Of a stretch of DNA of 33,648 bases, positions 1 to 33,648 are shown piece by piece. Source of the DNA: Thermodesulfovibrionales bacterium (GTDB lineage: Bacteria; Nitrospirota; Thermodesulfovibrionia; Thermodesulfovibrionales; JdFR-86); NCBI GenBank assembly GCA_030682405.1, contig JAUXOF010000046.1, forward strand, positions 1 to 33,648, read 5' to 3'. A program made the position numbers and the translations under genes. The notes under the pieces were generated by a model, which had not been told where the DNA came from, searched no databases, and saw only the letters and a list, made by a program, of their open reading frames with translations. Every line of letters starts with the position of its first letter. The stretch's first letter is position 1.

Positions 1-941
1 GCAAACATGCCCATGTGCAGTATCATAGACACAATATCCGTCACCCTTTTCTCTAAGAAATCACCCCTTCCTTCTTTGAAAAGATGCGTTACCTTAGGTA
101 AAGCCACTATACCGAAAGCAATTACCGCATTATCTATAACGCTGAATACCGATAATCCAACCACTAAGTATCCTGCATCTTTTAAGGAACCAAAGTATGT
201 AGCTAAAAAAGGGCCTATAGAAAAAATACCGGTGAGTGCGAGTCCTCCGGGCACTCGGGGGAGGCTGTAATTGAAAAGTTCTTTTAAGTAAGGTTTTATC
301 TCAAGAGATTGTTTGTTCTGAAAGATAGCCTTTAAAGAATAGAATATTAAAGGTAAAGAAGAGCTTAAAAAACATACTCCCATAAGAAATACGATTAAAT
401 CTAATTCTTTAGATATAGCATACTTAAATGTGATAGCCAACGGACCGACTGCTATTACTGCTAATTGCCATAAATTTGCTTTTACCATTTTGCCCAATCC
501 CCTATAATAACTGTATAGGACATTATAAAAAGAATATCCCACAATCATAAAAAGAGTCGCGCCAAAAAGAGAGGCGTAAACATCGTACCGGAAAATCAAA
601 ACTGTCAATCTATCTTTGAATATCAAGCCAAACACAAGGACGATAAAACTTGGGATTACTCCGATAAGAAGGCCGCTTAGAAGATAGCCGTCCCTCTCTG
701 TGTTGTCTTTTGAAATGGCTATAAACCTTGCCAGACCAACCCCGATAGCGAAGGTGGAAAATGGGGATACAACAGCTAAAAAGCGCCTTGCGAGAGAATA
801 TGCGCCGAAGCCGTCGGTTCCAAGCCCCTGAGCGAGAAGCCTCATGACTATAAGGGTCGACAGAATTGTCAGACCGGACGTCACCGTAGTAAGCAGTACG
901 TCTTTTATAAAAGGACTCGGAGCTATTCGCTTTATCTTCAT
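1..941 (-). CDS. Wzx-type polysaccharide flippase, N-terminal part (cut by window edge)
   Basis: The minus-strand frame starting at the ATG at 941-939 stays open to the left edge of the window (313 codons, no stop), so the C-terminus is missing. The translation begins MKIKRIAPSPFIKD and is a string of hydrophobic helices with short charged loops. It includes a conserved-looking N-terminal segment with MRLLAQGLGTDGFGAYSLAR, typical of the polysaccharide biosynthesis / O-antigen flippase (Wzx, MATE-like) family, which moves lipid-linked sugar repeat units across the inner membrane. An AGAGGA ribosome-binding site lies 10 nt before the ATG. It is the last gene visible in the leftward wbp operon, which fits export of the glycan made from the sugar produced upstream. 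Wzx proteins are usually 400-500 aa, so roughly a third is outside. The exact substrate cannot be read from sequence. Confidence 0.85.
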   Translation of the reverse strand, partial: MKIKRIAPSPFIKDVLLTTVTSGLTILSTLIVMRLLAQGLGTDGFGAYSLARRFLAVVSPFSTFAIGVGLARFIAISKDNTERDGYLLSGLLIGVIPSFIVLVFGLIFKDRLTVLIFRYDVYASLFGATLFMIVGYSFYNVLYSYYRGLGKMVKANLWQLAVIAVGPLAITFKYAISKELDLIVFLMGVCFLSSSLPLIFYSLKAIFQNKQSLEIKPYLKELFNYSLPRVPGGLALTGIFSIGPFLATYFGSLKDAGYLVVGLSVFSVIDNAVIAFGIVALPKVTHLFKEGRGDFLEKRVTDIVSMILHMGMF

Positions 942-974
942 CTATACACAGTCCTCTGGAACGCGCCCGGCTGT

Positions 975-1070
975 TTAATCACTCGCCTTCTCAGGCGGCG
1001 CATCCGTAATAACTTCAGCCCCGTCTGAAAGGCTAAACTCCATGTGGTAATTATATGGTTCCTTCCTCAT
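975..1070 (-). CDS. possible 31-aa ORF between sulfatase-like gene and flippase
   Basis: The gap between the sulfatase-fold gene (stop at 1085) and the flippase (start at 941) contains a short minus-strand frame: ATG at 1070, stop TAA at 975-977. It encodes 31 residues that include the stretch EFSLSDGAEVITDAPPEK. An internal in-frame ATG at 1043 would give 22 residues. It starts 14 nt after the preceding stop and ends 33 nt before the next start, so it sits like an operon member. The Shine-Dalgarno is weak. I recognise no family. It may be a real microprotein, a remnant of a larger gene, or chance; the acidic C-terminus and in-operon position are the only support. Confidence 0.25.
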   Translation of the reverse strand: MRKEPYNYHMEFSLSDGAEVITDAPPEKASD

Positions 1071-1084
1071 CACCAAGTGCTATT

Positions 1085-2482
1085 TTACCCCAATCTACCG
1101 AACCGTCTCAGTGAGTTTAAATTAGACGCTGAAGACAGCAGTTCTTTTATTATTTGAGGATCGGTTATCTGATAGTTTTCGTAAAAGGATTTATTGAGGT
1201 CAAAACACTCAACGCCGCTACCGATTTTGACTATTAATTTACGCAATTTAGAATCCACATATGCAATTTGATGATGATAATAATCATGCACACCTAATTG
1301 TTTTACATCCATCTCTCGTTTTACCAAAACTGATAGAGCAAAATCACGTTTCGTAGAAGATACCAGAGAAACAGAACTAACAGGTAGAGGTAGAGGAACA
1401 TTTATGGCTTCTATTATCGTACTGTATAAATCATGGGTTTGGACTAAATTACTGATTTCGCCTTTATGAACACTCCCATAAGGATAATGAATCATCAGCG
1501 GCACATGAGTAACTTCATTGTAAATGGAAAACATATGACCAAAATGGTTGTGCTCTCCTAATGCCTCGCCGTGGTCGCTTGTGATGATGAATAGGGTATT
1601 GTCCAGCATATTTAATTGTTTTAATCCTAAATACATTTTATACAAAATCGAATCGAGGAAAAGAACCTCCTCGTCATACAGACCATTAAATATCTCTAAA
1701 ACATCAGAAGCAAAAGGAGTTTTATAAAAAAGCCCACCATCGGGCTGATTTCTAATCCATTTCGCATGGACAGAGGTAAACCTGTTACGGAATTCCTTCG
1801 GGGGGATATATCTGCCGTGGGTTTCCATAAGGTTCATAAAGATAAAAAAAGGCTCATTACTATTTTTAAACTTCCTTGCACAGTCCAAAAACAGCTTACC
1901 GGTCTTTTTTGTATATGGGGCTGAATATCTCGCTACGCTTTGCCCTAAGGTTCTTCGGTAAAGGATATTTATGAGCTTATTTATTACATGCCTCCAGTGC
2001 TTCTTATCGCTGATGGCATGTCTAAATAAAAATTTAATTTTATCAATATTTCTCTCTGCCGGAGGGATTCCAATTTCATCCGCCAATAAGTAGGATTTAT
2101 CTAATTCGATAAATTCGTCAAACCCCCTCGCAAATCCAAATTTTTTAGATACCAAAAAATTGCTGCTGATTCCGGCAGTCTTATAACCTGCGCCCTTTAA
2201 TACCTCAGGCAGGGAATAAAAATTGTCGCTCAAATGGAAAAACTCAAAATCTCCTCCATGTGTATTATGCTCTGTAGGATATAATCCGGTGAATAACGAA
2301 GCATGTGAAGGTGTTGTCCATGTCGCAGGGGAAAAGCATTTCGTGTAGACAGCAAACCCCTCTTCTTCAACCATTCTCTCAATGCTGGGGGTTGTCTTCC
2401 TGTGATACCCATGAAGGGACATGTGCTTTGCCCCCAGAGTATCGCACACTATTAATACGATATTCGGCAGTTTATTGTTCAT
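1085..2482 (-). CDS. sulfatase-fold (alkaline phosphatase superfamily) enzyme with Thr nucleophile position
   Basis: This 465-aa protein has the sulfatase/phosphoethanolamine-transferase fold. The N-terminal metal-binding strand carries Asp14 (IVLIVCDTLG). The motif WTTPSHASLFTG (55-66) aligns with the sulfatase signature C-x-P-S-R-x-x-x-x-T-G, and a DHGEALGEH segment near residue 300 supplies further metal ligands. In true type I sulfatases the first signature residue is Cys (or Ser) converted to formylglycine; here it is Thr56, with His60 replacing Arg. Thr is the nucleophile in LtaS/EptA-type phosphoglycerol and phosphoethanolamine transferases, so phosphotransfer to the glycan or lipid is at least as likely as sulfate hydrolysis. 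No signal peptide or membrane helix is evident, so it looks cytoplasmic. It lies 9 nt after the PP-loop gene. Family assignment is firm; the reaction is not. Confidence 0.8.
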   Translation of the reverse strand: MNNKLPNIVLIVCDTLGAKHMSLHGYHRKTTPSIERMVEEEGFAVYTKCFSPATWTTPSHASLFTGLYPTEHNTHGGDFEFFHLSDNFYSLPEVLKGAGYKTAGISSNFLVSKKFGFARGFDEFIELDKSYLLADEIGIPPAERNIDKIKFLFRHAISDKKHWRHVINKLINILYRRTLGQSVARYSAPYTKKTGKLFLDCARKFKNSNEPFFIFMNLMETHGRYIPPKEFRNRFTSVHAKWIRNQPDGGLFYKTPFASDVLEIFNGLYDEEVLFLDSILYKMYLGLKQLNMLDNTLFIITSDHGEALGEHNHFGHMFSIYNEVTHVPLMIHYPYGSVHKGEISNLVQTHDLYSTIIEAINVPLPLPVSSVSLVSSTKRDFALSVLVKREMDVKQLGVHDYYHHQIAYVDSKLRKLIVKIGSGVECFDLNKSFYENYQITDPQIIKELLSSASNLNSLRRFGRLG

Positions 2483-2491
2483 CGTAGGGCT

Positions 2492-3178
2492 TCAGAAGTA
2501 TCCCATCTCACGCAAACGCTTCACAACTTTTTCTTTGTCCTCGTCTCTGCCACCTCTTTCGGCGCCTTCAGTGCCGTGCCTTCTCGTGCAGGGCTCGCAA
2601 TCAATAGAGCGATAACCCCTTTTATAAAGCTCGCAATATGGGATGTTGTATTTTTTTATGTATGACCATATATCCATCTCCTTAAAATGCAGTATCGGCT
2701 GTATCCTCATGTGTGGCGGACTATCCCTCAGGGTGAAGAACTCCTCATTAATCCTTGCCTCTTGCTCATCCCACCTCACTGCTGTCAGAAGGGCTTTCAG
2801 CCCATATTCTTTGATAGCGATATTTATTGGAACCGCCTTGAGCAAATAACAGCATTCTGCCTTATCCTTTGCAATCTCTATGGTCTTTAATGCCTCATCG
2901 TTCCTCAGGGTTATGAGCTCAAAATCCCAGTCCACTGCCATCTTATGGATAAATTCTTTTATCTCCTTGAATTCAGCTCCTGTGTCAAGAGTAAAAACCT
3001 TCCACGGAATCTTACCCTCAAATGCAGCCCTGACAAGGTGCAGAAGCGTTGTAGAGTCCTTACCACCGCTGAATGCGATGGCAATATCACCGGCATATTT
3101 TTCCATAGTCTCACGGATTATCTTACTGCTATGCGCTTCCTTGGCTTCTAAAGGCATTGTCATCAGTTTATCATCCAT
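2492..3178 (-). CDS. PP-loop protein of the PAPS/APS reductase-CysD family
   Basis: The 228-aa protein has the adenylate-binding PP-loop SGGKDS at 37-42 and the family segment VFTLDTGAEFKEIKEF (61-76). It then has paired cysteines C109-C110 and a C194-x2-C197 pair, spacing that matches the CC-X80-CxxC [4Fe-4S] arrangement of APS reductases. The middle part (AVRWDEQEAR, then a PILHFKEMDIWSYI segment) also resembles sulfate adenylyltransferase subunit CysD. The catalytic C-terminal ECGxH cysteine motif of PAPS/APS reductases is absent: there is no Cys after 197. It may therefore be a sulfur- or adenylate-handling enzyme rather than a reductase. It starts 21 nt after wbpE and ends 9 nt before the sulfatase-like gene, suggesting a joint role in decorating the glycan. 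The Shine-Dalgarno is weak, so translational coupling is likely. Confidence 0.75.
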   Translation of the reverse strand: MDDKLMTMPLEAKEAHSSKIIRETMEKYAGDIAIAFSGGKDSTTLLHLVRAAFEGKIPWKVFTLDTGAEFKEIKEFIHKMAVDWDFELITLRNDEALKTIEIAKDKAECCYLLKAVPINIAIKEYGLKALLTAVRWDEQEARINEEFFTLRDSPPHMRIQPILHFKEMDIWSYIKKYNIPYCELYKRGYRSIDCEPCTRRHGTEGAERGGRDEDKEKVVKRLREMGYF

Positions 3179-3199
3179 ATTATTTTGCCGCCGCCTTCT

Positions 3200-4351
3200 C
3201 TATTTCTTAAAAAAATCCATTATATTCTCTGCTACATACATCGTGTGCCCTTTCTGTTGAAGCGGCTCTATAGGCAGGTTTAACACCTCATCGGTCGCCT
3301 TTTCAGCCTTTTGGAGACCCCTGTAATTTTTCCACCTTCCTTTGAAAACCTTCATTTTATGAAGCGGCACAGGGTAATACACCATCGTGCTTATGCCTTT
3401 TTCCTTTAGGTATTTCTGGAGCTCGTCCCTTTTCCCGTTTGTCACCCTTATCGTATATTGGTGATAGACGTGATAATGGGGGTCATGGAGCTCCCCGGGA
3501 AGAACGATTCCTTTCACCATAGAAAGCTTCTTGCTATAAGCCTCGGCTATTTTTCTTCTCTTTTCATTAAACTCCTCTATATATTTGAATTTAGCTAAAA
3601 CTACTGCTGCCTGAAGCGTATCGAGACGGGCATTATACCCGATATGGTCAACATTGTACTTGTCTTTACCGCCGTGTTTAAGGAGCATCCTTGCAAGCTC
3701 TGCAACTTCATTGTCAGCGGTCGAGACCATCCCACCGTCGCCAAACCCACCCAGATTCTTTGAGGGGAAGAAGCTAAAGGCTCCGGCAGTTCCTATCGAG
3801 CCGAGCTTCCTGTCCTTCCACATTCCTCCAAATGCCTGTGCCACATCTTCAACCATAAAAAGGTTATATTCCCGAGCGATGTCCGTCATTTCCGTCATAT
3901 CGCAGGCCTGGCCATAAAGGTGCACGGGGATTATGCCTACCACGCGGCCTTCGCCATGCTTTAGATATTCCCTGATTTCCGCCGGGTCGATATTATATGT
4001 ATCAGGGTCTATATCAACGAATACCGGAGTTGCTCCCGCCCTTAGGATGCTGTCGCCGGTGGCGGTGAATGTAAAGGGCGTTGTGATGATTTCATCCGCC
4101 CTGTCAAAATATTCCTTGCCCTTCAGCTTTATTGCCAGCGCCCTCAAAGAAAGAACCAGCGCCTCCGTCCCCGATGAAACGCCTATGCAGTGTTTTACGC
4201 CCAAGTATCCGGCTATTTTGTCTTCCAGCTCTTTTACCTCAGGGCCAAAAATCCACTGCTGGTGTTCGAGGCATTTCCTAATCGCAGAATCTATGTCATC
4301 CTTCATATGCTCATATTCGAGTCTCAGGTCAAGCATGGGGATATCTTTCAT
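3200..4351 (-). CDS. wbpE: PLP-dependent sugar aminotransferase (DegT/DnrJ/EryC1/StrS family), WbpE-like
   Basis: This 383-aa protein is a fold-type I aminotransferase. The PLP-phosphate motif SSGTEAL is at 59-65, the ring-nitrogen Asp at D169 (VEDVAQAFGG), and the Schiff-base lysine K198 lies in SFFPSKNLGGFGDGG. Length is standard for the family. In the wbp pathway WbpE transfers an amino group from glutamate to the 3-keto sugar made by WbpB, giving UDP-GlcNAc(3NH2)A. The gene directly follows the WbpB-WbpD fusion (5 nt between stop and ATG), with the ribosome-binding site AAGGAG inside the end of the upstream gene. The specific substrate is inferred from the complete neighbouring pathway rather than from residues; the enzyme class is certain. 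Confidence 0.9.
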   Translation of the reverse strand: MKDIPMLDLRLEYEHMKDDIDSAIRKCLEHQQWIFGPEVKELEDKIAGYLGVKHCIGVSSGTEALVLSLRALAIKLKGKEYFDRADEIITTPFTFTATGDSILRAGATPVFVDIDPDTYNIDPAEIREYLKHGEGRVVGIIPVHLYGQACDMTEMTDIAREYNLFMVEDVAQAFGGMWKDRKLGSIGTAGAFSFFPSKNLGGFGDGGMVSTADNEVAELARMLLKHGGKDKYNVDHIGYNARLDTLQAAVVLAKFKYIEEFNEKRRKIAEAYSKKLSMVKGIVLPGELHDPHYHVYHQYTIRVTNGKRDELQKYLKEKGISTMVYYPVPLHKMKVFKGRWKNYRGLQKAEKATDEVLNLPIEPLQQKGHTMYVAENIMDFFKK

Positions 4352-4356
4352 TCTAT

Positions 4357-5928
4357 TTAGCTCTCCTTGATAATTATGAGTTTGCCGGCCTCAAGACTAT
4401 ATTCATTGCCGCAATATCTACAGACAGCCTGCTTGCCATTGAACTTTAGTGTCGTTCCACATCTGCACGCCCAGCCTATTTGTTTCGCAGGAACGCCTGC
4501 AACAACCGCATAATCGGCCACATCTGATTTGACAACAGCACCAGCCCCTATAATGGAATATCCGCCGATTGTGTTTCCGCATACGATTGTGGAGTTTGCA
4601 CCTATGGTGGCGCCTTTTTTGACTAATGTAGGGAGAAACTCATGTTTTCGCTCTATGAATGCCCTCGGGTTATAGACATTTGTAAACACACAGGAGGGCC
4701 CGCAGAAAACCTCGTCTTCGAGTTTAACCCCCTTATATATTGATACATTGTTTTGTATCTTGCAGCTGTCGCCTATTGTCACTTCCGGGCCGATTACCAC
4801 ATTTTGCCCTATTATATTATTTCTCCCAATTACAGACTTTTTTAAGATATGTGAAAAGTGCCAGATTTTTGTCTTTTCGCCTATCTGTACCCCCTCGTCT
4901 ATATAAGCGCTCTCATGCGCATAGTAGTCCGGTTTTTTTTGCCCCAGGGGATTTTGTTTTTCGGGAAAGGCCTTCCCTGCCGTTTCAAGCACCCTCAGCA
5001 CTCTAAGTCCTTCGAGTCCATCAGTTCTTGGTTTGCTTCTTTTAGCGACGCACTCCAAGAAGTGCTCAAGTTCCAGCTTGAGCGGCTCACCGCTGTCTAC
5101 TGTTATGACTTGATGTTCAGACTTCTGGGCAACCGGAATCTTACCGGACTGCCACTTTATTTTATGAGGATAGAGGAATAATTTTTCTCTGCTTACATCG
5201 TCAAAAACCGCCATCGCTTTTGAGCCGACTACGACAAGCTTCTGTTCCTTGTACGGGTGGAGCCAGCTCACGAAAATGTGTCCCTTTATTCCGTTTTTGA
5301 ACTCCAGAGCGGTTATGGTGACATCAGCAATCCCGCTGTTTATGTAGTCTCCGCCAAAGGTCGAGATTTTTATGGGGTAATCTCCGACAAGCATCAGGAT
5401 GACGGATATGTCGTGAGGGGCAAAGCTCCAAAGGACGTTTTCCTCCGTCCTAAGTTTCCCGATGTTCAATCTATTGGAATATATGTACTGAATTTTTCCA
5501 AGTTCGCCCGATAATACCATTTCCTTTAGTTTTATAACGGCAGGGTGGTACTGAAGTATATGCCCTACCATCAGAACTCTGCCGTGCTTTTTTGCAAGCC
5601 CTACAAGCTCTTCCCCTTCTCCGGCAGTCAGGGCAAGCGGTTTTTCGACGAATACATCCTTGCCGGCCAGCAAGAACTGCTTTACCACTGCATAATGTGT
5701 GACCGCAGGCGTTGCAACGACGACCGCTCTTATGTCTTTTCTGGCGAGCATTTCCTCTAACGATGTCGTATATTCGATGCCGGGGAACTGTTCTTTTCGC
5801 TCCATGACGGTGTTATAATCGGAATCGCAGGCCATTTTTAAGGAGTTTAACTCGTATAGGTTACGGAGTAGGTTTTTTCCCCAGTAACCAAGACCGACAA
5901 GACCGACAAATTTTTCCCGGTTACTCAC
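4357..5928 (-). CDS. fused sugar-nucleotide 3-dehydrogenase (WbpB-like) and N-acetyltransferase (WbpD-like)
   Basis: This 523-aa protein joins two enzymes. Residues 1 to about 330 are a Gfo/Idh/MocA oxidoreductase: the NAD(H)-binding GLVGLGYWGKN is near the N-terminus and the catalytic-region motif EKPLAL lies around residue 95. Residues from about 335 form a left-handed beta-helix acyltransferase made of hexapeptide repeats (IGEKTKIWHFSHI, VIGRNNIIGQNVVIG). It ends in a CxC...CxxC ribbon (ACRCG, CRYCG) typical of WbpD/WlbB-type enzymes. Together they would oxidise C3 of UDP-GlcNAcA and, after WbpE, acetylate the new 3-amino group. In Pseudomonas these are separate proteins. The start is GTG, overlapping the upstream stop by 4 nt (GTGA). 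Both active regions look intact. Confidence 0.9.
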   Translation of the reverse strand: MSNREKFVGLVGLGYWGKNLLRNLYELNSLKMACDSDYNTVMERKEQFPGIEYTTSLEEMLARKDIRAVVVATPAVTHYAVVKQFLLAGKDVFVEKPLALTAGEGEELVGLAKKHGRVLMVGHILQYHPAVIKLKEMVLSGELGKIQYIYSNRLNIGKLRTEENVLWSFAPHDISVILMLVGDYPIKISTFGGDYINSGIADVTITALEFKNGIKGHIFVSWLHPYKEQKLVVVGSKAMAVFDDVSREKLFLYPHKIKWQSGKIPVAQKSEHQVITVDSGEPLKLELEHFLECVAKRSKPRTDGLEGLRVLRVLETAGKAFPEKQNPLGQKKPDYYAHESAYIDEGVQIGEKTKIWHFSHILKKSVIGRNNIIGQNVVIGPEVTIGDSCKIQNNVSIYKGVKLEDEVFCGPSCVFTNVYNPRAFIERKHEFLPTLVKKGATIGANSTIVCGNTIGGYSIIGAGAVVKSDVADYAVVAGVPAKQIGWACRCGTTLKFNGKQAVCRYCGNEYSLEAGKLIIIKES

Positions 5929-7073
5929 TTATACCTTCCTAAAACACTTATTATCCTCCCGGCGGCTTTCCCATCTCCGTAATAAGCGCTATTTACATCC
6001 GACGGCCTGTGAACTCCCCTGTAATTTTTGTAAAGGATATTCCACCCGCTCTCTACCGTTTCCGTCCATTCCGTCTCATCCCTGAGCGTGATACAGGGCA
6101 CCTTGAGCCAGTAAGACTCTTTCTGCATTCCTCCGGAGTCTGTCAACAAAAGCGAGCTATTCTTGAGCAAAAGCAGCATATCAAAATAACCTATTGGTTC
6201 TATTACTCTAATATTGTCTCCAAGTTTTATCCCGCAACTGTCACATGCCTTTTTTGCTCTGGGGTGCATCGGGAAAACGACTGTTTTGCCGTTAGAGACA
6301 TCATTGACAAAGGCTACTATCTCAGCGAGTCTCTCTGCCCTGTCCGTATTCTCCGCTCTGTGGAGCGTAAAAAGGCAGTAATCACGGGGGGCCAGCATCA
6401 GTTTTTCCAGAATCCTTGACCGCCGCTCTGCGATATCAATAGAATGAAGAAGGACGTCATACATTACATCGCCGACATTTATAATAACCCTGCCATCCCC
6501 ATTCAAGGTAAAAGTCTGATGTGTGGAGGAGTGATTTTCAGGGATAAGTGCGCCGCCGTTCAGCACATTCTTAAAACCCTCACTTACGAGATTCTCGGCT
6601 GAAGTTTTAGAAGGGCAAAATAGAAATGTGGAGACATGGTCCGTCAAGACACGGTTTATTTCCTCGGGCATGCGTTTATTATAGCTTCGGAGGCCTGCCT
6701 CTATATGGGCAATAGGGGTATGGAGCTTTGAAGATGCGAGAGCTCCGCCCAAGGTCGAGTTTGTATCGCCGTATACAACGACAATGTCCGGTTTTTCCTT
6801 TATGAGCACATCCTCTACCTTCTGGATTATTTGCCCTGTTTGTTTTCCGTGCGTCTCCGAACCGACGCCAAGGTGAAAATCGGGCTGTTTGATTCCAAAT
6901 TCATCGAAAAAGATCTTAGACATCTTGTAGTCGTAGTGCTGCCCCGTATGAATAAGTATGTCGTAGAAAGCATTGCCTGAATTTTTGTTATGGTTTTTAA
7001 TTGCTTCTGCAACCGGGAAGTATTTTATGAATTGAGGTCTTGCCCCGATAATATTAGCGATTTTCATACTCAT
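5925..7073 (-). CDS. wbpI: UDP-N-acetylglucosamine 2-epimerase family, WbpI-like
   Basis: This 382-aa protein is of the non-hydrolysing UDP-GlcNAc 2-epimerase family. It has the N-terminal IIGARPQFIKYFPV, HTGQHYDYKMS, VYGDTNSTLGGALASS, HIEAGLRS with MPEEINR, the C-terminal SGGMQKESYWLKVPC and DETEWTE. Within the operon it best fits WbpI, which inverts C2 of UDP-GlcNAc(3NAc)A to the manno form as the last step. WecB, acting on UDP-GlcNAc, is the alternative. A roughly 20-residue insertion around 175-195 (GGALIPENHSSTHQT) makes it longer than Pseudomonas WbpI. It overlaps wbpA by 4 nt (ATGA) and has no strong ribosome-binding site, so coupled translation is likely. Confidence 0.88.
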   Translation of the reverse strand: MSMKIANIIGARPQFIKYFPVAEAIKNHNKNSGNAFYDILIHTGQHYDYKMSKIFFDEFGIKQPDFHLGVGSETHGKQTGQIIQKVEDVLIKEKPDIVVVYGDTNSTLGGALASSKLHTPIAHIEAGLRSYNKRMPEEINRVLTDHVSTFLFCPSKTSAENLVSEGFKNVLNGGALIPENHSSTHQTFTLNGDGRVIINVGDVMYDVLLHSIDIAERRSRILEKLMLAPRDYCLFTLHRAENTDRAERLAEIVAFVNDVSNGKTVVFPMHPRAKKACDSCGIKLGDNIRVIEPIGYFDMLLLLKNSSLLLTDSGGMQKESYWLKVPCITLRDETEWTETVESGWNILYKNYRGVHRPSDVNSAYYGDGKAAGRIISVLGRYK

Positions 7074-8392
7074 GCTTTAACTACTTTACCTTTATAGCGG
7101 CTTGAGTTCTTTATCAGGTTCCTTGTGTCAACAACAAGGCTGGAATTTTCTGCAATAAATACGGGGTCGTAGTCGGAGTGGTCGGTTAGCACTACTACAC
7201 AGTCATATTTTTTTAAATTCTCCGCTGTTAAATGAACCGATTTCATATCCAATTTATATTTTCTTGTTTTAGGGAAGATGGGAACGTAGGGGTCATTGTA
7301 ATCAACAATGGCGCCTTTTTCTTTGAATAACTCTGTAATTTTGAGAGCAGGGGATTCTCTGACATCATCTATATCTTTCTTGTATGCAAGTCCGAGCAGA
7401 AGTATCTTTGTGCCCTTCATGCTCTTGCTATTTTCGTTCAATGCCTCTACGGTTTTCTGAACCACATAGTAAGGCATGTGGGTGTTTATTTCGCCTGCAA
7501 GCTCGATGAATTTTGTAGGTATATCATACTCCCTTGCCTTCCATGTGAGGTAAAAGGGGTCAATCGGTATGCAGTGACCGCCAAGCCCTGGGCCCGGATA
7601 AAACGCCTGAAACCCAAAGGGCTTTGTCTTTGCCGCTTCGATAACTTCCCAGATGTCGATTCCCATTCTGTCAAAAAGCATCTTGAGCTCGTTTACAAGA
7701 GCAATGTTAACTACCCTGTAGATGTTCTCAAGGAGCTTTGCCGCCTCCGCTACTTTTGTAGAGGAAACGGGGACAACTTTTTCAACAATTTGGCTGTAAA
7801 GCGCTATTGCAACCTCCGTGCATGCGGGCGAGTATCCACCGACAATTTTCGGGATGGTTCTGGTTGTGAAATTTTTGTTGTTGGGGTCCTCCCGTTCAGG
7901 TGAAAAGGCAAGGTAAAAGTCAGTGCCGGCCTTAAGTCCCGATTTCTCTAATATTGCCTTCATGTCCTCATCGGTTGTCCCGGGATAAGTCGTGGATTCA
8001 AGGACTATGAGTTGTCCTTGGCGGAGATATTCGGCGATGGTTTTTGCCGTGTTAAACACAAAGGACAAATCAGGCTCGCGATATTTGCTAAGCGGAGTAG
8101 GCACGCATATGATTATGGCATCGCTCTTAGAAAGCATCGAGAAATCCGTTGTGGGGGAAAATTGCTTGGTGTGTTGGGTTAAGAGCGAGGCATCTATATG
8201 CTTGATGTAGCTTCTGCCTTGCTTGAGTATTTCCACCTTTTCGGCATCAATGTCAAAGCCTGTTACATTGAAGCCTGCCCTGCAGAACTCAATTACTATC
8301 GGAAGCCCCACATAGCCAAGCCCGATAATGCCTATCACGGCATCACGGGAGTTTATCTTTGCGACAAGGCTTGTTTTTTCCATGGGAGTCAT
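7070..8392 (-). CDS. wbpA: UDP-N-acetyl-D-glucosamine 6-dehydrogenase, WbpA-like
   Basis: This 440-aa protein is an NAD-dependent nucleotide-sugar dehydrogenase that oxidises C6 of UDP-GlcNAc to the uronic acid. The Rossmann motif GIIGLGYVGLP is at 21-31, the family signatures CVPTPLSKYREPD and TTYPGTT follow, and the catalytic cysteine C274 sits in PGLGGHCIPIDPFYLTW. The KYREPD and GGHCIPIDPFYLTWKAREY stretches are those of WbpA rather than UDP-glucose dehydrogenases. It is the first gene of the leftward operon. GAGGA lies 6 nt before the ATG at 8392 and a TGnTATAAT promoter box lies about 25 nt upstream. A second in-frame Met is at residue 4. Everything to the window's left edge appears to be transcribed with it. 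Confidence 0.93.
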   Translation of the reverse strand: MTPMEKTSLVAKINSRDAVIGIIGLGYVGLPIVIEFCRAGFNVTGFDIDAEKVEILKQGRSYIKHIDASLLTQHTKQFSPTTDFSMLSKSDAIIICVPTPLSKYREPDLSFVFNTAKTIAEYLRQGQLIVLESTTYPGTTDEDMKAILEKSGLKAGTDFYLAFSPEREDPNNKNFTTRTIPKIVGGYSPACTEVAIALYSQIVEKVVPVSSTKVAEAAKLLENIYRVVNIALVNELKMLFDRMGIDIWEVIEAAKTKPFGFQAFYPGPGLGGHCIPIDPFYLTWKAREYDIPTKFIELAGEINTHMPYYVVQKTVEALNENSKSMKGTKILLLGLAYKKDIDDVRESPALKITELFKEKGAIVDYNDPYVPIFPKTRKYKLDMKSVHLTAENLKKYDCVVVLTDHSDYDPVFIAENSSLVVDTRNLIKNSSRYKGKVVKA

Positions 8393-8416
8393 TTTTTGTC
8401 CTCAACGCCGACAATT

Positions 8417-8425
8417 ATTATACCA
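8417..8425 (-). promoter_or_regulatory. extended -10 promoter of the wbp operon
   Basis: Read on the minus strand the bases give TGGTATAAT, a perfect TGn plus TATAAT extended -10. No good -35 is seen 17 nt upstream, which extended -10 promoters tolerate. The predicted start near 8410 leaves a leader of about 18 nt that contains the GAGGA ribosome-binding site of wbpA. Confidence 0.65.
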
Positions 8426-8508
8426 CACTTTTTTTATCGTGGGTTTTTAGGGCATTAAGAAGGGGGAGACTTGCGTCTTCAAGGCAGTATCCCTGCCGGG
8501 CGGGTATC

Positions 8509-8517
8509 TGTTAAAAT
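8509..8517 (+). promoter_or_regulatory. extended -10 box (TGTTAAAAT) close to TPR gene start
   Basis: TGTTAAAAT lies 10 nt before the ATG at 8528, and no Shine-Dalgarno is visible between them. The same nine bases occur before the starts at 14720 (minus) and 18638 (plus). Transcription would begin within a few bases of the ATG. Confidence 0.4.
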
Positions 8518-8527
8518 AATAGACCTG

Positions 8528-9505
8528 ATGAAAATCTTAGCGCTGGCTTTACTGGCACTGTCATTTATCGCCGCGGGGGCGGCCTACGCATCTGCGGTCA
8601 ATGCCCCTTCGGAGACCCCTGAGTTTTATTTGCTTCAGGGCAAATGGCAACTGGCAATCGAAGGCTATAAGGACATAGCAGAGCCGACTGTGCATGACCT
8701 CCTTATGCTTGCGGACGCTTATTTCTATTCGGGCAACTACGACCTTGCCCGATTGACATGGAAGACGGCGCTGAAGAAAGAGGACAATGCGGACTCAAAA
8801 ATCTCCCTTGCGATGCTTGATGCAATCAAAAAGAAACGGCATATCAAAAAGCTTGAGGCGATGCTTAGAGACTTAAGCGACAACGCCCGCCTCTGGAGGG
8901 CAACCGGCATAGCGCACATGAAAAACGGCCTTGATGACCGAGCGATATATTATTTTCAGGTTGCCGCTGAAAAAAACCCCGGCGACTACATGTCCTATTT
9001 CTACATAGGAAACATCTACGAAAACCATTTCCTCTTCGGCGAAGCGGCAGAGGCATACAAGAAATCCATAGGGATTAACCCCAATTATGCCCAGGCCCTC
9101 AACAACCTCGGCTACAGCCACAAGGAGAGGCACTTCTGGACATATGCCATAGAGATGTACAGGAGGGCTGTCGAGATAATGCCTGAGAACGCCAGCTTCC
9201 TATACAACCTCGGCAACGCATACAACCACAAAGAGATGAGGCAGGAGGCATTTGAATGCTATCAGAAGGCCGTTCAGCTTGAGCCCGAATTTGCAAAGGC
9301 CCACTATAACCTCGGAAAGGCCTACATAAGAAAAGGGATTTATAGGCAGGGGCTTGAGGAACTGAAGCTCTATGTGAAATTCTGGAATTCCTCCATATCT
9401 CCGGCCGACGCCCCTCCTCCGGAAGAAGTGGAAAACGAGATACACGACCTTGAGGAGCTGCTAATATTTCAGGAGGATATGGGGAAAAGGCGGCCAGGCA
9501 AATGA
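8528..9505 (+). CDS. exported tetratricopeptide-repeat protein
   Basis: This 325-aa protein begins with a clean signal peptide (MKILALALLALSFIAAGAAYA), then a partly degenerate N-terminal repeat region. About five TPR units follow from residue 115 to 290 (for example YFYIGNIYENHFLFGEAAEA, NNLGYSHKERHFWTYAIEMY). TPRs are protein-binding scaffolds, so a periplasmic partner is likely. I chose the ATG at 8528 because it places the signal peptide at the N-terminus. A TTG at 8471 would add 19 residues and has a purine-rich GGGGGAG only 2 nt upstream, too close to be convincing. The stop overlaps the mltG start by 3 bases (ATGA), so it heads the mltG-ispG-panC operon. No specific function is recognisable. 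Confidence 0.85.
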   Translation: MKILALALLALSFIAAGAAYASAVNAPSETPEFYLLQGKWQLAIEGYKDIAEPTVHDLLMLADAYFYSGNYDLARLTWKTALKKEDNADSKISLAMLDAIKKKRHIKKLEAMLRDLSDNARLWRATGIAHMKNGLDDRAIYYFQVAAEKNPGDYMSYFYIGNIYENHFLFGEAAEAYKKSIGINPNYAQALNNLGYSHKERHFWTYAIEMYRRAVEIMPENASFLYNLGNAYNHKEMRQEAFECYQKAVQLEPEFAKAHYNLGKAYIRKGIYRQGLEELKLYVKFWNSSISPADAPPPEEVENEIHDLEELLIFQEDMGKRRPGK

Positions 9506-10515
9506 GGCGCAGGGACATTGCATTCGTATTTGCGGCCATTACAGCCTTCTTTACAGCTTATGCCCTCCTTCAGATTGCCGTGCCCGTCAGGCTGAATGCC
9601 CCGGTGGAGATAAAGATACCCGAAGGCACGAACTTCACGGCAGCGGCCAATGCGCTTGCGGACAACGGGCTGATAAGGGACAGGGTCATGTTCGTGCTGA
9701 TAGGCAGGCTCGGGGGCATGGACAAAAAGCTCAAGGCCGGATACTACTCCTTCGGGGGGAGCGTAACCGGATGGTACATATACAAGGCCCTCATAAAGGG
9801 ATACATCCTCACGAGGTCGGTAACCGTGGTCGAGGGAGACTCCCTCATGGAGATAAAGGAAAAACTTGCCGCCGGCGGCATAATGACCGGGGCCGAGCTT
9901 GAGCGCCTCTCAAAGGACAAGCCGCTGATGCTGAAACTGGGGGTGGACGCCCCGTCGCTTGAGGGGTATCTCTTCCCTGACACTTATATCCTGCCTAAGG
10001 GGATAGACCCCGAAGCGGTCGTAAAAATCATGGTGCAGAGGCTCCGGGAGCAGTACGGCCAAGCCCTCAGGGAGAAGGCAGCCGGGATGGGGATGAATGA
10101 GAGGGAGGTGCTTACCTTAGCCTCGATAATTGAAAAGGAGGCATCGGTAGACCACGAAAGGCCCATTATCTCTGCCGTCTACCACAACAGGCTCAAAAAG
10201 GGCATGCCCCTTCAGGCAGACCCCACCTGCATATACGGGGCAAAGCCCATGAGCGAGGGAGTGACGGCAAAGGACTTAAAGAGAAAGTCCGACTACAACA
10301 CGTATATCATCAAGGGGCTTCCTCCGGGGCCGATAGCATCCCCGGGGCTCAAATCCATAGAGGCCGCCCTAAGCCCTGTTGATGTGCCCTTTATATACTT
10401 CGTCTCAAACCGCGACGGCACGCACACATTCTCCGCCTCGGGGGGGGACCACCTCAGGGCCGTTGATTATATCAAAAACAGGAAGGCGGGCAAAGGGGAG
10501 AAAGGTGGCGGCTAA
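9502..10515 (+). CDS. mltG: endolytic murein transglycosylase MltG (YceG family)
   Basis: This 337-aa protein has one N-terminal membrane helix (about 7-29), then a LysM-like region (PEGTNFTAAANALADNGLI). The YceG catalytic domain follows: LEGYLFPDTYILPKG, LTLASIIEKEA with the catalytic glutamate in the 211-213 segment, VYHNRLKKGMPLQADPT, and GLPPGPIASPGL. MltG cuts nascent peptidoglycan strands in the periplasmic face of the membrane and sets glycan length. Its length is typical. The ATG overlaps the TPR gene's stop, and its 3' end overlaps ispG by 11 nt. Placing it beside isoprenoid and pantothenate genes is an operon of convenience rather than a pathway. Confidence 0.95.
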   Translation: MRRRDIAFVFAAITAFFTAYALLQIAVPVRLNAPVEIKIPEGTNFTAAANALADNGLIRDRVMFVLIGRLGGMDKKLKAGYYSFGGSVTGWYIYKALIKGYILTRSVTVVEGDSLMEIKEKLAAGGIMTGAELERLSKDKPLMLKLGVDAPSLEGYLFPDTYILPKGIDPEAVVKIMVQRLREQYGQALREKAAGMGMNEREVLTLASIIEKEASVDHERPIISAVYHNRLKKGMPLQADPTCIYGAKPMSEGVTAKDLKRKSDYNTYIIKGLPPGPIASPGLKSIEAALSPVDVPFIYFVSNRDGTHTFSASGGDHLRAVDYIKNRKAGKGEKGGG

Positions 10516-11560
10516 AAGGGCAAAGACAAAAAAAATATTCGTCGGAAGCGTGCCTATAGGAGGCGGAAGCCCCATTGCCGTTCAGTCCATGACAAAGACC
10601 GACACCAGAGACATAAAGGCAACGCTCAGGCAGATACGGGCATTAAAAAGGGCCGGCTGCGAGATAGTAAGGCTTGCCGTGCCGGATATGGAAGCGGCGG
10701 AGGCATTGGGCGGAATCATACGCTCCTGCCCTCTGCCGGTCATAGCTGACATACACTTTGACTGGAGGCTTGCGCTTAAGGCCGTGAGTCAGGGGGCCTC
10801 GGGCCTGAGAATAAACCCCGGAAATATCGGCGCAAAATGGAAGCTTGCCGAGGTGGTAACCAGCCTCAAGGACAAGGGCATCCCGCTTAGGGTCGGGGTA
10901 AATGCAGGCTCGCTCGAAAAAGACCTGCTCAGGAAATACGGCCATCCATCGGCTCAGGCCCTTATAGAGAGCGCAGAAAGGCACATATCCATGCTTGAGG
11001 ACATGGGGTTTTATAACATCAAGGTCTCCCTTAAAGCATCCAACGTGCCCTCTACTGTGGAGGCCTGCAGGATTTTCTCTAAAAGGCACAGGCACCCTCT
11101 TCATGTGGGCGTTTCAGAGGCAGGCCCCCTGTTCTCCGGCCTCATAAAAAGCTCCGTAGGGCTGGGCATCCTGCTTTCCGAGGGAATCGGCGATACGGTA
11201 AGGGTGTCACTTACTGCGAACCCGGTAAAGGAGGTGAGGGCCGCCTACCAGATACTTAGGTCTCTGAACCTCAGGGAAAGGGGTGTTGAGATTATATCCT
11301 GCCCCACATGCGGCAGGTGCGGTATAAACCTGATTGGGCTTGTTGCAAAAGTGGAAAAAAGGCTCATGCACGAAAAAAAACCCATGACCGTAGCAGTGAT
11401 GGGATGCGCGGTAAACGGCCCGGGCGAGGCAAGGGAGGCGGACATCGGCATAGCCGCGGCAAAGGGCATGGGGCTTCTCTTTAAAGGGGGCAAGGTGATA
11501 AAAAAGGTAAAAGAAAAAGACCTTCTCGATGAACTCATAAGGGAAGCGGAGAGGCTCTGA
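10505..11560 (+). CDS. ispG: 4-hydroxy-3-methylbut-2-en-1-yl diphosphate synthase (IspG/GcpE)
   Basis: This 351-aa protein catalyses the penultimate MEP-pathway step, reductive ring opening of MEcPP to HMBPP, with a [4Fe-4S] cluster. It has the family N-terminus VGSVPIGGGSPIAVQSMT, ADIHFDWRLAL, GLRINPGNIG, and the cluster region SCPTCGRCGIN plus MGCAVNGPGEAREADIG. The open frame extends 126 nt further upstream, but the GTG at 10505 gives the normal family N-terminus and has GGGGAG 4 nt before it. It overlaps the mltG end by 11 nt in another frame. Its stop TGA shares one base with the panC ATG (TGATG). The cluster implies a supply of low-potential electrons. Confidence 0.95.
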   Translation: MAAKRAKTKKIFVGSVPIGGGSPIAVQSMTKTDTRDIKATLRQIRALKRAGCEIVRLAVPDMEAAEALGGIIRSCPLPVIADIHFDWRLALKAVSQGASGLRINPGNIGAKWKLAEVVTSLKDKGIPLRVGVNAGSLEKDLLRKYGHPSAQALIESAERHISMLEDMGFYNIKVSLKASNVPSTVEACRIFSKRHRHPLHVGVSEAGPLFSGLIKSSVGLGILLSEGIGDTVRVSLTANPVKEVRAAYQILRSLNLRERGVEIISCPTCGRCGINLIGLVAKVEKRLMHEKKPMTVAVMGCAVNGPGEAREADIGIAAAKGMGLLFKGGKVIKKVKEKDLLDELIREAERL

Positions 11561-12432
11561 TGGAGATAATCAGGAATATCAAGGTGCTTCAGAACTCCCT
11601 GAAAACGGAAAGGATGCGCGGCAGGGCCATAGGGTTTGTCCCCACGATGGGCGCCCTGCACGATGGCCACATGAGCCTCATAAGGACGGCACGGCTTGAA
11701 AACGACATCCTGATTGCAAGCATATTCCTAAACCCTATCCAGTTTGGGCCTTCCGAGGACTTTGAAAAATATCCGAAGGACATGGACGGGGATATTTCAA
11801 AACTCAGGGGGGCCGATGTGGACATGGCGTTTCTTCCGGACGCCTCCGCCATGTACCCTGAGGGCTTTTCAACGGCTGTTGATGTAAGGGGGCTTTCCGA
11901 GAAACTCTGCGGCGGCCTCAGGCCGGGTCATTTCACCGGCGTCGCCACTGTTATAGCCAAGCTCTTCAACATAGTCGGACCGGAAAGGGCGTACTTCGGG
12001 CAGAAGGACTACCAGCAGGGCCTCATCATAAAAAAACTCGTGCGCGACCTGAACATGGACATAAACGTCGTCCTCTGTCCCACCCGGCGCGAGCCGGACG
12101 GCCTTGCGATGAGTTCAAGAAATCTCCGCCTCGGCGCTGATGAACGGAAGGCGGCGGCCGCGCTTTACATGTCACTGTCTTTCGCCCTTGAGAAGATAAA
12201 ATCTGGTATACTAAATGTCCGGGAGGTTAAAGGGCTCATAAAAGGCATTCTGAGCCATGAACCCCTCATTACGGATATAGAGTATGCGTCAGTCTACGAC
12301 GCAGAAAGCCTTGACGAACTCGACGAGATAACGGGCAGGGCCGTTCTTGCGGCAGCGGTAAGGATAGGGGATGTCAGGCTCATAGACAACATCCCTGTCG
12401 AGGGGCTTCAGAACCCGGCAAAAAAAGGATAA
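11560..12432 (+). CDS. panC: pantothenate synthetase (pantoate-beta-alanine ligase)
   Basis: This 290-aa protein makes pantothenate from pantoate, beta-alanine and ATP, a coenzyme A precursor. It shows the nucleotidyltransferase HIGH-type motif in VPTMGALHDGHMSLI (H34, H37), then FLNPIQFGP and FEKYP. Further on are RPGHFTGVATVIAKLFNI, YFGQKDYQQ, and the KMSKS-equivalent AMSSRNLRL. Length and motif order are standard and it looks fully functional. The ATG overlaps the ispG stop by one base, so translation is probably coupled. panB and panD are not in this window. Confidence 0.96.
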   Translation: MEIIRNIKVLQNSLKTERMRGRAIGFVPTMGALHDGHMSLIRTARLENDILIASIFLNPIQFGPSEDFEKYPKDMDGDISKLRGADVDMAFLPDASAMYPEGFSTAVDVRGLSEKLCGGLRPGHFTGVATVIAKLFNIVGPERAYFGQKDYQQGLIIKKLVRDLNMDINVVLCPTRREPDGLAMSSRNLRLGADERKAAAALYMSLSFALEKIKSGILNVREVKGLIKGILSHEPLITDIEYASVYDAESLDELDEITGRAVLAAAVRIGDVRLIDNIPVEGLQNPAKKG

Positions 12433-12434
12433 AA

Positions 12435-12770
12435 ATGGTACAGAGGGTGCACATACAGATACTGGATAACCCGATTCAGGTGATGTTCCCGGACGGCGAG
12501 TCCAACGATTCGGTAAACAACCGCATAATCGCGGACGAACTGAAGAGGGATCTCTTTTTCTTCTACCCCTCTGTCGTCTCCGTGGAGTACATAGACCTAT
12601 TTATAGACGACGAAGGGCACTTCCCTGAGATAAGGGAGCTTCTGAGGCAGGGTGCCATCAAGGCCCCGGTCATACTCATAAACGGAATCCCCAAGATACA
12701 CGGCGGAATACCCTCTGCGGTAATAAAGAACGAGGTTGAAAATATGATATCCTCAGGCCCCACCCACTAA
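12435..12770 (+). CDS. small cysteine-free protein with thioredoxin-fold look
   Basis: The 111-aa protein begins 2 nt after panC with AAGGAT as ribosome-binding site. Its pattern of a beta strand, an amphipathic helix, then VSVEYIDLFIDDEGHFPEI and APVILINGIPKIHGGIP resembles a thioredoxin-like fold such as YuzD-type proteins. The ILINGIP segment sits where thioredoxins carry the cis-proline loop. It has no cysteine, so it cannot do thiol chemistry. It may be a structural or ligand-binding member of the fold. Function unknown; the fold is inferred from the pattern only. It is the last gene of the operon, followed by a possible terminator. Confidence 0.7.
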   Translation: MVQRVHIQILDNPIQVMFPDGESNDSVNNRIIADELKRDLFFFYPSVVSVEYIDLFIDDEGHFPEIRELLRQGAIKAPVILINGIPKIHGGIPSAVIKNEVENMISSGPTH

Positions 12771-12778
12771 AAGACACT

Positions 12779-12799
12779 AACGCCGTTCTTAGCGTTTTT
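12779..12799. terminator. weak bidirectional stem-loop between convergent genes
   Basis: AACGC (12779-12783) pairs with GCGTT (12792-12796) across an 8-nt loop and runs into a T tract (12795-12799). On the minus strand the hairpin is followed after six bases by TTTT. The 45-nt gap separates the convergent 12435 gene and the 12816 gene, where a shared terminator is expected. The stem is only 5 bp. Confidence 0.4.
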
Positions 12800-12815
12800 C
12801 TATGATTTCCCGGAT

Positions 12816-14720
12816 TTACCTTGCCCCTTCCTTCATCATCCCTTCCACGCTCGGGAACTTGGAGATGTCGGTATGCGGGAGAAAGAGCGCGGACATATAT
12901 TCGTCCATGAACCCGCTTGATACCGAAAGCTCAACATAGGTCATCTTATTGGCGATTTCCATGGCCTCTTCCCTCATCCCCTCGGAAAGCAGGCAGAGGT
13001 ACGCCCCTGTTATGGAGGCGTTGCCGATAAATGAGAACTTCTCAAGCGGCATGTCAGGGAGCATGCCGAGTATTATCGCCTTTTTTACGTCAAGGTAGTT
13101 TCCAAACCCGCCTGCTATGTAGACCTTCTTTACGCTGGCCTGCGTAAGGCCAACCTCCCTCAGAAGTAAAGAAACCCCGGCGTATATCGCAGCCTTTGCG
13201 CGGAGGATGTTTTCTATATCCGCCCCGGTAAGGGTGATGTCCCTCCCCCCGGCCTCTCCTTTATATAACACAAACTCCGGGCCTTCCTCCGTGTCCCTCA
13301 TGCGCCATGCCTCGTCCTGCGGAACGGCATCCCCAAGGAGCTTACCCCCCCGGTCTATTATCCCCTTAAGAAACATCTCAGAGACGGCATCTATCATGCC
13401 GGAGCCGCATATGCCCGATGGAACCCCTCCGCCTATGACGCGGATTATCGGCCTCATGCTTCCGGGCTCTATGCTTACTGCCTCTATGGCGCCTTCAGTC
13501 GCCCTCATGCCGTGCTTTATCCCGCTTCCCTCAAAGCACGGCCCTGCCGAGCAGGCCGCAGTAAGCAGCCATTCGCTTCCGCCCACTGCTATTTCTCCGT
13601 TTGTGCCTATGTCCATGAAAAGCGCAACCTCTTCAGACCTGTTCATGCCGGAGGCCAGAACCCCTGAGACAATGTCCCCGCCCACATAGCTTGCCACCGC
13701 AGGCATTGTGCAGACCGGGGCCTGAGGGTTAATCCCCAACCTTGCCGTGCCGGCCCGCCACATCGGGAAGAAATTCACAGCCGGGATATAAGGCTCCTCC
13801 CTTATGTGGCCGGGGTCAAGCCCCCAGTAAAGATGAGCCATCGTTGTGTTGCCTGAGATTACGGCGGACTCGATGTAATCCCTGTCAAGGCCGTGCTTTT
13901 CAACTATGGCGGCAAGGAGATTCTCAATGTCAGTGACAACCGCATCCCTTAAGTCCTCAAGCCCCCCGCCCTCTGATGCGTATATTATCCTTGTGATTAC
14001 GTCGTCCCCGTATCTTATCTGGGAGTTATATGTAGAGCCGACATCAACAAGCCTTCCGTGTGCGAGGTCTATAAGATACAGGACTATTGTGGTGGTGCCT
14101 ATGTCAACGGCTATGCCGTAGCGGTCTTTTATATCCGAGGCCGTTATGAAAATCGCCTCAGGAGCGCCGGGCACGGGTTCAGCGTACGCTATGAGTATGT
14201 CCCATCCGGCAGACCTCAAAGTGGCGCTCAGGCTTGAGGAAAACCTGTGGGAGAACCTCATGTCCTTAATCCCCTTTTGCTCAAGCGCCCTTTTTAGGCG
14301 CTCAAGATCGCTTATGTGGTCCTCTATCGTGGGCTGCGGGAGCTTGAGCCCGAGCCTCTTTACAACCGGCTTAATCTCCGCCTTAAAAGACAGAAGGAGC
14401 TCAAAAAGGTCTTTTGAGCGTCCAAGCGCAATCTTATCTCCTACAACGAGCCTTGAGCCTTCGGGGATTTCCATAAGAATGTTTTCTTTGGGATAGGTTT
14501 GGCAGGCAAGGGTTATCGCTGCCTTGCGCTCGGCCTCCGTGAGCTTGCCGTATGAGGCGACCCCTGCCGCGCCCTCAATGAGCCTTACTTTACACTTGCC
14601 GCATGTGCCCTTGCCCCCGCACGATGCGGTAAGGTATATCTCATGCCTTTTGAGGGTGTTGAGTATGCTTTCGCCTTTGGCAGCGGAAAGGGATTTTCCG
14701 GTAGTAAGTTTGATGTCCAT
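12816..14720 (-). CDS. ferredoxin-ASKHA reductive activator of corrinoid proteins (RACE / DUF4445)
   Basis: This 634-aa protein has an N-terminal plant-type [2Fe-2S] ferredoxin domain with cysteines C34, C40, C43 and C73 (SCGGKGTCGKCKV, LACQT). A linker runs from 85 to 195. The C-terminal ASKHA ATPase domain starts with YGIAVDIGTTT (201-211) and continues with VISGNTTMAHLYWG, LFMDIGTNGEIAVG and ACSAGPCFEGSGI. Proteins of this layout use ATP to re-reduce inactive Co(II) corrinoid in methyltransferases and the CO dehydrogenase/acetyl-CoA synthase system. No corrinoid protein or methyltransferase is encoded in this window, so its partner lies elsewhere. The ATG at 14720 has a TGTTAAAAT box 9 nt upstream and no Shine-Dalgarno. 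It converges with the panC operon. Confidence 0.9.
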   Translation of the reverse strand: MDIKLTTGKSLSAAKGESILNTLKRHEIYLTASCGGKGTCGKCKVRLIEGAAGVASYGKLTEAERKAAITLACQTYPKENILMEIPEGSRLVVGDKIALGRSKDLFELLLSFKAEIKPVVKRLGLKLPQPTIEDHISDLERLKRALEQKGIKDMRFSHRFSSSLSATLRSAGWDILIAYAEPVPGAPEAIFITASDIKDRYGIAVDIGTTTIVLYLIDLAHGRLVDVGSTYNSQIRYGDDVITRIIYASEGGGLEDLRDAVVTDIENLLAAIVEKHGLDRDYIESAVISGNTTMAHLYWGLDPGHIREEPYIPAVNFFPMWRAGTARLGINPQAPVCTMPAVASYVGGDIVSGVLASGMNRSEEVALFMDIGTNGEIAVGGSEWLLTAACSAGPCFEGSGIKHGMRATEGAIEAVSIEPGSMRPIIRVIGGGVPSGICGSGMIDAVSEMFLKGIIDRGGKLLGDAVPQDEAWRMRDTEEGPEFVLYKGEAGGRDITLTGADIENILRAKAAIYAGVSLLLREVGLTQASVKKVYIAGGFGNYLDVKKAIILGMLPDMPLEKFSFIGNASITGAYLCLLSEGMREEAMEIANKMTYVELSVSSGFMDEYMSALFLPHTDISKFPSVEGMMKEGAR

Positions 14721-14729
14721 CAGGTTTTG

Positions 14730-14738
14730 ATTTTAACA
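14730..14738 (-). promoter_or_regulatory. extended -10 box (TGTTAAAAT) at corrinoid-activator start
   Basis: On the minus strand TGTTAAAAT ends 9 nt before the ATG at 14720, with only CAAAACCTG between. No ribosome-binding site is visible, so the transcript would start almost at the ATG. It is identical to the boxes at 8509 and 18621. Confidence 0.4.
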
Positions 14739-14787
14739 CGGCAGATAGGGGATTTCAAAACTCAGCCCCAAGTGCGAGTCTATGCTT

Positions 14788-17088
14788 TTACTCTTCCTTT
14801 AGCGCGGCTATGTGATACATGCCTGCTGCAACTTCCGAGATGCCGGTAAGCCCGCTGAAGCGATGGGGCACCGGCTTTTCCGGGCGCTGCTTGAGGTTCC
14901 AGCCCCATACCCAGAGCGTGCCGTCGGATTTAAGCGCGGCAGTCTGGTTCATGCCGGCAGCGATGCCCTTTGCGTCCGAAATCTCGGCTATCTTCGTCGG
15001 GATGCTCTTTGCAACAGTGGTGCCGTCGCCCAACTGCCCGTAGTCGTTAAATCCCCATGTCCAGACCGTGCCGTCTTTTTTGACCGCTGCGGTATGGCCT
15101 CCGCCTGCGGCTATGGCGCTGACGCCTTTGACCCCTTTTACCTCGGTAGGCATATACCTGTCGGGCTGGATTGTGCCGTTTCCTATCTGGCCGTAGTCGT
15201 TCCATCCCCATGCCCAGACAGAGCCGTCTTTCTTGAGCGCCACTGAGTGGTGCTGGCCTGCCGTGACTGTCACGACATCGCTTATGTCAGTGACCTTAAC
15301 AGGCCTGAGGCTGTCGTCCGTAGAGCCGTCGCCCAACTGGCCCTTAAGGTTCCATCCCCATGCCCAGACAGAGCCGTCTTTCTTGACGGCCAATGTGTGA
15401 TACCAGCCTACCGCAATGGCGGCCACATCGGTAAGCCCCCTTACCTGAACAGGGACACGGCTGTCGCTGAGGGTGCCGCTTCCCAACTGCCCGTAGTAGT
15501 TTCTCCCCCATGTCCAGACCGTGCCGTCTTTTTTGAGGGCTGCGGAGTGCGACCAGCCTGCCGCAATGGCGACCACGTCGGTAATCCCCTTTACCTGAAC
15601 AGGCGCCATGCTGTCCTTGAGGTTGCCGTTTCCCAACTGGCCCTTGAGATTTCTCCCCCATGCCCAGACAGTGCCGTCCGATTTAAGGGCAAGTGTATGT
15701 TCCCCGCCCGCGGCAATGCGGACGGCGTGAGTAAGCCCGCTTACCTGAACGAGGTCGTTTCTGCTCATTGTGGAGCCGTCTCCCAACTGGCCGTAGTCGT
15801 TCAATCCGCCTGCCCAGACCGTCCCTTTTTCGCCCACAGTCTTTACGGTGACGCAGGACTGCTGGCTCTTGCCGGATTCGTTGCCTGAGGCATCAAAGGC
15901 GCTGACCCTATAGCAGATGGCTATGTTGAGGTTTGACTCCTCTGTTGACATGGATGTAGCAGTCACGGATTTGTGATAAGAGTCGTTTCGGTAAACCTTG
16001 TACCCCTCGACCCCGACATTATCCGTGGAGCCTATCCATGACATTTCCACGCGCGTGGGCGTGGCAGCCATGGCGGTAAGCCCTGCCGGAACGCCCGGCG
16101 GCTCCGTATCCCGTGTGGTTAAGGTTCTGGCGCATGCCTCGTTGCTCATGCCGGACTCGTTTCCAACGGCGTCAAAGGCCGTTACCGTGTAACAGTATCT
16201 GGTGTCCGGGGTCAGGCGTGAATGCGCCTCGGATACGGCCCTCGCCGTCTTAAGCAGTGCGCCCCTGTGATAGACGTTGTACCCGGTCACTTCCTTGTCG
16301 TCGGTTGAAGGGTTCCATGCGAGCTTTATCTCCGCGGCTGAAACGGCCTCTGCCTTGAGCCCGGTTGGTACGGTAGGGGAACTGTCCGCTGCCGCCGGCG
16401 TTGTTGCGCAGGCCTCGTTGCTCGGCGCGGATTCTGTTTCGGATTTATCTACGGCTGTAACGGTGTAGCAATAGGTTGTCCCCGGAGAAAGCCCTCTTGA
16501 GGTTGCGGAGGCGCCCTTTACAGAGGTCAGCATACTGCCTGCTTTGTAGACCTTGTATTCGGCTATCCCGAGTTCCGACTTCGATGCGGTCCATGTCAGC
16601 TCTATCTGTGTCTGCGCGACGGCCTTTGCCTTAAGCCATGGGGCTGTGGGCGGAGCCGGCTTTTTGGCGATTACCACAGGTGCGGGCGGAGGCGGGGGAG
16701 GCGGGCGAGGCGCGGCCCTTTTTGTGCAGACCTCCTCGCTTTTCCCGGACTCGTTCCCCGCAGCATCCAAGGCGCTTACTGTAAAGCAGTATGTGCCGGA
16801 CGGGGTTAAGCCGCTGTAGTATGCGGACGGTTGGGTTACGGACTCAAGCATGGCCTTGCCCTGATAGACCCTGTATTCGACCACTACAGTGTTGTCTCTT
16901 GAGGGAGACCATGCAAGCTTCAGTTCAAATGGGGAGACCGTGTTAATCGCAAGACCCGCAGGCACGCTCGGAGGCTGGGTGTCTTCCGCTTCTTTCCTTT
17001 CGCACCTGCTCAACAGGAAAAAAACCAAACCAACCGCAAGTGCGAGTAATAAAAGTATAATAAGGATTAAACGTTTTCTGTCTTTCAC
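14788..17088 (-). CDS. membrane-anchored FN3 and RCC1-repeat surface protein
   Basis: This 766-aa protein has a basic N-terminus and one hydrophobic helix (7-26). Four fibronectin type III domains follow (about 38-122, 146-230, 238-322, 328-416), with a proline-rich hinge at 127-150 between the first two. Seven RCC1-type repeats (about 422-766) carry signatures such as WAWGWNLKGQLGDG and IAAGGGHTAAVKKDGT. Seven RCC1 blades are the number needed for a closed beta-propeller; the last lacks the GQLG signature. Each FN3 domain carries a YCxTV-like strand and a C-terminal cysteine, so one disulfide per domain is possible. C29 follows SR and is not a lipobox. The start codon is GTG. Probably an adhesion or protein-binding factor outside the inner membrane; partner unknown. 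Confidence 0.88.
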   Translation of the reverse strand: MKDRKRLILIILLLLALAVGLVFFLLSRCERKEAEDTQPPSVPAGLAINTVSPFELKLAWSPSRDNTVVVEYRVYQGKAMLESVTQPSAYYSGLTPSGTYCFTVSALDAAGNESGKSEEVCTKRAAPRPPPPPPPAPVVIAKKPAPPTAPWLKAKAVAQTQIELTWTASKSELGIAEYKVYKAGSMLTSVKGASATSRGLSPGTTYCYTVTAVDKSETESAPSNEACATTPAAADSSPTVPTGLKAEAVSAAEIKLAWNPSTDDKEVTGYNVYHRGALLKTARAVSEAHSRLTPDTRYCYTVTAFDAVGNESGMSNEACARTLTTRDTEPPGVPAGLTAMAATPTRVEMSWIGSTDNVGVEGYKVYRNDSYHKSVTATSMSTEESNLNIAICYRVSAFDASGNESGKSQQSCVTVKTVGEKGTVWAGGLNDYGQLGDGSTMSRNDLVQVSGLTHAVRIAAGGEHTLALKSDGTVWAWGRNLKGQLGNGNLKDSMAPVQVKGITDVVAIAAGWSHSAALKKDGTVWTWGRNYYGQLGSGTLSDSRVPVQVRGLTDVAAIAVGWYHTLAVKKDGSVWAWGWNLKGQLGDGSTDDSLRPVKVTDISDVVTVTAGQHHSVALKKDGSVWAWGWNDYGQIGNGTIQPDRYMPTEVKGVKGVSAIAAGGGHTAAVKKDGTVWTWGFNDYGQLGDGTTVAKSIPTKIAEISDAKGIAAGMNQTAALKSDGTLWVWGWNLKQRPEKPVPHRFSGLTGISEVAAGMYHIAALKEE

Positions 17089-17167
17089 GCCCTATTAAAG
17101 TATCAAAGCGTTTCCTGATTTGTCAAGGATGGACAAGGCTTTCCAACAGGAAAAAACCATGGGAATT

Positions 17168-17176
17168 TGATAAACT
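17168..17176 (+). promoter_or_regulatory. extended -10 box (TGATAAACT) 5 nt before nagZ
   Basis: TGATAAACT fits TGn plus a TATAAT-like hexamer (4 of 6) and is followed by TTCCC and the ATG at 17182. There is no purine-rich ribosome-binding site, so a leaderless mRNA is suggested. The divergent RCC1 gene starts 94 nt away. Confidence 0.35.
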
Positions 17177-17181
17177 TTCCC

Positions 17182-18636
17182 ATGCCTAAGAACATAACCG
17201 AAAGGCTCTACCAGCTTATAGTAAGCAGGCTTGACGGGGAGGAAATCCCCAAAGGCCCTTACCGCCGAAGGATATTGAGGCTCGTTGAGGCGGGGGTTGG
17301 AGGCTTCATAGTGTTCGGGGGCATGGCTGATGCGGTCGGGCCGTTCATAGAAGAGATTCAAGCCGCCTCTCCCTCGCCCCTTTTCATAGCCTCGGACATT
17401 GAGCGCGGGGTGGGGCAGCAGATAAAGGGCTTCACCGAGTTTCCGCCCCAGATGGCTCAGGCAGCGGCAATAGACAGAAACAGGCCCGAAGATGTCCGTT
17501 TGCTGAGAAGCGCGATAGCCGCAATAGCGGATGAGGCCTCGTGCGCGGGCATAAACATGCCTCTCATACCGGTTCTGGACGTCAACCGCAACCCCGATAA
17601 CCCGATTATATGCACGAGGGCGTTTTCAGACGACTGTGAGACAGTACCATGGTTCGGGGCGGAGTATATAGCAGCCCTTGAATCATCCGGGCTTATAAGC
17701 TCTGCCAAGCATTTCCCCGGGCACGGCGACACATCCACGGATTCCCACATGGCCCTTCCAGTCATAGGGAAGTCTTACGATGAACTGATGAGGGAAGACA
17801 TAGCCCCGTTTAAAGAGGCGATAGGCAAAGGGGTCGGCTCAATCATGGCAGGGCATCTTTTAGTCCCGGCCCTTTCAGACAAGCCTGCGAGCATGTCCGA
17901 AAGGATAATCACCGGCTTGCTGAGGGGCGAGCTCGGCTTCGGCGGCCTCGTGCTTACCGATGCCCTGAACATGGATGCCCTGAAGGGCTTTGGGAATGTC
18001 CCCGCAGGGTGCCTGAACGCCGGAGCGGACATACTCCTTCATCCCTCAGACCCTGATGAAACCGTCAGGGAACTCCTCTTTGCACTCAAATCCGGCATCG
18101 TTAAGGAAAGCCGGATTGACGAGGCACTAAGCCGCATCGCAAGGGCAAAGGAGAAAATCCGCCTGAGGAGGCGGATTGAGCCGGACCTTCAGGCAAACAG
18201 GCGGCTCTCATCCGGGATTACAGAGAGGTCCATAACCCTCGTTAAGCATACGCGCGGTGTACTTCCGCTTTCAGGAAAGGTTTCCGTAGTCTTGGCCGGA
18301 GACAGAGGCATTTATGAGAAGTCCCGGTTTAAGAGCTATTTCAGGGATGCGCGCAATCCTGAGACAACCGTATTTGCGATATTCACGGCTGTATCCGCAT
18401 GGAAAGGCAACTCAGGCATAAGCGATGTGGAAAGGCAGAGGGTTTCAGCCCTCATAAGGAAGTCCCCTATGTCCGTGGTCGTGTCTTTCGGAAGTCCATA
18501 TGTCCTGCGCTGTTTTAATGAAGCTGATATACTGATAGCGGCCTACGGGCCTGACGACGAGGCCCAACGCGCCGTTATAGAGCGTTTGAAGGGCGATGCC
18601 CCATTTAAGGGCAGGCTTCCTGTTAAAATAAGCTGA
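17182..18636 (+). CDS. nagZ: glycoside hydrolase family 3 beta-N-acetylhexosaminidase (NagZ-like)
   Basis: This 484-aa enzyme has the NagZ layout: GGFIVFGG, ASDIERGVGQQ, and DVNRNPDNPIICTRAF. The catalytic histidine loop KHFPGHGDTSTDSH is at about 176-189 and the nucleophile Asp at about 260 in LVLTDALNMD. NagZ removes GlcNAc from anhydro-muropeptides during cell-wall recycling. E. coli NagZ is about 340 aa; the extra 140 residues here form a C-terminal GH3-type domain seen in longer members. There is no signal peptide, so it is cytoplasmic. The ATG at 17182 is preferred to a TTG at 17167. The symporter gene follows after one base, giving a nagZ-symporter-nagA-protease unit. Confidence 0.9.
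   Translation: MPKNITERLYQLIVSRLDGEEIPKGPYRRRILRLVEAGVGGFIVFGGMADAVGPFIEEIQAASPSPLFIASDIERGVGQQIKGFTEFPPQMAQAAAIDRNRPEDVRLLRSAIAAIADEASCAGINMPLIPVLDVNRNPDNPIICTRAFSDDCETVPWFGAEYIAALESSGLISSAKHFPGHGDTSTDSHMALPVIGKSYDELMREDIAPFKEAIGKGVGSIMAGHLLVPALSDKPASMSERIITGLLRGELGFGGLVLTDALNMDALKGFGNVPAGCLNAGADILLHPSDPDETVRELLFALKSGIVKESRIDEALSRIARAKEKIRLRRRIEPDLQANRRLSSGITERSITLVKHTRGVLPLSGKVSVVLAGDRGIYEKSRFKSYFRDARNPETTVFAIFTAVSAWKGNSGISDVERQRVSALIRKSPMSVVVSFGSPYVLRCFNEADILIAAYGPDDEAQRAVIERLKGDAPFKGRLPVKIS
18621..18629 (+). promoter_or_regulatory. internal promoter-like box (TGTTAAAAT) at nagZ 3' end
   Basis: TGTTAAAAT lies inside the last codons of nagZ, 8 nt before the symporter ATG at 18638. It is the third copy of this nonamer in front of a gene start. 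It could allow symporter, deacetylase and protease to be expressed apart from nagZ. Confidence 0.3.
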
Positions 18637-18637
18637 G

Positions 18638-20347
18638 ATGAAACTCACACTTTTAGATTGGACGATAGTTGCCTCTTACATGGCGGGTTCCCTTGCCTTA
18701 GGCCTGTACTATACGAAGAAGGCGTCCTCAAGCACGGACGAGTTTTTTCTCTCAGGGAAGAACCTTCCGTGGTGGCTTACCGGCACATCCATGGCGGCAA
18801 CCGCATTCGCCTCTGACACCCCGCTTTATGTGACCGGGCTTGTCCGCTCACAGGGCATATACGAGAACTGGCAGTGGTGGTGCTTTCTCATAGGCGGGAT
18901 GCTCTCCGTGGCCTTGTTTGCGAGGCTCTGGAAATCGGCCGGCGTGATGACCGATGTGGAGCTTACCGAGATGAGATATTCGGGCAGGGCGGCCTCTGCG
19001 CTCAGGGGCGTTAAGGCGGTCTATTTTTCCCTCTTCATCCACACCATCATAAAGGCGCAGGTCATACTTGCAATGGCCAAGATACTGGACGTCTCATTGG
19101 GCTGGAGCAAATGGGAGGCAATAATCATCTCAAGCGGGGTAACGATATTTTATTCCATGATGTCCGGCTACTGGGGTGTTGTGGTGACGGACTTTTTCCA
19201 GTTCATAATAGCGATGATAGGCGCTGTGCTGATAGCCTATTACGCCGTGGACAAGGCCGGCGGCCTTGGAGGGCTTACGGAAAAAATAACATCCGTCCAC
19301 GGAGAGGGCCAGCGCTATACGGACTTCTTCCCCCCGCTTGACGGAGGAATCCTAAGCCTGCCGGTTCTCACTTTCATAGCCTACATGGGCATGAACTGGT
19401 GGTCAAAGTACTCCTCGGACGGCGGCGGGGTCATGGTTCAGAGGATGGTCTCGTCAAAAAGCGAAAACCACGCCATCGGCGCGACATTCTATTTCAACAT
19501 AGTCACTTATGCCGTGAGGTCATGGCCGTGGATACTTGCAGCAGCCGCCTCCCTTGTCATTTACCCTTCGGTCAAAGACCACGAATCAGTATACCCCATG
19601 ATGATGGTAGACCTCCTGCCGAATGGCATGAGGGGCCTCATGCTCGCCTCCTTTTTTGCCGCATTCATGTCAACCCTGAGCACATACCTGAACCTCTCGT
19701 CGGCTTATTTCATAAACGACTTCTATAGGAGGTTTCTGAAGAGAGACGGGACGGAAAGGCATTATATCGCGGTGACGAGGGTCTCCATGCTCGCGCTCAG
19801 CATGGTAACCGCGGTTGCGACATACTATGCCACATCCATAGTGGAGGTCTTTAAATTCCTCATAGCCTTCGGAAGCGGCACAGGGCTTGTCTACCTTGCG
19901 CGCTGGTTCTGGTGGAGGGTCAACGCATGGAGCGAGATATCCGCAATGGCCGCATCCACGGTCATCTCATCCTACCTGTATATGGCGCATCCTTCGCTGT
20001 TTTTTTATCAGAAGCTGTCCCTCATAATAGTCTTTTCAACGATAATATGGGTGGCCATGACGTTTCTTACCATGCCTGTAAATGAGGAGCGCCTGATTGA
20101 GTTTTACAGGCGCTCGGGCGTCGGCGGGCCGGGATGGAGGGCTGTTGAGAAAAAATCAGGAGAGTCGCGGCTGAGGGACTCCGGTCTCGGCATGGCTATG
20201 AAAAACTGGCTCTGGGGCACTGTGTTTATCTACGCCATTACGCTCGGTGCGGGAATGCTCCTTTTCGAGAGGGCTGCCGAGGGCGGCATCTGTCTATCTG
20301 TGGCCGCCGTATCCGGAGTATTCGTGTATAAGGGGTTCATGAAGTGA
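18638..20347 (+). CDS. sodium:solute symporter (SSS/SGLT family)
   Basis: This 569-aa integral membrane protein has about 13 hydrophobic helices. The family N-terminus is LDWTIVASYMAGSLALGLYY, followed by STDEFFLSGKNLPWW, the unwound first-helix region, and FFAAFMSTLSTYLNLSSAYF in the sodium-site helix. Members import sugars, amino acids or similar solutes with Na+. Sitting between nagZ and a NagA-like deacetylase, it most plausibly imports an amino sugar or muropeptide product, but the substrate cannot be read from sequence. Its stop overlaps the next gene's GTG (GTGA). No ribosome-binding site is visible; an extended -10-like box precedes it. Confidence 0.9.
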   Translation: MKLTLLDWTIVASYMAGSLALGLYYTKKASSSTDEFFLSGKNLPWWLTGTSMAATAFASDTPLYVTGLVRSQGIYENWQWWCFLIGGMLSVALFARLWKSAGVMTDVELTEMRYSGRAASALRGVKAVYFSLFIHTIIKAQVILAMAKILDVSLGWSKWEAIIISSGVTIFYSMMSGYWGVVVTDFFQFIIAMIGAVLIAYYAVDKAGGLGGLTEKITSVHGEGQRYTDFFPPLDGGILSLPVLTFIAYMGMNWWSKYSSDGGGVMVQRMVSSKSENHAIGATFYFNIVTYAVRSWPWILAAAASLVIYPSVKDHESVYPMMMVDLLPNGMRGLMLASFFAAFMSTLSTYLNLSSAYFINDFYRRFLKRDGTERHYIAVTRVSMLALSMVTAVATYYATSIVEVFKFLIAFGSGTGLVYLARWFWWRVNAWSEISAMAASTVISSYLYMAHPSLFFYQKLSLIIVFSTIIWVAMTFLTMPVNEERLIEFYRRSGVGGPGWRAVEKKSGESRLRDSGLGMAMKNWLWGTVFIYAITLGAGMLLFERAAEGGICLSVAAVSGVFVYKGFMK

Positions 20348-21198
20348 GGCTGATAGACATCCATACCCACGGCCTTGCGGGTGCGGACACGCGCACGGAA
20401 GACCCGGAAGACATAATCAGGATGGCGCTGGCCCACGGCTCTTCAGGCGTATCCGGCATAGTCCCTGCCATATATCCGGGAGCTGCGGCGGCAATGAGGA
20501 AAAACATGTCCGCTGTCAGGGAGGCGATGGAAAAACAGCAAGGCGCCGGGCCGGCGCAAATAATCGGGGTTCATCTTGAAGGGCCGTTTCTTAACCCCCT
20601 CAGGTGCGGGGCGTTGGACAAGGGCTCGTTCCTTAAGCCCACTGAATACAATCTCAAATCCCTTGTCGAGGGGTTTGAGGACATGATAAGGATAATAACC
20701 TTGGCGCCTGAGATTGACGGGGCGCAAGGGCTTATCAGGAGGATACGGGATATGGGCATTGCCGTAAGCATGGGCCACTCCGATGCGACATATGAGGAGG
20801 CGGAGGCGGGTTTTAAGGCCGGCGCAACCGGGATAACCCACATATTCAATGCGATGTCCGGGTTTCGGCACAGGCAACCGGGGCTTGCCGCTTTCGGACT
20901 GCTGAACAGGGAAGTCTATATAGAGGTCATATGCGACCCTTTTCACCTTCACCCAAAAACGATTGAGCTTATATTCAGAACAAAGAACCCTGAAAGGATA
21001 ATCATAATCTCGGATTCAATAAAAGGCACGCGCCCCGGCGAAAGGGGCACAACCCCGGTTGCCGACGGCTCAGGCAGGCTTTTGGGCGGCTCGATGACGA
21101 TTGCGGAATCGTCTAAAAGGCTTATGGACATGGGGCTTGCCGAAGATGTTATAATGCGGTGCATCAGCGAAAACCCGGAGGGGTATTTATTATCATGA
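20344..21198 (+). CDS. nagA: short N-acetylglucosamine-6-phosphate deacetylase (NagA-like)
   Basis: This 284-aa amidohydrolase has the metal and catalytic residues of NagA: H7-x-H9 in IDIHTHG, E79 in HLEGPF, H145 in MGHSDATY, H166 in THIFNAM, H201 in the CDPFHLHP segment, and catalytic D224 in IISDSIKG. It should remove acetate from GlcNAc-6-P. Typical NagA has about 380 residues; this one begins right at the HxH strand and lacks the small N-terminal beta-sandwich half. The GTG start overlaps the symporter stop by 4 nt, and no upstream in-frame extension is needed. Since all active-site residues remain, it is probably active, though a different N-acetyl sugar is possible. It overlaps the next gene by 4 nt. 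Confidence 0.85.
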   Translation: MRLIDIHTHGLAGADTRTEDPEDIIRMALAHGSSGVSGIVPAIYPGAAAAMRKNMSAVREAMEKQQGAGPAQIIGVHLEGPFLNPLRCGALDKGSFLKPTEYNLKSLVEGFEDMIRIITLAPEIDGAQGLIRRIRDMGIAVSMGHSDATYEEAEAGFKAGATGITHIFNAMSGFRHRQPGLAAFGLLNREVYIEVICDPFHLHPKTIELIFRTKNPERIIIISDSIKGTRPGERGTTPVADGSGRLLGGSMTIAESSKRLMDMGLAEDVIMRCISENPEGYLLS

Positions 21199-22643
21199 AG
21201 ATGAAAATCCCAAGGCTTTCCTTCATACTGCTTTTTGCCGTTTTTCTTTCCGCCCTGCCGGGCTGCGCCGGCAACCCTGCACCCCAAGACAAGGAACTGA
21301 TGTTCCTAAGCGAGGAGCAGGAGGTGGATATAGGCAAGGAGCTTTATCGCAACGCGATATGGGCTGTGGAGGGAGGCGGGGGAGAGTACAGGGACGAGGG
21401 GCTGAAGGCGTATCTGAAGGATATTGTGCTCAGGGTTCAGCGCATTTCGGAGAGGCCCGGCCTTTCGTTTGATGTCGCCGTTCAAAACACCTCGCTGCCC
21501 AACGCATGGGCAATCCCCGGGTATGTAGTGATTACAAGGGGGCTTTTGGCAGCCCTTGACAGCGAGGCGGAGTTCGTCTTTATCGTGGGCCACGAGATGG
21601 CCCATGTCTCGGCAAACCACTCCGCACGGCAGATGACCTACGGGATGCTCCAGCAGATACGGTTTGCAGCCGCGGAAACCGGCGCATGGGATGAAGGCTA
21701 TTCAGCAGCCGCCCTGAGCGCAGGGGCAGTCGGGGGTGCGACCGCGCTTTTGAAATATACAAAGCAGCAGGAGCTTGAGGCGGATGGCATGGCAATATCG
21801 TACATGAGGCATCTCGGGTACGACACTGCCGGAGCGGTGAGCGCTTGCAGAAAATTCGAGGCCGCGCGCCGCGATTACATTGAATCCTCAGCCGCTGACG
21901 ATGAAAAGGCTTCCATTGAAACCCTGTTTGCCGCGCACCCGAGGGCGTCTGCGGGGACTGGTGAGATAGAGCGCATGATACAGGAGAGGGGGCCTTACAA
22001 GCTTACGGCAGACGCGGCCGAAGGTGAGAGGTTTAAGGAGATGCTCTTGGAATTAAGGGCCGTAAACAGCATATATGCCGGATATTACGACAGGGCAGTG
22101 AGGGCAGCCGGAAAGGACCTCAGAGAGGCCGAGGCGTTGGCCCTCGATGCCGCGGACAAGGACAAGGGGCAGCCGGCCTTTTTGAGCCTCATGGGCTTTA
22201 TGATGCTCAAAAAAAAGGACTATGAGGGTGCGGAAAGGCATTTCACCTCCGCATTGAAACTTAATGCCGATTACCAGCCGGCGCTGAAGGGCATAGGCAC
22301 TTTGCACTATTTAAAGGGCAGCTACCTCGATGCGCTGGTCTTTCTTCATCGGGCATTCTCCGTCTTCCCCGAGGACATGAACACAAGCTATTTCTTGGGG
22401 ATGAGCCTTTACAAGGGAAAGATTTGCAGCAGGGCCGTACAGTACTTAAACCCGTTTGCCGAGGCATATCCTATGCACACGGAAATACACGGCGTGCTCG
22501 GTGTATGCTATGAGAATCTCAAGGACACAAGCGCTGCCTACGATGAGTATCTCCTGCAGCTTAAGGTCTCGCCCGGCGGCGAAATGGGCAAGCATGCCGC
22601 CTCCCGCGCCGCCGCGCTGCGGGAAAAATTAATAAGGCACTGA
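21195..22643 (+). CDS. M48 metalloprotease lipoprotein with C-terminal TPRs (BepA/LoiP-like)
   Basis: This 482-aa protein starts with a lipoprotein signal peptide ending in the lipobox LPGC (21-24). The Ste24/M48 zinc-protease domain carries HEMAH (133-137, HExxH) and a downstream glutamate in QELEADGMAI. The C-terminal half holds TPR-like helices (AFLSLMGFMMLKKKDYEGAE, ALKGIGTLHYLKGSYLDAL). The layout matches periplasmic outer-membrane quality-control proteases such as BepA. The ATG at 21195 overlaps the nagA stop (ATGA). An upstream in-frame Met at 21159 would bury the signal peptide and is rejected. It is the last gene of the recycling operon and the link to cell-envelope maintenance is positional. 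Confidence 0.92.
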   Translation: MKMKIPRLSFILLFAVFLSALPGCAGNPAPQDKELMFLSEEQEVDIGKELYRNAIWAVEGGGGEYRDEGLKAYLKDIVLRVQRISERPGLSFDVAVQNTSLPNAWAIPGYVVITRGLLAALDSEAEFVFIVGHEMAHVSANHSARQMTYGMLQQIRFAAAETGAWDEGYSAAALSAGAVGGATALLKYTKQQELEADGMAISYMRHLGYDTAGAVSACRKFEAARRDYIESSAADDEKASIETLFAAHPRASAGTGEIERMIQERGPYKLTADAAEGERFKEMLLELRAVNSIYAGYYDRAVRAAGKDLREAEALALDAADKDKGQPAFLSLMGFMMLKKKDYEGAERHFTSALKLNADYQPALKGIGTLHYLKGSYLDALVFLHRAFSVFPEDMNTSYFLGMSLYKGKICSRAVQYLNPFAEAYPMHTEIHGVLGVCYENLKDTSAAYDEYLLQLKVSPGGEMGKHAASRAAALREKLIRH

Positions 22644-22722
22644 AGAACACTCCGGTTTCTCCCCTCTCCCTAAGGCCTCAAGGAACTTTTGCAAGTCATG
22701 GTCTTTTTAAATCCGCCCCATT

Positions 22723-22731
22723 TGCTATAAT
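22723..22731 (+). promoter_or_regulatory. extended -10 (TGCTATAAT) 6 nt before diguanylate cyclase ATG
   Basis: A perfect TGn-TATAAT is followed by TCCATC and the ATG at 22738. The usual start point 6-7 nt downstream falls on the ATG itself, and no Shine-Dalgarno is present. This is the clearest leaderless promoter candidate in the window. Confidence 0.6.
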
Positions 22732-22737
22732 TCCATC

Positions 22738-24408
22738 ATGGGTTTAGAGCGCGGCATGTTTAAGTTCACCCTCTTAAAGGGCATCCTGCTCGTGTCCCTA
22801 TCAGCGGTGATTGCGCTGCCCGCATATTTCTTTTTTTTCATGTCCCCCTCCGTCTCCCGCTTGATAGCAGAAACCGCAGAGGATGAGGCTGTGCGCATAG
22901 CAACCCACCTTGCGGGCATGCTGCTTGAGGAGTCTGAACTTAAAAGAGAGACGCTCCCTGCGGATTTTCCGCACCAAGTGGCAAAGATGAAGGGGGATTT
23001 CAACATCGTAAAGGTTAAGGTGTTTTCTCGAACAGGAGAGGTCGTCTATTCAACCGACAGGGAGGACATGGGGCACATAAACAGGGAAAGGTATTTCCAT
23101 GAGACCGTGGTCAAAGGCAACACCTACGCAAAGGTTGTAAAAAAAGATGCCTTGACGCTTGAAGGCCAGACGATGACCGTTGACGTCGTGGAGACTTATG
23201 TGCCTGTGATGAGAGGCGGAGCCTTTAGAGGGGCGTTTGAAATCTATATGGACATAACCGGGAAGAAGAAGAAACTTGCCCTGCTCATGTCGCGCTCCTA
23301 TGTGGTTTTGCTTATCGCCGTATTGGGTCTTCTGACCGCCGTGGGCATAGCCTCTGCGAGGGCCGCAATGACCATCGCGGGGCAAAAACAGGCAGAGGAC
23401 AAAATCCTAAGGCAGAGCATGGAGCTTAAGGAGATGAACGCCGAGCTTTCGGCCATCTACGAGGTCTCCTTGGCGGTAAGCCGCAAGATAGAAATGGACG
23501 AACTCCTTTCCGTCGTCTTAAACACCATCACAGGGTTTAAGTTGTTCAATGTGGAGCGCAAAGGCGGAATATTCTTTGTCGAGGGCGACAGGATGAGGCT
23601 CGTCTCCCATCTGGGGCACACGGAGGAGTTCCTCGGCCTGCACAAGGACATGAAGGTCGGGGACTGTCTCTGCGGCCTTGCCGCAATGACAGGGGACATA
23701 GTCATATCCAAGAATTCCGCAGAGGACGAAAGACACACAATCACCTATCCCCACATAACCCCTCACGGGCATATAGTCGTTCCCCTTAAAACTATGGACA
23801 GGGTCGTGGGCGTCCTGTACCTGTACCTTCCGGCAGGCTTTGATATTGGAGAGAGGAAGCTCAGGATGCTCTTTTCCCTCGGCAGCCAGATAGCAACGGC
23901 CATTGAGAACGCGCGGCTCTATGAAGATACAAAAACCCTGTCCCTTCATGACCCGCTTACAGGGCTTGCCAACAGGCGGCTTATGGAGATTAATATTGAA
24001 AAGAGCCTTGCCGTGTCAAAGAGATACGGAACCCCGCTTTCCGTCATCATGCTGGATATAGATTTTTTCAAAAAATACAACGACACATACGGCCACAGCT
24101 CAGGCGACAAGCTGCTGGCAGGCATTGCAGGCATAATTCTGGAGGCTGTGCGGAAGTCGGACTTTGCTGTCCGGTACGGAGGGGAGGAGTTTCTTATTCT
24201 CCTTCCCGGAACAGGCGCAGGAGAGGCGCAAATAGCCGCCCAGAGGATACGAACGTCGGTTGAGGAAAAAACAGAGGTCACGATAAGCCTCGGCGTCTCG
24301 TCCTACCGTGAAGGGATGAGCAGAGAGGACATTATCGGCAGGGCGGATAACGCCTTATACCTTGCCAAGCAAAAAGGCAGGAACAGGGTCGAGGTGTCCG
24401 AGGATTGA
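22738..24408 (+). CDS. membrane GAF-GGDEF diguanylate cyclase
   Basis: This 556-aa sensor has a first membrane helix (about 12-34), a periplasmic region to about 180 and a second helix (about 183-207). A GAF domain follows (about 235-395), then a GGDEF domain from DPLTGLANRR to the end. The active site is GGEEF (481-485), a functional variant. RKSD at 472-475, five residues upstream, is an intact inhibitory I-site for c-di-GMP feedback. It would convert two GTP into c-di-GMP in response to periplasmic and cytoplasmic signals. It is a single-gene unit with its own promoter. No EAL domain or obvious c-di-GMP receptor is in the window. The surface polysaccharide and FN3-RCC1 genes are conceivable outputs, but this is speculation. 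Confidence 0.93.
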   Translation: MGLERGMFKFTLLKGILLVSLSAVIALPAYFFFFMSPSVSRLIAETAEDEAVRIATHLAGMLLEESELKRETLPADFPHQVAKMKGDFNIVKVKVFSRTGEVVYSTDREDMGHINRERYFHETVVKGNTYAKVVKKDALTLEGQTMTVDVVETYVPVMRGGAFRGAFEIYMDITGKKKKLALLMSRSYVVLLIAVLGLLTAVGIASARAAMTIAGQKQAEDKILRQSMELKEMNAELSAIYEVSLAVSRKIEMDELLSVVLNTITGFKLFNVERKGGIFFVEGDRMRLVSHLGHTEEFLGLHKDMKVGDCLCGLAAMTGDIVISKNSAEDERHTITYPHITPHGHIVVPLKTMDRVVGVLYLYLPAGFDIGERKLRMLFSLGSQIATAIENARLYEDTKTLSLHDPLTGLANRRLMEINIEKSLAVSKRYGTPLSVIMLDIDFFKKYNDTYGHSSGDKLLAGIAGIILEAVRKSDFAVRYGGEEFLILLPGTGAGEAQIAAQRIRTSVEEKTEVTISLGVSSYREGMSREDIIGRADNALYLAKQKGRNRVEVSED

Positions 24409-24482
24409 CCGGAAAGCCTTCCTGCGCCGTCAATGCCCTTTGTCCTGAGGCGCTGAAATCAAACGAACTATTTGAAAGCCGA

Positions 24483-24511
24483 TTGAGAATTAAGCGGTAT
24501 TTTGGTATCCT
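24483..24511 (+). promoter_or_regulatory. sigma-70 type promoter of the activase gene
   Basis: TTGAGA (24483-24488), a 17-nt spacer and TATCCT (24506-24511), with TGG just before the -10, make a good extended promoter. The leader of about 30 nt carries GGAGG at 24536-24540, 7 nt before the ATG at 24548. Confidence 0.55.
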
Positions 24512-24547
24512 TTCTCTGTGGGGTCAGACGCATCCGGAGGTCAAAAA

Positions 24548-27500
24548 ATGAGATTCATCGGTCTTGATGCAGGCTCTGTCAGCGTCAAGGCCGTGGTGAT
24601 TGACGCAGGCGGCAGGAAGCTTGCGGACTTTTACAGGAAACACTCAGGGCATCCAATCGGGGTTGCCCTTGAGGTGCTCCGCGCGTGCGTTTCGCCTCCT
24701 CATGGTTCATCCGGAAGCGCGCACGGGTTTTCCCTCTCGGTCACAGGCTCTGCAGGCAGGCTCATAGCATCGTTATTGGGGCTTGAGCCTGTAAACGAGA
24801 TAGTGGCGCAGGCCTATGCCACAGGCAGGCTCCACCCGCGCATAAAGAGCGTCATAGAGCTCGGAGGCGAGGACTCCAAGCTCATACTGCTTGATAAGGG
24901 CGTGAAAGACTTCTCCATGAACTCGGTCTGCGCCGCAGGCACAGGCTCTTTTCTGGACCAGCAGGCAGAGAGGCTCAGGCTTTCGATAGAGGAGTTCGGC
25001 GAGATGGCCCTTAAGTCTAAAAAGCCGCCCCGCATAGCAGGAAGGTGCAGCGTCTTTGCAAAGTCAGACATGATACACCTTCAGCAGATAGCCACGCCCA
25101 TGGAGGACATAGTGGCAGGCCTTTGCTTTGCAGTGGCAAGGAACTTCAAGGGCACGGTATCAAGGGGCAGGCAGATGACCGAGCCGGTCTCTTTTCAGGG
25201 AGGGGTTGCCGCTAACAAGGGCATGGTGAGGGCATTTAAAGAGGTATTCGAGCTTAAGGAGCTTTTCGTGCCCGAGGATTTCGCCCTCATGGGCGCATGG
25301 GGCGCGGCGCTCAAGGCAATGGACAGGGGCTTAATCAATAGTTTTGACCTCAAGGCCATAGAGGAGTTTTTGGTGCGGGACAGCGCCAACGCCAAGGGCC
25401 ACAGGCCGCTTGCAGAGACAGGCGACGACTTCTTCGAGAGGCACGGGGCCGACACTGGCGTGCTTTACGCTCCTGCCGCCGGGGGAAAGACCCCTGCTTA
25501 CATGGGCATAGACATAGGCTCCATAAGCACAAACCTTGCGGTGACGGACGAAGACGGCAGGCTTCTTGCGAAAAGATACCTCATGACAGCAGGGAGGCCC
25601 ATAGAGGCCGTAAGGCAGGGACTTGACGAGATAGCCCAAGAGGTCGGCGGCACGACCGTCATAATGGGCGTGGGCGCCACAGGCTCGGGCAGGTACATGA
25701 TAGCGGATTTCGTGGGCGCGGATATCGTCAAGAACGAGATTACGGCTCAGGCGACAGCCGCCGCATTCATAAATAAAAACGTAGATACGATATTTGAGAT
25801 AGGCGGGCAGGACTCAAAATACATCTCCTTGCGCAACGGAGTGATAGTGGACTTTGAGATGAACAAGGCGTGCGCCGCAGGCACGGGATCCTTTCTTGAG
25901 GAGCAGGCGGAAAAACTCGGCATCTCCATAAAGGACGATTTCGCCGGGCACGCCTTTTCATCTTCAAACCCCCTGAGGCTCGGAGAAAGGTGCACGGTGT
26001 TCATGGAAAACTCCCTCATGGCCAACCTCCAGAGGGGCGCAGGCAAAGATGACCTCCTTTCAGGGCTTTCATACTCCATAGTGCAGAACTACATAAACAG
26101 GGTGGTTGCCGGAAAGCCCATCGGGGAAAACATATTCTTTCAGGGCGGCGTCGCCTTCAACAAGGCGGTTGTGGCCGCATTTGAAAAATACCTCGGTCGT
26201 CCGGTTACCGTGCCTCCGCACCACGATGTCACAGGCGCAATAGGAATGGCCTTGATTGCCATGAGGCACATGAAGGAAGGCAGGTCGCCTTCTACTTTCA
26301 AGGGGTTTTCGCTCGGAAAGAGGCAGTATTCCGTCAAGTCGTTTGAATGCAGGGGATGCCCGAACGTCTGCGAGATAAACAGGGTCAAGATAGAGGGTGA
26401 AGAGGGCAGTCTCCTTTACGGCGGCAGGTGCGAAAAATACGACATAAGAAGAAAAAGGGCTGACAACGGCCTTCCAGACCTCTTTGCGTTCAGGGAGGAG
26501 AGGCTGCGGGGTTGCACTGCCCCGGCAAAAGGGGTTACCAACCCCTCGGTAAAAGAAGGCGCTCACTCATCAAAAGGGGTTACCATAGGCCTGCCCGGCA
26601 TATTCTTTTTTCACGACCAACTGCCCTATTGGGTTACGCTCCTTGAGTCCCTCGGATTCAATGTGGAGGTCTCGCCTAATACAAACAGGGCGATTATAAG
26701 CAGGGGGCTTGAGAGCGTGCTTTCCGAGGCGTGCTTTCCTCAAAAGGTCGCCCACGGCCACATAGCCCACCTTATGGACAGCAATGTGGATGCCCTCTTT
26801 ATACCGAGCTTCGTGAACATGAACAAAGGCACGGATGAGTTTCCCAAGGGCGCGTCATGCCCGTACGCCCAGACCATGCCCTATGTCGCAAGGGTCGCAT
26901 TCAGCGGGATTAAGACCGTCACACCCGTAATAAACGAGGCATTGGGCAAGGGTTATATGGCCAAAGAGCTTATGCGGGCGTTTAAGCAATTCCGCATAGG
27001 CAGGCGGGAGGTCCAAAAGGCTATGGAGGCGGCTCAAAAGGCACAGGCTGAATTCGAGGCGTCCATAAGGGAAAAAGGCAGGGATGCGCTCTCAGGCTTG
27101 GCCGAGGGGCAGAGGGCAGTGGTCATAGTGGGCAGGGCGTATAATGCGTTTGAGCGGGGCATGAACCTTGAGATACCGGAGAAACTGGCGGCCCTCGGAG
27201 TGCTCTCCATACCCATGGATTTTCTGCCCCTTGAGGATATGCTGATAAGCAACGACTGGCCGAACATGTACTGGAGTTCCGGCCAGAGGATACTCAAGGC
27301 CGCAAGGTTCATTGCAGGCCACCCCAATCTCTATCCAATATACATAGGAAATTTCTCCTGCGGCCCGGACTCCTTCATACTTAAGTATTTCAAAAAGGAA
27401 CTCCGCGGCAAACCCTTCCTCCATATAGAGATAGACGAGCACAGCGCGGATGCCGGAGCAATAACAAGGTGCGAGGCGTTTTTAGACAGCATCGGGGGCG

Positions 27501-28756
27501 GCGCCCACTCGGCAATAAAGCCCGCAGCAGCAGCAAAAAAGAGGGCCGCATCATCCTCCATCCGTCAAAAAACAGTCTATATCCCCCGCATGTCAGACCA
27601 TGCGTTTGCCCTTCAGGCCGCATTCGAGCGCTCGGGCGTGCCTGCCTCCGTGCTGCCAGAGCCGGACAAGGAGACAACCGAACTGGGCATGAAGTACGTC
27701 TCAGGGAAGGAGTGCTACCCCTGCGCGGTTACCACAGGGGATATGCTCAGGAAGGTCTTTTCTTCTGATTTCAGGCCGGATGAATCGGCATTTTTCATGC
27801 CCTCAGGCACAGGCCCGTGCAGGTTCGGCCAGTATAACGTTTTCCACAGGCAGGTGCTTGAAGACATAGGGTTTGACAATGTCCCGATATTTGCGCCGAA
27901 TCAGGATATCGAGTTCTACAGGGACCTCGGAATGGCGGGCAAAAACTTCCCTGCGGATTCGTGGAAAGGCATAGTCGCCATAGAACTGCTCTATAAATGC
28001 CTGCACGAGACAAGGCCGTATGAGAGGCAAAACGGCTCTGCGGATGCGCTCTACGGAGAATATCTTAAGAGGCTTTATCTTTCCCTGAGAGACCATAACG
28101 GCAGTCTCATGCCCGATGATGTGCTCCGGGAGGCAGGAAGGGAATTTGAGGCCCTTCCGAGGCATAAGGAGAGGCGGCCGCTCATCGGGGTCGTGGGGGA
28201 GATATTCGTCAGGTCAAGCAGGTTCTCAAACGAGGACCTCATAAGGAAGATAGAGGCGCTGGGGGGCGAGGCATGGCTTGCCCCGGTGGAGGAGTGGGTC
28301 TATTACGTAAACCATACCGCCCGGCGCAGGGCATTGCTATATAAGGATTTCTCTGCTATGATTAACATCTCCCTTAAGATGTTCTTTCAAAAGAGGATAG
28401 AGCAAAGATATGCGGCTTGTTTTAGTGGCTTCCTTAAGACGGCCCATGAGCCTTCCACAAAGGAGATACTGAAGAAGGCGTCCCCTTATGTGCACGACTC
28501 ATTCGAGGGAGAGACCGTCCTCAGCATCGGCAAGTCGGTAGACCTTGCCGAAAAAGGGGCTGCGGGCATCATAAATGCAATGCCCTTCGGCTGCATGCCC
28601 GGCACTATCGTTACTGCCCTCATGAGGGGCATAAGCAGGCAGTACGGCATACCGGCCATAAACATCCCTTACGACGGGACGGAGTCCTCGACCGTCCTGA
28701 TACAGCTTGAGGCGTTTATGGAACAGGCGAAAACACGGATGGGCCGTAAAGATTAA
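24548..28756 (+). CDS. giant acyl-CoA dehydratase activase-like protein: two ASKHA domains plus dehydratase-like C-terminus
   Basis: This 1402-aa protein contains two BcrAD/BadFG-type ASKHA ATPase domains (about 1-257 and 316-577). Each has the motif set GLDAGS or GIDIGS, GGEDSK or GGQDSK, and CAAGTGSF, whose cysteine coordinates a bridging [4Fe-4S] cluster. A cysteine segment CRGCPNVC (near 600) and a DUF2229-type region follow (about 679-940, with CFPQK and FSCGPDS). A C-terminal part resembles the dehydratase D component, with GKECYPC near 1055 and PFGCMPG near 1330. Relatives use ATP to push single electrons to very low potential, for 2-hydroxyacyl-CoA dehydratases, benzoyl-CoA reductase or double-cubane cluster proteins. 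Here activator and acceptor halves are fused. The ATG at 24548 with GGAGG is preferred over a GTG at 24518. The substrate is unknown. Confidence 0.9.
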   Translation: MRFIGLDAGSVSVKAVVIDAGGRKLADFYRKHSGHPIGVALEVLRACVSPPHGSSGSAHGFSLSVTGSAGRLIASLLGLEPVNEIVAQAYATGRLHPRIKSVIELGGEDSKLILLDKGVKDFSMNSVCAAGTGSFLDQQAERLRLSIEEFGEMALKSKKPPRIAGRCSVFAKSDMIHLQQIATPMEDIVAGLCFAVARNFKGTVSRGRQMTEPVSFQGGVAANKGMVRAFKEVFELKELFVPEDFALMGAWGAALKAMDRGLINSFDLKAIEEFLVRDSANAKGHRPLAETGDDFFERHGADTGVLYAPAAGGKTPAYMGIDIGSISTNLAVTDEDGRLLAKRYLMTAGRPIEAVRQGLDEIAQEVGGTTVIMGVGATGSGRYMIADFVGADIVKNEITAQATAAAFINKNVDTIFEIGGQDSKYISLRNGVIVDFEMNKACAAGTGSFLEEQAEKLGISIKDDFAGHAFSSSNPLRLGERCTVFMENSLMANLQRGAGKDDLLSGLSYSIVQNYINRVVAGKPIGENIFFQGGVAFNKAVVAAFEKYLGRPVTVPPHHDVTGAIGMALIAMRHMKEGRSPSTFKGFSLGKRQYSVKSFECRGCPNVCEINRVKIEGEEGSLLYGGRCEKYDIRRKRADNGLPDLFAFREERLRGCTAPAKGVTNPSVKEGAHSSKGVTIGLPGIFFFHDQLPYWVTLLESLGFNVEVSPNTNRAIISRGLESVLSEACFPQKVAHGHIAHLMDSNVDALFIPSFVNMNKGTDEFPKGASCPYAQTMPYVARVAFSGIKTVTPVINEALGKGYMAKELMRAFKQFRIGRREVQKAMEAAQKAQAEFEASIREKGRDALSGLAEGQRAVVIVGRAYNAFERGMNLEIPEKLAALGVLSIPMDFLPLEDMLISNDWPNMYWSSGQRILKAARFIAGHPNLYPIYIGNFSCGPDSFILKYFKKELRGKPFLHIEIDEHSADAGAITRCEAFLDSIGGGAHSAIKPAAAAKKRAASSSIRQKTVYIPRMSDHAFALQAAFERSGVPASVLPEPDKETTELGMKYVSGKECYPCAVTTGDMLRKVFSSDFRPDESAFFMPSGTGPCRFGQYNVFHRQVLEDIGFDNVPIFAPNQDIEFYRDLGMAGKNFPADSWKGIVAIELLYKCLHETRPYERQNGSADALYGEYLKRLYLSLRDHNGSLMPDDVLREAGREFEALPRHKERRPLIGVVGEIFVRSSRFSNEDLIRKIEALGGEAWLAPVEEWVYYVNHTARRRALLYKDFSAMINISLKMFFQKRIEQRYAACFSGFLKTAHEPSTKEILKKASPYVHDSFEGETVLSIGKSVDLAEKGAAGIINAMPFGCMPGTIVTALMRGISRQYGIPAINIPYDGTESSTVLIQLEAFMEQAKTRMGRKD

Positions 28757-28775
28757 AAAAGATTAAAACAGGAAA

Positions 28776-28785
28776 AAGGAGGTGA
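28776..28785 (+). promoter_or_regulatory. full-length Shine-Dalgarno of the mS38-like gene
   Basis: AAGGAGGTGA is a ten-base perfect complement of the 16S rRNA 3' tail, 4 nt before the GTG at 28790. It is the strongest ribosome-binding site in the window and decides that this small frame is translated. Confidence 0.8.
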
Positions 28786-28789
28786 TTCA

Positions 28790-28885
28790 GTGGGCAGTGT
28801 CGTAAAGTGGCGCAAGAAAAAGATGAGCAAGCACAAGCACAGAAAACTCAGGAAGCAGACCAAGTTCCAGAGAAGAAATAAATAA
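28790..28885 (+). CDS. 31-aa AURKAIP1/COX24 (mS38-like) domain protein
   Basis: GTG at 28790 and TAA at 28883 enclose 31 residues beginning GSVVKWRKKKMSKHKHRK and ending in KFQRRNK. Fifteen residues are Lys or Arg. The W-R-K-K-K-M-x-K-H-K-x-x-K-L-R-K pattern is the AURKAIP1/COX24 (DUF1713) signature. That domain is known from the mitochondrial small-subunit ribosomal protein mS38 and occurs as very short stand-alone proteins in several bacterial phyla, so ribosome association is the natural inference. The gene lies 33 nt after the activase stop and has the perfect Shine-Dalgarno at 28776-28785. Co-transcription with the activase is possible but unrelated in function. It is easily missed because of its size and GTG start. 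Confidence 0.88.
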   Translation: MGSVVKWRKKKMSKHKHRKLRKQTKFQRRNK

Positions 28886-28923
28886 TGCCGGAGGCGATTA
28901 ACAATCCGGGAGGTAGGGGGCGG

Positions 28924-28951
28924 CGCAGACGTCCGGGGCAAAGCCCCTGCG
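28924..28951 (+). other. GC-rich stem-loop after the mS38-like gene
   Basis: GGGGC (28935-28939), loop AAA and GCCCC (28943-28947) form a stable hairpin. CGCAG (28924-28928) can alternatively pair with CTGCG (28947-28951). There is no T tract, so it is not a standard intrinsic terminator; it may stop or protect the transcript in the convergent gap. Confidence 0.35.
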
Positions 28952-28971
28952 AACAGGTCAAATGGTTTCGA

Positions 28972-29715
28972 TTAGTAAAACCTCGCGACCCTTATGCCTA
29001 AAAAGGGCATTTTATCCGCATAATCTCCGAACAGTACTTTTCTTACCTCTCCGCCTTTGTTTTTACTCCCGCTTGCATGTATAAGGTAGATGTCCCTGCC
29101 CTCCCTCTTTATTATACCGAGGTGGCCGACTATCTCGCCCACAACCCTTTTTTCAGGCTGCTTTATGAAAAATACTATGTCCCCGCTCATAAGGCCGTCA
29201 ACCAAGCCGGGGATTCCGGATTTCGGGATTATGGAGACCTTATCCCTCCCCCTTGAGCCTTCTATATCAACGGTCTTGCCTAATTCGCCTGTAATCTCCC
29301 TTCCCCACCTGCCGCTGTCTATCATGTCCTCTGCATACTGAAACCTCTCGTCATAGTTCATGACGCTGCCGTCCTCTGCGAGCCTTCCTTTTGTCGCAAA
29401 CCGCATGCCGAGAGCCGCACTTGCGGCATCCGAGGGCGTGTTTGTGAGGCCGAGTTCAGCCGCCCTGAAGGTAAGGTACATGCAGTCCGCCCTTTCGTCC
29501 GCAACTATCGCCCTCATGGTCACATATTCTCCGAGGGGGTCCGGGTCGTAGGGAACTCCTATGAATCTTTCCGCCCAGTAGGCGATGCGCTCGCCTACTG
29601 GCATGTCTTTTAAGCCTTTTTGCGCGGAGGCAATCTCGTTGCCGGAGAGCGGTAAGGCGGCTGAGGGGGATAATAACAAAAAACCAAAAAGGATTATCCG
29701 GATGAATTTAATCAC
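28972..29715 (-). CDS. DUF1460 (NlpC/P60-like) putative N-acetylmuramoyl-L-alanine amidase
   Basis: This 247-aa protein starts with a signal peptide (FIRIILFGFLLLSPSAALPL) and has the DUF1460 pattern. YWAERFIGVPYDPDPLGEY leads to the catalytic cysteine in ERADCMYLTF (about residue 78), and the catalytic histidine region VGHLGIIKREG is followed by YLIHASGSK. Characterised members are cysteine amidases cutting between MurNAc and L-Ala and are linked to peptidoglycan recycling. That matches the nagZ-nagA block upstream. The start is GTG at 29715, with TATAAT only 5 nt upstream and no ribosome-binding site. It diverges from the TPR gene at 29801. The periplasmic location is inferred from the signal peptide. 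The strict DCTTFVE version of the motif is not present, so specificity could differ. Confidence 0.8.
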   Translation of the reverse strand: MIKFIRIILFGFLLLSPSAALPLSGNEIASAQKGLKDMPVGERIAYWAERFIGVPYDPDPLGEYVTMRAIVADERADCMYLTFRAAELGLTNTPSDAASAALGMRFATKGRLAEDGSVMNYDERFQYAEDMIDSGRWGREITGELGKTVDIEGSRGRDKVSIIPKSGIPGLVDGLMSGDIVFFIKQPEKRVVGEIVGHLGIIKREGRDIYLIHASGSKNKGGEVRKVLFGDYADKMPFLGIRVARFY

Positions 29716-29720
29716 ATTTT

Positions 29721-29726
29721 ATTATA
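29721..29726 (-). promoter_or_regulatory. -10 box (TATAAT) 5 nt before DUF1460 GTG
   Basis: On the minus strand TATAAT is followed by AAAAT and the GTG start at 29715. No Shine-Dalgarno and no clear -35 are seen. It forms a back-to-back pair with the promoter at 29766-29795. Confidence 0.45.
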
Positions 29727-29765
29727 CACAACCCCTCAGTGGCACATCACATAGTCCCAATGCCC

Positions 29766-29795
29766 TTGACCGTGCAAGTCTTTTTCCTCTATACT
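29766..29795 (+). promoter_or_regulatory. sigma-70 promoter placed directly on the TPR gene start
   Basis: TTGACC (29766-29771), an 18-nt spacer and TATACT (29790-29795) make a strong promoter. Only TTCTC separates the -10 from the ATG at 29801, and the region has no purine-rich ribosome-binding site, so the mRNA should begin at or next to the ATG. Confidence 0.6.
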
Positions 29796-29800
29796 TTCTC

Positions 29801-30517
29801 ATGGACGAAAAGACAAAGGAAAACCTCAAGGAACTCTACGAGCACGGCAGGGAGCTCTACGAAAAAGGCAAGTATGCGGAGGCCGAATGGATGCTCAAGG
29901 AGGTCATAATGATTCGTCCGGATTATGCGGACGTCCTGAACAAGCTCGGAGTCATAGCCAATCTTGACGGCAGGTGTGAGGACGCGGTCAACTACTTAAC
30001 GAGGGCCCTGAAGCTCAACCCCCAGTACACGGAGGCGTCTCTGAATCTTGCGGTGACCTACAACGAGATGGGCGAGTTCGACAAGGCGCAGGATGTCTTT
30101 GTCAAGGCCTCCCAGATAGCCGCATCCTCGCCGATGAGGATAGACCCGTTTGTTGCGGGCAAGCTCGCAAACGAGCACTTCAGGCTCGGCAACACGTACT
30201 GCGATTTCTTCCTCTACGACGAGGCCATAGAGGAGTACAGAAAGGCCCTTAAGCTTAGGCCGACCCTTGCCGATGTCCACACGAAGTTGGGCATCGCCCT
30301 CAGGAGCAAAGAGCTATACGACGAGGCGGTTGAGCATTTTACAAAGGCCAAAGAGGCAAACCCCTATTACTGGCCCGCACGGGTGCAGTTAGGCCTGACA
30401 TACTACATGAAAGGCTTAAGCGGGCTTGCCTTCGAGGAATGGGAAGACGCCCTTAAGCAAAACCCCGACCTCAGCGAGGCAAAGTCCTTCCTCCATCTCC
30501 TTAAAAAGGACGAATAA
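29801..30517 (+). CDS. cytoplasmic tetratricopeptide-repeat protein
   Basis: This 238-aa protein is almost entirely TPR helices (for example LYEHGRELYEKGKYAEAEWM, ADVLNKLGVIANLDGRCEDA, ADVHTKLGIALRSKELYDEA), about six units, with no signal peptide. I place the start at the ATG at 29801, just after a strong promoter. The frame is open 216 nt further upstream, but that part runs antisense over the DUF1460 gene and is not protein-like. oppD follows 6 nt after the stop, so the three genes 29801-32430 form an operon. TPR proteins act as scaffolds. A role in organising an Opp-type transporter is conceivable but unproven. Confidence 0.85.
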   Translation: MDEKTKENLKELYEHGRELYEKGKYAEAEWMLKEVIMIRPDYADVLNKLGVIANLDGRCEDAVNYLTRALKLNPQYTEASLNLAVTYNEMGEFDKAQDVFVKASQIAASSPMRIDPFVAGKLANEHFRLGNTYCDFFLYDEAIEEYRKALKLRPTLADVHTKLGIALRSKELYDEAVEHFTKAKEANPYYWPARVQLGLTYYMKGLSGLAFEEWEDALKQNPDLSEAKSFLHLLKKDE

Positions 30518-30523
30518 CAGGCA

Positions 30524-31486
30524 GTGTCCCTCCTTGAACTCAAGGGACTGAGCATCTCATTCAGGACAAGACCGGTGGAGGTGGTAAGCGACCTGAGCTT
30601 CCAACTCAACGAAGGTGAGGTGTTCGGCCTCGTAGGCGAAAGCGGCTGCGGAAAAAGCCTCACCGCCCTCTCCATTATGGGCATCCTTCCTCAGAACTTC
30701 AAGACCGGCGGGGTCGTAAACCTCAGGGGCAGAAACCTCCTTTCGCTCGGCCCGGAGGAGATGAGGGACATAAGGGGCAGGGAGATAGGCATGGTGTTTC
30801 AGGAGCCCATGACATCTCTGAACCCTGTCCTCAGGGTCGGCTATCAGATAGCAGAGGCAGTCACAAGCCATTTCAGGGTCTCAAAGGAAGAGGCCCGCGA
30901 AAGGACGCTCGAATTGCTCAAGGCCGTAAGAATGCCCTCTCCTCATGTGCGCATGAAGGAATACCCGCACCAGATGTCCGGGGGGATGAGGCAGAGGGTG
31001 ATGATAGCCATGGCCATAGCCTGCAACCCGGCGGTGCTCATTGCGGACGAGCCCACTACAGCCCTTGACGTGACCATAGAGGCCCAGATACTTGAGCTCC
31101 TGAACGGACTCATGGAATCCGGAAACATGGCCGTGCTCCTCATAACCCATGACCTTGGGATAATAAGGGAAAACGCAAAGCAGGTCGCAATCATGTATGC
31201 CGGAAGGCTTGTGGAGAAGTCGCCTGTGGAGGGGATATTCACGGCCGCAAGACACCCCTACACAATCGGGCTTATGGAGTCCCTGCCGGGCCAAAGGGGA
31301 GTTGCGCTCAAGCCCATTCCTGGCTCTGTGCCCAAGCCCGGGATGCTGCCTCCGGGGTGCAAGTTCTCGGACAGGTGCAGGTTCATGAAGCCGGAGTGCC
31401 AAGCGGATGAGCCTCCTTTAAGGCAGGTCACTGAGGGCCACTTCTCAAGGTGCATAAGGGCTGAGGAGATGAGATGGCCCTCTTAG
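30524..31486 (+). CDS. oppD: oligopeptide ABC transporter ATP-binding protein (OppD/DppD type)
   Basis: This 320-aa ATPase has Walker A GESGCGKS (38-45), a Q-loop in VFQEPMTSLNPV, and the ABC signature MSGGMRQR (LSGGQ equivalent). Walker B is VLIADEPTTALD and the H-loop lies in LLITHDLG. The OppD/DppD C-terminal extension carries cysteines (PGCKFSDRC, KPEC) that bind a cluster in some homologues. It powers peptide import with OppF as partner. The start is GTG, 6 nt after the TPR gene. It overlaps oppF by 13 nt. The permeases OppB/OppC and binding protein OppA are not next to it, so the pair must work with proteins encoded elsewhere. Confidence 0.93.
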   Translation: MSLLELKGLSISFRTRPVEVVSDLSFQLNEGEVFGLVGESGCGKSLTALSIMGILPQNFKTGGVVNLRGRNLLSLGPEEMRDIRGREIGMVFQEPMTSLNPVLRVGYQIAEAVTSHFRVSKEEARERTLELLKAVRMPSPHVRMKEYPHQMSGGMRQRVMIAMAIACNPAVLIADEPTTALDVTIEAQILELLNGLMESGNMAVLLITHDLGIIRENAKQVAIMYAGRLVEKSPVEGIFTAARHPYTIGLMESLPGQRGVALKPIPGSVPKPGMLPPGCKFSDRCRFMKPECQADEPPLRQVTEGHFSRCIRAEEMRWPS

Positions 31487-32430
31487 AGGTAAAGGCCCTC
31501 AAAAAGCACTTCACGGTGAGCATATCGCCCATGCGTCATGCAACGCTCAAGGCGGTTGACGGAATAGACTTCAGCCTTGATAAAAACCGCGTGTTTGCGC
31601 TCGTCGGAGAAAGCGGCTGCGGCAAGTCCACGGTCGCAAGGCTTCTTCTCAGGCTCATCGCGCCGACGGCAGGGGAGATACGCTTCAGGGGGGAAAACAT
31701 CCTCGGCTTAAAAGGCGGGGCGCTTAAGGCGTTCAGGAAGTCCGTGCAGATTATCTTTCAGGACCCGTTTGCCTCCCTGAACCCAAGGATGACGGTCTTT
31801 GACGCACTCTCCGAGCCGCTTAAAATACACGGGCTTGCGGGCAGGGCGGAACTTAAGGACAGGGTATCCGAACTCCTCCAGAGTGTCGGGCTCGGCGACG
31901 TCCTTGACTCCTACCCGCACGAGTTCAGCGGCGGCCAGAGGCAGAGGATATGCATTGCAAGGGCGCTTGCCGTCTCGCCCGAGGTCATAGTGGCCGATGA
32001 GCCGCTTTCCGCGCTTGACGTATCCATTCAGGCCCAGATTCTTAACCTGCTCCTTGAGCTTAAGGAGCGGACAGGAATCTCGTTCGTCTTCATAAGCCAC
32101 GACCTCAGGGTCGTAGAATACCTCAGCGACGAGGTGGCTGTGATGTATCTCGGAAAGATAGTGGAGGTTTCAAAGACGGAAGACCTCTTCGGCAGTCCTC
32201 TCCATCCCTATACCGAAATCCTGCTTTCCTCTGCGCCCTCTATAAAGGCCGATGGCAGAAAGAAACCGGAGCTTAAGGGCGAGGTTCCAAGCCCCATAAA
32301 CATCCCCTCAGGATGCCCTTTTCATCCGAGATGCCATAGGAGGTTTGAGCCATGCGAGAGGGTTGTCCCGGAGCTGAGGCAATACAAAGGAAGGCAGGTC
32401 GCATGCCATCTCAGGAACCCGGCTATCTGA
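31474..32430 (+). CDS. oppF: oligopeptide ABC transporter ATP-binding protein (OppF/DppF type)
   Basis: This 318-aa ATPase has Walker A GESGCGKS (45-52), Q-loop IIFQDPFASLNPRM, and signature FSGGQRQRICIARAL. Walker B is VIVADEPLSALD, the H-loop is in FISHDLRVVEYL, and a C-terminal GCPFHPRC segment with a further cysteine completes the family pattern. It would form a heterodimer with OppD on the inner membrane. All catalytic motifs are intact. The ATG lies inside the last codons of oppD (13-nt overlap). No transporter gene follows; the next 80 nt hold a GC-rich stem-loop and then a broken TPR gene. Confidence 0.93.
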   Translation: MALLEVKALKKHFTVSISPMRHATLKAVDGIDFSLDKNRVFALVGESGCGKSTVARLLLRLIAPTAGEIRFRGENILGLKGGALKAFRKSVQIIFQDPFASLNPRMTVFDALSEPLKIHGLAGRAELKDRVSELLQSVGLGDVLDSYPHEFSGGQRQRICIARALAVSPEVIVADEPLSALDVSIQAQILNLLLELKERTGISFVFISHDLRVVEYLSDEVAVMYLGKIVEVSKTEDLFGSPLHPYTEILLSSAPSIKADGRKKPELKGEVPSPINIPSGCPFHPRCHRRFEPCERVVPELRQYKGRQVACHLRNPAI

Positions 32431-32442
32431 GGAGTTCCGCAT

Positions 32443-32458
32443 CCGGCTGTGCCGCCGG
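32443..32458 (+). other. GC-rich stem-loop after oppF
   Basis: CCGGC (32443-32447) pairs with GCCGG (32454-32458) over a 6-nt loop. The sequence CCGGCTGTGCCGCC is then almost repeated as CCGGCTGTACCGCC. It lacks a T tract. It may end the opp operon or be a REP-like palindrome, given the REP-associated transposase remnant 250 nt away. Confidence 0.35.
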
Positions 32459-32489
32459 CTGTACCGCCTTGAAATAACCTTATTAAACA

Positions 32490-32502
32490 TTGTAAATTAC
32501 AA
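32490..32502. promoter_or_regulatory. 13-bp palindrome before the broken TPR gene
   Basis: TTGTAA-A-TTACAA is a perfect 6-1-6 inverted repeat ending 5 nt before the ATG at 32508. It could be an operator, but AT-rich palindromes of this size also arise by chance. Confidence 0.2.
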
Positions 32503-32507
32503 CCGAT

Positions 32508-32741
32508 ATGGACGAACTACATTATAAAGAACAGAATGAAAAAGCGATAGAACTTGCGCGGGGCGGCAAATTAGAAGAAGCCGTAAAAATCTTTTCAACC
32601 CTGCCCGGCTTGGCTAAAAATCATGGACAAAAACACGAGGCTTACTATAACTGGGGCACCGCGCTTTCCGACCTTGCCAAACTTAAAGCCCTGTCCTTTA
32701 ATGATATTAGCCGTGCGATACGACCCCGACATCCATCATAG
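32508..32741 (+). pseudogene. truncated TPR protein fragment
   Basis: The 77-codon frame begins with one convincing TPR-like unit (KAIELARGGKLEEAVKIFST, then KHEAYYNWGTALSDLAKLK) and then loses protein character (ALSFNDISRAIRPRHPS) before a TAG. The loss coincides with the start of the REP-associated transposase remnant in another frame at about 32701. The same frame is open again after the TAG to a TGA at 32841-32843, reading KVLKAQWMGLFERWGIFHKP and onward. I read this as the 5' part of a TPR gene broken by insertion and decay. It has no Shine-Dalgarno, so expression is doubtful. Confidence 0.55.
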
Positions 32742-32820
32742 AAAGTCCTTAAGGCCCAATGGATGGGATTATTCGAGCGATGGGGCATATTTCATAAACC
32801 CGGAAAATATTACGAATTAA
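32701..32820 (+). pseudogene. N-terminal remnant of a REP-associated tyrosine transposase (RAYT)
   Basis: The frame from ATG at 32701 to TAA at 32818 encodes 39 residues containing YDPDIHHRKSLRPNGWDYSS and then DGAYF. This is the characteristic N-terminus of Y1-type REP-associated transposases, normally H-H-R-R-S-I-R-L-x-G-Y-D-Y-S followed by G-x-Y-F-V-T-I-C-T. After GAYFI the similarity stops and a stop codon follows, so the catalytic HUH and Tyr parts are absent. It is a dead fragment overlapping the broken TPR gene in another frame. Its end meets the hepT stop codon coming from the other strand. Confidence 0.65.
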
Positions 32821-33173
32821 GAGGGCGCGGCTTTGATTGACTCTAAAAGTTGAATGAGCTTGCCCTTTAGAGGCGGTAATTTATTCGTAACGATTTGCCA
32901 GACGATTTTATAGTCAATGCCGAAATATTCGTGTGATAGGATATTCCGAAAATCCTTGATAGTCCTCCAGTCGATTTCCAAAGAGCGCGCTTTAATATCG
33001 TCCGAAATTCGAGAGGCCGCTTCGCCTATGACCTCAAGCTCTCTCACTGTCGCCGAAATGGTTTTCCTCTCCAGAATGAAAAAATCGTAATCGTAACCAC
33101 GGACAAAATCCTCTATGGCTTCGATTGAATTAAGCATGTCCTGCAAATAAAGCGCATCGGGCCGTTTAGACAT
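32817..33173 (-). CDS. hepT: HepT-type HEPN ribonuclease toxin (DUF86)
   Basis: This 118-aa all-helical HEPN protein has the RNase motif R-x4-H in RNILSHEYF (R76, H81) and the tyrosine Y83 two residues after it. Together they make the RX4HXY motif whose Tyr is AMPylated by the partner MntA in characterised pairs. It would cut RNA when free. The gene overlaps mntA by 8 nt, so antitoxin and toxin translation are coupled. All key residues are present, so the pair looks functional. Its 3' end touches the RAYT remnant on the other strand. Confidence 0.9.
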   Translation of the reverse strand: MSKRPDALYLQDMLNSIEAIEDFVRGYDYDFFILERKTISATVRELEVIGEAASRISDDIKARSLEIDWRTIKDFRNILSHEYFGIDYKIVWQIVTNKLPPLKGKLIQLLESIKAAPS

Positions 33174-33456
33174 AAATGATTTCTTGTTTAACCCTTTCGG
33201 TAACGGAAGGTTTTAACGTGGACTCGACGCCGAGATCAATCTTCTTGTGAAGGTTATCTTCGAGGAAATGCAGGAGCCTGAAGAAGTTGTCGGCCCTCTG
33301 GTCGTCATAAAGTTCCACGGCGATATCGATGTCGCTGTCATCGCGGGCGTCGCCCCTTGCATAACTTCCGAATAGCCCTATGCTTATAACTCCGAGCCGC
33401 TCTTTAAACTCCGATTTATGGGACTTTAAAAAATCAATGACATCGGCCTGGGTCAT
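33166..33456 (-). CDS. mntA: MntA-type nucleotidyltransferase antitoxin
   Basis: This 96-aa minimal nucleotidyltransferase has the exact GSX10DXD active-site motif, from G30-S31 (GSYARGDARDD) to D42-I-D44. In HepT-MntA systems it transfers AMP from ATP to a HepT tyrosine and silences the toxin. It comes first in the operon, with hepT overlapping its end. AGGAGG lies 13 nt upstream of the ATG at 33456, a longer than usual spacing, but no closer in-frame start exists. A TGGTATAAT promoter precedes it. Confidence 0.9.
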   Translation of the reverse strand: MTQADVIDFLKSHKSEFKERLGVISIGLFGSYARGDARDDSDIDIAVELYDDQRADNFFRLLHFLEDNLHKKIDLGVESTLKPSVTERVKQEIIYV

Positions 33457-33489
33457 GACTAATTTTCAACCTCCTCTTTTCTATGCTCG

Positions 33490-33498
33490 ATTATACCA
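33490..33498 (-). promoter_or_regulatory. extended -10 promoter of mntA-hepT
   Basis: The minus strand reads TGGTATAAT, identical to the wbp operon box at 8417-8425. Transcription would start near 33483, giving a leader of about 27 nt that holds the AGGAGG ribosome-binding site. Confidence 0.6.
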
Positions 33499-33588
33499 TG
33501 AAAAACCAGAAGTCATAAATATCAAATGCCCTGGTTTAGAAAAGCGTTGACAGTTTATGAAACACCGGTGGGAAAACGCATATTAACT

Positions 33589-33614
33589 GCCAAATAGGAC
33601 ATTTCTACTTTGGC
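33589..33614. repeat. imperfect inverted repeat at right edge
   Basis: GCCAAA (33589-33594) and TTTGGC (33609-33614) are perfect inverted arms, and TAG/CTA next to them extend the stem with one bulge. The enclosed GGACATTTCTACTTTGG wording resembles ends of some integrase-type insertion sequences, but no transposase is visible. Apart from this the last 150 bases hold no recognisable gene. Confidence 0.25.
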
Positions 33615-33648
33615 TTGACCGAACCCCTACATCCTATTGATTTGTGAC

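Follow-up and report, generated by a model that had tools for sequence, protein, structure and literature searches.

A PlsA/Ger-like single-chain reductase gene in a Nitrospirota genome and its relatives

Ester-to-ether reductases and the fused gene

In 2-hydroxyacyl-CoA dehydratase systems, the activator and the dehydratase are encoded by separate genes, usually situated beside a CoA-transferase gene, and in the activator HgdC two subunits bridge one [4Fe-4S] cluster. The plasmalogen synthase, PlsA, shows the chain order Act1-Act2-Red1-Red2, and both Bifidobacterium and the lactic acid bacteria encode it in a single gene (PMC12838417). The glycerol ester reductase, Ger, is described as PlsA-like, and the Ger proteins tested in print carry two PF01869 domains. 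Both enzymes act by reduction on an ester bond of phospholipids, from which a vinyl ether or an alkyl ether results; Ger has been published for T. maritima and PlsA for L. cremoris. The two enzymes are indistinguishable by sequence alone, and the published cut-off for homologues is >30 % identity, with an E-value of at most 1e-30, to characterised PlsA or Ger (PMC13274423). Not every strain that carries a plsA homologue produces plasmalogen, and Ger2, a close Ger paralogue, yielded no ether lipid in E. coli, a result for which its authors allow for inclusion bodies. For the Black Sea, 14 of 23 Nitrospirota MAGs are reported to carry Ger homologues (PMC11868695).

The window, i.e., the whole stretch of 33,648 nt that was analysed, contains a PlsA/Ger-like fused reductase gene (24548..28756, + strand) whose open frame encodes one chain of 1402 aa. 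It starts at ATG 24548, preceded by GGAGGT; an alternative GTG at 24518 is possible, albeit less likely. An earlier note on this DNA had proposed a 1402-residue fusion of an ATP-driven activator with a dehydratase-like acceptor here, and the domain matches within a single frame confirm that the gene is real, correctly placed and fused as described. The fused layout itself is not new, because bacterial enzymes already known to convert membrane-lipid esters into ethers share this architecture. We propose with moderate confidence, from its domains and cysteines, that the product would be a PlsA/Ger-type enzyme, in which one chain works as an ATP-driven, low-potential ester reductase.

Activase and acceptor domains and their cysteines

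The N-terminal part contains two activase domains, Act1 (24548..25417, +; residues 1–290; PF01869/TIGR00241; cluster cysteines Cys128 and Cys167) and Act2 (25490..26323, +; residues 315–592; Cys442 and Cys482). Both are typed as BcrAD_BadFG/CoA_E_activ, the TIGR00241 match (E 6.5e-88) falling in two stretches, and the fold of the predicted Act1-Act2-linker model matches that of dehydratase activators. The two activator domains of the earlier note, each with both cluster cysteines, were thus recovered by PF01869/TIGR00241 and by alignment. These matches, the fold and the alignment give the ASKHA domain and the two cluster cysteines per protomer of an HgdC-type activase, and the two pairs of cysteines would be enough to bridge one [4Fe-4S] cluster in an HgdC-like manner. 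A third cysteine of Act1, Cys193, is kept within clade A, the clade of the window protein.

Between the activases and the acceptors there is a linker with the motif C601-X2-C604-X3-C608-X19-C628 (26348..26431, +), whose four conserved cysteines probably form an additional Fe-S or metal site. The linker motif, together with the second acceptor domain and the bS22-like gene described below, had been overlooked in the earlier note.

Two acceptor domains follow: Red1 (26540..27547, +; residues 665–1000), consisting of DUF2229 and an HGD-D tail, with Cys729, Cys771 and Cys938, and Red2 (27548..28753, +; residues 1001–1402), divergent and HGD-D-like, with a weak HGD-D tail match and Cys1056, Cys1091 and Cys1349. 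They are homologous to each other (hhalign 98.9 %, E 1.1e-17), and the three cysteines of each align. Hence the C-terminal part is dehydratase-like with conserved cysteines, as claimed in the earlier note, but it comprises two homologous acceptors and not one. In VIA-align comparisons, the fold of Red1 matched HAD 3o3n_B (Z 15.4), BzdNO 8s02_B (Z 13.8) and DCCP 6eno (Z 13.4); Red2 was absent among the HAD matches listed, where Red1 fills the top rows, which is not evidence against Red2, and its assignment as an HGD-D acceptor with three cysteines comes via its homology to Red1. When PDB sequences were searched with profiles of the linker-Red1-Red2 and Red2 alignments, the matches listed were all unrelated chains.

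All cluster cysteines (two plus two in the activases, four in the linker, three plus three in the acceptors) were present in 110 of 110 aligned rows, except C1349, found in 108 with two gaps. These rows correspond to the window and 109 loci, with some genomes represented twice, and a greedy pick at <72 % mutual identity leaves 43 of them. The conservation of the C-terminal cysteines in homologues, which the earlier note had suggested checking, therefore holds in this alignment, and the pattern is not due to chance. Across subfamilies, the CX2CX3C motif of the linker was present in 39 of 42 rows, the non-cysteine cells of this set coming from L133, L139 and L143; L161 and L176 (truncated) and L167 and L168 (no activase) were omitted from it. 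Since the "Act1" stretch of L139 is in fact its second activase, 36 true Act1 rows were tested. The same plan of 2+2, 4 and 3+3 cysteines is common to homologues from Listeria, Fusobacterium, Collinsella, Haliovirga and Acetoanaerobium, rows of the PlsA side included, and invariant residues other than cysteine are also shared by the group of the window protein and the PlsA side.

Three conserved cysteines in each Red domain would suffice to hold one [4Fe-4S] cluster and leave one iron open. This number agrees with a pair of [4Fe-4S] sites of the kind known from 2-hydroxyacyl-CoA dehydratases, and not with a double cubane. The earlier note had also considered a double-cubane protein, which would make the enzyme a DCCP-like reductase of small molecules, for example acetylene or azide. 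Red1 does share the DCCP fold (6eno, 7yyl); nevertheless, a double cubane requires six cysteine ligands within one subunit (PMC11971306), and the extra cysteines frequent only in clade A (C975, 105/110; C1151, 98/110; C1059, 86/110) bring neither domain to six. A double cubane in the Red domains was thus rejected on cysteine count, and we regard a DCCP-like activity as very unlikely.

Distribution, phylogeny and genomic context

Matches were found in 57 of the 61 genomes of the order, the window's own included, and most are full-length. Since, in addition, the Act1-Act2-Red1-Red2 order has been published as PlsA, which is one gene elsewhere (PMC12838417), the fusion is no oddity, contrary to what the earlier note had supposed. 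A split between Red1 and Red2, like that of plsA-plsR, occurs in Fusobacterium (975+404 aa) and in five Nitrospirota loci, and the two-gene form of the PlsA side is present in four other Nitrospirota families (f21, f23, f24 and f26). The split, three-gene and fused forms represent different ways of joining or parting an electron pump and its acceptor. PF09989 was found in four of 14 control genomes (T. maritima, L. lactis, Thermus composti and Deinobacterium chartae); it also occurs in genera that are not known to make ether lipids. Two scans of viral contigs returned no relative.

Clade A was separated from the presumed PlsA side with 100/100 support, both with and without long branches, in a tree that omitted L133, L139 and L143, as well as the frameshifted L179, which was also omitted from the alignments. 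The window protein falls outside the presumed PlsA clade, whose members are presumed PlsA and not characterised sequences, and is 27–30 % identical to them (E 1e-93 or lower).

The fused gene is followed, after 33 nt, by a bS22-like gene (COX24_C, 31 aa; 28790..28885, +) with a GTG start, its own ribosome binding site and a PF08213 match (E 1.1e-10), which is kept downstream in 51 of 55 genomes; a strict pattern detected it in 15 of 106 loci and a profile in 97 of 106. Among 85 neighbourhood loci, including a few genomes counted twice, there is a convergent AmiA-like gene <900 nt downstream in 37, a weak MetE-like gene (Pfam score below its cut-off) downstream in 27, and tmk, holB, PSP1 and metG farther along in 17–20. 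None of the conserved neighbours indicates a substrate, and no lipid gene was seen adjoining the fused gene. The window contains no tRNA (ARAGORN) and no Rfam match at the gathering threshold.

The separation of clade A at 100/100, its extra Cys193, the matches in 57/61 genomes and a conserved partner that is ribosomal-protein-like and not a lipid gene (51/55) would all agree with a sister class in which clade A, with clades B and C, diverged from PlsA/Ger and uses the same single-chain machinery on a non-lipid substrate. This is possible but doubtful, because domains, cysteines and invariant residues are the same as on the PlsA side and the neighbours suggest no competing substrate. A more specific version, in which clade A would be a core, single-chain, non-lipid reductase class of Thermodesulfovibrionia, sharing one operon with bS22, acting on a non-CoA substrate and possibly serving the translation apparatus, appears unlikely.

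As the earlier note had pointed out, no CoA-transferase, dehydratase or partner reductase was seen beside the gene, the neighbouring genes being unrelated. Apart from the fused gene, the genome (99.77 % complete) gave no match to either the activase or the HGD-D family, and the HGD-D search returned solely the tail of the fused gene (E 0.007), which makes an acceptor within the same chain the most likely destination of the electrons. The activase domains do resemble the activators of hydroxyacyl-CoA dehydratases and benzoyl-CoA reductases; however, that they serve such a separate CoA-ester enzyme, with the Red halves as scaffold, is extremely improbable given the conserved Red cysteines and the lack of another HGD-D match in the genome, on which ground a separate CoA dehydratase was rejected as the electron sink. 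Ten relatives with the fused gene have a full-length HGD-D gene with an adjoining small activase, but on other contigs; linkage to a classical dehydratase, which the earlier note had proposed looking for in relatives, was thus not found in these ten, and these separate pairs would be the likelier DCCP.

Proposed reaction and comparison with known systems

The favoured PlsA/Ger reading draws on the Act1-Act2-Red1-Red2 order, equal to that published for PlsA, on the two PF01869 domains, as in the Ger proteins tested in print, on the shared cysteine plan and invariant residues, on the recurring split between Red1 and Red2, on the PF09989 matches in T. maritima and L. lactis, on the fold of Red1, on the Black Sea count and on the absence of other activase or HGD-D matches in the genome. 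Against it stand the 27–30 % identity, at or below the published 30 % cut-off, the position of clade A apart from presumed PlsA, the PlsA-side two-gene form in four other Nitrospirota families, the Ger2 result, the strains with plsA homologues but no plasmalogen, the lack of an adjoining lipid gene and the occurrence of PF09989 in genera not known for ether lipids. Given the position of the protein beyond the presumed PlsA clade, we can only infer the substrate; a membrane-lipid ester is a better-founded guess than the small substrate of the earlier note, which is the less likely option. ATP hydrolysis in the Act pair would drive electrons one by one, perhaps via the linker site, into Red1 and from there to Red2, whose cysteine spacing resembles that of catalytic BzdO. 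At Red2, a membrane phospholipid would have the carbonyl of its glycerol ester reduced, protonated and dehydrated, a chemistry also proposed in print for PlsA, yielding a vinyl ether or, further, an alkyl ether. The gene would then be a core gene of its order, giving partly ether-linked membranes. Among the matches listed in literature searches, none described ether lipids from this group, which also counts against the lipid reading. If the lipid reading is true, most genomes of this Nitrospirota order should yield ether-linked lipids, which bears on the use of bacterial ether lipids as biomarkers; if it is false, an entire deep branch of PlsA/Ger has another substrate, and metagenome surveys that score such genes as Ger arrive at too many ether-lipid producers.

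The window protein has the same domain order as PlsA, or PlsA-PlsR (CPE1194-1195 in Clostridium perfringens; a single gene in Enterococcus, Lactococcus and Bifidobacterium), and shares with PlsA a length of about 1400–1640 residues in one gene, the conserved cysteines and a HAD-family acceptor, whereas it is outside the clade of its presumed PlsA relatives. Ger (Tmari_0479 from Thermotoga maritima, SHJ90043.1 from Desulfatibacillum alkenivorans), according to its published description, is PlsA-like with two PF01869 domains and works without a separate dehydratase, as would the window chain. The 2-hydroxyacyl-CoA dehydratases and their activators (3o3m/3o3n; 1hux, 4eht) share the activase fold, cluster cysteines and acceptor fold, and HadB has three cysteines at its [4Fe-4S] site, the number conserved in each Red domain; the window protein differs in being one chain, with a four-cysteine linker and no CoA-transferase context. 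DCCP/DCCP-R and YjiM/YjiL share the acceptor fold, with Red1, and the activase fold, but they are encoded by separate genes, with six cysteine ligands per subunit as opposed to three conserved per domain, and the YjiL examined is devoid of the linker motif. Finally, the class I benzoyl-CoA reductase BzdNOPQ has two unlike acceptor subunits, comparable to Red1 and Red2, and the cysteine spacing of Red2 (35, 258) is near that of BzdO (33, 252), whereas the double cubane of BzdN, the CoA-ester substrate and the separate subunits set it apart from the window protein.

Domain order and conserved cysteines

The fused gene (24548–28756, + strand) is an open frame of 1402 residues that likely starts at ATG 24548, because GGAGGT precedes this codon and a methionine occupies its column in 92 of the 110 aligned rows (the window protein plus 109 loci, with some genomes present twice). 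Pfam and NCBIfam searches identified two activase domains, DUF2229 and an HGD-D tail. Searched alone, Red1 (residues 665–1000) matched both DUF2229 and the tail of HGD-D, and Red2 (1001–1402) yielded a single weak match, to the HGD-D tail (E 0.017). A profile comparison relates Red1 to Red2 (probability 98.9 %, E 1.1e-17) and aligns their three cysteines one to one. From the domain matches and this comparison, the order is Act1-Act2-linker-Red1-Red2, that is, two activases, a four-cysteine motif and two HGD-D-like acceptors. Both activator domains described in the earlier note were found, each with conserved cysteines, and its dehydratase-like C-terminal acceptor is indeed fused, although as two homologous domains instead of one.

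Cysteine is invariant in the 110 rows at C128, C167 and C193 (Act1), C442 and C482 (Act2), C601, C604, C608 and C628 (linker), C729, C771 and C938 (Red1), and C1056 and C1091 (Red2); C1349 of Red2 is kept in 108, the other two having gaps, and C975 (105/110), C1151 (98/110) and C1059 (86/110) are frequent without being invariant. A wider set of 42 rows spans several subfamilies and phyla; there, the cluster cysteines were kept in all 37 rows bearing Act1 (the row of L139 being actually its second activase) and in all 42 for Act2; each Red1 cysteine was kept in 41 rows and those of Red2 in 41, 41 and 40, the exceptions being loci L133, L139 and L143. The C-terminal cysteines singled out for checking are thus conserved both in the aligned loci (108–110 of 110) and across subfamilies (40–41 of 42). 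C193 is not general, occurring in 16 of 37 rows, namely clade A, the branch holding the window protein, and L143. The CX2CX3C linker motif, a putative Fe-S or zinc site, is present in 39 of the 42 rows (its spacing is altered in L137, and L139 and L143 lack it); in three-gene systems the activase gene ends with it, and it is absent from the one Klebsiella YjiL examined.

Fold and cluster type of the acceptor domains

AlphaFold2 modeled residues 1–660 with pLDDT 87.3 and pTM 0.78, and residues 590–1402 with pLDDT 88.0 and pTM 0.87. The N-terminal model best matched activator proteins, those serving hydroxyacyl-CoA dehydratases and methylbenzoyl-CoA reductase. The C-terminal half found no related PDB chain by sequence profile, and all 14 PDB chains matching its model at E ≤ 0.001 belong to the BCR/HAD/DCCP family. 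In a second alignment, the Red1 part matched the dehydratase 3o3n_B (Z 15.4, 263 residues, 3.7 Å), BzdNO 8s02_B (Z 13.8) and the double-cubane-cluster protein 6eno (Z 13.4); Red2 was not covered by these matches.

According to PMC11971306, BzdN holds an [8Fe-9S] cluster, otherwise reported only for double-cubane-cluster proteins, through six cysteines, whereas BzdO and HadB hold [4Fe-4S] on three. The double-cubane option raised in the earlier note was rejected, since three cysteines per Red domain hold across subfamilies, against the six needed in BzdN. Cysteine spacing in Red2 (35 and 258) is close to that of BzdO (33 and 252), and in Red1 it is 42 and 167; Red2 would be the catalytic half and Red1 a relay.

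Distribution, architectures and neighboring genes

The genome to which the window belongs is 99.77 % complete and has the fused gene as its sole match, with no further BcrAD_BadFG match and no HGD-D match apart from its own tail, extending genome-wide the earlier remark that no dehydratase lies nearby. In the window's order, 57 of 61 genomes match (own included), most at full length, with 54–72 %; matches in G010, G014 and G057 are only weak, divergent or activase-only. DUF2229 is present in 100 of the 198 genomes of the phylum. The best 80 of 344 relatives in named genomes are mostly labelled Nitrospirae, Nitrospirota or Thermodesulfovibrionales, while a few carry just "bacterium" and one is labelled Deferribacteres. 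HGD-D matches (E ≤ 0.001) occur in 20 of the 61 relatives, counting this family's own tails, and the full-length HGD-D genes of 10 genomes with the fused gene are all on other contigs, which speaks against linkage to a classical dehydratase.

The domains are arranged in several ways. Besides the full fusion, Fusobacterium and five Nitrospirota loci have Act1-Act2-Red1 with a separate Red2, Monoglobus and four Nitrospirota loci have three genes, and Paraclostridium has a fused form that is shorter. The three-gene version, an activase with linker adjoining Red2-like and Red1-like genes, occurs at L131, L132, L133 and L134 (G014, G017, G022 and G038) and at L142; G017, G022 and G038 carry it alongside a fused clade A gene. 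At L167 and L168 (G079, G088), a Red1-like gene lies beside a Red2-like one, with no activase within the stretch examined. The short form, L143 (5971–9846 of a Paraclostridium plasmid record; 1282 aa as annotated), has neither the linker motif nor the Red2 cysteines; a Crp/Fnr regulator and an ABC transporter are encoded nearby.

Beginning 33 nt past the stop of the fused gene, a 31-aa gene (28790–28885, + strand) matches COX24_C (PF08213, E 1.1e-10), a type that in Cutibacterium and Mycobacterium is described as ribosomal protein bS22 (PMC10085706). The fused-gene C-terminus was placed in 55 of 61 genomes, excluding four without a match, G010 and G057, and including G014 through the divergent L137. 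In 51 of these, the bS22-like gene lies downstream in the same orientation (median 85 nt between match ends, range 14–483), counting G060, whose match scores just below the family cut-off; in the remaining four it is on another contig (three) or was not found (one). Four genomes carry it without a placed fused gene. Six clade A loci that lie outside the window's class (two with <600 nt of downstream sequence) did not have it, nor did L164, which belongs to the class. The pairing thus resembles an old operon particular to one class. Shared constitutive expression alone may account for it, or it may be a functional hint. Since the bS22-like gene also follows L137, a very divergent fused Act1-Act2-Red1-Red2 gene on a long tree branch (4922–9097, G014 C40), this suggests the same locus, strongly altered.

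Elsewhere in the window, a RACo-type protein (12816–14720, − strand), with 2Fe-2S ferredoxin and RACo linker, middle and ASKHA C-terminal domains, is, like the fused gene's product, of the ATP-dependent reductive-activator type. The window also encodes a long protein with fibronectin-type and RCC1-like repeats, seen by eye (14788–17088, − strand), and carries consecutive glycoside hydrolase family 3, sodium:solute symporter and amidohydrolase genes (17167–21198, + strand), perhaps for amino-sugar recycling.

Relationship to PlsA and Ger

A tree of 39 rows split 11 from 28 with support 100/100, unchanged after removing three long rows. The 11-row side comprises Listeria, Acetoanaerobium, two Collinsella, Haliovirga, Fusobacterium and five two-gene Nitrospirota forms; the 28-row side, clades A (with the window protein), B and C, the three-gene forms and L137. 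Clade B (L154–L159, Nitrospirota families f20 and f24) is a separate fused clade with 41–43 % identity to the window protein in Act2 and 31–36 % in Red1. We presume the 11-row side, whose rows are known from sequence, to be that of plasmalogen synthase (PlsA), given its plsA-plsR-like layout and the 43–54 % identity among Listeria, Acetoanaerobium, one Collinsella and Fusobacterium, as among published PlsA proteins. Glycerol ester reductase (Ger) could fall on either side, so membership of the window protein in PlsA/Ger is likely by anatomy, not proved by descent.

Expression of plasmalogen synthase in E. coli led to plasmalogens, and some homologue-bearing strains make none (PMC12838417). When made in E. 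coli, Ger from D. alkenivorans and T. maritima gave sn-1 alkyl ethers and Ger2 none, perhaps through lack of soluble protein (PMC11150832). PF01869 occurs twice in validated Ger proteins, homologues with one accompany plasmalogens in most screened genomes, and sequence alone cannot separate Ger from PlsA (PMC13274423). The proposed mechanism runs from two electron reductions through protonation to dehydration (PMC8788747). Ger homologues, counted without subfamily division, occur in 14 of 23 Nitrospirota MAGs (PMC11868695).

The window protein is very probably a single-chain ATP-driven reductase with a built-in acceptor, and somewhat more likely than not it acts on membrane glycerol esters. 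It is a known kind of enzyme, soundly observed, in a group for which we saw no report of testing. The activator-acceptor fusion, earlier considered unusual, is not new: PMC12838417 describes plasmalogen synthase with the same Act1, Act2, Red1 and Red2 domains, as one 4.2–4.9 kb gene in Enterococcus, Lactococcus and Bifidobacterium and as plsA-plsR in C. perfringens, from which the domain layout of Tmari_0479, the T. maritima Ger, differs (PMC8788747).
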